64,000 nt of DNA from Pelagibacteraceae bacterium AG-404-P07 (lineage in GTDB: Bacteria; Pseudomonadota; Alphaproteobacteria; Pelagibacterales; Pelagibacteraceae), in assembly GCA_003216235.1 (NCBI GenBank), contig QCJE01000002.1, positions 38,246 to 102,245 of the forward strand. The letters are read 5' to 3'. The notes under the pieces were generated by a model that saw only the letters and a list, made by a program, of their open reading frames with translations, searched no databases and was not told the DNA's origin. Below are positions 1 through 64,000 of this stretch, one piece after another. Made by a program: the position numbers and the translations under genes. The first letter of the stretch is position 1. Each line of letters begins with the position of its first letter.

Positions 1-1
1 A

Positions 2-286
2 GCTAGAGAGACATTTTCAGGAAACTCAATTGGTTCAAACTTACCGTCGATTAAAGTTAAAGAAAATTTAATTAATAATGAAATTAATATTGTTGATTTA
101 GTTATTATATCAAAGTTAGAAAAGTCTAAAAGTGAAATTAGAAGACTAATCAAAGGAAACGCTGTGAAAATAAATAATGATGTTATTAATGATGAAAAAT
201 TAATTATTAATAAAAAATTTTTTAATGAAAATTACTGCAAACTTTCTATTGGAAAAAAAAGACATTTAAAAATAGAATTAATTTAA
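2..286 (+). CDS. tyrS: Tyrosyl-tRNA synthetase, C-terminal fragment (S4 domain), truncated by window start
   Basis: Frame 2 reads ARETFSGNSIGSNLPSIKV...LVIISKLEKSKSEIRRLIKGNAVKINN...KKRHLKIELI*, matching the TyrS C-terminal S4 region pattern. Confidence 0.8.
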   Translation, partial: ARETFSGNSIGSNLPSIKVKENLINNEINIVDLVIISKLEKSKSEIRRLIKGNAVKINNDVINDEKLIINKKFFNENYCKLSIGKKRHLKIELI

Positions 287-288
287 AA

Positions 289-996
289 TTATTTTTCTAA
301 TATTAGGCAAACCAATTTATCATCAAAATATAATATTTTTTTGTACTCTTTATTAAATTCATCTATTCCTTTAACTATTTCGTAAGATTTTAGACCTAGC
401 AACGTTGAAATATATCTTTTCTTTATCATTTCTACATAATTTTTTTTTGATATTTTGACATTAAATACAAATTTTTTTTTTTTAATTTTTGGATAAAAAC
501 TGGCTATGAATTTAATTATTTTTTCATCTCTTTTTAAAGACATATTAAGTTTTTTTTTCATTAATGAAAAAGTAGGTATCTTATTATTTAAAGTATCTAA
601 AGTAAGAATAAATATTTTTCCATTTTGATTTAACATATTTTTACAATTAAAGATTAGCTCTTTTATTTCTTTAAATTCTAATAAATGAATAGTTTGTTTA
701 ATTAAGATTAAATCAAATTTTTTTTTATTTTTTTTAAAGTATCTTGTGGCATCAATCTTTTTGAAATAAATTCTCTTGTCTCTATCTTCGAATGCTTCAA
801 TATCTATACCTATTGGTTTATTCTTTAGTTTCAATCTTGTAGATAAAGATCCTAATATCTTTCCTCTTCCACAGCCAATGTCTAGAATTAATGATTTTCT
901 ATGTAATTTAGTATGTTTTAATAAAAAACTGTTAAATGATTGAATATATTTTTTTGAAGAAATCCAAGTTTTGTTGTCCCAATTCTTTAATGACAC
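289..996 (-). CDS. SAM-dependent class I methyltransferase
   Basis: ORF 235 aa; motif I LILDIGCGRGKILGSL, FDLILIKQTIHLL. Confidence 0.75.
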   Translation of the reverse strand: MSLKNWDNKTWISSKKYIQSFNSFLLKHTKLHRKSLILDIGCGRGKILGSLSTRLKLKNKPIGIDIEAFEDRDKRIYFKKIDATRYFKKNKKKFDLILIKQTIHLLEFKEIKELIFNCKNMLNQNGKIFILTLDTLNNKIPTFSLMKKKLNMSLKRDEKIIKFIASFYPKIKKKKFVFNVKISKKNYVEMIKKRYISTLLGLKSYEIVKGIDEFNKEYKKILYFDDKLVCLILEK

Positions 997-1433
997 ACAA
1001 TACCAAATTTTTTAAGTCTCCAATAATTATATGGCCATGGAGTTAAAAAACCAACTAAAAGCATGATTGGTACAATGTACCATGTAAGAATAGCGCCACC
1101 TGTTAGAAGATAATCCGTTAGGTTCATTGTAATTTCCATACTAATCATTGATATAAAGCTCATACTCATAGCTGTTTTAAATGCTTTTGAAAAATCTAAA
1201 TTTTGTTTCATTAAAACTATTGTTTCTAGAATGATACTAGTGATTAAACCATTAATAATAGCTAGTACCATTATACCTAAAACTGGAAATGGAATTAGAG
1301 TTAATTGAAAAAATAAAATTGTTCCAAAATCACCTATTGCACATCCGAGTAAACACCAACCGGTATTTTTGGCACTTCTTTTCCAAGTGTGTATGCAAGA
1401 CCAATTAAAATTGGTAGAAGCAGTGTTGTCCAT
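987..1433 (-). CDS. Multi-TM protein, DUF4396-like
   Basis: ORF 148 aa; WKRSAKNTGWCLLGCAIGDFGT and several hydrophobic segments. Confidence 0.55.
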   Translation of the reverse strand: MDNTASTNFNWSCIHTWKRSAKNTGWCLLGCAIGDFGTILFFQLTLIPFPVLGIMVLAIINGLITSIILETIVLMKQNLDFSKAFKTAMSMSFISMISMEITMNLTDYLLTGGAILTWYIVPIMLLVGFLTPWPYNYWRLKKFGIVCH

Positions 1434-1437
1434 TTAA

Positions 1438-1941
1438 TTATTTTATATTAACTTTGGCTATCATTCCAGCTTGATAATGACCAGGAACATTACAAGCTAC
1501 TTCGATGTTAACAGCATTATCAAATTTCCAAATGATATCTCCTTTTTGTTTTGGTTCTAACAAAACACTGTTACTGTGTGAATGACCCATAGACTTATCC
1601 ATTTTTGCCATCTTCTTCATTTTTTCTTTATCAATAGAGAAAGCAAGAAGAATTCCATTCTCAGCCATTTTTATCATCTCTGGCTGATGCTTCATATGCA
1701 TCATTTTGTTTGCAATATTAAATTCATGAACAAGCATACCTGCATTTTCAACTTCAAACTTAATTGTTTCACCTTCTTTAATCTGAAATGAACTTGGTTC
1801 GTAATAATTATCATACATGACAACTTTTATAACTCTTGTTACATCAGTTTCATCACCTTTTGAACCAATTTTCATATTCTTATCTGCATAAGCTATTGAG
1901 TTTAAAAGTAGGATTGTAAATAAAATTGTGATTATTTTCAT
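1438..1941 (-). CDS. Exported cupredoxin-like copper-binding protein
   Basis: Signal peptide; YEPSSFQIKEGETIKFEVENAGMLVHEFNI and EVACNVPGHYQAGM (type-1 Cu ligand pattern H...C..PGH...M). Confidence 0.8.
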   Translation of the reverse strand: MKIITILFTILLLNSIAYADKNMKIGSKGDETDVTRVIKVVMYDNYYEPSSFQIKEGETIKFEVENAGMLVHEFNIANKMMHMKHQPEMIKMAENGILLAFSIDKEKMKKMAKMDKSMGHSHSNSVLLEPKQKGDIIWKFDNAVNIEVACNVPGHYQAGMIAKVNIK

Positions 1942-2010
1942 AATACAGAATTAATATAGATTAAAATTTTAACAATGGGTCAATTTGTACTTATGTGTTA
2001 GTATTAAATT

Positions 2011-2691
2011 ATGATTTTTAAACAATTATTTGATTCTAAATCCTCAACCTATACTTATTTAATTTCGTCTGGCAATGGAAGAGAGGGCTTAATAATTGAT
2101 CCAGTTTTGGAAAATGTAAATGAATATATTGATGTTCTTAAAGAATTAAATTTAAAATTGGTAAAAGTAATTGATACTCATATCCATGCTGATCATGTGA
2201 CTGGTGCCTCTAAACTAAAAGATATTACAAAATGTTCAACCATCATGGGTGCTCATACCCCAGCAGAGTCTGTGGAAATAAAAGTAAAAGATGATGAGTA
2301 TATAGATTTAGATAATCTTAAAATTAGAGCCATGTATACTCCTGGACATACATCGGATAGTTATAGTTTTTTAATGAACAATCACCTCTTTTCAGGAGAT
2401 ACATTATTAATTAATGGAACTGGTAGAACTGATTTTCAAAATGGTAATGCTAAAGATGCATATAATTCAATATTTAATAAACTTTTAAAATTACCTGAGG
2501 AAACTCTTTTATATCCTGCACATGATTATAAAGGTGAAAAAGTGAGTACTATTGGAAAAGAAAAGAAACAAAATCCAAGATTACAAGTTAAGAGTGTTGA
2601 TGAATATATTGATATTATGAACAATTTAGATTTAAAAAAACCAGCTGAACTTGAGTCTAATGTCTTTAGAAATATAAAATTAGGGGCTTAA
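2011..2691 (+). CDS. MBL-fold hydrolase, ETHE1/persulfide dioxygenase-like
   Basis: THIHADHVTG metal motif, YTPGHTSDSYSF, FSGDTLLINGTGRTDFQ. Confidence 0.75.
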   Translation: MIFKQLFDSKSSTYTYLISSGNGREGLIIDPVLENVNEYIDVLKELNLKLVKVIDTHIHADHVTGASKLKDITKCSTIMGAHTPAESVEIKVKDDEYIDLDNLKIRAMYTPGHTSDSYSFLMNNHLFSGDTLLINGTGRTDFQNGNAKDAYNSIFNKLLKLPEETLLYPAHDYKGEKVSTIGKEKKQNPRLQVKSVDEYIDIMNNLDLKKPAELESNVFRNIKLGA

Positions 2692-2693
2692 AT

Positions 2694-3062
2694 CTAAATT
2701 GAAGACTGAATAGCTTTATAGATTAAATCTTTACTTGTTTCACCAATACTTCTGTAAACTAACTTTTTGTCTTTAAAAATTAAAAGTGTAGTTTGATACT
2801 GTACATCAAACAATTCTGCTATTTCTTTATTTGTAACATCAAACGCAAAATATTCTATGTTATCAAAATCATTTTTAGCTTTATCTAAAACTTTCATTTG
2901 ACTGGCACAAGATGTGCAATATTTGATCCAAGAACTAACTATTACAACTTTGCCCTCTGCTTGGGCTTTATCGAATAATTCTTTTTTGAAAGTTGTTTCT
3001 TTTGTAAGCCCACTTGAACTAAATGATAAAACTAAAAATATATATATAAAAAATTTTTTCAT
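2694..3062 (-). CDS. Exported thioredoxin-fold protein (DsbD C-terminal-like)
   Basis: Signal peptide; SSWIKYCTSCASQMKVLDKA active-site-like CxxC. Confidence 0.65.
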   Translation of the reverse strand: MKKFFIYIFLVLSFSSSGLTKETTFKKELFDKAQAEGKVVIVSSWIKYCTSCASQMKVLDKAKNDFDNIEYFAFDVTNKEIAELFDVQYQTTLLIFKDKKLVYRSIGETSKDLIYKAIQSSI

Positions 3063-3068
3063 AATTTT

Positions 3069-3383
3069 TTATACTACAAAAATTAAGATCCAATAAGAAG
3101 CTAATCCTGAAAATATTGTCGCAATTATACTTCTTGAGAAAATTCCAATTAATGTTGCAATTAACGCTGCAATAATTTTTGGATTATCTTCAATTAGAAT
3201 TAATCCTGAATTATCTAAAAAAATAGCTGGAAAAATAATTGCTGGAAATATTGCTGATGGCACATAAGACAAAACTTGTCTAATTCTATTATTAAACATT
3301 TCCTTTTTTATTAAAGCTATCATTGAAAATCTTGTTAGATAAGTAATCAATCCACAATATATTATTAAAGCCCAGTTACTCAT
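3069..3383 (-). CDS. azlD: AzlD family branched-chain amino acid transport subunit
   Basis: 104 aa membrane protein overlapping AzlC; LITYLTRFSMIAL. Confidence 0.8.
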   Translation of the reverse strand: MSNWALIIYCGLITYLTRFSMIALIKKEMFNNRIRQVLSYVPSAIFPAIIFPAIFLDNSGLILIEDNPKIIAALIATLIGIFSRSIIATIFSGLASYWILIFVV

Positions 3384-4071
3384 TTGTTTTAACTATTTTT
3401 GTTAATATCATAGCAACTAATAAACCTGATAAACCAGCAACTATTGCATAAGCTTTAAAAGGTATATAATTATATCCAAGTGTAGCTACCAATCCTGAAA
3501 CAACTATCACAATAATATTTATAAACTTCCTAAAATCATTAACTAAAAGTGCTAGAAATGTTAAAGGAACAGCAAAACTTAAACCAAGTTTTTCAGGTAT
3601 TGCTGCACCTAGTATAATTCCAAAAAAAGTAGTTGATTGCCAAATTACCCAACATGTTGCACCAGCACCAACTAAATGAAAATATCTATTTTGATCTTTG
3701 TTTTTCTTTAAATACTCATTTGATATTGCATATGCCTGATCAATTAAAAAATATGAAATGACAATTTTCCAAATCAATTTTAAATCTGACAAATGTTCAG
3801 ATACTACAGCTCCATAAAGGAGATGGCGTGAATTAACAGCGCCAACTGAGCTTATAATTACGATAGATGAAGCTCCTCCAGAAAATAATTGTAAAAGAAC
3901 TATTTGAGAGGCACCACCAAAAACTATTAATGACATGCCCATTGTCTCTAAGGGACTAAATCCAATGTCAATTGCAAGAACTCCAAATATAAGGCCAAAG
4001 GGAACTACTGGGATCATTAATGGACTTACATCAACTATACCTTTTAAAAAAACTTTAAGATTACTTTTCAT
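3376..4071 (-). CDS. azlC: AzlC family branched-chain amino acid transport protein
   Basis: FGLIFGVLAIDIGFSPLETMGMSLIVFGGASQ, NSRHLLYGA. Confidence 0.85.
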   Translation of the reverse strand: MKSNLKVFLKGIVDVSPLMIPVVPFGLIFGVLAIDIGFSPLETMGMSLIVFGGASQIVLLQLFSGGASSIVIISSVGAVNSRHLLYGAVVSEHLSDLKLIWKIVISYFLIDQAYAISNEYLKKNKDQNRYFHLVGAGATCWVIWQSTTFFGIILGAAIPEKLGLSFAVPLTFLALLVNDFRKFINIIVIVVSGLVATLGYNYIPFKAYAIVAGLSGLLVAMILTKIVKTNE

Positions 4072-4088
4072 TTTCTAAAAGGTTTTTA

Positions 4089-5150
4089 TTAGAAGCAAAC
4101 TATATGATCAATATGAATTGGTCTTTTAATACCAAATTTTTCATCAACTTCATGTTGATGTATATGATGTGAGTGAACAAATACTGGTATTAAGGTATTA
4201 CTTGGTGTTTTAAGAGTATAGATAAAATTAGTTCCTCTAAATTTTCTATCAACCACTTCAAGTTTCAAATTACTTGTATCATCATGTTCTAAATCTTCTG
4301 GTTGAAGCAATAATTGCACATTAGAACCTTTAGGATATTCTTTTATAAAATTACCTTCAATAGTGCCCAAATCCCAATTTTCTAGAGTATTTTTTCCTGT
4401 AACCTTTGCAGGAACTAAAATTCCTCTATTTAAAAAATTAACTACCTCAACAGAATTTGGCAAATGATAAACTTTATAAGGATCATCAAATTGTTTGAGT
4501 TCTTGATTCAAAATTATCCCACATTTAGATCCTAAATAAAATGCTTCATAGGAATCATGAGTTACAATAATTGTTGTAATTTTTAGTTTATGTAAAATTT
4601 TTTTTAATCTTACTTGAATTTCCTCTTTAAAACTTTGATCAACATTTGATAAAGGCTCGTCTAATAATAATAAATCTGGCTGAGTTATTAAAGATCTTGC
4701 CAATGAAGCGCGTTGAGCTTCACCAGCACTAATTTCATGAGGGTATTTATTAAGTATATGAAATATATCTAATAAATCTACTATTTCTTTTAAATTAATT
4801 TTTTTTTCTTTTTTTTCCTTATTCCTTTCAGAACCAAGTAATATATTTTTTTCAACAGTGTAATGTGGAAATAGGCTGTTATCTTGAAAAGCAAGTGACA
4901 CGTTTCTATCTTCTGGCTCAAGATTTACTTTTTCTGAGGATAAAGTTTTTCCATTTAATATAATTGAACCTTTTTTTATTTTTTCTAAACCAGCAATCGT
5001 TCTTAATATTGTTGTTTTACCAATACCCGAGGGGCCCAAAAGACAAATTACATCTCCTTCGTTTTCAATCGAAAAAGTAACATTCTTAACTTTAATTTTG
5101 TTACTTACATTAAAATCAACATTTTTGACTTCAAAAAAATTTTTACTCAT
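4089..5150 (-). CDS. ABC transporter ATP-binding protein, Fe(III)/FbpC type
   Basis: Walker A GPSGIGKTT, signature ISAGEAQRASLARSL, Walker B LLLLDEPLSNVD. Confidence 0.85.
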   Translation of the reverse strand: MSKNFFEVKNVDFNVSNKIKVKNVTFSIENEGDVICLLGPSGIGKTTILRTIAGLEKIKKGSIILNGKTLSSEKVNLEPEDRNVSLAFQDNSLFPHYTVEKNILLGSERNKEKKEKKINLKEIVDLLDIFHILNKYPHEISAGEAQRASLARSLITQPDLLLLDEPLSNVDQSFKEEIQVRLKKILHKLKITTIIVTHDSYEAFYLGSKCGIILNQELKQFDDPYKVYHLPNSVEVVNFLNRGILVPAKVTGKNTLENWDLGTIEGNFIKEYPKGSNVQLLLQPEDLEHDDTSNLKLEVVDRKFRGTNFIYTLKTPSNTLIPVFVHSHHIHQHEVDEKFGIKRPIHIDHIVCF

Positions 5151-6762
5151 TATTATCTCTTAATATATATTTAGATGTAACAATTATGAAAAAAGTTGCA
5201 ATCAAAATCAAAAACAATGAAGGAACGGCAGCTGCCTCAAGTAAATCTTCTGATGCAGAAATATAGGCTGTAGTTGCAAAAGTTTCAAAATTGAAAGGCC
5301 GTAAAATTAGAGTTATTGGTAGTTCTCTAATTATTTCTAAAGAGACTAAAATACCAATAAACAATAAAGAATTTCTTAAAAAAGGTATATGTATATTCAT
5401 GAAAGTTTTCCTTTTAGAATAACCAAGTAAATACGAACTCTCATCAACTGAAATATTTATTTTTTCATAACCCGATTTAATTCCATTATATGCAAGTGAA
5501 TAAAATCTGATAAAATATACAAGCACTAATCCCAAAATAGATCCTATAAAAACTTTTTTGATAGAAATAAAACCTAAATTTTTAACTACACTATCATCAA
5601 ACCATGCAATAAAAGTAATAAAAGCAACAGCTAAAATTACTCCAGGAATTGCATATCCTGAGATAGATAACGTAGATAAAATATTTAAAGTTTTATCTTT
5701 ATTCACTCTATTTCCGTAATTGGAAACTAAACCAAACACTATTAGCATAAGACTTGATAAAATTACTAAATAAAGAGTATTGGTTAATAAATCTAAAGTA
5801 TTTAAATCAAATAAATTTTCTGGAAATTTGATTGTCCAATACATCATCTGACTAAGAGGAAATAAAAAGCTTAAAAATAACACTAAAAAACAAAAAAAGA
5901 ATGCCAAGAAAGCTTTTTTACCAGAAAGTTGTATTTTTTGTTTTTGTTTAAATCCTGACCTAGCATTAAAGTGGTACTTAGCATTTTTCCTAGATAAGTT
6001 TTCCAAAATAAATAGAGCAAAGATAAACAATAATAAAAAGAATGACAGCTGATTTGCAAATGCTAGATCATCAAAAGCAATCCATGAATTATAGATACCA
6101 GTTGTTAATGTATTTATAGAAAAAAAATCTACTGCACCAAATTCAGCAAGTGTTTCCATAGCAACTAGGGATAAACCTGCAACTATTGCTGGTCTTGCTG
6201 CTGGCAGAATAATTGAATAAAATGCCTTAAACTTTGTAAAACCAAGATTTTTACCCAAATCAATTATGTTTTGTGATTGATATAAAAATGATGCTCTTGC
6301 TAGAATATATACATATGCATAAAGTGAAAAAGAGATTGATAATACCACACCTAATAAACCATCAAACTTTGGAATGTTTTGATTGTAATTACCCTCACCA
6401 AATAAATTTTTTAAAATAGTATAAGCAGTACCATAATTTTCAAAAAAAGCTGTTAAAGAATATGCGTAAATATAAGGTGGTACAGCAAATGACAATATTA
6501 GCGCCCATTTAAAAAAATTACTGAATGGAAAATTATAAAATGAAACTAAATATGCTGATCCTGTGCCTATTAAAAAAGTTAAAAGTAAAACACTTACTAA
6601 TAAGATTAATGAATTAAAAATATATTCCATTAAAAAAGTATCTTTTAATACTTGATAGTAATTGGATGTACTCTCAAAAAAACTTGAAAAGACAGTTAGA
6701 ATTGGAATAATTACAAATAATGAAATTACAAAAGAGGATATATACCAAAAATTTATTCTCAT
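5143..6762 (-). CDS. ABC transporter permease, Fe(III)/FbpB type
   Basis: 539 aa, ~12 TM, two permease halves; between FbpC-like and FbpA-like genes. Confidence 0.85.
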   Translation of the reverse strand: MRINFWYISSFVISLFVIIPILTVFSSFFESTSNYYQVLKDTFLMEYIFNSLILLVSVLLLTFLIGTGSAYLVSFYNFPFSNFFKWALILSFAVPPYIYAYSLTAFFENYGTAYTILKNLFGEGNYNQNIPKFDGLLGVVLSISFSLYAYVYILARASFLYQSQNIIDLGKNLGFTKFKAFYSIILPAARPAIVAGLSLVAMETLAEFGAVDFFSINTLTTGIYNSWIAFDDLAFANQLSFFLLLFIFALFILENLSRKNAKYHFNARSGFKQKQKIQLSGKKAFLAFFFCFLVLFLSFLFPLSQMMYWTIKFPENLFDLNTLDLLTNTLYLVILSSLMLIVFGLVSNYGNRVNKDKTLNILSTLSISGYAIPGVILAVAFITFIAWFDDSVVKNLGFISIKKVFIGSILGLVLVYFIRFYSLAYNGIKSGYEKINISVDESSYLLGYSKRKTFMNIHIPFLRNSLLFIGILVSLEIIRELPITLILRPFNFETFATTAYISASEDLLEAAAVPSLFLILIATFFIIVTSKYILRDNNE

Positions 6763-6797
6763 AATTTATAATTCGCCTTAAAACATGAAAGTATTAT

Positions 6798-6842
6798 GTT
6801 CATGGTCTTAGTAAGGAGACATCTTAACTAAGACGCATGAAC
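6798..6842. other. Intercistronic long stem-loop
   Basis: GTTCATG-GTCTTAGT ... ACTAAGAC-g-CATGAAC, 15 bp with one bulged base, plus inner AAG/CTT. Confidence 0.8.
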
Positions 6843-6852
6843 ACCCAGAAAA

Positions 6853-7023
6853 TCAAAAATCAAATACTTTTAGAGTATGCGGAACCTCCTCAGTTTTAAT
6901 TTCTGACAGCTTTCTGTTATTTACTCTTTTATTGATTTTTTCACACTCCAAATTGCACGGGAAACATGCTTTGGAAAATTTATTTAAATCAAGTTCAGAA
7001 ATAAATTTTTTTTTTACTTTCAC
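6853..7023 (-). CDS. Uncalled small ORF (56 aa, GTG start) with a CxxCxxxC motif
   Basis: Reads VKVKKKFISELDLNKFSKACFPCNLECEKINKRVNNRKLSEIKTEEVPHTLKVFDF*; begins 4 nt after the upstream stop with GGAAG 7 nt before GTG; absent from supplied ORF track. Confidence 0.6.
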   Translation of the reverse strand: MKVKKKFISELDLNKFSKACFPCNLECEKINKRVNNRKLSEIKTEEVPHTLKVFDF

Positions 7024-7027
7024 AATA

Positions 7028-8056
7028 TTACTTCCAACCAGCGGCTGTCATGACCTCTACTGCAGCAGCTTGATTTTTTCCATAAGAAGCAAGCTTAGTT
7101 TTCATATCTTGTTTAAAATCTAATCCTAAGTTATTTACTACTAATGGACTTGGTGAAACACCATCAATCATTGGAAACTCAAAAGTATTGTTTGTAAAGT
7201 GCTCTTGAGATTCTGGAGTTAATAAAAACTCTACAAGCTTGATAGCATTATCTTTGTTAGGTGCCCCTTTTACTAAAGCTGCACAACTTACGTTCATGTG
7301 TGTTCCTCTATCATTTTGATTAGGAAAGAAAGCTTTAACTTTTTTAGCTGCTGCTTGTTGCTCAGGTCCCTTTTTACCAGATAACATAAGAGCTAAATAG
7401 TAAGTGTTAGCCACAGCAATATCAGCTTCACCAGCTGCTACCGCCATTATTTGAGCTCTGTCATTACCCGTTGGTGTTCTTGCCATGTTAGCAACAACTC
7501 CCTCAGCCCATGCTGCTGTTGCAGCTTTTCCATTGTTTTTAATCAATGATGCTACAAGAGACTTATTGTAAATGTTGCTAGATTTTCTAATTACTAATCT
7601 ACCTTTCCATTTAGGATCAGCTAAACCCTCATAAGTCATTCCAGATAATTCAGCACCTGTAACTCTTTCAGGTGAATAATAAATTATTCTAGCTCTTTTT
7701 GCGATTCCAACCCACTTACTTGTTCTAAAGCTTTTTGGAACAGCTGCTTTAATTGCTGTAGATGTTAAACCATTTTGAAGCGTACCTTTTGAATCCATAG
7801 CACCACATCTTCCAGCATCTGCTGTGATATAAAGATCGGCTGAAGAATCTGCACCTTCACTAATAATCCTTTTTTCTAAAGCACCTGATTTTCCGTTTAT
7901 CAAATTAACTTTGATACCAGTCAAATTGGTAAACTTAGAATAAAGCTCTCCGTCAGCTTTATAATGTCTTGCATTAAAAATATTTACCTCATTTGCTGCA
8001 ACAAAAGTTGAAACAAACAAAGATACAATTAATGTTAAAATTGATATTTTTTTCAT
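7028..8056 (-). CDS. Fe(III) ABC transporter substrate-binding protein (FbpA/SfuA/IdiA-like)
   Basis: Signal peptide; NEVNIFNARHYKADGELYSKFTNLTGIKVNL, GEADIAVANTYYLALM. Confidence 0.9.
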   Translation of the reverse strand: MKKISILTLIVSLFVSTFVAANEVNIFNARHYKADGELYSKFTNLTGIKVNLINGKSGALEKRIISEGADSSADLYITADAGRCGAMDSKGTLQNGLTSTAIKAAVPKSFRTSKWVGIAKRARIIYYSPERVTGAELSGMTYEGLADPKWKGRLVIRKSSNIYNKSLVASLIKNNGKAATAAWAEGVVANMARTPTGNDRAQIMAVAAGEADIAVANTYYLALMLSGKKGPEQQAAAKKVKAFFPNQNDRGTHMNVSCAALVKGAPNKDNAIKLVEFLLTPESQEHFTNNTFEFPMIDGVSPSPLVVNNLGLDFKQDMKTKLASYGKNQAAAVEVMTAAGWK

Positions 8057-8091
8057 TTACTCTCTGTTCTTTCTTCCGCATATTTTTTTGA

Positions 8092-8128
8092 GATTGATAA
8101 CTATTCGCAATGATAATGATTATCAATC
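8092..8128 (-). promoter_or_regulatory. Fur-like operator upstream of iron transporter operon
   Basis: 7-1-7 palindrome TGATAATgATTATCA (8111-8125) and overlapping GATTGATAA(8092-8100)/TTATCAATC(8120-8128) inverted repeat. Confidence 0.75.
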
Positions 8129-8169
8129 GCAAGAATGTCGCACCCTTAAGTTGTGTTTTATTTAATGAA

Positions 8170-9060
8170 TTAAGATTTCCAGTCGCCTATTTTACTGAAT
8201 AAAAAGTTCCTAAAGGCCTGAACTCTAGCTGTGTTTTTTAATGATTGAGGGTAAACAAAATGCGCCTCTGTAATTGGTCCCTCAGATTTAGGCAATACTT
8301 TAATGACATTATTTGAGTTACTTACTAAATATTCTGGTAACGCAGCCAATCCTAGTCCAGATTCTACTGCTAGAAGCAATCCCATAACACTATTTACTTT
8401 CATTATTGTTTTTCTTTTTTTACCATCTGGCATGCCTAATTTTAAAGCCCAATCAGGGTTATAAACTGGTGAAGGAGCTCCTTTTCCAAAAGAAATAAAC
8501 TTATGTTTATTTAAATCGTTAATTGTTTTTGGCATACCAAATTTTTCGAGATATTTATTTGAACCATAAATATAATACTTTAAATCAACTAACTTTTTTT
8601 GGATATAATTTAACTGCTTTGGTCTTCTCATGAAAATACCAATATCAGCTTGTCTAGTGCTTAGGTCTAACTCTTTGTCCTCAAAAATTAGTTCTATTTC
8701 AATTTCTGGATTCAATCTCATAAACTCCCGAATTCTTGGAGTAAGCCAGTGTGTTCCAAAACTTCTTACAGTGGTAATTGTTAATTTACCTGTAGGCTTG
8801 TTTTTTTGATCACCTAATGAAGTTTCTACTTCTTTTAGTTTACTTATAACTTCATGCGCGGTTTTAAAAACATACTCACCATTTTCTGTTAAAGTAAGAC
8901 CTCTAGCATGCCTTTCAAATAATTGAACTTTTAAATCTTGTTCTAGAGATTGAATTTGTCTACTGATGGCTGACTGGCTTAGATTTAAATTAACTGTAGC
9001 ATTAGTAAAACTACCTGCTTCAGCAACTGCATGAAATATCTTTAATTTATCCCAATCCAT
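8170..9060 (-). CDS. LysR family transcriptional regulator (GcvA-like)
   Basis: N-terminal HTH FHAVAEAGSFTNATVNLNLSQSAISRQIQSLEQDLKVQLFERHARGLTLTENG. Confidence 0.9.
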   Translation of the reverse strand: MDWDKLKIFHAVAEAGSFTNATVNLNLSQSAISRQIQSLEQDLKVQLFERHARGLTLTENGEYVFKTAHEVISKLKEVETSLGDQKNKPTGKLTITTVRSFGTHWLTPRIREFMRLNPEIEIELIFEDKELDLSTRQADIGIFMRRPKQLNYIQKKLVDLKYYIYGSNKYLEKFGMPKTINDLNKHKFISFGKGAPSPVYNPDWALKLGMPDGKKRKTIMKVNSVMGLLLAVESGLGLAALPEYLVSNSNNVIKVLPKSEGPITEAHFVYPQSLKNTARVQAFRNFLFSKIGDWKS

Positions 9061-10061
9061 TATTTGTTTAAATCGACTAAAACTCTTCCTGAAATTTCAC
9101 CCTTTAATATTTTAGGATAAGTTTCAACTAACTCCTCTAAACTTACTATTTGAATTGATTTTTCCAATAAACTAAAATCAATTAATTTTGCTGCCTCGCT
9201 CCAAATAAATTCTCTTCGTTTAATACTACAATTAGCAGAATCTATACCCCATAGCTTAATTCCTCGAAGCATAAATGGAATAACACTTGTATTAAGTTCG
9301 TTAGTATTTGCATTTCCACAAACTGCTATAATTCCATTAGGATTAGTTTGAACTATTGCATTAGCTAATATCTTTCCTCCAACAGTATCTACTACACCAT
9401 CCCACAAACCTTTATCGATAAGTCTTGGATCTTTGTCAAATTCCGCTCGATTTACAACAGTTTTAGCACCTAAAGATTTTAAATAATCTGCTTTAGAATC
9501 CTTTCCTGTAACTGCAGTAACGTTGTATCCCATTTTATTTAATACAATCACTGCAACACTTCCAACACCACCTGTTGCTCCAGTTACTAAAACATTATTT
9601 ACTTTTTCCCCAAGTAATATTTCTTCTCTTGCTTTAATTGCAAAAGCACTCATTAATGAAGTAAAGCCAGCAGTACCAAGTATCATTGCTTGTTTACTAG
9701 TTAAATTTTTTGGTTTTTTAACTAAAAAATCTCCATTAACTTTTGCAACTTGAGAATACCCACCATAAAAAATTTCACCCACTCTAAATCCTGTTAAGAT
9801 TACTTCATCACCTTCTTTAAAATTTGAATTTTCACTTTCTAAAACTGTTCCTGAGAAATCAATACCTGGAATGTGAGGAAACTCTTTAACTAATCTTCCA
9901 CCATTTTTTAAGATCATCCCATCTTTAAAATTAAGATCTGAGTAATCTACTTTTATAGTAACATCCCCATGCTTTAAAAAATTTTTATCTATTGATTTTA
10001 TCTCACGGGTAAACTCTTCACCTTTTTGATCTAAAATTAATGCTTTAAATTGAGCAGACAC
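9060..10061 (-). CDS. acuI: MDR family oxidoreductase, acrylyl-CoA reductase AcuI/YhdH-like
   Basis: DLNFKDGMILKNGGRLVKEFPHIPGIDFSGTV; VTGATGGVGSVAV. Confidence 0.75.
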   Translation of the reverse strand: MSAQFKALILDQKGEEFTREIKSIDKNFLKHGDVTIKVDYSDLNFKDGMILKNGGRLVKEFPHIPGIDFSGTVLESENSNFKEGDEVILTGFRVGEIFYGGYSQVAKVNGDFLVKKPKNLTSKQAMILGTAGFTSLMSAFAIKAREEILLGEKVNNVLVTGATGGVGSVAVIVLNKMGYNVTAVTGKDSKADYLKSLGAKTVVNRAEFDKDPRLIDKGLWDGVVDTVGGKILANAIVQTNPNGIIAVCGNANTNELNTSVIPFMLRGIKLWGIDSANCSIKRREFIWSEAAKLIDFSLLEKSIQIVSLEELVETYPKILKGEISGRVLVDLNK

Positions 10062-10062
10062 T

Positions 10063-10677
10063 TTAATCTTTTGTTATGCTGATAAATCTTAGATATCTGT
10101 TTTGATAACTAAGGTCTTCTTTAAATTGACCTAAGTAGTAGTTTGTTACTGTTGTAGCTTGTTCTTTTTTAATACCTCTCATGGTCATACACTGATGAGT
10201 GGAATCTATTGTTACAGCTACTCCTTTTGCATCTAAAGACTCCATAAGGGTATTCGCAATCTGCATGGTTAATCTTTCTTGGGTTTGCAATCTTTTTGAA
10301 AATACTTCTACAACTCTAGCTAATTTACTTAACCCAACTACTCTTTCTTTTGGAATATAAGCTACATGAGCTTTTCCAATAATTGGTGCCATATGATGCT
10401 CGCAATGACTTTGAACAGATATATTCTTTTGTATGACCATATCGTCATAACCATCAACGTCACCAAAAGTTTTATCTAAAATTTGATTAGGATCTTCATT
10501 GTAACCTTTAAAATATTCTTTAAATGCTTTAACCACTCTTTTGGGTGTTTCTAATAATCCTTCTCTATTAGGGTCTTCTCCCATCCAAGATAAAATTGTT
10601 TTAAATGCTTCTTCAGCCTCTTTATCTGAAACTTTTTTTGAATTTTCGATGTTATTTATATCTTTAACTAATTTCAT
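10063..10677 (-). CDS. folE: GTP cyclohydrolase I
   Basis: DPNREGLLETPKRVVKAFKEYFKGY, SHCEHHMAPIIGKAHVAYIP. Confidence 0.95.
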   Translation of the reverse strand: MKLVKDINNIENSKKVSDKEAEEAFKTILSWMGEDPNREGLLETPKRVVKAFKEYFKGYNEDPNQILDKTFGDVDGYDDMVIQKNISVQSHCEHHMAPIIGKAHVAYIPKERVVGLSKLARVVEVFSKRLQTQERLTMQIANTLMESLDAKGVAVTIDSTHQCMTMRGIKKEQATTVTNYYLGQFKEDLSYQNRYLRFISITKD

Positions 10678-10753
10678 GAAGAGTTTTATACCTATAAATG
10701 TGCGTTTTTAAAATATTTAATATATCTATATATGTGCTACATAATTACCATTT

Positions 10754-11221
10754 ATGTTCAAAAAAAGAGAAAATGTACTTGAAATCGAGGAAGGGAATCT
10801 TCTTTCTCCAAAATTTGATAATGATGGGCTTATTCCAGTCATTACAATGTGTGCTAAAACAAAAGAAATTTTAATGCACGGATACATGAATGTTGAAGCT
10901 TTAAAAAAAACAATTGAAACAAAGGAAGCTCATTATTTTAGTAGATCAAGAAATGCATTATGGCATAAAGGTAAAACAAGTGGGTTTACGCAAAAAGTTA
11001 ATGAAATTAGAATTGATGATGACCAAGACTCAATATGGCTAACTGTTGATATTGGAGAAGGATCAAGCTGCCATGTAGGTTATCGATCTTGTTTTTATAG
11101 ATCTATCCCTTTAGGACCAATTGATAGTGGTCGAAAAGTAGAAATGAAATTTACGGAAAAAGAAAAAAAGTTTGATCCCAAAAAAGTATACAAAGGCCAA
11201 CCCAATCCAACTAAAATTTAA
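10754..11221 (+). CDS. hisI: Phosphoribosyl-AMP cyclohydrolase
   Basis: AHYFSRSRNALWHKGKTSGFTQKV, SCHVGYRSCFYR. Confidence 0.93.
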   Translation: MFKKRENVLEIEEGNLLSPKFDNDGLIPVITMCAKTKEILMHGYMNVEALKKTIETKEAHYFSRSRNALWHKGKTSGFTQKVNEIRIDDDQDSIWLTVDIGEGSSCHVGYRSCFYRSIPLGPIDSGRKVEMKFTEKEKKFDPKKVYKGQPNPTKI

Positions 11222-11227
11222 ATAATT

Positions 11228-11872
11228 ATGGATAAACTTGATATACAAATTGCAAAACCTTTTGGACCTACAATCGCTAAAGTAACAATACCAGAGGAAA
11301 TGATTTTAAAACTTAATAATTACATCGATGAAATTATCAAAGACCAAGAAAAATCTAAAGCTCAAGATCATGGAAATACACTAGCGGGTCAGGTTACTCA
11401 AGAATTAATCCTGGATAATAAATTTTGTGAGTCCTCAGGTTGGTTAAAATTTTTAGGGATAAGTGTAGGAAACTGGATAAAACTTTCTGGATTACCAGAA
11501 ATTACAAAATTTAAATTAATAAATTCATGGGCTGTGAGACAATTTGAAGGCGATTATAATCCTACTCATTGGCATAATGGACATGTTTCTGGCGTAGGTT
11601 ATTTAAAAGTTCCAAACGAACTTGGAAATAAAACACAAAGTGGAAAAAAAGATAATCCTAATGGAAAATTGGCATTGATCCATGGAACAAAACAATTCTT
11701 AAGTCAATCAACTTTTACAATAAAACCAAAAGTCGGTGAATTTTATTTTTTTCCAAATTATATGATGCACACAGTATATCCTTTTAAAGAAACTGATGAA
11801 GAAAGAAGATCAGTTTCGTTTAATGCTTATGTAGATGATCATATTTACAATGTATATGCAGAAAGAGTCTAA
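11228..11872 (+). CDS. Putative 2OG-Fe(II) oxygenase family protein
   Basis: SWAVRQFEGDYNPTHWHNGHVSGVGYLKVP ... FYFFPNYMMHTVYPF. Confidence 0.7.
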   Translation: MDKLDIQIAKPFGPTIAKVTIPEEMILKLNNYIDEIIKDQEKSKAQDHGNTLAGQVTQELILDNKFCESSGWLKFLGISVGNWIKLSGLPEITKFKLINSWAVRQFEGDYNPTHWHNGHVSGVGYLKVPNELGNKTQSGKKDNPNGKLALIHGTKQFLSQSTFTIKPKVGEFYFFPNYMMHTVYPFKETDEERRSVSFNAYVDDHIYNVYAERV

Positions 11873-12239
11873 TCCTCAAAAAAATGTTCTTGGAGAACAT
11901 TTAGAAAATTGTTCTAATGATCCTCTTACAGGATGGTATCGAGATGGCTGTTGTAATACTGACGAAAATGACCATGGGGCACATACAATCTGTGCAAAAG
12001 TAACTACTGAATTTTTAGAATGGTGTAAAGAAGCAGGAAATGATTTAATCACACCACATCCTGAATTTGGCTTTCCAGGTTTAAAAGATGGTGATGGGTG
12101 GTGCGTTTGTGCAAGTTGGTATGCGAGAGCAGTCGAGGCAGGTAAAGGTTGCCCTATATATTTAAAAAGTACACACGAAAATACTCTTAAGATACTGCCA
12201 ATAGAAACCCTAAAAAAATTTGCGATAGATTTATCTTAA
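11856..12239 (+). CDS. DUF2237 family protein (start trimmed from the ORF-track start 11835)
   Basis: NVLGEHLENCSNDPLTGWYRDGCCNTDENDHGAHTICAKVT. Confidence 0.8.
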   Translation: MQKESNPQKNVLGEHLENCSNDPLTGWYRDGCCNTDENDHGAHTICAKVTTEFLEWCKEAGNDLITPHPEFGFPGLKDGDGWCVCASWYARAVEAGKGCPIYLKSTHENTLKILPIETLKKFAIDLS

Positions 12240-13859
12240 TTACATATTACCATATTTTGGACCACCACCACCTTCTGGTGTAACCCAAGTAATATTTTGA
12301 GAAGGTTCTTTAATGTCACAAGTTTTACAGTGAATACAGTTTTGAGAATTAATCACAAATTTATTTAAACCATTTTCATTTTGCACTTCATATACACCTG
12401 CTGGACAATATCTTTGTGCAGGTTCATCAAACTTTTCTAAAGTATAGTTTATCGGTAATGATGGGTCTTTAAGTTTTAAGTGAACTGGTTGATTATCAAC
12501 ATGATTTGTACCTGTTAAATAAACCGAGCTTGTCTTATCAAAAGTAATTACATTATCAGGTTTTGGATACTCTATTTTTGGCATTTCACTTGCTAATTTT
12601 AAAGTTTCGTGATCGGCATGTTTGTGTTTTAAAGTCAAAGGTAATTTTCCTCTAAACAATATTTGGTCAATACCAGTAAATATAATACCTAAAATTAATC
12701 CCCAGCTGAAACTTGGCTTAACATTTCTGGCTTCATAGAGCTCTTTATATAGCCAGCTTTTATTAAATTTTTCCTCAAAGATTGATAAATTTTTGTTATT
12801 TTTGATGTGATCAAAAATTGTTTCTGCAGCAATAATTCCACTTTTCATTGCAGTATGCGATCCTTTAATTTTTGGCATATTTAAAGTTCCTGCATCACAA
12901 CCAACTAATAACGCTCCTGGCATAAACATTTTTGGTAAACTTTGAAAACCTCCCTCTATTAATGCCCTAGCCCCATATGAGATTCTTTTTCCACCTTCAA
13001 TTATCTTTTTAATAGCTGGGTGTGTTTTAAATTTTTGAAATTCATCAAAAGGTGATAAATGAGGATTTTTATAATCTAAACCAATAACATAACCTAAAAA
13101 AATTTGTTTGTTTTCCGCATGATACATAAAACTTCCACCATAAGTTTGATTATCTAAAGGCCATCCTGCTGTGTGCATTACCAAACCTTCCTCATGATTT
13201 TTTTCATCTATTTCCCAAATTTCTTTGAAACCTATTCCATATTGTTGTGGGTCTTTATTTTTATCAAGTTCAAACTTTTTTATCAATTCTTTTCCAAGGT
13301 GTCCTCTGCAACCTTCAGCAAAAACAGTAACTTTACCTAAAAGCTCTATTCCTGGTTCAAAACTATCTTTTTTGTTTCCATCTTTATCAATGCCCATATC
13401 CTGTGTTGCAACACCTTTAACTGAACCATCTTCGTTATATATAATTTCACTAGCTGGAAATCCGGGAAAAATTTCAACACCTAACGCTTCAGCTTGTTCA
13501 GCAAGCCACCTACATAAATTTGCAAGACTTATAATATAATTTTTATGATTTTGTTGCACATTAGGTAATAACCAAGTCGGCCAGCTTAATGATTTATTTT
13601 TTCCAAGAAATAAAAATCTTTCTTTACTTACCTTTGTTTTGATTGGAGAATTTAATTCTTTCCAATTTGGAATCAATTCATCCAAAGCTCTTGTTTCAAA
13701 AACATTTCCAGATAAAATATGAGCTCCAATTTCAGAAGCCTTTTCTAATAAGCAAACATTTAAATTAGGATCTAATTGTTTAAGTTTTATCGCCGTAGAC
13801 AAACCTGAAGGTCCACCTCCTACAATAACTACATCATATTCCATTGTCTCTCTGGACAT
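12240..13859 (-). CDS. Electron-transfer flavoprotein:ubiquinone oxidoreductase (ETF-QO)
   Basis: VVIVGGGPSGLSTAIKLKQ; C-terminal ferredoxin CIHCKTCDIKEPSQNITWVTPEGGGGPKYGNM. Confidence 0.95.
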   Translation of the reverse strand: MSRETMEYDVVIVGGGPSGLSTAIKLKQLDPNLNVCLLEKASEIGAHILSGNVFETRALDELIPNWKELNSPIKTKVSKERFLFLGKNKSLSWPTWLLPNVQQNHKNYIISLANLCRWLAEQAEALGVEIFPGFPASEIIYNEDGSVKGVATQDMGIDKDGNKKDSFEPGIELLGKVTVFAEGCRGHLGKELIKKFELDKNKDPQQYGIGFKEIWEIDEKNHEEGLVMHTAGWPLDNQTYGGSFMYHAENKQIFLGYVIGLDYKNPHLSPFDEFQKFKTHPAIKKIIEGGKRISYGARALIEGGFQSLPKMFMPGALLVGCDAGTLNMPKIKGSHTAMKSGIIAAETIFDHIKNNKNLSIFEEKFNKSWLYKELYEARNVKPSFSWGLILGIIFTGIDQILFRGKLPLTLKHKHADHETLKLASEMPKIEYPKPDNVITFDKTSSVYLTGTNHVDNQPVHLKLKDPSLPINYTLEKFDEPAQRYCPAGVYEVQNENGLNKFVINSQNCIHCKTCDIKEPSQNITWVTPEGGGGPKYGNM

Positions 13860-13882
13860 AATCTATTTTTTTACAGATTCTA

Positions 13883-14836
13883 TTATTTTTGTATAGTGTT
13901 TAATTTGTTCAATTCCTCTAAGAATTGAGGAAGAGCTTCAAAAAGGTCTGCTTCAAGCCCATAATCTGCAACACTAAAGATAGGTGCCTCACCATCTTTA
14001 TTAATTGCAACAATCACCTTACTTTCTTTCATTCCAGCTAAATGTTGAATAGCCCCTGAAATTCCTACTGCAATATATAAATCAGGAACTACAACTTTTC
14101 CTGTTTGACCGACTTGATGGTCATTGCTTATATAACCTGCATCAACTGCTGCTCTTGATGCGCCAATAGCAGCATTCAATTTATCAGCAAGAGATGTAAT
14201 TAATTTAAAATTATCTCCACTTTGCATACCCCTTCCACCGGAAACAACAACTCTAGCAGTTCCAAGTTCAGGTCTATCAGATTTGACTTCTTCTCTTTTA
14301 ATAAATTTTGTTTGTCCAAACTCACCGCTTGGTTCTGCTTTTTCAATAGGTGCCGATCCACCAGAACTCTCACAAGGGTCAAAAGACGTTGGTCTTATTG
14401 TAACACATTTTTTAGGATCTTTACTTTTTACTGTTGCAAAAGCATTTCCAGCATAAATTGGCCTCAAAAAAGTATCAGGTGATATAACTTTAGTAATATC
14501 ACTGATTTGTGAAGTGTCTAAAGCAGCAGCAATTCTTGGCATTAAATTTTTTCCAAATGTATTTGCTGAACAAACAATATGCGAATAATTTTCAGCAAGT
14601 TTAACAATTACCGGTGAAAAATTTTCTGCAACAAAATTTTCATAATAAGGAGCCTCTACTTGAATTACTTTTTTAATTATTGGCAATTCTGAAAGTGCTT
14701 TTGAAGCATCTCCACAGTTTTGACCAACTATTACTGCATGAACATCAGCATCAATTTGTGAAGCTGCATTTGCAGCATTTAGAGTAAAAGGTTTGAGTTC
14801 TTTATTATTATGTTCTGCTATTAATAAAACTGACAT
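13883..14836 (-). CDS. etfA: Electron transfer flavoprotein alpha subunit
   Basis: ARVVVSGGRGMQSGDNF, GQTGKVVVPDLYIAVGISGAIQHLAGMKESKVIVAINKD. Confidence 0.95.
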   Translation of the reverse strand: MSVLLIAEHNNKELKPFTLNAANAASQIDADVHAVIVGQNCGDASKALSELPIIKKVIQVEAPYYENFVAENFSPVIVKLAENYSHIVCSANTFGKNLMPRIAAALDTSQISDITKVISPDTFLRPIYAGNAFATVKSKDPKKCVTIRPTSFDPCESSGGSAPIEKAEPSGEFGQTKFIKREEVKSDRPELGTARVVVSGGRGMQSGDNFKLITSLADKLNAAIGASRAAVDAGYISNDHQVGQTGKVVVPDLYIAVGISGAIQHLAGMKESKVIVAINKDGEAPIFSVADYGLEADLFEALPQFLEELNKLNTIQK

Positions 14837-15586
14837 TTAAATCACCTTTGCTTCGTTTTTTAATTTTTGCACTAACTCAGCCACACTTGAAACTTTAATA
14901 CCTGCTTTTCTTTTTGGTGGCTCTTCTACTTTAGTTTGCTCGATTCTAGGAGATGTATCTACTCCTAAATCTGACGCATTTATTTGTTCAATTGGTTTCT
15001 TCTTGGCCTTCATTATATTAGGTAATGAAGCGTATCTTGGTTCATTAAGCCTTAAATCACATGTAACTATTGCAGGTACATTTATTTCAATTGTTTCTAG
15101 ACCTTCATCAATTTCTCTTGTTACCTCTAATGATTTATCTTTTACTTCTATTTTAGATGCGAAAGTTGCTTGAGGCCAATTAAGTAACGCACTTAACATT
15201 TGTCCTGTTTGATTGCAATCATCATCAATTGCTTGTTTACCCATAAAAACTAAATCAGGTTTTTCTTTTTCAACTATTTTTTGTAACAATTTAGAAACAG
15301 CTAATGGTTCTAAAATCCCATCTGCTTTTATAAGAATACCTCTATCAGCCCCAACCGCCAATGCTTTACGAACGGTCTCTTGTGCTTTTTCTTCACCAAC
15401 ACTAACAGCTATTACTTCTGTAGCTTTTCCAGCTTCTTTTATTTTAACAGCTTCTTCTATTGCATTATCATCAGGTGGATTAGTTGACATCTTAACATTG
15501 TCAGTGACAACACCAGTATTGTCCTCTTTAACTCTTACCTGTACGTTATAATCAATAACTCTTTTAACTGCGACTAAAATTTTCAT
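14837..15586 (-). CDS. etfB: Electron transfer flavoprotein beta subunit
   Basis: [42 protein letters not shown]. Confidence 0.95.
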
Positions 15587-18018
15587 TAAGCTCTCAATAA
15601 TTTATTTTCAACATCGTATGGACTTTCCTCTAAAATTGTAGCCTCATACATTTTTCCTAATATATCAACTGTAAGTTTTTCTCCCACATTTGCTAATTCT
15701 GGTTTAACCATTGCTAGTGCTATAGATTTATCCAATCTAAATCCATACTCACCACCAGTTGCTCTTCCAATTACCTTATTGTCTTTGTAAATAGGATTAT
15801 TACCTAATACATCAGAGTCAGTCGTATTATGAACTTCTAATGTTACTAATTTATTATCAAAACCTTTTTCTCTCCATTTATTTAAAGCTTCTAAACCAAT
15901 AAAGTTACCTTTGTTAGGATGAATAAATCTATCTAAGCCTGACTCGTAGGGCGAATATTCAATAGATAATTCAGTACCTACAAGTTTATAAGATTTTTCT
16001 ACTCTTAAACTATTCATTGCTCTAATACCAAAAGGTTTGATCCCTAATTCTTTGCCAGCTTCCATTAATTTATCAAAAATATGATTTTGATATTCAATTG
16101 GATGATGTAACTCCCACCCAAGTTCTCCAACAAAATTAACTCTCATAGCATTTACAGGAGCATATCCAACATTAACATTTTTAGCTGTGAGCCATTTAAA
16201 ATTTTCGTTTGAAAAATCATCTGTTGAAACTTTTTGCATCAGTTGTCTAGATTTAGGACCTGCCACAACTAATACACCATTACTGTTTGTAAGATCCTCA
16301 AATATAACCGATCCATCAGTTGGCATCCATTTTTGAATCCAATCATGATCTAATCTTAAATTTGCTCCTGCAGACACAAGATAATAACTATTTTCAGCTT
16401 CTTTCATTATTGTAAATTCTGAGTGCACACCCCCTTTAGTATTAAGAGCATGACATAAATTTATTCTACCAATTTTTTTAGGAAGTTTATTTGCTACCAA
16501 ATAATCCAAAAATTCCTCAGCTTTTGGACCTTTAATTCTGCATTTTGCAAATGCTGTCATATCTAATAAGCCAACATTTTCCTTAACGTTTTGACATTCT
16601 TTTTTAATTGCATCAAACCATTTTGATCTTCTAAAAGACCAATCATCTTTTTGCTCCATGCCATCAGTTGCAAAAAAGTTGGGTCTTTCCCATCCAAATT
16701 TTTGTCCAAATACTGCTCCTAAATTTTTCATTCTTTCATAACAAGGTGAAGTTCTTAAAGGCCTCGCGGCTGGTCTTTCTTCATCTGGATAATGAACAAT
16801 AAAAACATGGCTGTAAGCTTCTTCATTTTTAGCTTTTAAATAAGATTTAGTTGCATAATTTCCATAACGTCTAGGTTCAACACCAAGCATATCAATTGTT
16901 GGTTCACCATCTACAATCCACTCAGCTAATTGCCAACCTGCACCTCCAGCTGCAGTTATTCCAAAACTATGTCCTTCATTAATCCAAAAATTTTTTAATC
17001 CCCAAGCAGGACCAACTATAGGATTGCCATCTGGTGTATAACAGATTGCTCCGTTATAAACTTTTTTTACACCTACTTCTCCAAAAGCAGGAACACGATG
17101 TATAGCACCTTCTATGTGTGGTGCGAGTCTATCTAAATCTTCTTGGAATAATTCATATTCAGAATTTTTTGATGGTCCTTCAACATAACAAGCCGGAGCT
17201 CCATCTTCATAAGGTCCCAAAATTAATCCACCAGCCTCTTCTCGCATATACCATCTGCTATCACTATCTCTCAAAACTCCCATTTCTGGAAGTCCGTCTT
17301 TTTTTCTTTTTTGAATTTCAGGATGTGGCTCTGTTACAATGTATTGATGTTCGACAGGTATAACTGGAATGTCTAATCCAACCATTTCACCAGTTTGGCG
17401 TGCGAAATTACCTGAACAAGAGATTATATGTTCACATTCAATTGTACCTTTGTCTGTTTCAACAATCCAGCCATCTTTAGTTTGTTTCATTGCTAAGACA
17501 GTTGTGTTTCTATAAATCTCTGCTCCCATATTTCTTGCGCCTGTTGCAAGAGCTTGAGTTAAATCAGCAGGTTGAATGTATCCATCTTCTGGGTGTTGAA
17601 TAGCTCCAACTAAATCATCTGTATGACATAAAGGCCAAATTTCTTTTACTTGTTGGGGTGTTAAAAATTTCACATCAACACCGATTGTTTTAGCTACACC
17701 AGCGTATTGATGATATTCATCCATTCTATCTTTAGTGCTTGCTAAACGAATATTTGATACAATACTAAATCCTACATTCTTTCCAGTTTCTTCTTCTAAT
17801 TTTTTATAAAGGTCTACTGCATACTTGTGAAGTTGTCCTACAGAGTAACTCATATTAAACAATGGTAATAATCCGGCAGCATGCCAAGTTGAACCAGAGG
17901 TTAATTCTTTTCTTTCAACAAGAACTACATCAGACCAACCTTTTTTTGCTAAGTGGTAAAGAGCACTTACTCCTACAACCCCACCACCAACAACAACAAC
18001 TTTTGTTTTAGATTTCAT
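15586..18018 (-). CDS. Dimethylglycine/sarcosine dehydrogenase-like protein (DAO + GcvT domains)
   Basis: [31 protein letters not shown]-terminal GcvT region [35 protein letters not shown]. Confidence 0.9.
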
Positions 18019-18074
18019 TAGGCGATTCCTACTAAATTTTTATTCATTTCGAAACAAAATTGTATTGTGGACAA

Positions 18075-18578
18075 TCAAATCGAACTTCCTAAAGCAATGG
18101 GGCTCGAAACCATCGTAGTCAGCCAGCAATCTTTTAAAGGCCCTTCTCTTGTATATTTTTCTACTTGCCAGTTAAATTTATGATAAATTTTTTTACTATC
18201 TAAAATTATCACCTCAAATTGGGCCCATTTATCACTGCTTCCCACCTCAGTAATTGTATGGCTTAAATGATTTAAAAGCATTTGATAAGATCTTCCTTTA
18301 ATCATCATCTTAAAATTTGGTAATGGACCTGTATTTTTTTTATTGTCTGGATGCGCAAAAGTCCATGTCTGTTCAATCCCTCTATCTTTAAACTGGTCAT
18401 CATTATTCATTAATCCAGTAAGCTGAATTTGAACTACCTCTTTAGGTTTAATCAAATTACTTGGTTCAATCAGATCGGCCTTTAATATATGGGTAGAAAT
18501 AAAATAAAAAAAAATTACACTAAACGTTAAGAGCAGTTTTTTTAACATCTTTGAGAAACAATTTTCTTTTTTCATCAC
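18075..18578 (-). CDS. Exported hypothetical protein (true start probably internal MLKKLLLTF, 18548)
   Basis: Signal-peptide-like N terminus; IEQTWTFAHPDNKKNTGPLPNFKMMIKGRSYQMLLNH. Confidence 0.6.
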   Translation of the reverse strand: MMKKENCFSKMLKKLLLTFSVIFFYFISTHILKADLIEPSNLIKPKEVVQIQLTGLMNNDDQFKDRGIEQTWTFAHPDNKKNTGPLPNFKMMIKGRSYQMLLNHLSHTITEVGSSDKWAQFEVIILDSKKIYHKFNWQVEKYTREGPLKDCWLTTMVSSPIALGSSI

Positions 18579-19089
18579 TTACAAATGGTACAGCAAAATA
18601 TCTTCTGTAATTAATATTATAAATGCCGCACATATGGAAAACTCCTCTTTTTAATCTTCTAATTGGTAAATTTAAAAAGAATGTAGTAATTGCTAACCTT
18701 GGAGAGCCATAGGTACAAAAGATAATTGCTTTTTTATCTCTAAGATTTCCAATTGGATATCCATAGTTGCCCCATAATTGTTTAAATCTAAATGCCCATG
18801 GTGGAGCTAAAACTTTATCTATCCAACCTTCAACTATTGCAGGCATCCTAAAATTCCATATTGGAGCAATTAAAACAATTGTATCACAAGCATCAATTCT
18901 TTTTCTATGATCCAAAACTATTTTGTCTGGTTCTTCACCAGCAAAGACTGGATCAAACTTTTCCTTGTAAAGATCAATTGTATCAACAGAGTGGCCTTTA
19001 TCTTTAGCGGTTTCAATAAAGGTATCTCTAATAGCTGCATTAAATGATTTGTCATCATAATGACCGTATATTAGAAAAATTTTTTTCAT
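18520..19089 (-). CDS. NAD(P)H dehydrogenase (quinone)-like flavodoxin-fold protein
   Basis: IFLIYGHYDDKSFNAAIRDTFIETAKDKGHSVDTIDLYKEKFDPVF. Confidence 0.8.
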   Translation of the reverse strand: MKKIFLIYGHYDDKSFNAAIRDTFIETAKDKGHSVDTIDLYKEKFDPVFAGEEPDKIVLDHRKRIDACDTIVLIAPIWNFRMPAIVEGWIDKVLAPPWAFRFKQLWGNYGYPIGNLRDKKAIIFCTYGSPRLAITTFFLNLPIRRLKRGVFHMCGIYNINYRRYFAVPFVSDEKRKLFLKDVKKTALNV

Positions 19090-19090
19090 A

Positions 19091-19525
19091 TTAACTTTGT
19101 AAAACTGGAAATGCTTGCCGTACTTTTAAAAAATGTTTTTGATATTCCATTTTAGTACATTTATCTTCAACATATTCAATCTTATTTTCTTCAACAATTT
19201 TTTTTGCCTCTTCACTTTTAATACCCAACTGTAACCATAAAACTTTAGCTTTGATACTGACTGTATCTTTTGCAATATCCAATACTTCTTTTGAAGGTCT
19301 AAAAACATCCACGATATCAACTGTGTCTTTAATATCAGTTATTTTTTCAAAAACTTCCTCTCCTAAAATTTTTTGACCTTTAGCTTTTGGGTTTACAGGA
19401 AAAACTTTAAATCCATATTTTTGCATATATTTCATTACAATAGTCGAAGCTTTTGTTGGGTCATTGCTAACTCCAATCATTGCAATTTTTTTATATTTTG
19501 AAAGAATTTCTTTTATATCATTCAT
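19091..19525 (-). CDS. CoA-binding domain protein
   Basis: KKIAMIGVSNDPTKASTIVMKYMQKYGFKVFPVNPKAKGQKILG. Confidence 0.85.
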   Translation of the reverse strand: MNDIKEILSKYKKIAMIGVSNDPTKASTIVMKYMQKYGFKVFPVNPKAKGQKILGEEVFEKITDIKDTVDIVDVFRPSKEVLDIAKDTVSIKAKVLWLQLGIKSEEAKKIVEENKIEYVEDKCTKMEYQKHFLKVRQAFPVLQS

Positions 19526-19710
19526 TAATTTTTCATAATCTCTTTTTTGCAGAATATTTTAGCTTCTTCTGTGGTCATTGGTTTATCTAATTTTTGACTC
19601 CCAGCAACACAGGCATCTATAGCTCTTTTAAAATTATGTTCCCTAAAAGTAAAAATTAAATAAAGTCCCAAAATTATTAAAATAATAGTTATAATATTTT
19701 TTATTTTCAT
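19525..19710 (-). CDS. Small single-TM hypothetical protein
   Basis: 61 aa, overlaps both neighbours by short ATG/stop junctions. Confidence 0.5.
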   Translation of the reverse strand: MKIKNIITIILIILGLYLIFTFREHNFKRAIDACVAGSQKLDKPMTTEEAKIFCKKEIMKN

Positions 19711-20480
19711 CTATTTTTCCATTTTGGTTTTCTTTTTTCTAAAAAAGCAGAAATCCCCTCTTTTGCATCCATTGCCATCATATTAAGAGTCATCATCTTG
19801 CTAGTGTAAACATATGCTTTTCTCAATGGCATCTCTAATTGTTTATAAAAAGCTTGTTTACCAATTTTAATTGTAAGATTTGATTTTGACGCTATTTTTT
19901 TAGCTACTTTAAGAACCTCAGTATTTAATTTAGATTTTGAAAAATAATCATTAATTAATCCAATTTCTTTTGCATAAGATGCTTTAATAGGTTCTCCGGT
20001 TAACAGCATTCTCATCATTGGTTTTCTATTTATTTTTCTGCTTACAGCGACCATTGGAGTGCTACAAAATAATCCAATATTTACACCTGGTGTTGCAAAC
20101 AAAGCATTATTTGAACTATAAGCTAAGTCGCAACTTGCAACTAATTGACACCCAGCTGCATATGCAGCTCCATGAACTTTAGCTATAACTGGTTTTTTTC
20201 CTTCCACAATTTGTAGCATTAATTTTGAGCAAAGATTAAATAACTTTTGATATTTATTTCTAATTTTTAAGTTCTTTACCTCTTTCAAATTATGTCCGGC
20301 ACTAAAACCCTTACCTGCTCCCTCAAGAATAATTACTTTTGTTTTTTTATCTTTATCAAGTTTTAAAAAAACTTTAATCAAATCATTCAAATTTTTAAAT
20401 GATAATGAGTTATATGTTTTAGGCTCATTAATGGTGACTATAGATATTCCGCCAGACAAATTTTTAACTTTTACATTCAT
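19707..20480 (-). CDS. Enoyl-CoA hydratase/isomerase family protein
   Basis: GAGKGFSAGHNLKEV, AKVHGAAYAAGCQLVASCDLAYS. Confidence 0.85.
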   Translation of the reverse strand: MNVKVKNLSGGISIVTINEPKTYNSLSFKNLNDLIKVFLKLDKDKKTKVIILEGAGKGFSAGHNLKEVKNLKIRNKYQKLFNLCSKLMLQIVEGKKPVIAKVHGAAYAAGCQLVASCDLAYSSNNALFATPGVNIGLFCSTPMVAVSRKINRKPMMRMLLTGEPIKASYAKEIGLINDYFSKSKLNTEVLKVAKKIASKSNLTIKIGKQAFYKQLEMPLRKAYVYTSKMMTLNMMAMDAKEGISAFLEKRKPKWKNR

Positions 20481-20488
20481 TAAAAATT

Positions 20489-20863
20489 TTATTTAAGTTT
20501 CCCTTCTTTTCTCATTTTGGCTCTTATTTTAGTTGCTGAAATTTCTTGAATTTCTTTAGAAAGTTCAATTTCTTCAATTTTATAACCCACACCTCTACCA
20601 TAACAAATATTAGTAATATTTGGCACCATCATAATCTTGAAATGTCCCTCAAACTCTGGGTTCAATCTATCTTCGATATTTTTTTTTACTGTCTCAAAAT
20701 CAAATGGATTGTCATCAACTCCCTGAACGTCTCTAATTTGAATGCAAACCTGGCCCGTTTTTTTTATAATTTCTTTAAATAAAGTATAATGACCATCGTG
20801 AAACGGTTGCCATCTTCCCAACATTTGTGCAGTTGGTTTTTTATTATCCCACTTGTAAGTCAT
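20489..20863 (-). CDS. Cytidylyltransferase-fold nucleotidyltransferase
   Basis: GRWQPFHDGHYTLFKEI (HxGH-type) and ISATKIRAKMRKEG. Confidence 0.75.
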   Translation of the reverse strand: MTYKWDNKKPTAQMLGRWQPFHDGHYTLFKEIIKKTGQVCIQIRDVQGVDDNPFDFETVKKNIEDRLNPEFEGHFKIMMVPNITNICYGRGVGYKIEEIELSKEIQEISATKIRAKMRKEGKLK

Positions 20864-21270
20864 TATTTTATCTCCTTTAATATTTTTGGTGCCCAGTTTT
20901 TAGCATCTTGAGTAGTAACATGAAAGTCATACTTATCTGGTTTAACAAACATTTTATTAGTATCATCAAATCTTCCTTCTTTTATCGTGTCCATCCAAAT
21001 TATATAATCTGCTGGGAATAAACTTCTTGCTTCAGGTGTAGGACAAATAAAGTCTGCTACAACATAACTTCCATCTTGTTTCATCTTAACAGCAAACTCA
21101 GCCATTCTTTTTGATTGTCTTTTTCTTCCTTCTTCAGAAAAATCCCAATCATTAGCTTCTTTTCGAACCTCATCTGCATTCAATCTTTTTGCTTTTAACA
21201 TTGGAGCTAACTCATTTGCTAAAGTTGTTTTGCCAGATCCAGGTAATCCCATAACTAAAATAATCTTCAT
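20863..21270 (-). CDS. P-loop kinase, adenylylsulfate-kinase-like
   Basis: MKIILVMGLPGSGKTTLANELAPMLKAKRLNADEVR; VADFICPTPEAR. Confidence 0.7.
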   Translation of the reverse strand: MKIILVMGLPGSGKTTLANELAPMLKAKRLNADEVRKEANDWDFSEEGRKRQSKRMAEFAVKMKQDGSYVVADFICPTPEARSLFPADYIIWMDTIKEGRFDDTNKMFVKPDKYDFHVTTQDAKNWAPKILKEIK

Positions 21271-22496
21271 ATTAAATTATTTGCTACCCATTTATGAAAC
21301 TGATGAGTAGGTTGATCCATAATAGGTGAAAAGTTTCCACCATTGTAAACTGGTGAGTTTCTTCCATCTTGCATCCCTTCAATTGCATTTATGTCTTCTA
21401 ACATAACATCTTTCCAAAATCTTGAATTTTCTTTTCTTAATTCTTTTAACTCTTCTCCTTGAGCACTTTCATTTCCAACATAATATATTTGCATATGTTC
21501 TTTTGTTTTATTCATTGCCAAAGGTTCTAACCAAAAAACATAAAAGTGATCTAAATGTAAACCTATCATTACATTTGGAAATAGAGCAATATACTCTGAA
21601 TGTTTCAACATACCTTTGTCCCAATTAGGGAAAGTATTAAATTTTTTATTTCCTTTGACAGGTTGTTCATATTTCCTGCTTCCTTGACCAGCAAATCTAT
21701 TAGGTAGTCCTTGTATATGATAATGATCGTCTATATTCGAAACTTTATTTAATTCTGGATGAATTGTTGGTAAATGATAACTCTCACAATAATTTTCAAT
21801 TGCAAATTTCCAATTACACTTTACTTCTAAATTAAAATAACCATAATCATTTGAATAAACTAAAGATTTGTAATCTTCTTTATTTATAAATTTTAACCAT
21901 CTATTTTCCAAGGGTTTAATATATTCATCAAATTCAATTTCATTTGAATTGATATTAACAAAAATTATATCCATCCAAACTATAGTTTTAACTTCCTTTA
22001 AATTATTTTTTGCTTTATCAAATTTCTCTGATTGATGATTGTTTAGCCCGCCAATATGTGGAGTAGCTAAAAGTTTTCCGTTAAAATCATAAGACCAGGA
22101 GTGATAAGGACATCTAATTACATTTTTTAAGGCACATGATTTATCTAAAAGTTTATAACCTCTATGGCTACAAACATTGTGGAATACTCGAATCTTCTTT
22201 TCTTTATCTCTTAATATAATAAGTGGTACCCCCAGCAGATTGTGTGGTCTGGCATCTCCAATATTTGGTACAGAGCTTGCTACACCAATGACTGTCCATT
22301 TATTGAAAAAAATCTTCTCTTTTTCATACGCTAAATAATCATTATTTATGTAACACTCATTTGGTAGGCCATTAGCTACTTCTATTGGTTTATCAACATT
22401 ATTTAGTTTCTTAATATCTAGTATTTCTGAGAGAGGTTTTTTTTTGAGATTTTGATCCACAAAAAAAATTATCATGAGCATATTTTTTGGCAACAA
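21267..22496 (-). CDS. Rieske non-heme iron oxygenase alpha subunit (aromatic-ring-hydroxylating type); true start probably downstream
   Basis: Rieske CSHRGYKLL...CPYHSWSYDFNGKL; mononuclear iron motif ENYCESYHLPTIHPEL. Confidence 0.9.
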   Translation of the reverse strand: MLPKNMLMIIFFVDQNLKKKPLSEILDIKKLNNVDKPIEVANGLPNECYINNDYLAYEKEKIFFNKWTVIGVASSVPNIGDARPHNLLGVPLIILRDKEKKIRVFHNVCSHRGYKLLDKSCALKNVIRCPYHSWSYDFNGKLLATPHIGGLNNHQSEKFDKAKNNLKEVKTIVWMDIIFVNINSNEIEFDEYIKPLENRWLKFINKEDYKSLVYSNDYGYFNLEVKCNWKFAIENYCESYHLPTIHPELNKVSNIDDHYHIQGLPNRFAGQGSRKYEQPVKGNKKFNTFPNWDKGMLKHSEYIALFPNVMIGLHLDHFYVFWLEPLAMNKTKEHMQIYYVGNESAQGEELKELRKENSRFWKDVMLEDINAIEGMQDGRNSPVYNGGNFSPIMDQPTHQFHKWVANNLI

Positions 22497-22514
22497 ATTT
22501 CGCCATGCTTTTAA

Positions 22515-23288
22515 ATGAATTTCTTTGACAGCTTTTTTAAAAAATATAATGATCGGGTTATGAAATTTTCTTTAGAAATAGGTCCTCAAACTGATTTATC
22601 AACAGTGCCCCCTGTAAATGATGTTTATATTACTATGTTGCCTGGTGGAGATTATAAGGAAACTGCTCAACAAGCGGTTGAGTTGGTTAAAAAAGGATTT
22701 AATCCAGTTCCTCATTTTCCGGCGAGATCAATGAAAGATGAAATAGAGCTAAAAGATTATGTTTCTAGATGTAAAGATGGAGGTGTAAAACAAATTCTTG
22801 TTATTGGCGGTGGTCGAGAACCGTTAGGTAAATTTGATAGCTCATTCCAACTATTGGAGACTGGTTATTTTGAGAAGATGACAATAGGAATTGCTGGACA
22901 CCCAGAGGGGAGTCCTGATATATCCGAATCAAATTTAGAAAAAGCTATGATAAATAAAAAGCCTTATGCTGATTATATTGTAACTCAATGGTTACTTGAC
23001 CCTCAGCCTATTATAGACTTTATATCTAAACAAAGCGTACCAGTGCATGTAGGAATTACTGGGCCATTAAAAATATCTAGCTTAATAAAATTTGCTAATA
23101 TAGTTGGGGCGAAAAATTCTATTAACTTTCTTAAATCTAATTTTACTAAGGCGTTAGATTTATTGAAACCTAAAGACCCTAATGAACTAATTGGGAAAGT
23201 TAAATCGCATACAGATTTTTTTCACATTTATACATTCGGCGGCTTGAAGGAAACTAACAAGTGGTTGAAGGAGAATGGTTATGTCTAA
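22515..23288 (+). CDS. Methylenetetrahydrofolate reductase (MetF)-like protein
   Basis: FSLEIGPQTD, NPVPHFPARSMKDEIELKDYVSRCKDGGVKQILVIGG. Confidence 0.75.
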   Translation: MNFFDSFFKKYNDRVMKFSLEIGPQTDLSTVPPVNDVYITMLPGGDYKETAQQAVELVKKGFNPVPHFPARSMKDEIELKDYVSRCKDGGVKQILVIGGGREPLGKFDSSFQLLETGYFEKMTIGIAGHPEGSPDISESNLEKAMINKKPYADYIVTQWLLDPQPIIDFISKQSVPVHVGITGPLKISSLIKFANIVGAKNSINFLKSNFTKALDLLKPKDPNELIGKVKSHTDFFHIYTFGGLKETNKWLKENGYV

Positions 23289-24639
23289 AGAATTTGACTA
23301 TACTAAACTAAAACATGTTACTTCAGTTGATCAGTCAGATCGACAAGTACCATACAATTTAAGACAAAGTGGGCCAACAAAAGTTGAGATGTTAATTTCA
23401 ACAAGGGTTAGAAAATCACCTTATTGGCATTTATCAATGCAAGCAGGTTGCTGGAGAGCAACTGTTTACAATCGAATTTATCATCCAAGAGGATATGTAA
23501 AACCAGAAGATGGTGGAGCAATGGTTGAATATGATGCAATTGTAAATCACGTTACAATGTGGAACGTTGCTGTTGAAAGACAAATAAGAGTTAAAGGTCC
23601 AGATGCAGAAAAATTTACAGACTATGTTATTACTAGGGATGCTACCAAAATTTCTCCCATGAGAGCCAGATACGTAATTTTATGTAATGCTTATGGTGGA
23701 GTTTTAAATGATCCAATTCTCTTAAGAATTTCAAAAGATGAATTTTGGTTTTCTTTATCAGATTCAGACATTGGAATGTACCTTCAAGGTGTTAATGCTG
23801 ATGGAAGATTTAATTGTACAGTGGAAGAAATAGATGCTTGTCCTGTACAAATCCAAGGTCCAAAATCTAAAGCATTAATGAAAGATTTATGTGGAAATCA
23901 AGTTGATTTTGATAACATGCCTTTTTATGGTCTAGCAGAAGTTAAGGTTGGGGGAAGAAGTTGTGTAATTTCACAATCAGGTTTCTCTGGTGAAGCTGGA
24001 TATGAAATTTATTTAAGAGATGCTACACTGTATGCAGAAGATATGTGGAATGCAGTTCTTGAAGCTGGAAAAAAACATAAACTTATGGTTATTGCACCAG
24101 CACACCATAGAAGAATTCAAGCTGGAATTCTTTCTTGGGGTCAAGACATGGATCAACAACATAATCCTTTTCAATGTAATTTAGGTTATCAAGTTTCTTT
24201 ATCTGGAAAAGGAGAATGGAATAAAAAAGCTGATTATGTTGGTAAAGCTGCATTAGAAAAAATGGGTAAAGAACTTAAAGATGGTAAAAAACCATACAAA
24301 TTACAATTAGTTGGTTTTGAACTTGGAGGAAAACCAATTGAGGATTATGCACCAGATTTTTGGTTAATTTCAAGTGAAAATGGTGGTGATCCAATAGGTT
24401 TTATAACTTCTCCTTGGTATCACCCAGAGAAAAAAACAAATATTGCAATGGGATATGTACCTTTTGATGGAACTTTAAATGCAAATGGATTTCCTAAAGG
24501 AAAAGTTGGAACAAAATATAAAGTTCATTTACCTGAAAAATACTCAGAAACTCCAGGTAAACCTGTAGATGCTGTTATAGTGGATATTCCTTTCAAAGAA
24601 TCTTTTAACGCAAATACAAGAGAAGTTGTAAAAGGTTAA
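23275..24639 (+). CDS. GcvT-family THF-dependent methyltransferase (DmdA/LigM-like demethylase)
   Basis: WNVAVERQIRVKGPDAEKFTDYVITRD, QSGFSGEAGYEIYL, AP.HHRRIQAGILSWGQDM; overlaps MetF-like stop. Confidence 0.75.
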   Translation: MVMSKEFDYTKLKHVTSVDQSDRQVPYNLRQSGPTKVEMLISTRVRKSPYWHLSMQAGCWRATVYNRIYHPRGYVKPEDGGAMVEYDAIVNHVTMWNVAVERQIRVKGPDAEKFTDYVITRDATKISPMRARYVILCNAYGGVLNDPILLRISKDEFWFSLSDSDIGMYLQGVNADGRFNCTVEEIDACPVQIQGPKSKALMKDLCGNQVDFDNMPFYGLAEVKVGGRSCVISQSGFSGEAGYEIYLRDATLYAEDMWNAVLEAGKKHKLMVIAPAHHRRIQAGILSWGQDMDQQHNPFQCNLGYQVSLSGKGEWNKKADYVGKAALEKMGKELKDGKKPYKLQLVGFELGGKPIEDYAPDFWLISSENGGDPIGFITSPWYHPEKKTNIAMGYVPFDGTLNANGFPKGKVGTKYKVHLPEKYSETPGKPVDAVIVDIPFKESFNANTREVVKG

Positions 24640-24647
24640 ATTTTTTA

Positions 24648-24674
24648 GGAGGGGTTTTAAAACCCCTCCCTTTT
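24648..24674 (+). terminator. Intrinsic terminator
   Basis: GGAGGGGTTTTAAAACCCCTCC followed by cTTTT, directly after 23275-24639. Confidence 0.85.
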
Positions 24675-24682
24675 CAATTTAA

Positions 24683-24787
24683 ATGTCTAAAGTCTTTTTA
24701 ATTGCAATTTGCTTTATTATTATTATTGCATTAATAATCTTTCCATTAGTTGTTTCTTACAAAGAGCAGATAAATAAAAAAAAATAA
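24683..24787 (+). CDS. Small single-TM ORF (34 aa)
   Basis: MSKVFLIAICFIIIIALIIFPLVVSYKEQINKKK*; stop directly abuts next ATG at 24788. Confidence 0.4.
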   Translation: MSKVFLIAICFIIIIALIIFPLVVSYKEQINKKK

Positions 24788-25330
24788 ATGTTTGGTGAAT
24801 TTCTTAATATCCTTTTTAAATCTATAAAATTAGATAGGTCTCTATATAGTGATAACAGAAATTTTGGTGAAGCTTCAATATATTTTGCTGGCTTAATAAT
24901 GATTTTAGATGGAATGGCAGGCGCAGTTGCAGCAAACACAATCGTCAAAACTGCTATAGCTATGTCGGGATTAACAGCAATCCTTACCTGGTTTGTTTGG
25001 GCAATATTTATTTTTGTAATAGGGGCTAAACTTTTTCCTGACAAACAAACAAAAGTTTCTTTTAAAAAAGTATTAACTGCAGTTGGATTTGCGCATGCTC
25101 CAGGTATATTAAGATTCTTTGCTGTAACTCCTGATTTAATGATCCCAATTATTTTCTTAACTCAATTTTGGATATTTGCAGCCCTAATAATATCAACAAA
25201 ACAAATTTTAAATCTTAAATCTAATTTTAAATCATTTGGAATTGTATTTTTATCATTTTTAATAATAGCTTTTTTATCTATTTCTTTTGTAATGAGTAGA
25301 ATGGATGCTTTGCCGATCAATCATATTTAA
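24788..25330 (+). CDS. Yip1-like multi-TM protein
   Basis: 180 aa, ~5 hydrophobic segments; VGFAHAPGILRFFAVTP. Confidence 0.6.
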   Translation: MFGEFLNILFKSIKLDRSLYSDNRNFGEASIYFAGLIMILDGMAGAVAANTIVKTAIAMSGLTAILTWFVWAIFIFVIGAKLFPDKQTKVSFKKVLTAVGFAHAPGILRFFAVTPDLMIPIIFLTQFWIFAALIISTKQILNLKSNFKSFGIVFLSFLIIAFLSISFVMSRMDALPINHI

Positions 25331-25488
25331 ATTGGAAATATAGTTTTAGATATTCTACATGATTTGCAAATTTTAAAACCTGTTAGTATAAGGTTTTGAG
25401 AAACACTTTCATGTTCTTGGTTACATTCATCGCAAATATTATTAAAATCTTCTAAATCTTTTTCTTTTATTAATTTTTCGTCAATCAT
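25327..25488 (-). CDS. Small zinc-ribbon-like protein (53 aa), not in ORF track
   Basis: MIDEKLIKEKDLEDFNNICDECNQEHESVSQNLILTGFKICKSCRISKTIFPI*; CxxC...CxxC. Confidence 0.6.
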   Translation of the reverse strand: MIDEKLIKEKDLEDFNNICDECNQEHESVSQNLILTGFKICKSCRISKTIFPI

Positions 25489-26092
25489 TATCTGTTAATC
25501 CTGCACCAGCAGCTCCATGTTTTAAACTTTCAGTTTCATCTACAAAAGTATTTTCAGATAATCTATATAGATCCTTCCAATCTTTTTCTGTAAAAGAATC
25601 TTTATTTTCTAAAAAAATTACTTCACCTTTTTTTGCAGTTGATGGGAATTCTTTTTTAGAAAAATTTGATAAGATGTTAACATTAAAATTAAATAAAAAA
25701 TTTTTTTTTTCAAATGTAAATAATATTTTTTTTCCAATCACTTCTGAACCCCTGCTTAAAAAGGGTAAGAATAGCATTGGATAAGCAATTTTTTTAAAGG
25801 TAATCTTTTTTAATGGCTCAAGTGTTGTAATTTGATCTAAGAAATTCACACCCAAATTTATAGGACATAAATCTAAATTATTCTGCTTATTATTTTTTTT
25901 AAAATTTGATAAATTTTCAAAATCCTTTTTGTTAATATGTTTATAATATTGATTTAAATTTTTAATACCTGGAAGACCAAATAATTCTAATAATCTTATT
26001 CCTTTTGCTACTTCTTCTGCAACACCCCAGGAAAACCCTGCCGCTCGACTAGCTCTTTTAGAAGTAGTTTCAATTTCGCTTAAAGATTTCAT
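25481..26092 (-). CDS. DUF3726-like protein
   Basis: ETTSKRASRAAGFSWGVAEEVAKGIRLLELFG ... ESLKHGAAGAGLTDND. Confidence 0.65.
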   Translation of the reverse strand: MKSLSEIETTSKRASRAAGFSWGVAEEVAKGIRLLELFGLPGIKNLNQYYKHINKKDFENLSNFKKNNKQNNLDLCPINLGVNFLDQITTLEPLKKITFKKIAYPMLFLPFLSRGSEVIGKKILFTFEKKNFLFNFNVNILSNFSKKEFPSTAKKGEVIFLENKDSFTEKDWKDLYRLSENTFVDETESLKHGAAGAGLTDND

Positions 26093-26095
26093 AAA

Positions 26096-27757
26096 TTAAT
26101 TATGAGATTTATAAACCCATTGTTCATCAAAATCTTTTAATTCATTTGGAAGTGGTGCGCCTTGAAACATGCAGATACGAAGCCATTTATCTGATCTCGG
26201 ATCAAACTTTAATGCACCAAAAAAAGATAATTTTAATCTTAACATATCAATAGGAATTATATTTTCACTTATTGTGTTATCCTGGATTTCTGAATAAGGA
26301 AATTTTTCATTTATAAATGCTCTTCGAACAACATGCCTTAATTCTGAATTATCAACTAAAAACTTACTAAGTTTTAAAGTTTTTTTTGATAATGATATCT
26401 TATTGTATAGTTTTTTAATATCTCTTGCTATTGCTAGTGGTTGTTCTAAATTTGAACCCTCTTCCTCAAAACGATCAGCTAATCTAGGCTCTTCTTTATT
26501 CCTTGAAATAAACCAAAACTTTTTATAATTTTCTTTTTCATTAAAATTTATAGTTAATATATTTGAATATTTTTTTTCTAAAATATTTCTTAAGTCTCCT
26601 ACAGTTCTATCAGTTGGAATATTAAAATATTTTTCCTCATCTGAACTCATTTGTGTAATAAGTGGTTCAACAATTTCACCAAATGGTTCCATCATAATTG
26701 AGACAATATACTCAATACACTCTTCACAGGTCTCTTCTTCTAGCCATGTATATAATTCATTAAAAGGATAATCCTTTTGAAAATTGAATTCATTCTCAAT
26801 AAAATTTATCGACTTTCTAACATCTTTTAGTAAAAGTTTGATTTTTTTAAGCTGATATTCGCTTTCTGTATTCCAGCTAGTAATATTACTTATTGAATTT
26901 CTTAAACACTCTTTAAATAAATTGCTATCTTTAAAATTAACTTTTTTTAATTCTCTAATCTTTTTTAAAGCTGTTTCTCTACAAAATATCCAATTATTAA
27001 GTAAAGTAGGATGATTTACAATAAATGGTGCCATTCCTAAACCTGTTGAATTGCCTATTCCAAGATTTTTACAAATTTTTGGATCTAACTCAATTGCTGA
27101 TTTAGGGTTTCTATTTTTTGCTACATGATTTACTTGATCGAAAGTAAATTGCCTAACTAAGTAAACCAACATCATTTCCAATCTAAAAGGTCCATTGATT
27201 TCTTCTCTATTTTTTATTCTAAAACGATCTGCCAATCCAAATTTACCTGAACCATATACTGCTGTTGTTCTATATAGATATCCAACTTTTTCCAATAAAT
27301 CTAAATCTGGCTGATTTCCATTACTCAAACTTTCAACTACGTGGTTGAAAACCCTTACGGATTTATTGGCTCTAGATAAAGTAAGCTCTTTATAAGATAA
27401 TCTGCCAACTTCTTGTTTTGGAACTTCATTTTTTAACCTTTCAATATCCTTTTTAAGAGGTATCCCATCATGAAGAGTGAATGCTGCGTCCCATTTTGTA
27501 GCTATAACCCTGTCAGATCTTTCATCATCATTTATTTTATTTGCAAAACAAACCAATGAATAAACTCTATTGTTTTTTTTAAAAGAATAAACTGCAGTTC
27601 CATAACCTTTTTTATCTAAATTAAACAAATCTCTTTTATAATCCCAATCTTTAAATTCATTAAGAAAGCTTCTTAAAAAAGATAATCTAGATTGATGAAA
27701 TGAACCAAGTCTAGAAAGTTTCATTATAACTTTGGGATCTCTAAGTTGTACATTCAT
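26096..27757 (-). CDS. Conserved hypothetical protein, 553 aa
   Basis: Long intact ORF between DUF3726-like and M19 dipeptidase genes with 3 and 2 nt gaps. Confidence 0.85.
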   Translation of the reverse strand: MNVQLRDPKVIMKLSRLGSFHQSRLSFLRSFLNEFKDWDYKRDLFNLDKKGYGTAVYSFKKNNRVYSLVCFANKINDDERSDRVIATKWDAAFTLHDGIPLKKDIERLKNEVPKQEVGRLSYKELTLSRANKSVRVFNHVVESLSNGNQPDLDLLEKVGYLYRTTAVYGSGKFGLADRFRIKNREEINGPFRLEMMLVYLVRQFTFDQVNHVAKNRNPKSAIELDPKICKNLGIGNSTGLGMAPFIVNHPTLLNNWIFCRETALKKIRELKKVNFKDSNLFKECLRNSISNITSWNTESEYQLKKIKLLLKDVRKSINFIENEFNFQKDYPFNELYTWLEEETCEECIEYIVSIMMEPFGEIVEPLITQMSSDEEKYFNIPTDRTVGDLRNILEKKYSNILTINFNEKENYKKFWFISRNKEEPRLADRFEEEGSNLEQPLAIARDIKKLYNKISLSKKTLKLSKFLVDNSELRHVVRRAFINEKFPYSEIQDNTISENIIPIDMLRLKLSFFGALKFDPRSDKWLRICMFQGAPLPNELKDFDEQWVYKSHN

Positions 27758-27759
27758 GT

Positions 27760-28725
27760 TTAAATTGTTTTATAAAAATTATACCAATTATTACCAAGTA
27801 TCCCATTAGTCTCAGTATCTGAAAATCCTATCTTTTTTAGTCCATTTTCGATATTCTCAAATCCTCGAGCATCTTTAAACCATTCTGGTTGTGAAGGAAA
27901 ACCTGGTTTATTTTTTGTACCTTCTCCATAATTCTGACTCTTTGACCATGTGCCATTTCTCATCCATTCAACAATTTCATCTGGTTGATTTAAGCAAAGA
28001 TCAGATCCAATCCCAATATTATTTACATTCATTATCTCTGCTGTTCTAGCAACCATTTCACAAAAACTTTCAAGGGTACAATTTGTATTATCTTTTAAAT
28101 GATGAGGATAAAGTGATAATCCTAGAATGCCTCCACTGTCATTTAATGTTTTCAATAACTCTGAAGATTTATTTCTTTTAGCTGCGTGCCAAAATGATGG
28201 ATTAGCATGAGTTATAGCAATTGGTTTTTCACTTAATTCTATTGCATCAAAAGTACTTTTTTCTGCAGAGTGTGACATATCAATAACAATACCAACTCTA
28301 TTCATTTCTTTAATCACTTCTTTTCCAAAATTTGTAACACCACTATCTACTTTTTCATAACAACCTGAGGCCAATAAGGATTGATTATTATAAGTTAATT
28401 GCATAAATCGGCAGCCAAGTTCATGAACTTTCTCAACTAATTTGATATCATCCTCAATTGGTGAACAATTTTGAAAACCAAAGAAAATAGAAGTTTTTTT
28501 ATCTTTATTTGCTTTTTCTATATCTTTAAAATTTTTTCCTAAAAATATCAAATCTGAATTATCTTCAAATAATTTGTTCCATTTTTTTATTTGCTCAAGT
28601 AATTCATCAAAATCTTCATGATAAACTATCGTAACATGAACAGCATCAAGACCTGCCGCTCTATTTATTTCAAATACTTCTCTAGTCCAATTACAATATT
28701 GAAGGTTATCAATTTTAAATTTCAT
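27760..28725 (-). CDS. Membrane dipeptidase (peptidase M19, renal dipeptidase family)
   Basis: GIVIDMSHSAEKSTFDAIELSEKPIAITHANPSFWHAAKRNKS, NIGIGSDL. Confidence 0.9.
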   Translation of the reverse strand: MKFKIDNLQYCNWTREVFEINRAAGLDAVHVTIVYHEDFDELLEQIKKWNKLFEDNSDLIFLGKNFKDIEKANKDKKTSIFFGFQNCSPIEDDIKLVEKVHELGCRFMQLTYNNQSLLASGCYEKVDSGVTNFGKEVIKEMNRVGIVIDMSHSAEKSTFDAIELSEKPIAITHANPSFWHAAKRNKSSELLKTLNDSGGILGLSLYPHHLKDNTNCTLESFCEMVARTAEIMNVNNIGIGSDLCLNQPDEIVEWMRNGTWSKSQNYGEGTKNKPGFPSQPEWFKDARGFENIENGLKKIGFSDTETNGILGNNWYNFYKTI

Positions 28726-28828
28726 TTTACTAAATTATTTTCAACCATATCAATATGTTTTTTTAAATTCTATTTATTTTATTGAAATTTTAATCTAATT
28801 TTGAAATAAAGTTTAAACCTTATAAGTA

Positions 28829-29320
28829 ATGAAAAAGAATAATGCTCTCAAAGTTGCAATCGTGATGGGTAGTCAATCAGACTACAAAACCATGAAATTA
28901 GCTGAAAAAATCTTCAAAAACATTGGTATAAATTATGAAACAAAAATAGTTTCAGCTCACAGAACTCCTAAACGAATGTATGATTTTGCACAATCAGCTA
29001 AGAAAAAGAAATTTGGAGTAATAATTGCTGGTGCCGGTGGGTCGGCACATCTTCCAGGTATGATTTCAGCTTTAACAACCATTCCAGTTTTAGGTGTTCC
29101 AATTGAAAGTAAAAAGCTTAAAGGGCTGGACAGTTTATTATCTATAGCTCAAATGCCAAAAGGTATACCAGTTGGAACATTGGCGATTGGAGAAGATGGG
29201 GCAATAAATGCTGCGTTATTAGCTGCTTCTATTGTTGCAAATAGTAATTTTACTGTAAGAAAAAAACTTGAAAATTGGCGACGCTCTCAAACAAAATCTG
29301 TAAAGAAAAAACCTAAATAA
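28829..29320 (+). CDS. purE: N5-carboxyaminoimidazole ribonucleotide mutase
   Basis: VAIVMGSQSDYKTMK, VSAHRTPKRM, IIAGAGGSAHLPGM. Confidence 0.95.
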   Translation: MKKNNALKVAIVMGSQSDYKTMKLAEKIFKNIGINYETKIVSAHRTPKRMYDFAQSAKKKKFGVIIAGAGGSAHLPGMISALTTIPVLGVPIESKKLKGLDSLLSIAQMPKGIPVGTLAIGEDGAINAALLAASIVANSNFTVRKKLENWRRSQTKSVKKKPK

Positions 29321-29322
29321 AA

Positions 29323-30369
29323 ATGTCTAAAATAATTTTAGGTATTATTGGAGGTGGTCAGCTAGGAAGTATGCTTTCAATTGCTGCTAAAAAGCTAAAT
29401 ATAAAAACAATAATTTTTTGTGACGACATTGATGCACCTGCAAAAAATTTTTGTGATGAATTTATATTTGGCAAATATGATGATAAAGAAAAAATTCTGG
29501 AGTTTGTTGATAAAACGAATATCATTACTTATGAATTTGAAAATATTCCTTATGAAACTCTTAATGAAATAAATAAAAAAAAATCTGTATTACCAAAACC
29601 TTCAATAAATAGACTTATACAACATAGACTTGCAGAAAAAGATTTTATAAACAAGTTAAACATTCGAACAACACAATATAAATTTGTTGAAAAAAAGTCT
29701 GACATTGAAACTTCAAAAGATTTTCTTCCAGGAATTCTAAAAACTACAACAATGGGTTATGATGGTAAAGGCCAATATCTAATAAATAAAATCGAAGATA
29801 TAGAGATATTAAATATTGATTTTTCTAGACAATATATACTTGAAAAACTCGTAAAACTTAAAAAAGAAATCTCAGTAATCATAACAAGATTTAGTAGTAA
29901 TAGTTATGAAATTTATGAACCTATAGAAAATATTCATGAGGATCAAATATTAAAATATTCAAAAATACCAGCTGAAATAAGTAAAACTATTTTTGATGAA
30001 TCAAAAGAATGGGCAATTAATATTGCCGAAGAATTAAATTATATAGGAACTTTATGTGTAGAATTTTTTATTGATAGAAATGAAAATTTATATGTTAATG
30101 AAATTGCGCCAAGAGTTCATAACTCAGGACATCTTACAATTAATGCATATAATATTAGCCAATTTGAAAATCATGTGAGAGCAGTTTGTTCTCTAGATAA
30201 GATTTCATTAAAAAAAATTGCGAATGCTAAAATGGTTAACTTAATAGGAAATCAAATAGAACTATATAGACAAAATATAAAATTAAATAAAAATGAATTT
30301 TTCTTTGATTATTTAAAAAAAGAGATTAAAGAAAAAAGAAAAATGGGCCATATAACAACTTTATTATAA
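29323..30369 (+). CDS. purK: N5-carboxyaminoimidazole ribonucleotide synthase
   Basis: LGIIGGGQLGSMLSIAAKKL; ATP-grasp; NEIAPRVHNSGHLTINA. Confidence 0.95.
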   Translation: MSKIILGIIGGGQLGSMLSIAAKKLNIKTIIFCDDIDAPAKNFCDEFIFGKYDDKEKILEFVDKTNIITYEFENIPYETLNEINKKKSVLPKPSINRLIQHRLAEKDFINKLNIRTTQYKFVEKKSDIETSKDFLPGILKTTTMGYDGKGQYLINKIEDIEILNIDFSRQYILEKLVKLKKEISVIITRFSSNSYEIYEPIENIHEDQILKYSKIPAEISKTIFDESKEWAINIAEELNYIGTLCVEFFIDRNENLYVNEIAPRVHNSGHLTINAYNISQFENHVRAVCSLDKISLKKIANAKMVNLIGNQIELYRQNIKLNKNEFFFDYLKKEIKEKRKMGHITTLL

Positions 30370-30373
30370 ATCT

Positions 30374-30841
30374 ATGCTCGAGTCTGTAGAGGGAAATTTT
30401 GATCATCCAGAAGTTAATGAACTTCTAGCCAAACATTTTATTGAACTTAGGGCTGCTTCACCCGAGGGTAGCGCTCATGTTTTAGATATTCCTGGGTTAA
30501 AAGATCCATCTATTAAGTTTTGGAGCTTATGGGAAAATAATAAATTAATGGGTTGTGGTGCTCTTAAATTTTTAAGTGATGAGCATGGAGAGTTTAAATC
30601 AATAAGAGTTCATGATCATTTTAGAAAAAAAGGTAACGGAATTAGAGTCATTAAACACCTAATTGATGAAGCAAAAAAACTTAAAATTAAAAGAATTAGT
30701 ATTGAAACTGGTGCAGGAAAATTTTTTGAACCTGCACGACGGTTGTTTAGCAAATGTAATTTTGAGCCCTGTGAACCTTTTGCACACTATAAAAAAGACA
30801 TTAATTCTCTTTATTTGACAAAAATTGTAGATAATAATTAA
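30374..30841 (+). CDS. GNAT family N-acetyltransferase
   Basis: GEFKSIRVHDHFRKKGNGIRVIKHLIDEAKKLKIKRISIETG. Confidence 0.85.
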   Translation: MLESVEGNFDHPEVNELLAKHFIELRAASPEGSAHVLDIPGLKDPSIKFWSLWENNKLMGCGALKFLSDEHGEFKSIRVHDHFRKKGNGIRVIKHLIDEAKKLKIKRISIETGAGKFFEPARRLFSKCNFEPCEPFAHYKKDINSLYLTKIVDNN

Positions 30842-30953
30842 AATAAATACTAAAAAAAGATCAATTTTGTTGACAAAACCGTTAAAAATCTTAACAAAGC
30901 AAAAATTACTTATTTATAAGTAATAAATTAACATAATAACAAAAAGTAAAAAT

Positions 30954-31160
30954 ATGAGTCTAAAAGGAAAAGTAAAATGGTTCAATCCAACCAAAGGTTA
31001 TGGTTTTATTGAAAGAGAAGATAAAGAAAAAGATGTATTTGTGCATGCCTCTGCAGTGAGAGAAGCAGGTATGAATGGTTTAGATGAGGGTCAGGCTTTG
31101 ACTTTCGATGTTGAAGATGGTCCTAAAGGTCCTTCAGCAGTTAAATTACAAACTGCATAA
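30954..31160 (+). CDS. Cold-shock domain protein
   Basis: [31 protein letters not shown]. Confidence 0.95.
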
Positions 31161-31174
31161 TTTTCACATTTAAA

Positions 31175-31234
31175 TTTATTGGCTATACAGATTAAATAAT
31201 CCAAAGATATGTTTTATTTTTTATAGCCAATAAA
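31175..31234 (+). other. 13-bp perfect inverted repeat after csp gene
   Basis: TTTATTGGCTATA (31175-31187) / TATAGCCAATAAA (31222-31234). Confidence 0.7.
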
Positions 31235-31249
31235 CTATTCTTTTATTTA

Positions 31250-31603
31250 ATGGATAAAAGAAAAATTACAAAATTAGACAAACTAAAGTTTGAACCTTTT
31301 GATAAGTATGGTGAACCAATCAAAGGATGGTCCTGGCACAAAATTAGTTTCAATGAAAAAACTAATTACGGAAGTTATATATCAAAATTAGAGCCAGGAA
31401 CAAAAACTCTACCACACATGCATACTGGGTATGAAGAATTTTTAATCCTTGAGGGGGAGTTGATAGACTCAGATGGTACAGTTTTTAAAAAAGGAGATTT
31501 TATTTCATATCAACCTAATAGTAGTCATTCATCGTTTACAAAAAAAGGTTGTTTAATTTTAACTTTTATGAGAGGACACAATAATCAAATAAAAGAAAAA
31601 TAA
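31250..31603 (+). CDS. Cupin domain protein (ChrR-like)
   Basis: SKLEPGTKTLPHMHTGYEEFLILEGELIDSDGTVFKKGDFISYQPNSSHSS. Confidence 0.8.
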   Translation: MDKRKITKLDKLKFEPFDKYGEPIKGWSWHKISFNEKTNYGSYISKLEPGTKTLPHMHTGYEEFLILEGELIDSDGTVFKKGDFISYQPNSSHSSFTKKGCLILTFMRGHNNQIKEK

Positions 31604-31606
31604 TTT

Positions 31607-32353
31607 ATGATTGGAATATTGGGAGGTATGGGTACACAAGCAGGATTGGATTTCTGCAATAAATTAGCAATTCAATATAGAGGAAAAATTGATCAAGATT
31701 ATCCTTTATTTTTTTTATACAACAAGTCTAATATTCCTGGAAGACCAGAGTCAATTGGAAAAACTACAGGAGCACTTTCAAATAGATTTGAAAATATTTC
31801 ATCAAAAAAAAAATATGAGAAAGTTTTAAAAAGTTTGGTTGATGGATGTAAAAAATTAGAAAAGGCAAAATGTAAATTTATTGTAATTCCATGTAATACA
31901 GCTCATTTTTGGTTTGAAGATCTTCAAAAAAAAATAAAGATTCCAATTATAAATATGCCAAAAGAAGTTTTTAATCACGCTAAAAGAAATTGTAAGAAAA
32001 ATTCAAAAATAGGATTGCTGGCAACTGAAGGAACTTTAAAAACTAAAGTTTATGATAAAATTTTTAATAGAAATTTTAAGTTATTTTTTCCAAATAATAA
32101 ACTGCAAAAACAAAGTGTGAATAAAGCAATCAGAGATGTTAAAATGGGCAAAGTTAAAAGAGCTGCTAAAATAATACAGCCTGCAATAAATTATTTGATA
32201 AAAAACAAATGTAATAAAATCATTTTAGGCTGCACAGAACTCCCGATTGCTATTTTTGCTTTTAAATCAATTAAAACTGTAAAATCGTCAAAAATTTTTT
32301 TAGATCCAAATTTAATTCTAGCTAATGCAGCAATGAAAAAATACAAAAATTAA
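31607..32353 (+). CDS. Aspartate/glutamate racemase family protein
   Basis: MIGILGGMGTQAGLDF, FIVIPCNTAHFWFE, KIILGCTELPI. Confidence 0.9.
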   Translation: MIGILGGMGTQAGLDFCNKLAIQYRGKIDQDYPLFFLYNKSNIPGRPESIGKTTGALSNRFENISSKKKYEKVLKSLVDGCKKLEKAKCKFIVIPCNTAHFWFEDLQKKIKIPIINMPKEVFNHAKRNCKKNSKIGLLATEGTLKTKVYDKIFNRNFKLFFPNNKLQKQSVNKAIRDVKMGKVKRAAKIIQPAINYLIKNKCNKIILGCTELPIAIFAFKSIKTVKSSKIFLDPNLILANAAMKKYKN

Positions 32354-32794
32354 ATGAAACAATCTAAAGAACGACCATATGTCTTATTTGTTGCTGAAGT
32401 TATATATTCTGAAGTTTCAGAAATAAAAAAAAATAATATTGGTTTCTCAAATATTAATGCTATTGACAATTTCATTGGTACTAAAACTTATAATGAAATT
32501 AGTAGTGGAAAATTTCATGATAATTGGTTTAAGGAACTTTCCAAAAATAATTATATTGATAAGAAAACAAAAAGAAAGATTCCAGAAGAAACTTTAAAAC
32601 TCCTTAAAGTTCAAAAAGATATGATGATCAAACAATTAATTCAATATCCTGAATTATATTATGCTAAGAGCCATTTTCCCTTAGAAATTTCTCAAAGAGC
32701 TTTTGATCATTTATGGAGAATGTGTGAAAGTTATGAATTATGGTGCAAAGAGACTAAACAAAATAAATTAATATTATTAGATCTTATTGATTAG
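32354..32794 (+). CDS. Conserved hypothetical protein, 146 aa
   Basis: ATG directly abuts racemase stop; intact ORF. Confidence 0.6.
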   Translation: MKQSKERPYVLFVAEVIYSEVSEIKKNNIGFSNINAIDNFIGTKTYNEISSGKFHDNWFKELSKNNYIDKKTKRKIPEETLKLLKVQKDMMIKQLIQYPELYYAKSHFPLEISQRAFDHLWRMCESYELWCKETKQNKLILLDLID

Positions 32795-33095
32795 CTTTTT
32801 TAAGAATAGCTCCAGTTTTATTTATTTTATTTTTAACTAAAATATAAAAATCTTCGCTTTCTAAAGTTTGCTTATGAATATTTTTATTATTCGTGCTTAT
32901 TTCCTTAACATTTTCAAGTGGTGTTTTTCCAGTATAATGAGTTATCATTTCATTAGATCCATATGACAAACTTGCCTGAAAAACATTCCCAGTAGAACTT
33001 AATGTATAAGCTGGGCCTAGCATAGCAGTTGGTGAAGTACATCCACCTAAGAAACTTATTGTCAATAATCCAAATATTATTTTTTTATGAATCAT
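32784..33095 (-). CDS. Small lipoprotein (start trimmed from the ORF-track end 33176 to the MIHKK lipobox start)
   Basis: MIHKKIIFGLLTISFLGGCTSP lipobox; C-terminus convergent with 32354-32794. Confidence 0.65.
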   Translation of the reverse strand: MIHKKIIFGLLTISFLGGCTSPTAMLGPAYTLSSTGNVFQASLSYGSNEMITHYTGKTPLENVKEISTNNKNIHKQTLESEDFYILVKNKINKTGAILKKANQ

Positions 33096-33230
33096 GTGAA
33101 GGAATCTTAAGCATTTAAAAATACAACTCAAGGTAGAATTAATTTTTTGATGCAAAGCCTTTATTTTCATAGACAAATTTAACTAAATTTGAGAATCAAA
33201 TGTAAGCTTAATTTATTTATAAAACCTAAA

Positions 33231-34079
33231 ATGATCAGGATATATCCACTCATTTTTATTTTACTATGGTCATCGGCTTTTATAACAACTAAGCCGATCG
33301 TAGATAATAGCGATCCATTTGCTGCTTTAGCATTTAGATTTTTTTTTGTAGCAGTTGGATTTTATTTATTTTCACTTTATTCAAATCACTCAATACTTAT
33401 TAAGCAAAAAAATTTAATTGAATCTGTGTTTAGTGGAGTTCTTTTTCATGGACTTTATTTAGGTGGAGTATTTTATTCTATCTCAATAGGTATGCCGACA
33501 GGCATAGCTGCCTTAATAGTAACGCTGCAACCTGTTTTAACAAATGTATTAAGCGGACCAATTCTTGGTGAGAAAGTGACAATAAAACAATGGACTGGTG
33601 TTTTACTCGGATTTATAGGTGCAGCAATAGTTTTAGGATTAGATGTAGGACATGAGATACCTTTGTTTGGATTAATAGCAACGATAATCGCATTAATTGC
33701 TATTACAACTTCAACAATTTGGCAAAAAAAATTAAGCAGTAATTTACCTTTATCAGTGAGTAATTTCTATCAGGCCATTGGTGGCTGTTTATTTCATGTT
33801 ATTATAGTAATACTTTTTACTGAACCTTACATTGAATTTACGAAAACATTCTTTATCGCAATGAGTCATCAAATTTTTTTAGTATCGTTTGGAGCTTTTA
33901 CAATACTAATGTTTTTAATAAAAAATAATTCAGCTAGTAAAACCGTTTCTATTTTTTTTCTAATTCCAGCTACGTCTGCTTTTATGGCTTGGCTTTTTTT
34001 AAATGAAAATTTAACAAATTTAGATCTTCTGGGTTTTTTAGTTACCTCATTGGGTGTTTATATTGCTACTAGAAATTAA
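33231..34079 (+). CDS. EamA/DMT superfamily transporter (start trimmed from 33189)
   Basis: LIFILLWSSAFITTKPIVDNSDPFAALAFRFF, ~10 TM. Confidence 0.85.
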   Translation: MIRIYPLIFILLWSSAFITTKPIVDNSDPFAALAFRFFFVAVGFYLFSLYSNHSILIKQKNLIESVFSGVLFHGLYLGGVFYSISIGMPTGIAALIVTLQPVLTNVLSGPILGEKVTIKQWTGVLLGFIGAAIVLGLDVGHEIPLFGLIATIIALIAITTSTIWQKKLSSNLPLSVSNFYQAIGGCLFHVIIVILFTEPYIEFTKTFFIAMSHQIFLVSFGAFTILMFLIKNNSASKTVSIFFLIPATSAFMAWLFLNENLTNLDLLGFLVTSLGVYIATRN

Positions 34080-34085
34080 GAATTA

Positions 34086-34673
34086 TTATATGGATTCAAA
34101 TCCAAACTCTAAAGACGCATCAGTTATAGAGTGATACAAAGACTCACCAAAACTTCTTAAAGCAAATATTCTTACTTTATATGGACTTTCATCAATCATA
34201 TCTATTGTTAGAGCTATACCATTATAAATAGAATTTATTGAATTATTTTTTTCTAAAGTATTAAAATTGAAAGGACACCCTTTCTTTAATACTTCTTTAA
34301 CTTCTTTTCCTTCTAATTCAATTATAGCTTTTGAATGAGATAAATCAGTTACGGCAAAATCTTTTTCTTTAAAATTTTCTAAAATATTTTTTAGTAAATC
34401 TTTTTTTGTTGAAACCAAAAGCCAATTTTTTGGTCCATTCCACAATATTCTTGTATCTTTATTACTGATTACACTTAATGGTTTATCTTTTAATTTCAAA
34501 CTATCAATATCAATACTCTCAATTGAAATATTAGAATTTTTATATTGAACTATTTGGACTATGAGTAAATTTTTTATCTCTGAAATTTTTAAAAGATTAT
34601 TATCATTTTTGTTTTGATAATCACCAAATTTACCTGTTGTGTGAACATTTGCTAAAGCTGATATCGAACTCAT
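34086..34673 (-). CDS. soxG: Sarcosine oxidase gamma subunit
   Basis: [29 protein letters not shown]; follows soxA. Confidence 0.85.
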
Positions 34674-37666
34674 GACCTTACCCTTTCACCTTTTGGATCA
34701 ACATAATGTGAAGAAACTATCTCAACAGGAATTATCTTATTTTTAAGAGGAGACATTACAAATAATTTTTCACCAATCATATTTTTTCCATCTTTCAATA
34801 TGGCTAATGAAAATGGGTTATTATGTTCAACGCTCCAACATGAAGCTGAAATGTAACCTAATTTTGGATTTGGCAATGGCGCGTTAGAATCTTTAACTAA
34901 ATGTGATCCTTCTGGAATACTTGTTTTTTTATCTAATGGAACAACACCAACAACTTTCTGTCTATCTTCAGCTGTAAATGCTTCTCTAATTAGAGATCGC
35001 TTTCCAATGAAATCTTTCTTTTTACTTAATAATCCTTCAAGAGAATTATCATAAGGTATTGTTCTTCCATCAAGTTCAGATCCTGCAACGTGACCCATTT
35101 CTATTCTAAGAGTTGATAGTGCCTCTGTTCCATATGGTTGAATCTCAAATTCTTGACCAGCTTCAATGATTTTTTCCCACATAAAATTACCATTATCAGA
35201 CTCAACATTTACTTCGTAAGCAAGTTCTCCTGAAAATGAAATTCTAAAAATTCTAGCTTTTACTCCAAATAAATCTGCTTCCATGTAGCCCATAAATGGT
35301 AATCCTTCCTTAGACACATCGGAATTTGGAAATAGTTTTTGCAATAAATCCCTTGATTTTGGTCCAGCAATAGCGGCTCCAGCCCATTGCTCTGTTGTTG
35401 AAACTACGTTAACATTTAGCTCTGGCCATACCAGTTGCAAATAATATTCCAAATGTGAGAGAACATTAGCTGCTTGAGCAGTCGTAGTTGTCATATGATA
35501 ATGATTTTCTGAAATTCTTGTTGTTGTTCCGTCGTCCATAACAATGCCATCTTCCCGTAACATGACTCCGTATCTTGCTTTTCCAATTGGTAACTTTAAC
35601 CATGCATTTGTGTAAACTCTGTTAAGTAGTTCTGCTGCATCTGGACCTTTGATGTCTATTTTACCTAATGTAGTTACATCACAAACTCCTACGTTTGCTC
35701 TCACATTTTTTGCTTCTCTTTTTGATGCTTCAAATAAATTTTCATCTCCCTGTTTATAATATCTAGGTCTTAACCAAACTCCTGCATCGACAAATACTGC
35801 ATTATTTTTTTCATGCCACGAGTGCATTGGAGACTTTCTTGTTGGCTTTGAGTGTTTTCCAATCTCTCTTCCAACAATTGCACCTATCGAAACTGGCGTA
35901 TATGGAGGCCTAAAAGTAGTGTGACCAACATTTGGTACTACTTTATTTTCAATTTTTGATACTAATTGCAAACCATTAAGGTTACTTGTTTTACCTTGGT
36001 CTGTTGCCATACCAAGGGTGGTATATCTTTTTACATGTTCGATTGATCTATAACCTTCTTTTAAAGCTATTTCTATATCCGAAACGGCGACGTCATTTTG
36101 AAAGTCCAAAAATCTTTTATAATTTTTACCCTTAGGAAGGGGCACACACCAAAATTTATCATGGACGGTTGATTTTTTTTCAACAACATTTGGAAAAGAA
36201 ATTTTATTATCATTATTAGTAATTTTTTTTGCCAATTCATGACCAGTTTCAAATGAACTTTTTAAAGTCTCATTTAAAGTGTAAATCCCGTTCGCAGCTC
36301 CCAATGTTTTTTCATTTTGTTTTGAAATTCCTGGAACAAATGCATCAATATCTTCATTAAACTTTGTTTTATTTCCTGATTGTGACGCTAAGTGAATAGT
36401 AGGTGTCCAATAACCAGAAACACAAATACAATCACATTTTATATTTTCTATTACACCAAGTTCTTCTTTATTATCAGAAATTTTCGCAATATCTGCTGAT
36501 CTTACTTTTTTATAACCTTGTGCAGCCACTACCACATAAGAAAACTTGATATTAATTCCTAAATTTTTTGCTTCATCAATTATTTCTGATTGAGGATTTT
36601 TTCTTGTGTCTAAAATAATTGTCTCAACTCCATTTTTTTTAAATTCAATAGCTGTTTCATATCCACTGTCATTGTTAGTGAATATTAAAGGATTTTTTCC
36701 AACTAACACTCCATAAACTTTTAAATATTCTTTTGCAGCAGAAGATAGTATTACACCTGGGGTATCATTATTGCCAAAAACTATTGGTCTTTCAATTGAA
36801 CCTGATGAAATTAGAACTTCCTTAGCTCTGATGTACCATAGTCTTTGTTTTGGATGAAATTTTTTTGTTTCTGGTAAATGATCACTAATTCTTTCTGACA
36901 TTACCAACATATTATGATCATAATAGCCAAAAACCTGCGATCTATTTTTAACAGTTACATTTGGCATTTCTTTCAGTTCACTGATAATTCCTTCAGCCCA
37001 TTCTTTGCCCGATTTATTTCCAATATTTACTTCACTTGTAAGTAATGTTCCGCCAAATCTAGATTTATCTTCAGCCAGAATTACTCTTGCTCCATTCTTC
37101 GCAGCAGCATAAGCGCTTGCTAAACCTGACGGACCTGAGCCTGCAATTAATAAATCACAATACTCATACTTGTGTTCATATCTTTCTTTGTCATGCTCTA
37201 TAGATGCAACTCCAAGTCCTGCTGCTTTTCGAATAAATGGCTCATAAATTTTATACCAAAAACTTTTTGGCCACATAAAAGTTTTGTAATAAAATCCAGC
37301 AGGTAAAAAAATCTTTAAGAAATTATTTATTGCTCCCACATCAAAATTTACACTAGGCCAACAATTTACACTTTTTGCCTCTAATCCCTCAAAAAGCTCC
37401 TGTTCTGTAGCTTTTATGTTCGGTTCAGTTTCACCATTCCTGTATAATTGAACTATTGCATATGGTTCGTCTACTCCTGCTCCAAAAAAACCTCTAGGTC
37501 TATGATATTTAAAGCTTCTTCCAACTAAATGAACACCATTTGCAATTAAAGCTGAGGCTAAAGTATCTCCTTCATATCCAAAATAATCTTTACCATTAAA
37601 TTTAAATGAGAGTTTTTTATTTCTGTTAATCAATCCAATATTTTCTAATCTAAAATTTTGTGACAT
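34670..37666 (-). CDS. soxA: Sarcosine oxidase alpha subunit (heterotetrameric; GcvT C-terminal domain)
   Basis: [58 protein letters not shown]. Confidence 0.93.
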
Positions 37667-37935
37667 TATGAAATTTCCTCATTAGCTTTTAAAGTATTAA
37701 AAATTTCGTGAGTTGCTGTATCTCTTTCAACTTTTATCCATTGTCTACATCCCGATAAATGTTGCCATAACTCCCAATGTTTTCCTCTTAGACTTTTTCT
37801 ATTATATACAAAGTTATTCCACTCTTCATCTGAGGTTTCTTTACCTAACTCGGGTCTTTTAACACTGGCATCACCACCATAAGAAAATTCATTTTGAGAT
37901 CTCATTCCACAATGTGGACATTTGATATGAAGCAT
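37666..37935 (-). CDS. soxD: Sarcosine oxidase delta subunit
   Basis: MLHIKCPHCGMRSQNEFSYGGDA ... HLSGCRQWIKVERDTATHEI. Confidence 0.95.
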   Translation of the reverse strand: MLHIKCPHCGMRSQNEFSYGGDASVKRPELGKETSDEEWNNFVYNRKSLRGKHWELWQHLSGCRQWIKVERDTATHEIFNTLKANEEIS

Positions 37936-39192
37936 TTATGAAATCCAAGTTTTTGTGCCAAGTCCCTTTTCATCTAACAAGTGACCTGTATTAAATCTAT
38001 TTAAATTATATCCAGCATTTAATTCATGAACTCTATCTTGAGCAATAGTGTGAGCAAAAGTCCAACCAGACGCTGGTGTTGCTTTAAAACCACCATAACA
38101 CCAACCGCAATTTAAATATAATCCTTCAATATGAGTTTTGTCTATAATTGGTGAACCATCCATAGACATGTCCATTATTCCACCCCAAGTTCTAAGCATT
38201 TTTAATTTACTCAAGAAAGGCATCATTGCAATCCCTTCTGTTAAAACATGTTGAAGTGTTGGAAGGTTTCCTCTTTGCGCATAACTATTATAACCATCTA
38301 AATCACCACCCATAACCATTTCACCTTTGTCCGATTGACTAATATAAAAATGTCCAGCACCAAAAGTAACTACTTTATCCAAAACTGGTTTTACTGGTTC
38401 AGAAACACATGCTTGTAAAAGATGAGTTTCAATAGGTAATGTCATATTTAATTTTTCAGCTAAAATATTTGTGCTTCCTGCAACACATAATCCAATTTTT
38501 TTTGCTTTAATGTTTCCACGTGATGTTCTTACTCCCTGAATTTTTCCCCCTGAAATATCAAATCCAATTACCTCACAATTTTGTATTATATCAACACCCA
38601 TTGAGTCTGCTTGACGAGCGTAACCCCAAGCTACCGCATCATGTCTTGCTGTACCAGCGCTTGGTTGCATGAGTCCACCAAAAATTGGAAATCTTACATT
38701 TTCAGAAAAGTCTGCCATGGGGATAATTTCTTTTACTTGTTCTCTGTTTAAAAGTTCTGCATCAATTCCATTTAAACGCATTGAATTTCCTCTTCTTGCA
38801 TAAACATTCATTTGAGCATCAGAGTGTGCAAGATTAATAATTCCCCTAGGTGAGAACATAACGTTATAATTTAAATCTTGGCTCATCTTTCTCCATAGAT
38901 CCATTCCAAATTCACTGAATAATGCATTATCATCATACATATAATTTGACCTGATTATTGTAGTATTACGTCCAACATTGCCACCACCGATCCATCCTTT
39001 TTCTATGATAGCAACATTTGTAATATTATGTTCTTTTGCAAGATAATAAGCAGTGGCTAAGCCATGACCTCCGCCTCCAATAATAACTACATCATATTCA
39101 CTTTTTGGAGTTGGGTCTTTCCAAGCCAAATCCCAATTTTCGTGATTGGAAAAAGCATTTTTAACTAGACTAAATATTGAGTATTTTTGCAT
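37936..39192 (-). CDS. soxB: Sarcosine oxidase beta subunit
   Basis: YDVVIIGGGGHGLATAYYLAKEHNITNVAIIEKGWIGGGNVGRNTTIIRSNY. Confidence 0.95.
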   Translation of the reverse strand: MQKYSIFSLVKNAFSNHENWDLAWKDPTPKSEYDVVIIGGGGHGLATAYYLAKEHNITNVAIIEKGWIGGGNVGRNTTIIRSNYMYDDNALFSEFGMDLWRKMSQDLNYNVMFSPRGIINLAHSDAQMNVYARRGNSMRLNGIDAELLNREQVKEIIPMADFSENVRFPIFGGLMQPSAGTARHDAVAWGYARQADSMGVDIIQNCEVIGFDISGGKIQGVRTSRGNIKAKKIGLCVAGSTNILAEKLNMTLPIETHLLQACVSEPVKPVLDKVVTFGAGHFYISQSDKGEMVMGGDLDGYNSYAQRGNLPTLQHVLTEGIAMMPFLSKLKMLRTWGGIMDMSMDGSPIIDKTHIEGLYLNCGWCYGGFKATPASGWTFAHTIAQDRVHELNAGYNLNRFNTGHLLDEKGLGTKTWIS

Positions 39193-39319
39193 TATTAAAT
39201 TTTATAATAATGAATATAAATAGTCCCTATTTTTTTTATATATAATTTTTAGATATTTCCAAAGGCTCTAAAAAGAGATACTAATCGACCAATTTTTTTA
39301 ATTATTTTAAAGATTTTAA

Positions 39320-41002
39320 ATGAGCGATGTAAAATCAGATATTCAAATAGCAAGAGAAGCAAAAATGCAGCCAATCAAAGATATATTGGCTACGATAAAT
39401 GTACCAGATGAAAGCTCAGCGTTTAGCCCAATGGGCAGACATATAGCCAAAATAAATTTAGAATATTTAAAAACCTTAAAAAAAAAAGATGGAAAATTAG
39501 TTTTAGTTACTGCAATAACCCCAACTCCTGCTGGAGAGGGAAAAACTACCACATCTGTAGGGCTTAATGATGGATTAAATAAAATCGGAAAAAAATCTAT
39601 AGTATGTTTAAGAGAGCCCAGTCTTGGTCCATCATTTGGATTAAAAGGTGGTGCTGCTGGAGGAGGTTATGCTCAAGTTGTTCCTATGGAACAAATCAAT
39701 TTACATTTCACTGGAGATTTTCATGCAATAACTTCTGCTCATAATTTATTATCTGCTCTTATTGATAATCATATTTATTGGGGTAATAAACTAAACATCG
39801 ATGTAAGACGAGTTTCTTGGAGAAGAGTAATGGACATGAATGATAGATCTTTAAGATCAATCATCGTAGATCTAGGAGGTGTAGCAAATGGATATCCACG
39901 TCAAGACAGTTTTGATATTACAGTTGCCTCAGAATTAATGGCTATTTTCTGTCTAGCAACAGATCTAAAAGATTTAGAAAATAGGATTGCAAATATAACA
40001 ATTGGATATACTAGAGAAAAAAAACCTGTACAGGCTAAAGATTTAAATGCTCAAGGTCCAATGACAGTTTTGCTTAAAGAAGCAATTAGACCAAATGTAA
40101 CTCAAACTTTAGAAAATAATCCTGCGATTATTCATGGAGGTCCTTTTGCCAATATTGCTCACGGTTGTAATTCTGTAATAGCTACAAAGGCAGGACTTAA
40201 ATTAGCAGATTATGTTGTTACAGAAGCTGGATTTGGCGCAGATCTTGGGGCAGAAAAATTTTTAAATATTAAATGTAGAAAATCAGGATTGAAGCCTGAT
40301 TGTGTTGTTATTGTTGCAACCATAAGAGCTCTTAAAATGCATGGTGGTGTATTAAAAGATGAATTAAAAAACGAAAACGTAAAAGCTTTAAAGAAAGGTT
40401 TGGTTAATCTAGAAAGACATATAAATAATACGCGAAAATTTGGATTACCAGTTACGATTGCAGTAAATCATTTTATTACCGACACAGAGGAAGAAATGAA
40501 AACTTTGCTTGATTTTTGTAAAACTCAGGGAGTTAAAGCCTCAAAATGTACTCACTGGTCAAATGGAAGTGAAGGTACTAAAGAATTAGCGAAAAATGTT
40601 GTTGAAATATGTGAAGATAAAAAAAATACATTTAAATATTTATACGAAGATAGTCTTTCATTGTTTAAAAAGATTGAGAAAATTGCACAAGAGATTTACC
40701 ATGCAAGTGAAGTTGTAGCTGATACAAAAGTAAGACAACAATTAAAAGATTTTGAGGAGAAAGGTTACGGTAAACTTCCAGTTTGTATAGCAAAAACTCA
40801 ATATAGTTTTTCAACAGATCCAAATTTAAAAGGTGCACCTACTGGTCATGTATTGCCAGTGAGGGAAGTTAGACTATCATCTGGTGCAGAGTTTATTGTA
40901 GTTGTTTGCGGTGAAATAATGACTATGCCTGGTTTGCCTAGAGTTCCTGCAGCTGATTCTATAAAACTTAACGATAAAGGTGAAATTGAAGGGTTATTCT
41001 AA
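39320..41002 (+). CDS. fhs: Formate-tetrahydrofolate ligase
   Basis: [51 protein letters not shown]. Confidence 0.97.
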
Positions 41003-41961
41003 ACTTTAATTTTTAGTTTTTTATTACTCTTAATAGTTTTTATTAAATTAACCATCAAAGGTATCTTCTTTTTATTTATTTTTCTAAGAATAAAAGGTGC
41101 AATCTCTCTTGCTAATTGCTCTCCCTCTACAGTATCATTTGCCATAAATTTTTTTTTAGCAGTTTTAAATGTGTATCCCATACCAAGATAGCTTCCCATT
41201 TTGCTATTTCTTCCACCAGCTGCACTTACATAAAGATCTCCTGCTCCAGCCAGTCCTAAAGTAGTTTCTTCATTGCCTTTAAAATATTTTGTTAAATATT
41301 TCATTTCTAAAATTGATTTCTGAAATAAATTTGATGAAGCATTTAAGCTCTGGCCAGCACCAATTATCATTGAATATATATTTTTTATAGCCGAACAAAC
41401 CTCGACCCCAATAACATCTTTTGAGAATTCTGTGAGATAATAATTTGTTGAAATTCTTTTTCCAATTTTTTTAGCAAAATTAATACTTTTATTTGCAATA
41501 ACAACGCTGGTTTGATTTTTTCTAGCTAATTCTTTTGCCAAACAAGGACCTTTTAAAACTGATACGTTCTTAATACCAGAATTTCTTCTAAGATTTTCTG
41601 AAATTGTTAAAATTTTTTTGCTTTTGGACAAATATTTTAATCCTTTGGTGAGAACTAAAACAGGCGTCTTTATCTTTTTATCTTTTAATTTTTTACCAAT
41701 AAAATCAATTCCTGGTAAACTTAAAGCAATTACTAAAAGATCAAATTTTTCCTTTAATAATTCATTTGAAAATTTTCTAAATTTCAATTTTCTTGGAAGT
41801 TTAATCTTTAATGCTGAATGAAACTTTCTTCTTGAGGATAAGTCTTTAATAAATCTTTTTGAGTAAGGTTCGGTAATTGTTACATCATTTTTATTTTCTA
41901 AACACGGGATCGTAAAGGCTGATCCCATTGCACCACCGCCAATTATCAAAATTTTTTTCAT
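40999..41961 (-). CDS. gpsA: NAD(P)-dependent glycerol-3-phosphate dehydrogenase
   Basis: [64 protein letters not shown]. Confidence 0.8.
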
Positions 41962-42103
41962 ATATATTTAGCTTAAAAATTTCATGTTAATACAACACAT
42001 ACGAGAGAAAGTAATCTCAAATAATCTTAATTATAATGTAATATTTTATTTTAAATTTGAGTAATTTGTTAGTAAAATAATTTTTATTTTTATAAAGTAA
42101 CTA

Positions 42104-43435
42104 ATGACTAAAGTAGCAATTATAGGAGCTGGACCATGTGGACTATCTATGCTCAGAGCATTTGAGTTAGCTGAAAAAAATGGTGAAAAAATTCCTGAAA
42201 TAGTTTGTTTTGAAAAACAAGAAGATTGGGGAGGATTATGGAACTATAATTGGAGAACTGGTTCTGACCAATATGGAGACCCTATACACAACAGTATGTA
42301 CAGGTATCTTTGGTCAAATGGACCAAAAGAATGTTTAGAATTTGCAGATTATTCGTTTGATGAACACTTTGGAAAACCCATTCCTTCATTCCCGCCTAGA
42401 GCAGTTTTGTATGACTATATCATAGGTAGATTAAACAAGGGAAAAATGAAAAGTAAAATCAAATTTAATACTGGGGTAGTAGGGACAATATTTAAAAATG
42501 ATAAATTTGAAATTAGTTATCAAGACAAAGTAAATGATAAAATTTTGAAAGATATTTTTGACTATGTGGTTGTATCAACTGGTCATTTTTCAGTTCCTTT
42601 TATCCCAGAATATGAAGGAATGAACTCTTTCCCTGGAAGAATTATGCATTCCCATGATTTTAGAGATGCTGAAGAATTTAGAAATAAAAATGTAATTGTT
42701 TTAGGAAGTAGTTATTCTGCAGAAGATGTTGCACTCCAATGCAACAAGTACGGGGCCAAAAGTGTAACAATAGGATACAGACATAATCCTATGGGATTTA
42801 AATGGCCAAAAGGAATGAAAGAAGTCCATTACCTTGATAAATTGGAAGGCAAAAAAGCAATTTTTAAAGATGGTACAGAACAAGAGGCAGATGTTGTAAT
42901 TTTATGCACTGGTTATCTTCATCATTTTCCTTTTTTAGAAGAGAGTTTGCAATTAAAAACTAGAAATAGATTATACCCACCAAAACTATACAAAGGAGTT
43001 GTTTGGCAGAATAATCACAAACTTTTATATCTTGGCATGCAAGATCAATTTCATACTTTTAATATGTTTGATTGTCAGGCTTGGTACGCAAGGGATGTAA
43101 TAATGAATAAGATTAAAATTCCAAATGATAAAGAAATTGAGACTGATATTAATAAATGGGTTGCTATGGAGGAAAAATTAGAAAATCCAGATCAAATGAT
43201 TGATTTTCAAACTGAATATACAAAAGAGCTTCATGAAATGTCAAATTATCCAAAAATTGATTTTGAATTAATTAGAAAGCATTTTAAAGAATGGGAACAT
43301 CATAAAGTTGAGGATATATTAACTTATAGAAACAAATCTTTTTCTTCACCAGTGACAGGTTCTGTTGCTCCAATTCATCATACACCATGGGCAACTGCTA
43401 TGGATGATTCATTAAAAACTTTTTTAGATAAATAG
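42104..43435 (+). CDS. tmm: Flavin-containing trimethylamine monooxygenase
   Basis: FAD motif IIGAGPCGLSML, FMO motif FPGRIMHSHDFRDAEEF, NADPH motif VLGSSYSAEDVA; adjacent to tmo transporter genes. Confidence 0.9.
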   Translation: MTKVAIIGAGPCGLSMLRAFELAEKNGEKIPEIVCFEKQEDWGGLWNYNWRTGSDQYGDPIHNSMYRYLWSNGPKECLEFADYSFDEHFGKPIPSFPPRAVLYDYIIGRLNKGKMKSKIKFNTGVVGTIFKNDKFEISYQDKVNDKILKDIFDYVVVSTGHFSVPFIPEYEGMNSFPGRIMHSHDFRDAEEFRNKNVIVLGSSYSAEDVALQCNKYGAKSVTIGYRHNPMGFKWPKGMKEVHYLDKLEGKKAIFKDGTEQEADVVILCTGYLHHFPFLEESLQLKTRNRLYPPKLYKGVVWQNNHKLLYLGMQDQFHTFNMFDCQAWYARDVIMNKIKIPNDKEIETDINKWVAMEEKLENPDQMIDFQTEYTKELHEMSNYPKIDFELIRKHFKEWEHHKVEDILTYRNKSFSSPVTGSVAPIHHTPWATAMDDSLKTFLDK

Positions 43436-43442
43436 ATTAGAA

Positions 43443-45596
43443 TTAATCAATACCTAGGTGTTTTTTTCTTTTTTGAACGTAAGCTCTGATTAAGTTATCA
43501 AATATTAAAGCGATAAAGGCTACGCATATACCAAGTGTCAATCCAATACCTGCACCTTTTTTATCTGATAATGCTTTTAAAATATATTGACCTAAATCCT
43601 CTGTACCAATGAATGCTCCAATAATTACCATGAATAATGCAAATACTATTGTTTGGTTTAAGCCAAGCATCATATGTGGGAATGCCAAAGGAAATTCTAT
43701 TTTAGTCAATCTTTGAAATTTATTCACACCTGACATAGTTGCTGCATCATGCAGTCCAGCCGGAACACTTCTAAGTCCCTCAATTGTATACCTAGTAGCA
43801 GGTATGGTTGCATAAACTATAACTGCAATTAATACTGATGTATCAGTTATACCAAATAACATCATTACAGGTATTAAATATACAAAAGATGGAAATGTTT
43901 GAAAGATATCACATACACCTAACATAAATTTTGCAGATTGCTTATTCTGAAAACATAAGGTTCCAACTGTAAATCCTATTATACAAGACACAATTACACC
44001 AAAAGTTGCCATATACGCAGTTACTAAAGCCCTATCCCACCATGGACTAAAAGCGATAAATAAAGTTAAAGCACAAACAACTAAGGCAGAACGAACTCCA
44101 CCAATTAAATATCCCGCACCAACAACTAAAACTATTGTAGCTATTGCAGGCATTCTTAAATACAGCGCCCTCATGGGTTGAAGTACCTCTTGAATCAACC
44201 AAGTGTTAAATGCCTTGATATATACAAAAAAGGTTTCAAAAATCCAATCAACACCTTTGTTCCAAAAATCAGCTGTTGAGATTCCTTTATTATGTGGAAT
44301 TTCAAATAAGTAATTGAATGTCCCTTTGAACAAAAAGGTTCCAATGTAAGCGAGTAATAATCCAATCACTACCGTCGTAGCAAAAAATATTAAATTTTTA
44401 TTTCTTTGAAAGAATGTAAGGTTACCAAAATAATCCTCTTGCTTATTTGCCCAAGCTAAAGACATTTTATCTAATAATATTGCAATCAAACTAATGCACA
44501 AGCCTGCTTCAAGTGCTAACCCAATGTTCAATTGATTTAATGCTAATAATAAATTAAATCCTAAACCTTTTGCACCAATAAAAGCTGAAATAACTGCCAT
44601 TGAAAAACAAACCATTATAACTTGGTTAACTCCAATTAAGATATCTCTTCTTGCAGTTGGAATTAATACTTTAAACATAAGTTGAAAGTTATTACATCCA
44701 CTCATTCTACCAGCTTCAATCACTTCCGGTGGTACAGCTCGTAAACCAAGTATAGTTAATAATATCATTGGTGGCACAGCAACAACCATTGTTATTATTA
44801 CTGCAGCATGATCACCTACCCCAAAAAGAACTAACGCAGGAACTAAAACCGCATATTGAGGCATTGTCTGCATCACTAACAATATTGGATATAATGCTTT
44901 TTCAACACGTTTACTTTTAAATGCTGCTATCCCTAAACCTAAACCAAAAATAAATGATAAAGGGGCTGCAACTAGTATAAATGATAGAGTTTGCATTGAA
45001 GGTTTCCATTGACCAAATATAGAAATGTAAACCATCGTTAGACCTGCAAACAAAGCTAAACCTTTGCCACTTAATTTATAAGAAAGTAAAATTGCACCTG
45101 CTGCAACAATTGTCCACGGTAACCCTGGTAGTTCAGCCCAAGGATTCTTATCTATCCAATCCCAACTACTAAAGGCCACTATAGTTTCAAGACCTCCCAA
45201 TAAAATCTCTCTTATTAACTGTATTAAAAAAGTCATAAATGCAGTTATGTTTCTACTTATCTGTAAGACAAGAGGGCGACTTTTAAATTCTTGAGTATCT
45301 TCATTCCAAACTTCAATTGGCATCCATTCATTCATTAAGAAAAATAATGAGTCGTTTATCCAAATAGGTAACCATCCAAGTAATGGGGGTAATCTCCAAA
45401 AAACATCAAAAGCATAGTATCTTACTTCTTTACCTAAAAATATGTAGCTACTTTGATTGGGATCTTTTACAAATTCTGCTTGACCTCTAATAAATTTATA
45501 TGTTTCAGGAACTTCGATTGCAAAACATAATGCAAAAAATATAACTAATAAAAATAACCATTGAAATGTTTTTGGATATTTTTTGAAAAATTCCAT
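43443..45596 (-). CDS. tmoW: Glycine-betaine/TMAO-type ABC transporter permease (fused double permease)
   Basis: 717 aa with two BPD permease EAA regions (AGRMSGCNNFQLMFKVLIPTA; AATMSGVNKFQRLTKIEFPLA). Confidence 0.88.
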   Translation of the reverse strand: MEFFKKYPKTFQWLFLLVIFFALCFAIEVPETYKFIRGQAEFVKDPNQSSYIFLGKEVRYYAFDVFWRLPPLLGWLPIWINDSLFFLMNEWMPIEVWNEDTQEFKSRPLVLQISRNITAFMTFLIQLIREILLGGLETIVAFSSWDWIDKNPWAELPGLPWTIVAAGAILLSYKLSGKGLALFAGLTMVYISIFGQWKPSMQTLSFILVAAPLSFIFGLGLGIAAFKSKRVEKALYPILLVMQTMPQYAVLVPALVLFGVGDHAAVIITMVVAVPPMILLTILGLRAVPPEVIEAGRMSGCNNFQLMFKVLIPTARRDILIGVNQVIMVCFSMAVISAFIGAKGLGFNLLLALNQLNIGLALEAGLCISLIAILLDKMSLAWANKQEDYFGNLTFFQRNKNLIFFATTVVIGLLLAYIGTFLFKGTFNYLFEIPHNKGISTADFWNKGVDWIFETFFVYIKAFNTWLIQEVLQPMRALYLRMPAIATIVLVVGAGYLIGGVRSALVVCALTLFIAFSPWWDRALVTAYMATFGVIVSCIIGFTVGTLCFQNKQSAKFMLGVCDIFQTFPSFVYLIPVMMLFGITDTSVLIAVIVYATIPATRYTIEGLRSVPAGLHDAATMSGVNKFQRLTKIEFPLAFPHMMLGLNQTIVFALFMVIIGAFIGTEDLGQYILKALSDKKGAGIGLTLGICVAFIALIFDNLIRAYVQKRKKHLGID

Positions 45597-45598
45597 AA

Positions 45599-46627
45599 TT
45601 AATTATTATTTTTTCTTCCTCCAAAAACTGTGTTGATTATTTTAGCTGGGTTAATAGAACCAATAATATTATTATTATCATCAACCACAGCTACTGATTT
45701 TTCTTGAGTAAGAATTTTTTCAGCTACATTCTCTATAATTTCATCTTTTGAAACTTTTAAATCGCCAAGATTATCTTTAGTGTTGTCCATTACATCTTCA
45801 ATTAATAAAACTTTTTCTCTAGGTACTTCCTCAGTAAACTTTCTTACATATTCAGTTGCTGGATTTAATACAATATTAGCTGGAGTATCTAATTGCTCAA
45901 TTATACCATCTTTCATAATTGCAATACGATCAGCAAGTTTCAAAGCCTCATCAAAATCATGAGTAATAAACATAATTGTTTTTTGTAATTTTTCCTGAAG
46001 TCTTAAAAACTCATCTTGCATTTCTTTTCTAATTAATGGATCTAAAGCAGAGAAAGGTTCATCTAAAAACCATATATCCGGTTCTACAGCTAATGATCTT
46101 GCAATTCCTACTCTTTGTTGTTGTCCTCCTGATAACTCCCGTGGAAAATAATTTTCTCTGCCATCAAGTCCAACCAACTTAACCATGTCCATTGCTTTAT
46201 TTATGCTATCTTCAGTTTTGACACCTTTAATTTGAAGTGGAAAAGCTATATTTTCAACTACAGTTTTGTGTGGAAGCAAAGCAAAACTTTGAAAAACCAT
46301 TCCCATTTTATTTCTTCTTAGATCAATGAGGTCTTTGTTGTTTAATTGTAATAAATCCTGGCCTTCTATAAAAATTTTTCCACCTGTTGCATCAGTTAAT
46401 CTAGAAATACATCGTAATAAAGTTGATTTTCCCGAACCAGACAAACCCATAACAACCAGCATCTCTCCTTTAGAAACTTCAAATGAAGCATTATTAACTC
46501 CTACAATACATCCATTTTCTTGAAAGGTTTTAGCATCAACATTGCCATTTGAATCTTTAAGCATCTTTTCAGCATTTGCTCCAAAGATTTTATAAACATT
46601 TTCACATTTGATTACTGGTTCAGACAT
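45599..46627 (-). CDS. tmoV: Glycine-betaine/TMAO-type ABC transporter ATPase with CBS domains
   Basis: MGLSGSGKSTLLRC, LSGGQQQRVGIARSL, C-terminal CBS-like segment. Confidence 0.88.
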   Translation of the reverse strand: MSEPVIKCENVYKIFGANAEKMLKDSNGNVDAKTFQENGCIVGVNNASFEVSKGEMLVVMGLSGSGKSTLLRCISRLTDATGGKIFIEGQDLLQLNNKDLIDLRRNKMGMVFQSFALLPHKTVVENIAFPLQIKGVKTEDSINKAMDMVKLVGLDGRENYFPRELSGGQQQRVGIARSLAVEPDIWFLDEPFSALDPLIRKEMQDEFLRLQEKLQKTIMFITHDFDEALKLADRIAIMKDGIIEQLDTPANIVLNPATEYVRKFTEEVPREKVLLIEDVMDNTKDNLGDLKVSKDEIIENVAEKILTQEKSVAVVDDNNNIIGSINPAKIINTVFGGRKNNN

Positions 46628-46692
46628 AGATTTCTAATTAAGTTATATGAAATTAAGATAAAATTAAATCCATAATATTAATGTTTTCCTCC

Positions 46693-47244
46693 TTAAAAAT
46701 TTTTAATATAGTAAACCCTAGTATCAATTCCTGTGCTTAAAAAACTTAATGCTTCCCCGCTAACAGATATTGACTCATTAACTCCAACATTATCTCCACT
46801 TACTGTAAAACCTGCATAACATTTATTTTTCTCTTCATCCCACTTAACAAAAGTTTCATCAATTTTATTCCCATTAATTGTGTAGATTTCGTGTGCTCTA
46901 AAATTTAAAAAATTTGCACCCATAATTGCTCTTTGAGGAATGAGTTTTGTTGCTTTACAAACTTGTTCATATACTTCATCTGTTAATTTATAATGATCAG
47001 TACCGTCAAAAGTTACTAATATTCCTGAAGGTAATTTAGATATTAATTCACTTAATTTTTTTTCTTCCGCAATTCTTTCTTCTTCCAATTTCATTTTTCT
47101 TACAAGCTCATCACCACCACCAAACATAATATTTAATACAGAAAATGAAAAAAATATAATTAGAACTATTAGCACCAAACCTCCAAATTGTTTTACAGTT
47201 TCTGGTAAATCCTTAATCTTATTTAAATAATTTTCTTTTGACAT
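46693..47244 (-). CDS. Single-TM hypothetical protein (start trimmed from 47340 to MSKENYLN)
   Basis: VKQFGGLVLIVLIIFFSFSVLNIMFGGGDEL; TAATG junction with upstream MORN gene. Confidence 0.65.
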   Translation of the reverse strand: MSKENYLNKIKDLPETVKQFGGLVLIVLIIFFSFSVLNIMFGGGDELVRKMKLEEERIAEEKKLSELISKLPSGILVTFDGTDHYKLTDEVYEQVCKATKLIPQRAIMGANFLNFRAHEIYTINGNKIDETFVKWDEEKNKCYAGFTVSGDNVGVNESISVSGEALSFLSTGIDTRVYYIKNF

Positions 47245-47621
47245 TATTCTTGTAGCTTTCCATTTTTCCATGTGCCTGATTTCTGTGTTCCATCTGATGA
47301 GGTAAAAGTTCCTGTTCCATTCATAAATCCTTTTGCCCATTCACCTTCATAAGTTGAGCCATCAGGAAAAGTTAAAACACCTACTCCACTCCATTCACTG
47401 TTTTTAAATTCGCCCTTGTAGATGTATCCGTTGGGCCAAGTTTCAACTCCTTGACCATTTTTTTTTGTTCCTACCCATTCACCTTCGTAAGTAGTTTTAT
47501 CTGTATAAACCCATTTACCAAAACCATTTTCACAATTTCCTTCTTTGCAACCAGTGCTTCGTGCTAATGCAACTGATGAAATGAGCAAACTTAAAATTAT
47601 GCTGAGAAAGTATTTTTTCAT
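47244..47621 (-). CDS. Exported MORN-repeat protein
   Basis: Repeats YEGEWVGTKKNGQG, YKGEFKNSEWSGVG, YEGEWAKGFMNGTG. Confidence 0.85.
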   Translation of the reverse strand: MKKYFLSIILSLLISSVALARSTGCKEGNCENGFGKWVYTDKTTYEGEWVGTKKNGQGVETWPNGYIYKGEFKNSEWSGVGVLTFPDGSTYEGEWAKGFMNGTGTFTSSDGTQKSGTWKNGKLQE

Positions 47622-47655
47622 AACAACACTTTACACAAAATTTTTTAAAAAAAAA

Positions 47656-48117
47656 TTAGACTTTTTGGTCATGTTTAGTGCATGAATATATTGAAATATA
47701 TTTTTCTGCATTTTCACTTTTTATATTTCTTGTAATTTCATGAATCAATTCTCCTGTTTTTCTGGTAATTATGCCTGACTCTGAATAATTTTTTTCTTGA
47801 TCAATCGACTTAAATAAAACTACATCTTTATTCACAACTTTTACATTTAGTTTTGCTGACTCTGAAAGAAACAGTGATAATCCTTTAATTAACAGTGTCT
47901 CTGGTTTTTTTGACTGTATTTCAAATTCATCCAAACCTTTTTCATTCAAATCTTTAGCTAAAAAAGTTTGATAATTATATTCTGAATTTTTAATTATTTT
48001 TTTATCTAAATCACAAACAAACTTAAGATCAATATTTTCATTAATATTCACATCTTTTGCAATAGTTTGATTAAAAAATAATAAACTAATGAATATACTT
48101 AAAAAATATCTAATCAT
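47656..48117 (-). CDS. Exported hypothetical protein (start trimmed from 48150 to MIRYFLSIF)
   Basis: Signal peptide MIRYFLSIFISLLFFNQTIAKD; ORF-track start lies inside a terminator hairpin. Confidence 0.6.
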   Translation of the reverse strand: MIRYFLSIFISLLFFNQTIAKDVNINENIDLKFVCDLDKKIIKNSEYNYQTFLAKDLNEKGLDEFEIQSKKPETLLIKGLSLFLSESAKLNVKVVNKDVVLFKSIDQEKNYSESGIITRKTGELIHEITRNIKSENAEKYISIYSCTKHDQKV

Positions 48118-48131
48118 TAAATTTTTCCTAA

Positions 48132-48163
48132 AAAAAATCTCTCCCAACATTGTTGGGAGAGAT
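48132..48163 (-). terminator. Intrinsic terminator downstream of tmoX
   Basis: Minus strand ATCTCTCCCAACAATGTTGGGAGAGAT followed by TTTTTT. Confidence 0.92.
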
Positions 48164-48187
48164 CTAAAGATTTAATCGCTTTTAACT

Positions 48188-49135
48188 TTATTTAGTAAAA
48201 GCTTTCCAAACTTTTTTGTTCTTTTTCAACCATGCTTTTGCAGCATCCTCATGAGTCATTTTGTCAATGTCAACTAAAGCTGCCATTGCACCAATTTGAC
48301 TTGTTGTGAAAGAAAGTTTTTTGAACATAGCTGCTGCTTTTGGATGAGTTTTTGGAAAATCAGCGTTAACTGCTTTTTTCAAATAACCATCAGGCGAACC
48401 ACATTTTCCATCTCCACCATCTTCAGGTCTGCAACCTGCTGTGTATGGAGGAAAGTCGATAAATGTAAAACCAGCACCATCTGTAAAGTTAGGTGTCCAG
48501 TTAAAGATGATTGTCCCTCTTCCTTCTTTTTCAGCTGCTGCTAACTCTGCCCAAAGTGCATCGGCACTTCCAGCAAATTTAACCCACCAAAGATTTCCTA
48601 AACCTAAAGCGTCAACCCTTTGTGGAATTAAATCACCATGCCAAGTTTGTGGACCTTCCAACATTCTTCCTTTTCCATCTGGAGAGTCAGGTGTTGTAAA
48701 GTTTTTAGCACAGTCAGGATTTTTTAAAGCAGTCCAGTCTGGTAATCCAGGACATAGTCCTTTTTCTGCAACCCAGTTTGGATATCCCATATCTTCAAGT
48801 GTTCTCGCTTCATGGTCACCCCAGTCTAACAATCCACCTTTATCCAAAGCAGTTGTAAAAGATTTACCAAAAGCAGATTCCCATACTTCATGAGATATAG
48901 TTACGTCACCAATTCTTATTGACTCGTAAACTGCTTGAGAGTCAGCGTTAACATATTTAACATTGTTTCCCATATCTTCCATAATTCCACCAATAACGTA
49001 AGCCATTACAATTTGGCTTGACCAGTTATGTGTTGGGATCACGATAGGTTTTTTACTATCTGCTGCGTTTGATATTCCTGCAAAACTTACTACTGAAATA
49101 ATCATTGCAGATACTAATGATATTATTTTTCGCAT
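48188..49135 (-). CDS. tmoX: TMAO/glycine betaine-type ABC substrate-binding protein
   Basis: Signal peptide; KPIVIPTHNWSSQIVMAYVIGGIMEDMGNNVKYV (OpuAC-type); divergent from tdm. Confidence 0.88.
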   Translation of the reverse strand: MRKIISLVSAMIISVVSFAGISNAADSKKPIVIPTHNWSSQIVMAYVIGGIMEDMGNNVKYVNADSQAVYESIRIGDVTISHEVWESAFGKSFTTALDKGGLLDWGDHEARTLEDMGYPNWVAEKGLCPGLPDWTALKNPDCAKNFTTPDSPDGKGRMLEGPQTWHGDLIPQRVDALGLGNLWWVKFAGSADALWAELAAAEKEGRGTIIFNWTPNFTDGAGFTFIDFPPYTAGCRPEDGGDGKCGSPDGYLKKAVNADFPKTHPKAAAMFKKLSFTTSQIGAMAALVDIDKMTHEDAAKAWLKKNKKVWKAFTK

Positions 49136-49235
49136 TTATTCCCCTTTCTTAATATTAAGTGTTAATAGTATGTGCCTAAGTAAAATGATAGTCAACTACT
49201 AGATATTTATATATTATAACAATAGATAATAAAAA

Positions 49236-51575
49236 ATGTCGCAAACTACTTTAGATATTAGAGAACCTGGTCTCAATGTGCTACCACCTGGAGTTGAAAG
49301 GCATGTTGTAAATGCTGGTGGTCTTACTGGTTTACAAATTTTTCCTGATGATGAAATAGAAATCATAAATGATGAGGGGAATCAAATTTGTGAAATAATT
49401 TGTTTTAATAAAGACGGAAAGTCTGAACTTGGAATTTTAAATCAAAAGGAAAATGGTAAAGAAAGTTTTATTAAAGAAATTTTAAAAAGAAAAGACGAAA
49501 GTTCTTTAGTTACAAATCTTCAATTAAAAAAAAGAAATTTAGATATAAATAAATCCAAATCATCTGTTCTTTTTGATAATAAAACTCCTAGTGGCGAAAA
49601 AGTTAAAATAAAATCAAAAGATAAATGTTATGTAATTTTATCAGCACCACAAAATGACATGTTGGTAAGTGAGCAAAATCCCTCAAGTGATTTAACAGTA
49701 TTCATAAAAAGAGCTAAAATTATTAATGATAAAGAATTATCAATTATACCTGATCCAGTTTTTGAACCAAATTTTGAAAAAAATATTGATAGAGAAACTT
49801 CAATCTCTTATCAAGTAAAAGAAGGTGATTATATTCAGATTATAAGTCCTGCGGGAAGACAATGTTCTGACTTTGTGGCATTTGATACAAGAAAACTTGA
49901 TAAGAAATTAGAGAAAGGCCTTGATTGGCAAACAACAAGGACTTTCATGGGTAATACTTTTCCTGGACCAGGGTTATTCTCAAAATTTTATGATACTGAT
50001 CATGAACCATTGATTGAAGTAATTAGAGATACTGTTGGAAGACACGATACATTTAATCTTGCTTGTACTTCAAAATATTATGAAGATGCGGGTTATTTTG
50101 GTCATGCTAATTGTTCTGACAATTTAAATAATTCAATGGAAAAATATGGTGTCCAAAAACAAAAAGGTTGGCATGCAATTAACTTATTTTTTAATACCTC
50201 TGCCTCAGGTTTAAATTCTGTAATTTCTGATGAGTCATTCGCAAGACCAGGTGATTATGTAATATTTAGAGCTTTAAAAGATTTAACTATTGGTACTACT
50301 GCATGTCCAAGTGATATTGATGCATGTAATTCATGGAATCCAACTGATATTTTTGTTAGAACTTATGACAAAAAAAAAGAATTTTCAAAATCATTTGCTT
50401 TTAGAATGAAAACTGACTCAGAAAAAAAACTAACTAGAAATTCTGGTTTTTATGAAAGAACATCAAAACTAACAAGAAACTTTGTTGATGCAAGAGGATT
50501 TTGGTTACCTAATGATTATACAAAACATGGTGTAGTTGAAGAATATAACGCTTGTAGAGAAAAGGCAGTTCTAATCGATTTATCATCTCTAAGAAAATTT
50601 GAAATAATTGGTCCAGATGCTGAGGAGTTAATGAATTATTCATTAACAAGAAATATCAAGAAGCTCTCAGTTGGTCAGGTTGTTTATTCTGCAATGTGCT
50701 ATGAAAATGGAACAATGTTTGATGATGGTACTTTATTGAGATTAAGTGAGACAGGATTTAGATGGATTTGTGGAGATGAGTATGCAGGAGAATGGTTAAA
50801 AAAAGTTGCTAAAAAGAAAAATTATAAAGTAAATATAAAGAATTCCACCGATCAAATTAGTAATGTTTCAGTGCAAGGTCCTAAAAGTAGAGAAATATTA
50901 AAAAAATTAATTTTTACTCCTCCAACTCAACCATCTATTGATGAGCTAGAGTGGTTTAGATTTACAATCTGCAGAATTGAAGAACTTCAAGGAATTCCCT
51001 TGATTGTTTCTAGAACAGGTTATACTGGTGAACTTGGTTATGAGGTTTGGTGTCACCCAAAACATGCTCCTGAAGTTTGGGATAAATTATTATCAGTAGG
51101 AAAAAACGAAGGTTTAATTCCTGCTGGTTTTGCAGCTTTAGATAAATTAAGGATAGAGGCAGGTTTAATTTTATTTGGTAACGAATTTGACGGACAACAG
51201 GATCCCTTTGAAGCTGGAATAGGTTTTTCTGTCCCGCTGAAAACAAAAGAAGAGGATTTCATTGGAAAAAAAGTATTAAAAGAAAGAAAAGCAAATCCAC
51301 AAAAAAAACTTGTTGGTTTAGAGCTTATTGGAAAAGAACCTGCTGGCCATGGTGATTGTGTGCATGTTGGAAGGTCTCAAGTTGGAATAGTAACAAGTGG
51401 TTGTTTATCAACAACTTTAAATAAAAATATTGCTTTATGTAGAATCGACAACCAATATTCAGAAATAGGAACTGAAGTTGAGGTTGGTAAAATTGATGGT
51501 CATCAAAAAAGAATTTCTGCAAAAGTAGTTGCTTTTCCACACTTTGATCCAAAAAAAACTAGAGTTAGATCTTAA
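49236..51575 (+). CDS. tdm: Trimethylamine N-oxide demethylase (DUF1989 + GcvT)
   Basis: DUF1989-type GRQCSDFVAFD...YFGHANCSDNLN...TACPSDIDACN, C-terminal GcvT SRTGYTGELGYEVW; 779 aa. Confidence 0.9.
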   Translation: MSQTTLDIREPGLNVLPPGVERHVVNAGGLTGLQIFPDDEIEIINDEGNQICEIICFNKDGKSELGILNQKENGKESFIKEILKRKDESSLVTNLQLKKRNLDINKSKSSVLFDNKTPSGEKVKIKSKDKCYVILSAPQNDMLVSEQNPSSDLTVFIKRAKIINDKELSIIPDPVFEPNFEKNIDRETSISYQVKEGDYIQIISPAGRQCSDFVAFDTRKLDKKLEKGLDWQTTRTFMGNTFPGPGLFSKFYDTDHEPLIEVIRDTVGRHDTFNLACTSKYYEDAGYFGHANCSDNLNNSMEKYGVQKQKGWHAINLFFNTSASGLNSVISDESFARPGDYVIFRALKDLTIGTTACPSDIDACNSWNPTDIFVRTYDKKKEFSKSFAFRMKTDSEKKLTRNSGFYERTSKLTRNFVDARGFWLPNDYTKHGVVEEYNACREKAVLIDLSSLRKFEIIGPDAEELMNYSLTRNIKKLSVGQVVYSAMCYENGTMFDDGTLLRLSETGFRWICGDEYAGEWLKKVAKKKNYKVNIKNSTDQISNVSVQGPKSREILKKLIFTPPTQPSIDELEWFRFTICRIEELQGIPLIVSRTGYTGELGYEVWCHPKHAPEVWDKLLSVGKNEGLIPAGFAALDKLRIEAGLILFGNEFDGQQDPFEAGIGFSVPLKTKEEDFIGKKVLKERKANPQKKLVGLELIGKEPAGHGDCVHVGRSQVGIVTSGCLSTTLNKNIALCRIDNQYSEIGTEVEVGKIDGHQKRISAKVVAFPHFDPKKTRVRS

Positions 51576-51925
51576 TGACCAAAACTACAAAAGATTTATT
51601 AGAGTTTTGGGAAGATCAAATGAAACTTTCGCATATGTCTAGTAATTATTTCTTTAGAAAATCTCCTTCTCATTATCATATGATGCTGTTGGTAATGCAT
51701 GCATTTAAATACAAAGAACATTTAACTGTTGAAGAACTTAAGACAAAACTATTTAAAACATCTAGACCAAAGTCAGCTCTAATGATTAATGAGGCTTGTG
51801 AAAAAGGCTTCTTTTTTCTTGAAAAAGGATCAAATGATCAAAGAAAAAAATTTATTAGACCAAGTAAATCCTTTATTGATGAATTTAATTTATATATCCA
51901 AACATTAAAAAATCTTAGTTTCTAA
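51575..51925 (+). CDS. Winged-helix (MarR-like) DNA-binding protein
   Basis: LTVEELKTKLFKTSRPKSALMINEACEKGFFFLEKGSNDQRKKFIRPS wHTH pattern; ATG overlaps tdm stop. Confidence 0.65.
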   Translation: MTKTTKDLLEFWEDQMKLSHMSSNYFFRKSPSHYHMMLLVMHAFKYKEHLTVEELKTKLFKTSRPKSALMINEACEKGFFFLEKGSNDQRKKFIRPSKSFIDEFNLYIQTLKNLSF

Positions 51926-52011
51926 AGAAAAAATCTCATTAATATATTTATTACTTATATTTTTTATATATATAAAAAATTATATATTTAACTTATGCTA
52001 AAAATAAAGTT

Positions 52012-53343
52012 ATGAATATGTCATTACCAACAAAAGCAAAAGTAGTAATAATTGGTGGAGGTATTCATGGATTAAGTACTGCTTGGAAACTTTCAGAGAC
52101 ATACAAAAATCCTGGTGACATAATTGTTTTAGAAAAAGAGGATACAGCAGCAGGTGCAAGTGGAATTGCCTGTGGAGTAGTAAGAAACAATTACTTTCAA
52201 CCTGCAATGCGAGAGCTAATGGCTCACTCAGTTTCAGTTTGGGAAAGTGATCCAAAAGCATGGAAATATAATGCAGTAGGATATCTTCAAATATCTCCAG
52301 AAGTAATGCATGATGATGTTTTGTCTATATACGAACAACAAAAAGCTATCGGATATGACTCAGAATTTATAGAAGGTGAAAAAGATTGCATGAAATATAT
52401 GAAGGGCATTTTTGATGATTGGCAAGCTCAAGGGATCACATCAGTACTTCATGAAAAAAAAGGTGGTTATGCATTTAATAAAGATTCAATTAAAGCTCTT
52501 GAAAAAAAATCAGTAACTAATGGAGTTAACGTTATTAAGGGGGTTAGAGTAACTGGATTTAAAAGAGGCAGTAACAGTAAAGCTGTAACAGGTGTTGAAA
52601 CTGACAAAGGAATAATAGACTGTGAACAAGTAGTTGTTGGGGCTGGTCCTTGGGTTAGAGATTTTTGGAATATGTTAGAACTTCCAAAAACTGCATGGAT
52701 AAAAGATGAAGATGGAAGATTCCATGAAACTGATATGTGGAAATATTGGATGCTGCAAGAAGGAATTATAGGAGTAGAACCTGATTTTTTAAAAACAAAT
52801 AATGGTAAACAGCCACCTGTGGTACATGTCGACTCTACTGCTCCTTTATATTCAGATACAACAAAAAAATTAATTACAGATAAAATTTGGGGAATTTATT
52901 ACAAACCTGATATTGAGGGTTTAGGAGTTCAAGGTGGTACGTCCCCTTATATAGTTGATAAACATTTTGATAAAGTTAATGTAGATCCGTATGGAGTAAA
53001 ATCACCCGAGTATCAAACAACTGATGCATTTAATGAAATGTGGTGTTCAGCGTTAGCTCATTGTCAAAAAAGATTTGAAGGTAAGTCTCATTTATATAGA
53101 AAGGGCCCATCAGGTGGCTTAGGATGTATGACCCCAGACTCATTTCCAATCTTTGATAGATTTTTAGAAAACGTTTATATGATTGCAGATGCAAACCATG
53201 GATATAAAATGATTGGTGTTGGAGAATTAGTTGCAAAAGAAATTTTAGGACAAGAAAGTGACTTGCTGAAACCTTTTAGATTCAACCGATACGAGAAGGG
53301 TGAGCTTCACCCTACTTCGAACAGTCCGTTTCCTTGGAGCTAG
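52012..53343 (+). CDS. FAD-dependent oxidoreductase (DAO/SoxB-like)
   Basis: AKVVIIGGGIHGLSTAWKLSETYKNPGDIIVLEKEDTAAGASGIACGVVRNNYFQPAM. Confidence 0.88.
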   Translation: MNMSLPTKAKVVIIGGGIHGLSTAWKLSETYKNPGDIIVLEKEDTAAGASGIACGVVRNNYFQPAMRELMAHSVSVWESDPKAWKYNAVGYLQISPEVMHDDVLSIYEQQKAIGYDSEFIEGEKDCMKYMKGIFDDWQAQGITSVLHEKKGGYAFNKDSIKALEKKSVTNGVNVIKGVRVTGFKRGSNSKAVTGVETDKGIIDCEQVVVGAGPWVRDFWNMLELPKTAWIKDEDGRFHETDMWKYWMLQEGIIGVEPDFLKTNNGKQPPVVHVDSTAPLYSDTTKKLITDKIWGIYYKPDIEGLGVQGGTSPYIVDKHFDKVNVDPYGVKSPEYQTTDAFNEMWCSALAHCQKRFEGKSHLYRKGPSGGLGCMTPDSFPIFDRFLENVYMIADANHGYKMIGVGELVAKEILGQESDLLKPFRFNRYEKGELHPTSNSPFPWS

Positions 53344-53413
53344 TTTATCTAAGTAGACAGACGTTTTTTTTTCAGTTACCTTTTTGAACTAAAAATTCTT
53401 AACAGAGGGGACT

Positions 53414-54883
53414 ATGACAGATCTAGAAAAGCACGTAAATAAACCTGGTAGAGATAAACTTGTAAAACAAGTTAGAGCTAAAATAAATGAACTTGGAGTT
53501 GAGTATATTTTTTTTCAATTTATATCAGTTACTGGAAGAGTAGTTGGTAAAGGTATTCCTTCCGATCACTGGGAAAGAACTTGTGAAAAAGGATTTCAGC
53601 TAGTTTACGGTGCTACTGCCAACTTATTTTTAGATAGACATAACAACTACATAGGATACGGGCCTGAAGCTAAAGAATTAGTTGGAATTCCAGATCCTGA
53701 AACTTTCTGCCAACTGCCCTGGGATAAAAAAGTTGGAAGAGTATTCGTTACTTGTTTTAGAAACAGAGAAGAAAGAGAAAATCCAGGTGGTCATTTAACA
53801 TCTGATTGTAGAGGAAATTTGAGAATAATTGCTGAAGAATTTAAGAAAAAACATGGTTACCAATTGAGAGTTGGTACTGAACCTGAAATGATGTGGTTAA
53901 CAAAAAATCCAGATGGCACTCCAACAGGTAAAGGATTTTCTAAACCTTATTGTTATCATATTGATCAATTTGAATCTCTCAGACCTGTTTTCATGAAAGT
54001 AATGGAATACGCTAGAGCAATGGGCTTTGATATGATTCAAGGTGATCATGAAGATGCTCCAGGACAACTAGAATTAAACTGGATGTACGATGATGTCTTA
54101 AGGAATGCAGATAGACTTTCAACTTATAGACAAATCTGTGCACAAGTAGCAAGAGAATTCAATTTAATTGCTTGCTTTATGACAAAACCTTTTATGGGAG
54201 TATCAGCAAGTGGTTGTCACACTAACATGTCTTTATGGACAGGTGGTAAAGATAAGGTTAATAAATTAGGTCATAAATCTATTCCAGGAATGGACGAGGT
54301 GTTTAGCTATGTAGAGGGTGGCACAAATACATTTATGCCTGATACTAAGGATGTTCAATTACCAGGTAAAGTGGGATTATTGTCTATCGGTGGAGTAATG
54401 AAACATTTAGGAGCACTTACCGCAATCGGGTCATCAACTGTTAATTCTTATCGAAGATTATGGGATCAAGGATTCTGGGCACCTGTTTATGCAGATTGGG
54501 GTTATCAAAATAGAACTTGTGGATTAAGAGTTTCTGCTCCAGGACGATTTGAATATAGATCAGTAGACTCAATGCATAATCCTTATTTGATGGGAGCAGG
54601 TCTATTAAAAGCATTTGATGATGGTTTAACAAATAAAATTGATCCAGGTAAACCAGAGTCTAGAAACATTTATGAAGCTCAAAAAGCTGGAAAAGATGTT
54701 AAAAAATTACCTTTAAGTCTTGGTGAAGCATTAGATCAATTGGCTGATGATAAAGTTATTCAATCAGCGATGCCAGATGAAATGTATAAGATATTTCATT
54801 GGTATAAGAATGATGAATGGGAAAAATTTTTAGGTGCAACAACTCAATGGGATCTGGACACTTATCTGGATTGTCTACCATAG
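53414..54883 (+). CDS. Glutamine synthetase-like ligase (type III / GlnT-like), function unassigned
   Basis: VGTEPEMMWL, QGDHEDAPGQLELNW, GCHTNMSLW, GRFEYRSVDSMHNPYL. Confidence 0.85.
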   Translation: MTDLEKHVNKPGRDKLVKQVRAKINELGVEYIFFQFISVTGRVVGKGIPSDHWERTCEKGFQLVYGATANLFLDRHNNYIGYGPEAKELVGIPDPETFCQLPWDKKVGRVFVTCFRNREERENPGGHLTSDCRGNLRIIAEEFKKKHGYQLRVGTEPEMMWLTKNPDGTPTGKGFSKPYCYHIDQFESLRPVFMKVMEYARAMGFDMIQGDHEDAPGQLELNWMYDDVLRNADRLSTYRQICAQVAREFNLIACFMTKPFMGVSASGCHTNMSLWTGGKDKVNKLGHKSIPGMDEVFSYVEGGTNTFMPDTKDVQLPGKVGLLSIGGVMKHLGALTAIGSSTVNSYRRLWDQGFWAPVYADWGYQNRTCGLRVSAPGRFEYRSVDSMHNPYLMGAGLLKAFDDGLTNKIDPGKPESRNIYEAQKAGKDVKKLPLSLGEALDQLADDKVIQSAMPDEMYKIFHWYKNDEWEKFLGATTQWDLDTYLDCLP

Positions 54884-54910
54884 TCTTTAAAAATATAGAG
54901 AGGGAAAGAT

Positions 54911-55855
54911 ATGTGCGGAATAGCAGGATTAATACATAGAGGCAAATCTTCAAAAGTTGGTCATGAATTGCAAGGAATGTTGCAAGCTTTAAAACATAGA
55001 GGAGAAGACTCTACTGGTTACGCTTTGTATGGGGACACAGATGGAAAAAATTTCATTATGCGATTTAAGGTAGGCGAAAACGTTGGTGAAGGAAGCACAT
55101 CTGTAGCAGAGGACGTATCTGTTTATGATGAAAGAAAAAAAATTGTTGATAGCTATCTTTTAGAGATGGGTGCAAAAATCATTAAAGAAGAGAGAATTCT
55201 TCCATACTCTTTAAGATATGAAATTGAATATAATAAAAAAGATTTATTAGAGTTTTCTCAAAAAATAGAAAGTATTCCAGGTGTTGAAATTCTCTCAATG
55301 GGTAAATCTTTAGAAGTAATTAAAGATCTTGGGAATGCTAAAATGGTTTGTGACAGATACAATTTAGATAAACTTGTTGGTACTCATGCAATAGGTCACG
55401 CTAGAATGGCAACAGAATCTGGTGTAGATATTAAATCAGCTCACCCATTTTGGGGCTACCCATTTAGTGATGTGTCTGTAGTTCACAACGGTCAACTAAC
55501 TAATTATTGGAATAATAGACGTGCTTTAGAAAATAAAGGTATGAGGTTTATGTCTGAGTGTGACTCAGAACTTATTGCAGTTTACATTGCGCAAAAAATG
55601 AGAGAAGGAGCATCGTTAGAAGAAGGTATGAAAGAATCTCTTATTGGCTTAGATGGAGTCTTTACTTATTTTGTTGCTACTAAAGACTCTTTAGGAATGG
55701 CAAAAGATACTATGGCTGCAAAACCATTGGTTCTTTATGAGTCTGATGATTTAGTGGCTATGGGTTCAGAGGAGATAGCAATTAGATCAATTTTACCACA
55801 AGAAATCGACACATATGATCCATTCGATGGAGAGGTTAAGGTATGGCAAATTTAA
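54911..55855 (+). CDS. mgsA: Class II glutamine amidotransferase, N-methylglutamate synthase subunit A-like
   Basis: MCGIAGLIHRGKSSKVGHELQGMLQALKHRGEDSTGYALYG (Ntn Cys2). Confidence 0.8.
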   Translation: MCGIAGLIHRGKSSKVGHELQGMLQALKHRGEDSTGYALYGDTDGKNFIMRFKVGENVGEGSTSVAEDVSVYDERKKIVDSYLLEMGAKIIKEERILPYSLRYEIEYNKKDLLEFSQKIESIPGVEILSMGKSLEVIKDLGNAKMVCDRYNLDKLVGTHAIGHARMATESGVDIKSAHPFWGYPFSDVSVVHNGQLTNYWNNRRALENKGMRFMSECDSELIAVYIAQKMREGASLEEGMKESLIGLDGVFTYFVATKDSLGMAKDTMAAKPLVLYESDDLVAMGSEEIAIRSILPQEIDTYDPFDGEVKVWQI

Positions 55856-56697
55856 AGAATGTAACAAAAAAAACCAAGGCCCAAGCAATGGGTATGCACA
55901 CTGAAGTTCTAACCGGAAGAACACAGCAAAAATTTTTTAATCCTGATGAAGCTGAAAATTTTTATTACTTTGGAACTTACGATGTAGATTTTAACAAGAG
56001 AACAGATCTTGATGTAAAGAATATGACAGCAGCCGATGCTAATAAAAAAATTGATAACTTAATGAGCCAGGGTTATGGAACTATAGTAATTAAAAACCCT
56101 CAAGGAAAACACAGTATCGGTGTTGGAATATTAAATAAACTAAACTTAATTTTTGAGGGAAGCTTAGGATATTTTGGAATGGGTTCCTGTGATGGTCCAA
56201 CTGTACGTATAAATGGAAGAGTTGGCTGGTCTTGTGCTGAAAATTTAATGGCAGGCAAAGTAGTGATAGAAAAAAATGCTGGTTCATGTTTTGGTGCAGC
56301 TATTAGAGGTGGAGATTTAATATGTAAAGGGAGCGTTGGTGCTAGAACAGGTATTGATATGAAAGGTGGAACCATAATTATTGGTGGAGATGCGGGCGCT
56401 TTTACAGGTTTTATGATGCAAAGAGGTAGAATAATAATACTAGGTGATGTTGGAATAAATCTAGGCGACTCTATGTATGATGGGACAATTTTCGTAGGTG
56501 GAGAAATTGGTTCATATGGTAGTGATGCAGTAGATTCCGAACTGACTAAAAGCGATCAAGATTGGTTAAAACGAAAACTAAAGGTCGCTGAAATCGGAGA
56601 AAATTTTGATGTTAGTAAAATGAAAAAAATAGTAGCTGGTAAAAAACTTTGGAATTACGATAATTTAGAACCTACAGAGAAAAAAGGAGCAATTTAA
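55843..56697 (+). CDS. mgsB: Glutamate synthase GXGXG-domain protein, N-methylglutamate synthase subunit B-like
   Basis: Repeated right-handed helix: GSCFGAAIRGGDLICKGSVGARTGIDMKGGTIIIGGDAGAFTGFMMQRGRIIILGDVG. Confidence 0.8.
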   Translation: MANLKNVTKKTKAQAMGMHTEVLTGRTQQKFFNPDEAENFYYFGTYDVDFNKRTDLDVKNMTAADANKKIDNLMSQGYGTIVIKNPQGKHSIGVGILNKLNLIFEGSLGYFGMGSCDGPTVRINGRVGWSCAENLMAGKVVIEKNAGSCFGAAIRGGDLICKGSVGARTGIDMKGGTIIIGGDAGAFTGFMMQRGRIIILGDVGINLGDSMYDGTIFVGGEIGSYGSDAVDSELTKSDQDWLKRKLKVAEIGENFDVSKMKKIVAGKKLWNYDNLEPTEKKGAI

Positions 56698-58106
56698 TGG
56701 CTAAGAAAAAAAATAAAAAGAAATCAAATGGTAAAGGTGTTGGAGGAAAAGCTGATGTTCATACACATGAAGAAGGTAAAAGAAATAAAAGTTTACTAGG
56801 CCATAATGCTATTTTTACTCCAGAAGTAATAGATGATATTCATATAAAATCACAGTTGGGACGATACAGAATGCGTGGAATGGCATTAATGAAAAAAATT
56901 CCAACATTTGATGATTTAGTTTTCTTACCAGGAACTTTAACAAGGTTTGTAATCGAAGGTTATAGAGAAAAATGTGAAACAAAAACTATAATTGGTCCAA
57001 GATGTGAAAATCCTATTGAATTAGATATACCAGTTTATATCACTGGTATGAGTTTTGGTGCGCTTTCTTATGAGGCAAAAACTGCTTTAGCAAGAGGTGC
57101 AACAATGGCTGGAAGTGCTACTTGTTCAGGAGAAGGTGGAATGATTCCTGATGAAAGAAGATATTCAGAAAAATGGTTTTATCAATGTATTCAATCAAGA
57201 TATGGATTTAACCCACATCATGCCCAGCTTGCAGATGGAATTGAAGTTTTTATTGGACAAGGACAAAAAGTTGGAATGGGTGGTCACTTAATGGGTCAGA
57301 AAGTTACAGACCAAGTTGCTGAAATGAGATCATTACCATCTGGAATAGACCAAAGATCTCCAGCAAGACATCCTGATTGGTTAGGTCCTGATGATTTAGC
57401 TTTAAAAGTTGAAGAATTAAGACAATTAACAAAAAATAAAGTTCCAATTCAATTAAAATTAGGTGCATCAAAAGTTTATGATGACGTTCGTATGGCAGCT
57501 AAATGTGATCCAGACTCAATTTATCTTGATGGTATGGAAGGATCGACAGGAGCTGGTCCACATATAGCAGCAGCAAATACCGGTATTCCTGGCATTGCAG
57601 CAATTAGAGAAGCTAGAAGAGCATTAGATGATGTTGGTAAAACTGGGAAAGTAACATTAATTTATGCAGGTGGTGTAAGAGATGGTGCTGATATGGCAAA
57701 AGCCTTAGCTTTAGGAGCAGATGCTATTGCTATTGGCACTGGATCGATGATCGCATTAAATTGTAACAAAGATATTCCAGAGGCAAATTTTGAAAAAGAA
57801 ATGGGAGTAAAAGCAGGTGAATGCTATCATTGTCATACTGGAAGATGTCCAGTAGGTGTTGCAACGCAAGATCCTAAACTTAGAGCAAGATTAAATCCGG
57901 ATGATGCAGCATTGAGAGTTTATAATTATTTACACTCAATGACTCTTGAGGCTCAATTGTTAGCTAGAGCATGTGGTAAAACAAACATACATTCTCTAGA
58001 ACCTGAGGATTTAGCAGCACTAACTTCTGAAGCATCAGCTCTAGCAAAAGTTCCTTTAGCAGGAACTAACTATACTGTTGGAGTAGATAATTATCATAAA
58101 ATTTAA
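56697..58106 (+). CDS. mgsC: Glutamate synthase FMN-domain protein, N-methylglutamate synthase subunit C-like
   Basis: YITGMSFGALSYEAKTALARGATMAGSATCSGEGGM, CYHCHTGRCPVGVATQDP. Confidence 0.85.
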   Translation: MAKKKNKKKSNGKGVGGKADVHTHEEGKRNKSLLGHNAIFTPEVIDDIHIKSQLGRYRMRGMALMKKIPTFDDLVFLPGTLTRFVIEGYREKCETKTIIGPRCENPIELDIPVYITGMSFGALSYEAKTALARGATMAGSATCSGEGGMIPDERRYSEKWFYQCIQSRYGFNPHHAQLADGIEVFIGQGQKVGMGGHLMGQKVTDQVAEMRSLPSGIDQRSPARHPDWLGPDDLALKVEELRQLTKNKVPIQLKLGASKVYDDVRMAAKCDPDSIYLDGMEGSTGAGPHIAAANTGIPGIAAIREARRALDDVGKTGKVTLIYAGGVRDGADMAKALALGADAIAIGTGSMIALNCNKDIPEANFEKEMGVKAGECYHCHTGRCPVGVATQDPKLRARLNPDDAALRVYNYLHSMTLEAQLLARACGKTNIHSLEPEDLAALTSEASALAKVPLAGTNYTVGVDNYHKI

Positions 58107-58117
58107 AGGTAACTATT

Positions 58118-58534
58118 ATGGTTAAGAAAAAAAATAAAAAAAAAGTTACAAAATCAGTAGCTGTTAAAGACCAACAATTAGGTAAAAAAAAAGAAACGGC
58201 TAGAGAAAAAATGATTGGTCAGTCAATTGGTTATAGATATGACGTTAATCTTCTTCCAGACTATACTAAGATAACTCCTTTTTTAAAAAAGTATGTCGAA
58301 GCTATGGGTTGGGATGATTTAAATTGGTTAGAAGATGTTCATATGGGATACGAAGAAGGAAGACCTGCAGTTTTTTGTAGAAACGCAAATGGCTGGGTTA
58401 CAATTCCAAAATCAATTAAACTACCTAACAATCAACAAGACAGAGATATGATAGCTAGAGAACTTTTAGTTAAATTTCAAATGTCTCCAAAACATCCTCT
58501 TGTTGATTTAAAAAAAGCATACTTAAAATTTTAA
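58118..58534 (+). CDS. Conserved hypothetical protein (138 aa) with Lys-rich N terminus
   Basis: MVKKKNKKKVTKSV...; LLPDYTKITPFLKKYVEAMGWDDLNWLEDVHMG. Confidence 0.75.
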   Translation: MVKKKNKKKVTKSVAVKDQQLGKKKETAREKMIGQSIGYRYDVNLLPDYTKITPFLKKYVEAMGWDDLNWLEDVHMGYEEGRPAVFCRNANGWVTIPKSIKLPNNQQDRDMIARELLVKFQMSPKHPLVDLKKAYLKF

Positions 58535-58536
58535 TA

Positions 58537-58600
58537 AAACAATCTATAGTTGATTTTTTTTTAAAACCTCTTGCTAATTCAAGGTTTTAGAGAATTGTTT
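58537..58600 (+). promoter_or_regulatory. Candidate structured 5' leader of amt
   Basis: Outer AAACAAT/ATTGTTT (58537-58543/58594-58600) enclosing AAAACC-tc-TTG/CAA-GGTTTT. Confidence 0.4.
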
Positions 58601-58661
58601 CATTTGTCACACGTTCCTAAATTTAATAGGGTTTTTAAAAATAAATAAGGAGATAGAGAAT

Positions 58662-60062
58662 ATGACTGATCAGTTAGCTGCTCTAACTACTATATTTACA
58701 GAATTTTACTACTGGGTAACAGTGGTTCTAATGTTTTTAATTCACGTTGGTTTCTGTATGTATGAAGTTGGAGCTTCTCGATACAAACATCACCAACATA
58801 CTCTTATGAAAAATACAATGCTGATACCTTTGGTAACAGTAACCTGGTTTTTATTTGGTTGGTGGATTTATTGGGCTTTCCCAACAGGACCGGGATTAGC
58901 ACCTTCAATAATGAATGAAAGCACTGCGCTAATTACAGATGACTCTGCTTTTAGTGCTACTTGGTACAAAGCAACAAGTGATTTAATGGCTGTAAACTTA
59001 GGAGATCACATTTCTGGTGTCTTCTGGGCTGCATTCCTTTTATTCTCTTGGACAGCTGCTTCTATCGTTTCAGGAGCAATTATTGAAAGAATTACAACTT
59101 TTGCATTTGGAATTTTAGCAATTGCAATAGGTTCAGTATTTTGGACAATCGATGCTGCTTGGGGATGGCACTTTGATGGCTGGATGCTTAAACTATTGGG
59201 ATACCATGATGCTTATGCATCAGGAGTAATTCACGCGATTGCGGGTGGATTTGCTTTAGGTGTTCTTATGGTTTTAGGACCAAGAATTGGAAAATTTTCA
59301 TCTAGCGGTGAACCGAGAAACATTGGGCCAAGAAATCCTTGGCTAGTTACAATTGGATTATTTCTAATTTATACTGGTTTCTGGGGCTTCTACGCAGCAT
59401 GTAATATACCAATCTTTGATCTTGGACCTGAATACGGTATGGAAGGCATAAGTTATTGGACTGCTACAAACATATACGTAACCCCTACTACACTTAGTGG
59501 TATTACTTTTAACTTCTTGATGTCATTATCAGGAGGATTATTAGCCGGTTATTGGATTGCAAAAGGTGATCCTTTCTGGACATACTCAAGTGGACTAGCA
59601 GGTATCATATGTGCTTCAGCTGGAAATGATTTATATCATCCAATTCAAGCAATGATTATTGGTATGATCGGTGTTGTGATTTCATACAAACTACATTACT
59701 GGGTTGAACGTAAGTTCAAAATTGATGATGCAGTTGGTGCGGTTGCAGTACATGGTTATGCTGGATTTATTGGTCTAGTGATATGTGGTTTTGTTCTTAA
59801 TGGTTACCCATCATCTGGTTACAGTGTTGGTGCTATGTGGGACGGGACAACTTATGCTACAATTAACCCATTAGGACAATTCTTAGGAGCATTAATAATG
59901 TTCGTAGTTCTTGGACTAATACCAGGTTATGTCATTGCAAAAGTACTTCATGGAATGGGTAAATTAAGAATACCTCGTGATGTGGAGATTGCAGGACTTG
60001 ACTATGAAATAATGGAAACTGCTAAAAGGGACGAAAGAACTGTTTCGTCTGCAACCAGGTAA
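58662..60062 (+). CDS. amtB: Ammonium transporter (Amt family)
   Basis: SWTAASIVSGAIIERITTFAFGI, ASGVIHAIAGGFALGVLMVLGPRIGKF, GAVAVHGYAGFIG; GGAG RBS upstream. Confidence 0.92.
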   Translation: MTDQLAALTTIFTEFYYWVTVVLMFLIHVGFCMYEVGASRYKHHQHTLMKNTMLIPLVTVTWFLFGWWIYWAFPTGPGLAPSIMNESTALITDDSAFSATWYKATSDLMAVNLGDHISGVFWAAFLLFSWTAASIVSGAIIERITTFAFGILAIAIGSVFWTIDAAWGWHFDGWMLKLLGYHDAYASGVIHAIAGGFALGVLMVLGPRIGKFSSSGEPRNIGPRNPWLVTIGLFLIYTGFWGFYAACNIPIFDLGPEYGMEGISYWTATNIYVTPTTLSGITFNFLMSLSGGLLAGYWIAKGDPFWTYSSGLAGIICASAGNDLYHPIQAMIIGMIGVVISYKLHYWVERKFKIDDAVGAVAVHGYAGFIGLVICGFVLNGYPSSGYSVGAMWDGTTYATINPLGQFLGALIMFVVLGLIPGYVIAKVLHGMGKLRIPRDVEIAGLDYEIMETAKRDERTVSSATR

Positions 60063-60074
60063 AGGAGAAACAAT

Positions 60075-60305
60075 ATGGCAACAGTCACAAATTGGATCGA
60101 TCACCTGAACAAACCTGCAGAAGAAGTTGTAGGTGCTGTTTATCCTGGTGCTGGATCCTCAGAAGGATTGCTAGTAATTTTAGCAATTATTTTATGGGTT
60201 GGTTGGCATGTTTTAACCGCAAAGTCCGAAAGTGATGAGCTTGAAAGACTTTCAAGGAAAAGACATGGTCCAAATGATCATAAAAGTAATATTACCGACT
60301 GGTAA
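60075..60305 (+). CDS. Small single-TM protein (76 aa) downstream of amt
   Basis: MATVTNWIDHLNKPAEEVVGAVYPGAGSSEGLLVILAIILWVGWHVLTAKSESDELERLSRKRHG...; own RBS (aaaGGAGaaac). Confidence 0.75.
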   Translation: MATVTNWIDHLNKPAEEVVGAVYPGAGSSEGLLVILAIILWVGWHVLTAKSESDELERLSRKRHGPNDHKSNITDW

Positions 60306-60322
60306 TCTTTAAATAAAAATTT

Positions 60323-60351
60323 GGGCGCTACATTAAGTGGCGCCCTTTTTT
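60323..60351 (+). terminator. Intrinsic terminator after amt operon
   Basis: GGGCGCTACattaaGTGGCGCCC followed by TTTTTT. Confidence 0.9.
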
Positions 60352-60361
60352 ATAATTCAAA

Positions 60362-60517
60362 ATGTCTGAAGAAGATAATAATGAAGAACTAAGACCAAGC
60401 AAAATGCGAGGTGTTGCTTTTCCAAAAGCAAAATACGGAGTCATAATAGCAGTAATAATAATTGTTATAGTAAACTTAATGTATTACAGGGAAACAATTT
60501 TTTCTTTATTTAGGTAA
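60362..60517 (+). CDS. Small single-TM protein (51 aa), not in ORF track
   Basis: MSEEDNNEELRPSKMRGVAFPKAKYGVIIAVIIIVIVNLMYYRETIFSLFR*. Confidence 0.5.
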   Translation: MSEEDNNEELRPSKMRGVAFPKAKYGVIIAVIIIVIVNLMYYRETIFSLFR

Positions 60518-60534
60518 TTATGTTAATTTAATTT

Positions 60535-61860
60535 ATGTCAAAAAATTTATTCAAAATTGCTAAAGAAAAAAGAATTAAATATTTTTTAATAAGTTTTGTA
60601 GATTTGTTTGGAGTATTAAGATCAAAACTAGTTCCAGCACATGCAATAAAAGAAATGCAAGAAGCTGGTGCTGGATTTGCAGGATTTGCTGCTTGGCTAG
60701 ACATGTCGCCTGCAGATTCTGATATGTTTGGTATTCCTGATCCTGATAGTCTTATTCAATTACCATGGAATAAAGAAGTTGGTTGGCTAGCATCAGATCT
60801 TTGGATGAATGGAAAACCAGTAGAAGCTTCACCAAGAATAATACTTAAAAATCAAATTAAAAAATTAGAAAAAAAAGGTCTTACAATGAAAACTGGTGTA
60901 GAATGTGAATATTTTCTTATTTCGCCAGATGGCAATTCAATAGCTGACCCAAGAGATACTCAATCAAAACCTTGTTATGACCAATCAGCTTTAATGAGAA
61001 GATATGATCTAATTAAAGAAATTTGTGATTGTATGATTGAAATGGGATGGGGCCCTTATCAAAATGACCATGAGGATGCTAATGGTCAATTTGAAATGAA
61101 TTGGGATTATGATAATTGCCTAATTACTGCTGATAGACATACATTTTTTAAATTTATGGTTAAAACTATTGCTGAAAAACACGGATTAAGAGCTACATTT
61201 ATGCCCAAACCATTTGAAAATTTAACAGGAAATGGATGTCATGCGCATATTTCTGTTTGGGATGGTAAAAAAAACAAATTTTTAGATAAATCTAACAATC
61301 TAGGTTTGAGTAAAATAGCTTATAATTTTCTTGGAGGTGTAATAAAAAATGCGTCTTCTTTATCGGCTTTTTTTAATCCAACTATAAATAGTTATAGAAG
61401 AATAAATGCTCCACCAACAAAATCTGGAGCATCATGGTCACCAAGTAGTATTTCTTATACAGGTAATAACAGAACACATATGATTAGAATTCCTGATCCT
61501 GGAAGATTTGAATTAAGACTAATGGATGGTTCAGCCAACCCTTACCTTTTACAAGCTAGTGTATTGGCAGCAGGTTTAGACGGTTTAAAAAATAAAATTG
61601 ATCCTGGAAAACCATTAAATTGTAATATGTATGAGGACTATGAAAAATATCCTGATCTACCAAAACTTCCAGACGAATTAGATCAATCTCTTGAAAAATT
61701 AAAAAATAATAAAGATATGAATGATGCTTTTGGTCATAAAACTATTAACAGTTATATTAAACTAAGAAAATCAGAAATTAATGAATTTAAACAAAAAGAT
61801 AATTTTGATAAAACAAAAGCTATTACTAGGTGGGAAAGAGATAATACGCTAGACTGTTAG
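60535..61860 (+). CDS. gmaS: Gamma-glutamylmethylamide synthetase-like glutamine synthetase (type III)
   Basis: IKYFLISFVDLFGVLRSKLVPAHAIKEMQEAGAGFAGFAAWLDMSPADSDMFGIPDPDS; QNDHEDANGQFEMNWDYD resembles remembered GmaS sequences. Confidence 0.78.
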   Translation: MSKNLFKIAKEKRIKYFLISFVDLFGVLRSKLVPAHAIKEMQEAGAGFAGFAAWLDMSPADSDMFGIPDPDSLIQLPWNKEVGWLASDLWMNGKPVEASPRIILKNQIKKLEKKGLTMKTGVECEYFLISPDGNSIADPRDTQSKPCYDQSALMRRYDLIKEICDCMIEMGWGPYQNDHEDANGQFEMNWDYDNCLITADRHTFFKFMVKTIAEKHGLRATFMPKPFENLTGNGCHAHISVWDGKKNKFLDKSNNLGLSKIAYNFLGGVIKNASSLSAFFNPTINSYRRINAPPTKSGASWSPSSISYTGNNRTHMIRIPDPGRFELRLMDGSANPYLLQASVLAAGLDGLKNKIDPGKPLNCNMYEDYEKYPDLPKLPDELDQSLEKLKNNKDMNDAFGHKTINSYIKLRKSEINEFKQKDNFDKTKAITRWERDNTLDC

Positions 61861-61863
61861 AAT

Positions 61864-62994
61864 ATGACAATTTTATCTAACGGCCATTTGTGGAAACACA
61901 GTGAATTTATTGAAAATAAAAATTTTTCATTTGATAAAAATAAAATATTAAATTCATTATCTAAAAAAGATATTGATGATGCTTATTCGAGCATTTCTAA
62001 TTGGAAAGGATATTCTCCAACACCATTAATTCAATTAAATAAGCTTTCAAAGGATCTAAATTTAAATAAAATTTTTTATAAAGATGAAAACAAAAGATTT
62101 GAACTTAAATCATTTAAAGCTTTAGGGGGAGCTTATGCTGTAGAAAAAGTTTCTAAGGAAAACCAGAACATTATTGTTGCAACTGCTACTGCAGGTAATC
62201 ATGGTAGATCAGTTGCCTGGGGTGCTAGAAGACTTGGTTTGAAATGTAAGATTTTTATTAGTGAATTCGTTAGCAATGCAAGAAGTATGGCAATGGCAGA
62301 TCTTGGAGCTGATGTAATTAAAGTAAAAGGTAATTATGAAAAATCATTAATTGAATGCATTAAACAGTCAACAGAAAATAACTGGCAAATTGTTCAAGAT
62401 GTTGCATGGAAAAATTATATGATTGTTCCTAAATATACGATGGCCGGTTATACGGTTATGATGAAAGAAATAATAGATCAAATAAATCAAAATAAAATTT
62501 CTCATATTATCTTACAAGCAGGTGTTGGGGGAATGGCGGGTGCAATGATAGCTGGTATTGCAAGATACATGAAAAATATACCTGAAATTATAGTCGTTGA
62601 ACCTGATAGTGCAGCATGTGTTATGGAAAGTATTAAAACAGGTAAGATTGAAAAGATAGACATTAAAAGAGAAAGCTTGATGGGAGGAATGTCGTGTGGA
62701 GAAGTATCATTAGTCCCATGGGAAATTTTAAAAAATTCGGTTAAATATTGTATTAGTTTACCCGATGACGATATTGCTAAAACCATGAGATTACTTGGAA
62801 ATGGAAATTTTAGTAATGAAAAAATAATTGCTGGCGAAAATTCTGCGCCTGGAGTAATTAGTCTAATTGCAATTTGTGAAGATGAAAAAATAAAACAAAA
62901 AATGAAATTAAATAAAAAATCAAACATCTTATTAATTGGTTGTGAGGGTGATACTGATGAAGAAATGTATCAAAAACTTATAAACCAAAAATAA
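61864..62994 (+). CDS. PLP-dependent diaminopropionate ammonia-lyase/threonine dehydratase-like
   Basis: YKDENKRFELKSFKALGGAYAVEKV, ATAGNHGRSVAWGARRLG, ILQAGVGGMAGAM. Confidence 0.8.
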   Translation: MTILSNGHLWKHSEFIENKNFSFDKNKILNSLSKKDIDDAYSSISNWKGYSPTPLIQLNKLSKDLNLNKIFYKDENKRFELKSFKALGGAYAVEKVSKENQNIIVATATAGNHGRSVAWGARRLGLKCKIFISEFVSNARSMAMADLGADVIKVKGNYEKSLIECIKQSTENNWQIVQDVAWKNYMIVPKYTMAGYTVMMKEIIDQINQNKISHIILQAGVGGMAGAMIAGIARYMKNIPEIIVVEPDSAACVMESIKTGKIEKIDIKRESLMGGMSCGEVSLVPWEILKNSVKYCISLPDDDIAKTMRLLGNGNFSNEKIIAGENSAPGVISLIAICEDEKIKQKMKLNKKSNILLIGCEGDTDEEMYQKLINQK

Positions 62995-63001
62995 TAGTTA
63001 A

Positions 63002-63463
63002 ATGAAAAAAATATTGAAAAAAAAGGTTGATAATTTAGATTTTTATAAGATTTTTAAACCTGAGCTAACTCCAAAAAGAATGATGGAACTAGGTGTATTT
63101 GGAGGGGCCTATTTTGGTTTAAATGTGAAAGAGTACCCAAAATCCTGGTTTAAAAATGTCAAATTATCTAAAACTTTTGATGTAAATCTTAATAGATTTA
63201 AAATTGTTTCAGGATTATCTAGGGAACATTGGATTGAAAAAGGATGGATTTTTAAAGAAGATCCATTGGGCTGGTTTCAATGGTATTGTAGATTTACTAA
63301 TGGAAGAAGAATTCCTCACATGGACGAGACTCAAATCAAAAGGTGGAAAAATTTTAGAAGACACGTTTTGGCAATAGAAAAAAATTGTGAAAAAGGAGAT
63401 TTAGATTGTAGAAAAAGACAAAGACAAGCAATCTTACAATGGGCTTACAACCCTTACAGATAA
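63002..63463 (+). CDS. Conserved hypothetical protein, 153 aa
   Basis: MMELGVFGGAYFGLNVKEYPKSWFKNVKLS ... DPLGWFQWYCRFTNGRRIPHMDETQIKRWKNFRRHV. Confidence 0.7.
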   Translation: MKKILKKKVDNLDFYKIFKPELTPKRMMELGVFGGAYFGLNVKEYPKSWFKNVKLSKTFDVNLNRFKIVSGLSREHWIEKGWIFKEDPLGWFQWYCRFTNGRRIPHMDETQIKRWKNFRRHVLAIEKNCEKGDLDCRKRQRQAILQWAYNPYR

Positions 63464-63469
63464 TAATGT

Positions 63470-63889
63470 TTAAGTTCCTAAAAAGTGATGAATAACTGTT
63501 CTTGTTTGTGGATTTAGTCTATGTTCAAAAAGATATATTCCCTGCCAAGTTCCAAGTAATAATTTACTATTTCTGATACTGAAAGAAATTTGATTATTTG
63601 TTAATGCTGATTTTATATGAGCTGGCATATCATCTTTTCCCTCAGTTTTATGAGTATATAGCTTATTGTTCATTGGAGCCAAATTGTCAAAATAATTTAA
63701 TAAATCTGTTTGAACATCTGGGTCTGCGTTCTCTTGTACAATTAACGACGCACTGGTATGCTGAATACTTAAATTAAGCATTCCATCTTTAAACTTATTT
63801 TTTCTTATCCATTCAATTGTTTGATTGGTAAATTCATAAAGTTTTTGTCCATTTGTATTGATCTGAAGATTATGAAACTCTTGAATCAT
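63470..63889 (-). CDS. YjbQ/UPF0047 family protein
   Basis: LNLSIQHTSASLIVQENADPDVQTDLLNYFDNLAP, LLGTWQGIYLFEHR. Confidence 0.88.
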   Translation of the reverse strand: MIQEFHNLQINTNGQKLYEFTNQTIEWIRKNKFKDGMLNLSIQHTSASLIVQENADPDVQTDLLNYFDNLAPMNNKLYTHKTEGKDDMPAHIKSALTNNQISFSIRNSKLLLGTWQGIYLFEHRLNPQTRTVIHHFLGT

Positions 63890-64000
63890 TCTTTATAATC
63901 TATAGATGTTAACTCATATAAACGACTAATAGTACGTTTAAATTGTTTTTTTAAAGATTGAGATGAAGTAAATTGATCTAAATTTTGATCAGCTGTAACT
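63886..64000 (-). CDS. C-terminal fragment of an uncharacterised CDS running off the window end
   Basis: Reads ...VTADQNLDQFTSSQSLKKQFKRTISRLYELTSIDYKE*; stop overlaps YjbQ start (ATGA-type junction). Confidence 0.5.
   Translation of the reverse strand, partial: VTADQNLDQFTSSQSLKKQFKRTISRLYELTSIDYKE

Follow-up and report, generated by a model that had tools for sequence, protein, structure and literature searches.

A metF–GcvT-like operon of SAR11 bacteria as a candidate folate-dependent betaine demethylation module

Known demethylation systems and the SAR11 locus

SAR11 are the most abundant bacteria of the ocean and the most abundant consumers of glycine betaine, itself a major nitrogen osmolyte of seawater. 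In a view published in 2025, the first methyl group of this compound is removed in SAR11 only via BHMT, which ties the step to methionine demand (PMC12478193). BHMT converts glycine betaine into dimethylglycine, the conversion proposed below for another protein, but it requires homocysteine, makes methionine and belongs to an unrelated family. MtgB (MtgBCD with MetF2; PMC12478193) would serve the same step, that is, transfer of a betaine methyl group to tetrahydrofolate (THF) and subsequent oxidation by MetF, but it belongs to an unrelated cobalamin-dependent family (MTTB). LigM and DesA are folate-dependent demethylases of the same superfamily as the protein considered here and likewise work with a MetF, but differ from it in substrates and context. 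The nearest described case is the pair SAR11_1264/1265 of Ca. Pelagibacter ubique HTCC1062, in which metF lies beside a DmdA-related, GcvT-like aminomethyltransferase of unassigned substrate, core in SAR11 Ia; both the pair and its suspected role in demethylation were already published in 2011, with methylmercaptopropionate (MMPA) as the suggested substrate (Sun et al., 2011; PMC3160333). The locus described here is the same gene pair; the present evidence points to a betaine instead, and shows members of the family in further alphaproteobacteria and in haloarchaea.

The DNA comes from a Pelagibacteraceae (SAR11) genome, and we will refer to the whole 64,000-nucleotide stretch analysed as "the window". 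The features of the locus are the following:

21267..22496, minus strand: Rieske non-haem iron oxygenase alpha subunit, GbcA/CntA-like, start at 22475 or 22496; divergent, optional neighbour
22560..23288, plus strand: short MetF-like methylene-THF reductase, 242 aa (ORF opens at 22515); ortholog of SAR11_1264
23281..24639, plus strand: GcvT/DmdA-superfamily methyltransferase, ~452 aa (ORF opens at 23275, 454 aa); ortholog of SAR11_1265
24648..24669, plus strand: hairpin terminator-like site, closing the metF/GcvT-like operon

The three ORFs lie where an earlier sequence-only reading had placed them, and their conservation in relatives is far beyond chance. The MetF-like protein most likely starts at ATG 22560 and not at 22515, because relatives show stops or no homology upstream of the former; the gap between the Rieske gene and metF is therefore ~64–85 bp. 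The divergent arrangement described in that reading holds, its spacing of 20–50 bp being refined accordingly. The GcvT-like protein probably starts at ATG 23281, which leaves the overlap with metF noted earlier at 8 bp. The operon is bicistronic (metF and the GcvT-like gene) and ends at the terminator-like hairpin; a scan of the window with Rfam for RNA regulation gave no match.

The GcvT-like protein among its relatives

Both GcvT Pfam domains span most of the protein (GCV_T at 135.6 bits; GCV_T_C at 25.3 bits, just below its cut-off of 25.9), placing it in the GCV_T/GCV_T_C superfamily. The catalytic Asp and the folate-binding Glu are kept, Asp146 and Glu244 corresponding to D96 and E195 of the Thermotoga maritima protein. 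The best PDB match is DmdA (3tfh, E=7e-41), which is the closest relative with known function: fold family, NDP motif and folate residues are shared, and a redox-neutral methyl transfer to THF would be expected in both. The two proteins differ nonetheless in that identity is ~30%, MetF is an obligate partner here, and an additional N-terminal segment is present. The curated DmdA model scores 225 bits against a cut-off of 410, and the GcvT model 148 bits against 300; the genome has a separate candidate for the true GcvT, located on its contig C3. Phylogeny, which the sequence-only reading had proposed as its check, places the GcvT-like proteins in a clade of their own (support 100/100) on a long stem of 0.92, apart from the DmdA clade (100/99) and without clustering with GcvT; the tight grouping with either that would have refuted that reading was not seen. 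An AlphaFold model built from 28 SAR11 sequences reached a mean pLDDT of 48 and a pTM of 0.34, and is therefore not usable as a basis for fold search or pocket reading.

The proximity to DmdA raises the possibility of a sulfur substrate, namely MMPA, in the second step of DMSP demethylation, or DMSP itself. Besides the speculation of Sun et al. (2011; PMC3160333), DddP-like genes adjoining the Rieske gene in several SAR11 genomes would agree with it. Several observations make it improbable. W171 has been described as the key Trp for DMSP in DmdA (PMC7487153), and the DMSP-contact Trp is replaced by Phe237 in 25 of the 26 members of the GcvT-like family, whose clade is separate from that of DmdA. 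The loci examined showed no recognisable dmdB/C/D-like cluster, and mRNA of the pair was not induced in sulfur-limited exponential cells, whereas that of bhmT was (PMC5069961). The haloarchaeal islands described below also count against a sulfur substrate, as no recognised sulfur genes lie next to the GcvT-like gene in them. MMPA is, moreover, a thioether and a poor methyl donor.

A relationship with LigM had been suggested on account of a C-terminal extension. This segment proved to be the usual GcvT barrel (GCV_T_C, residues 344–440), which aligns with T. maritima GcvT, and the extra length is mainly due to a conserved N-terminal segment (DQSDRxVPxNLRQSG) and small inserts. LigM (35 bits, compared with 225 for DmdA) and DesA (41 bits) fall far from their NCBIfam cut-offs of 580 and 800, with the match confined to the folate domain (residues 103–273). 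The MetF-like protein, a member of the MTHFR family by a marginal domain score (25.2 bits, cut-off 24), does find its best PDB match by phmmer in the MTHFR structure 7xg9 (E=4.5e-33), which we take to be the short MetF of Sphingobium that serves LigM. An O-demethylase for methoxyaromatics, with the Rieske protein attacking the aromatic ring, is nevertheless very unlikely, given these scores, a Rieske protein that is CntA/GbcA-like and not VanA-like, and the lack of recognised ring-cleavage or aromatic genes at the loci examined.

Betaine-degradation neighbourhoods in Bacteria and Archaea

Among 118 SAR11 genomes, the GcvT-like gene was found in 63 (82–95% identity, plus one fragment) and the MetF-like gene likewise in 63, both together in 62; the three discordant cases correspond to genes at contig ends or fragmentary. 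In IMG/VR, one SAR11-like fragment lies on a viral contig, beyond which there is no sign of the GcvT-like gene as a phage gene family.

Beyond SAR11, orthologs of 51–82% identity occur in 17 alphaproteobacteria. A DMGDH-like gene lies within ~10 kb of the GcvT-like gene in 12 of them (chance expectation ~0.36), often with sarcosine oxidase too, although these counts are not independent, as the 17 genomes span just 11 families. The GcvT-like gene immediately precedes DMGDH-Etf-ETFQO-like genes at two loci (L173, L174); the order is Sox, DMGDH, MetF, GcvT-like at two others (L175, L176), and Sox, GcvT-like, MetF, Fhs, DMGDH at L186. Paralogs of ~35–40% identity (L191, L192) likewise adjoin DMGDH-like genes, so that this context marks N-methyl compounds generally, and not glycine betaine alone. 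A search of a plasmid collection further revealed orthologs (50–57% identity) on haloarchaeal megaplasmids. Of the six that were read, five have MetF near the GcvT-like gene within an island of folate genes, comprising varying sets of a BCCT transporter, FolD, Fhs, Fdh, DHFR, GlyA and IlvA, together with one or two FAD oxidoreductases (dimethylglycine oxidases), also varying by plasmid. Judged from gene content, these islands would amount to a route from betaine through glycine and serine to pyruvate, with oxidation of the C1 units, in which the conversion of betaine to dimethylglycine is the sole step with no other candidate. The betaine context is missing at 5 of the 17 alphaproteobacterial loci and 1 of the 6 haloarchaeal ones.

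Counterparts of these neighbours are also encoded in the window:

12240..13859, minus strand: FixC/ETF-quinone oxidoreductase-like flavoprotein, scoring below curated cut-offs
13883..14836, minus strand: electron transfer flavoprotein alpha-type subunit, downstream of the following dehydrogenase-like gene
15586..18018, minus strand: dimethylglycine/sarcosine dehydrogenase-like protein (DAO and GCV_T); in other lineages its orthologs are found next to the GcvT-like gene
34670..37666, minus strand: sarcosine oxidase alpha-like protein (SoxA type, 998 aa), with a GCV_T match at 35039–35827 (73284–74072 on contig C2)
37936..39192, minus strand: sarcosine oxidase beta-like flavoprotein (DAO)
39320..41002, plus strand: formate-THF ligase Fhs, a later step of C1 oxidation (FTHFS, E=1e-267)

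The dehydrogenase is the probable counterpart of SAR11_1253, named dmgdh (PMC3160333), and the interval 14837–15586 presumably encodes the ETF beta subunit. Homologs of the SoxA-type protein adjoin the GcvT-like gene at other loci, and at five loci (L046, L048, L057, L181, L186) Fhs is next to the GcvT-like gene or to the pair.

Because relatives in other bacteria and in haloarchaea lie within betaine-degradation clusters, we lean slightly, on balance, towards reading the operon as a module that demethylates a quaternary N-methyl betaine with folate as the acceptor, glycine betaine being the most likely substrate. In a redox-neutral reaction like that of DmdA on DMSP, the GcvT-like protein would pass one methyl group of the betaine to N5 of THF, leaving dimethylglycine and yielding 5-methyl-THF. 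MetF would then work in the oxidative direction, forming 5,10-methylene-THF, and the later steps to CO2 would fall to FolD, Fhs and formate dehydrogenase; the demethylation of dimethylglycine and sarcosine would be the task of the DMGDH-like and Sox enzymes, whose genes lie close by. SAR11 have neither MetH nor MetE (PMC12478193), so methyl-THF has no outlet to methionine and the oxidative direction is the one expected of MetF; in HTCC1062, methyl-14C glycine betaine was converted to CO2 with negligible incorporation (PMC3160333). Folate-linked demethylation with MetF oxidising methyl-THF, as first suggested from the sequence, is well supported by the strict co-occurrence and by the gene neighbourhoods outside SAR11; the substrate, left there as an O-, S- or N-methyl compound, narrows most likely to a quaternary N-methyl betaine, with the O-demethylase part set aside.

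The conserved linkage with MetF and with dimethylglycine and sarcosine demethylation genes is what would be expected of a betaine:THF methyltransferase, and the best reading of the protein is one independent of cobalamin and homocysteine. Of 26 genomes carrying the GcvT-like gene, 23 lack MtgB and one has a GbcA near its cut-off; about ten genomes retain the gene without BHMT, MtgB or GbcA. More tentatively, with a probability that we place a little short of even, the family may represent a glycine betaine:THF methyltransferase of the GcvT/DmdA superfamily, needing no cobalamin, homocysteine or oxygen, present in SAR11, other alphaproteobacteria and haloarchaea, and transferred between domains. 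No report of a GcvT-family glycine betaine demethylase was found in the open-access literature, the scope of the search.

It might be argued that the protein instead acts on its own with folate, trapping formaldehyde or methylene units from the Rieske protein or DMGDH in the form of 5,10-methylene-THF, much as the GcvT domains of dimethylglycine oxidase and Tdm do; the fold family, the adjacent oxidative demethylases and the retained Asp146 and Glu244 would be compatible with this. We consider it quite improbable: a methylene-THF product needs no MetF, yet MetF is strictly coupled; the neighbouring DMGDH-like proteins have their own GcvT domain; and the sequence is nearer to DmdA than to these domains.

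If the betaine:THF methyltransferase reading is true, glycine betaine demethylation in SAR11 would not depend on BHMT alone, contrary to the current proposal, and all three methyl groups could be burnt for energy. A function would also be assigned to a core SAR11 gene open since 2011, and the missing step filled in the haloarchaeal betaine-degradation island, betaine use in haloarchaea having been merely suspected so far (PMC3102087).

SAR11 neighbourhoods and the Rieske protein

Two SAR11 loci (L042, L047) carry a betaine-binding protein of OpuAC type and a permease immediately ahead of MetF, with BHMT-like, DMGDH-like and Rieske genes on the opposite side; the BHMT-like gene is beside or near the Rieske gene at these two and at L039. 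Other SAR11 neighbourhoods hold genes for different compounds, namely EgtD/EgtB (L044, L046) and carnitine dehydrogenase-like and M24 DddP-like genes (L049–L054). Such variety suggests that the same mechanism could serve mainly another N-methyl donor of the betaine class, such as proline betaine, carnitine- or choline-derived betaine, hercynine or dimethylglycine. BHMT for glycine betaine, already present in SAR11 strains such as HTCC1062, speaks against a glycine betaine role, BCCT and OpuAC transporters are not specific for this compound, and the paralogs beside DMGDH fit as well. We regard this as a serious but rather less probable alternative, in view of bacterial and haloarchaeal clusters that run towards glycine (DMGDH, Sox, GlyA, IlvA) and best fit glycine betaine, and of a glycine route that is kept from lineage to lineage, unlike the neighbours that point to other compounds.

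The Rieske protein (Pfam Rieske and Ring_hydroxyl_A) has its CxH..CxxH cluster motif intact and finds its best PDB match in the carnitine monooxygenase CntA (E=4e-32), whereas the curated GbcA model gives 124.5 bits against a cut-off of 670. An FNR-type reductase partner (PF00175) was found in none of 14 SAR11 genomes and in 10 of 14 control genomes. Its role would be accessory, probably oxidative removal of a methyl group from the same or another betaine. Homologues (58–86% identity) occur in 31 SAR11 genomes with the metF/GcvT-like pair and about half of the pair-carrying genomes do without it, the Rieske gene being a frequent yet dispensable neighbour of the pair.

Layout of the MetF-like/GcvT-like pair

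The genome in question (937 kb, 42 contigs, Pelagibacteraceae, SAR11) finds its closest named matches entirely within SAR11, at 92-96% identity, the cultured strain HTCC9565 being among them. As described in the sequence-only reading, MetF-like and GcvT-family ORFs overlap, with a Rieske oxygenase gene on the other strand:

21267-22496, strand opposite to the pair: Rieske oxygenase
22515-24639: overlapping MetF-like and 454-aa GcvT-family ORFs, the short MetF-like ORF first

The metF start is most likely at 22560 (242-aa protein), because relatives show stops or no homology 5' of that ATG, and the probable GcvT-like start, 23281, falls 8 bp within metF. The two genes make up a bicistronic operon next to a divergently oriented gene, and at 24648 the GcvT-like gene is followed by a GC-rich hairpin whose tail is T-rich. 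By arrangement and family, the pair is identified as SAR11_1264/1265 of HTCC1062. The 2011 description of these genes (PMC3160333) has a methylene-THF reductase adjoining a DmdA-related aminomethyltransferase of unknown substrate, for which MMPA was guessed. Judged on position, the DMGDH-like gene at 15586-18018 fits as the counterpart of SAR11_1253, the dmgdh of HTCC1062 (PMC3160333).

Two very small overlapping minus-strand genes, nucleotidyltransferase-like (20489-20863, NMNAT/cytidylyltransferase motif) and APS-kinase-like P-loop (20863-21270), sit immediately downstream of the Rieske gene, a position they keep in most Pelagibacter relatives. Four GcvT-domain proteins are encoded within 36 kb (15586-18018, 23281-24639, 34670-37666 and 49236-51575), accompanied by ABC transporter genes (43443-46627) and a gene for an FMO-like flavoprotein (42104); in this small genome, the stretch is dense in functions for methylated compounds.

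Family placement of the GcvT-like protein

The nearest known function is that of DmdA (PDB 3tfh, E=7e-41), whose model gives 225 bits, under its cut-off of 410; the GcvT model comes second (148 bits), and LigM, at 35 bits (cut-off 580), and DesA, at 41 bits (cut-off 800), trail by a wide margin. The C-terminal segment formerly taken for a LigM-like extension turned out to be the ordinary GcvT C-terminal barrel. In a maximum-likelihood tree, the protein belongs to an alphaproteobacterial and haloarchaeal clade (support 100/100) and DmdA forms a separate one (100/99); several other SAR11 and roseobacter paralogs also fall outside the GcvT-like clade. Catalytic Asp146 and folate Glu244 are retained, and W171, the DmdA Trp to which a key role with DMSP is ascribed (PMC7487153), corresponds through the W-x6-E-x-Y pattern to Phe237 in 25 of the 26 clade members. 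Model scores, tree and Phe237 in place of the DMSP Trp together argue that, by the tests run, the protein is neither GcvT nor DmdA. Activity on MMPA, the 2011 guess, or on DMSP, as the DmdA resemblance might suggest, is very improbable beside the separate clade and Phe237. The predicted structure (pLDDT 48) is not reliable.

Further DmdA-like paralog families occur in SAR11 and relatives (loci L189, L190, L191, L192, L202, L231-L243); the L202 copy, on a Phaeobacter plasmid, stands alongside OsmC, enoyl-CoA hydratase and acyl-CoA synthetase genes.

MetF coupling and neighbourhoods

Among 118 SAR11-family genomes, 64 carry the GcvT-like gene, 63 the MetF-like gene and 62 both; the three discordant cases comprise two genes at contig ends and one partial match. 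SAR11 lack MetH and MetE (PMC12478193), so that no methionine-synthesis role can be named for this MetF and 5-methyl-THF oxidation is its natural reading. A DmdA-type match without either gene of the pair occurs in two near-complete SAR11 genomes (G088, G105); MetF thus tracks the GcvT-like enzyme, not DmdA.

In SAR11 loci the pair holds together and flanking genes vary. Close relatives of the Rieske gene occur in 31 pair-bearing genomes; the others lack it, and it lies within about 8 kb of the pair wherever both share one contig. Its product resembles CntA/GbcA, with a score under the cut-off for GbcA. A search of 14 SAR11 genomes (G003, G017, G026 and others), several of which carry a Rieske oxygenase, turned up no FNR-type NAD-binding reductase (PF00175). 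At loci L042 and L047, an OpuAC glycine betaine-binding protein and a permease are encoded directly 5' of the pair, and the Rieske gene is near BHMT-like (human BHMT, E=2e-44) and DMGDH-like genes.

The latter two genes occur near the Rieske gene at L047 (14475-17920), L042 (13743-17190) and L039 (3058-6505), this BHMT-like gene being distinct from the 47%-identical BHMT-type proteins of other SAR11 genomes. The ergothioneine genes egtB and egtD, which pass their curated cut-offs, directly adjoin MetF at L044 (6438-8617, between the Rieske gene and MetF) and L046 (5890-8024, in the Rieske gene's usual place). An M24-family gene closest to the DMSP lyase DddP (384 bits, cut-off 600) adjoins the Rieske gene or is a few genes off (L039 1423-2706, L049 12504-13766, L050-L054), with a carnitine dehydrogenase-like gene and a HalD/2OG-type oxygenase nearby in several loci.

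Outside SAR11, a DMGDH-like gene lies within about 10 kb of the ortholog in 12/17 alphaproteobacteria (expected 0.36) and in 6 of their 11 families; the corresponding p of about 1e-17 holds only under genome independence, and genomes from 11 families are not independent. Sarcosine oxidase, MetF or Fhs are variously added (L175, L176, L181, L186), and paralogs L191/L192 likewise adjoin DMGDH-like genes. Haloarchaeal orthologs (16 plasmid records, 50-57% identity) have MetF nearby in five of six loci read, the exception being L199 (Haloarcula halophila). These five carry varying sets of BCCT transporter, FolD, Fhs, formate dehydrogenase, dihydrofolate reductase, GlyA and IlvA genes, and one or two 850-aa FAD oxidoreductases, with GcvT domains where scanned (L198). 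Jointly, such islands would spell a route from betaine through dimethylglycine, sarcosine, glycine and serine to pyruvate, methyls being oxidised via folate; four of the five hold no other candidate for the betaine-to-dimethylglycine step. H. marismortui additionally has a Rieske subunit. Haloarchaeal betaine use had been raised only as a possibility, on the strength of genes for BCCT and dimethylglycine oxidase (PMC3102087).

Proposed reaction and physiology

We lean towards the GcvT-like protein being a betaine:THF methyltransferase whose main donor is glycine betaine. Betaine would bind beside THF, whose N5 would attack the quaternary-nitrogen methyl, by analogy with the inferred action of DmdA on DMSP; dimethylglycine would leave, 5-methyl-THF would be handed to MetF, and the methylene group would then be oxidised to CO2. 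Of 26 genomes that carry the GcvT-like gene, 23 have no MtgB-type protein, and GbcA appears near cut-off in one and as a 331-bit relative in another; BHMT-type genes are absent, by the classification used, from G003, G017, G051, G093, G260, G345, G223, G442, G182, G372 and G131. These absences support the methyltransferase proposal and do not prove it, since an unknown enzyme or dimethylglycine import is possible in some genomes. Neighbourhoods point to betaines and do not separate glycine betaine from others; another N-methyl donor, used by the same mechanism, is a less likely reading.

In HTCC1062, glycine betaine labelled with 14C in its methyls is oxidised to CO2, and incorporation is negligible (PMC3160333); this labelling agrees with the mechanism without singling out the first methyl. 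In stationary phase the pair's transcripts drop 5- to 10-fold, and in sulfur-limited exponential cells bhmT is induced and the pair is not (PMC5069961), a pattern fitting energy metabolism better than sulfur assimilation.
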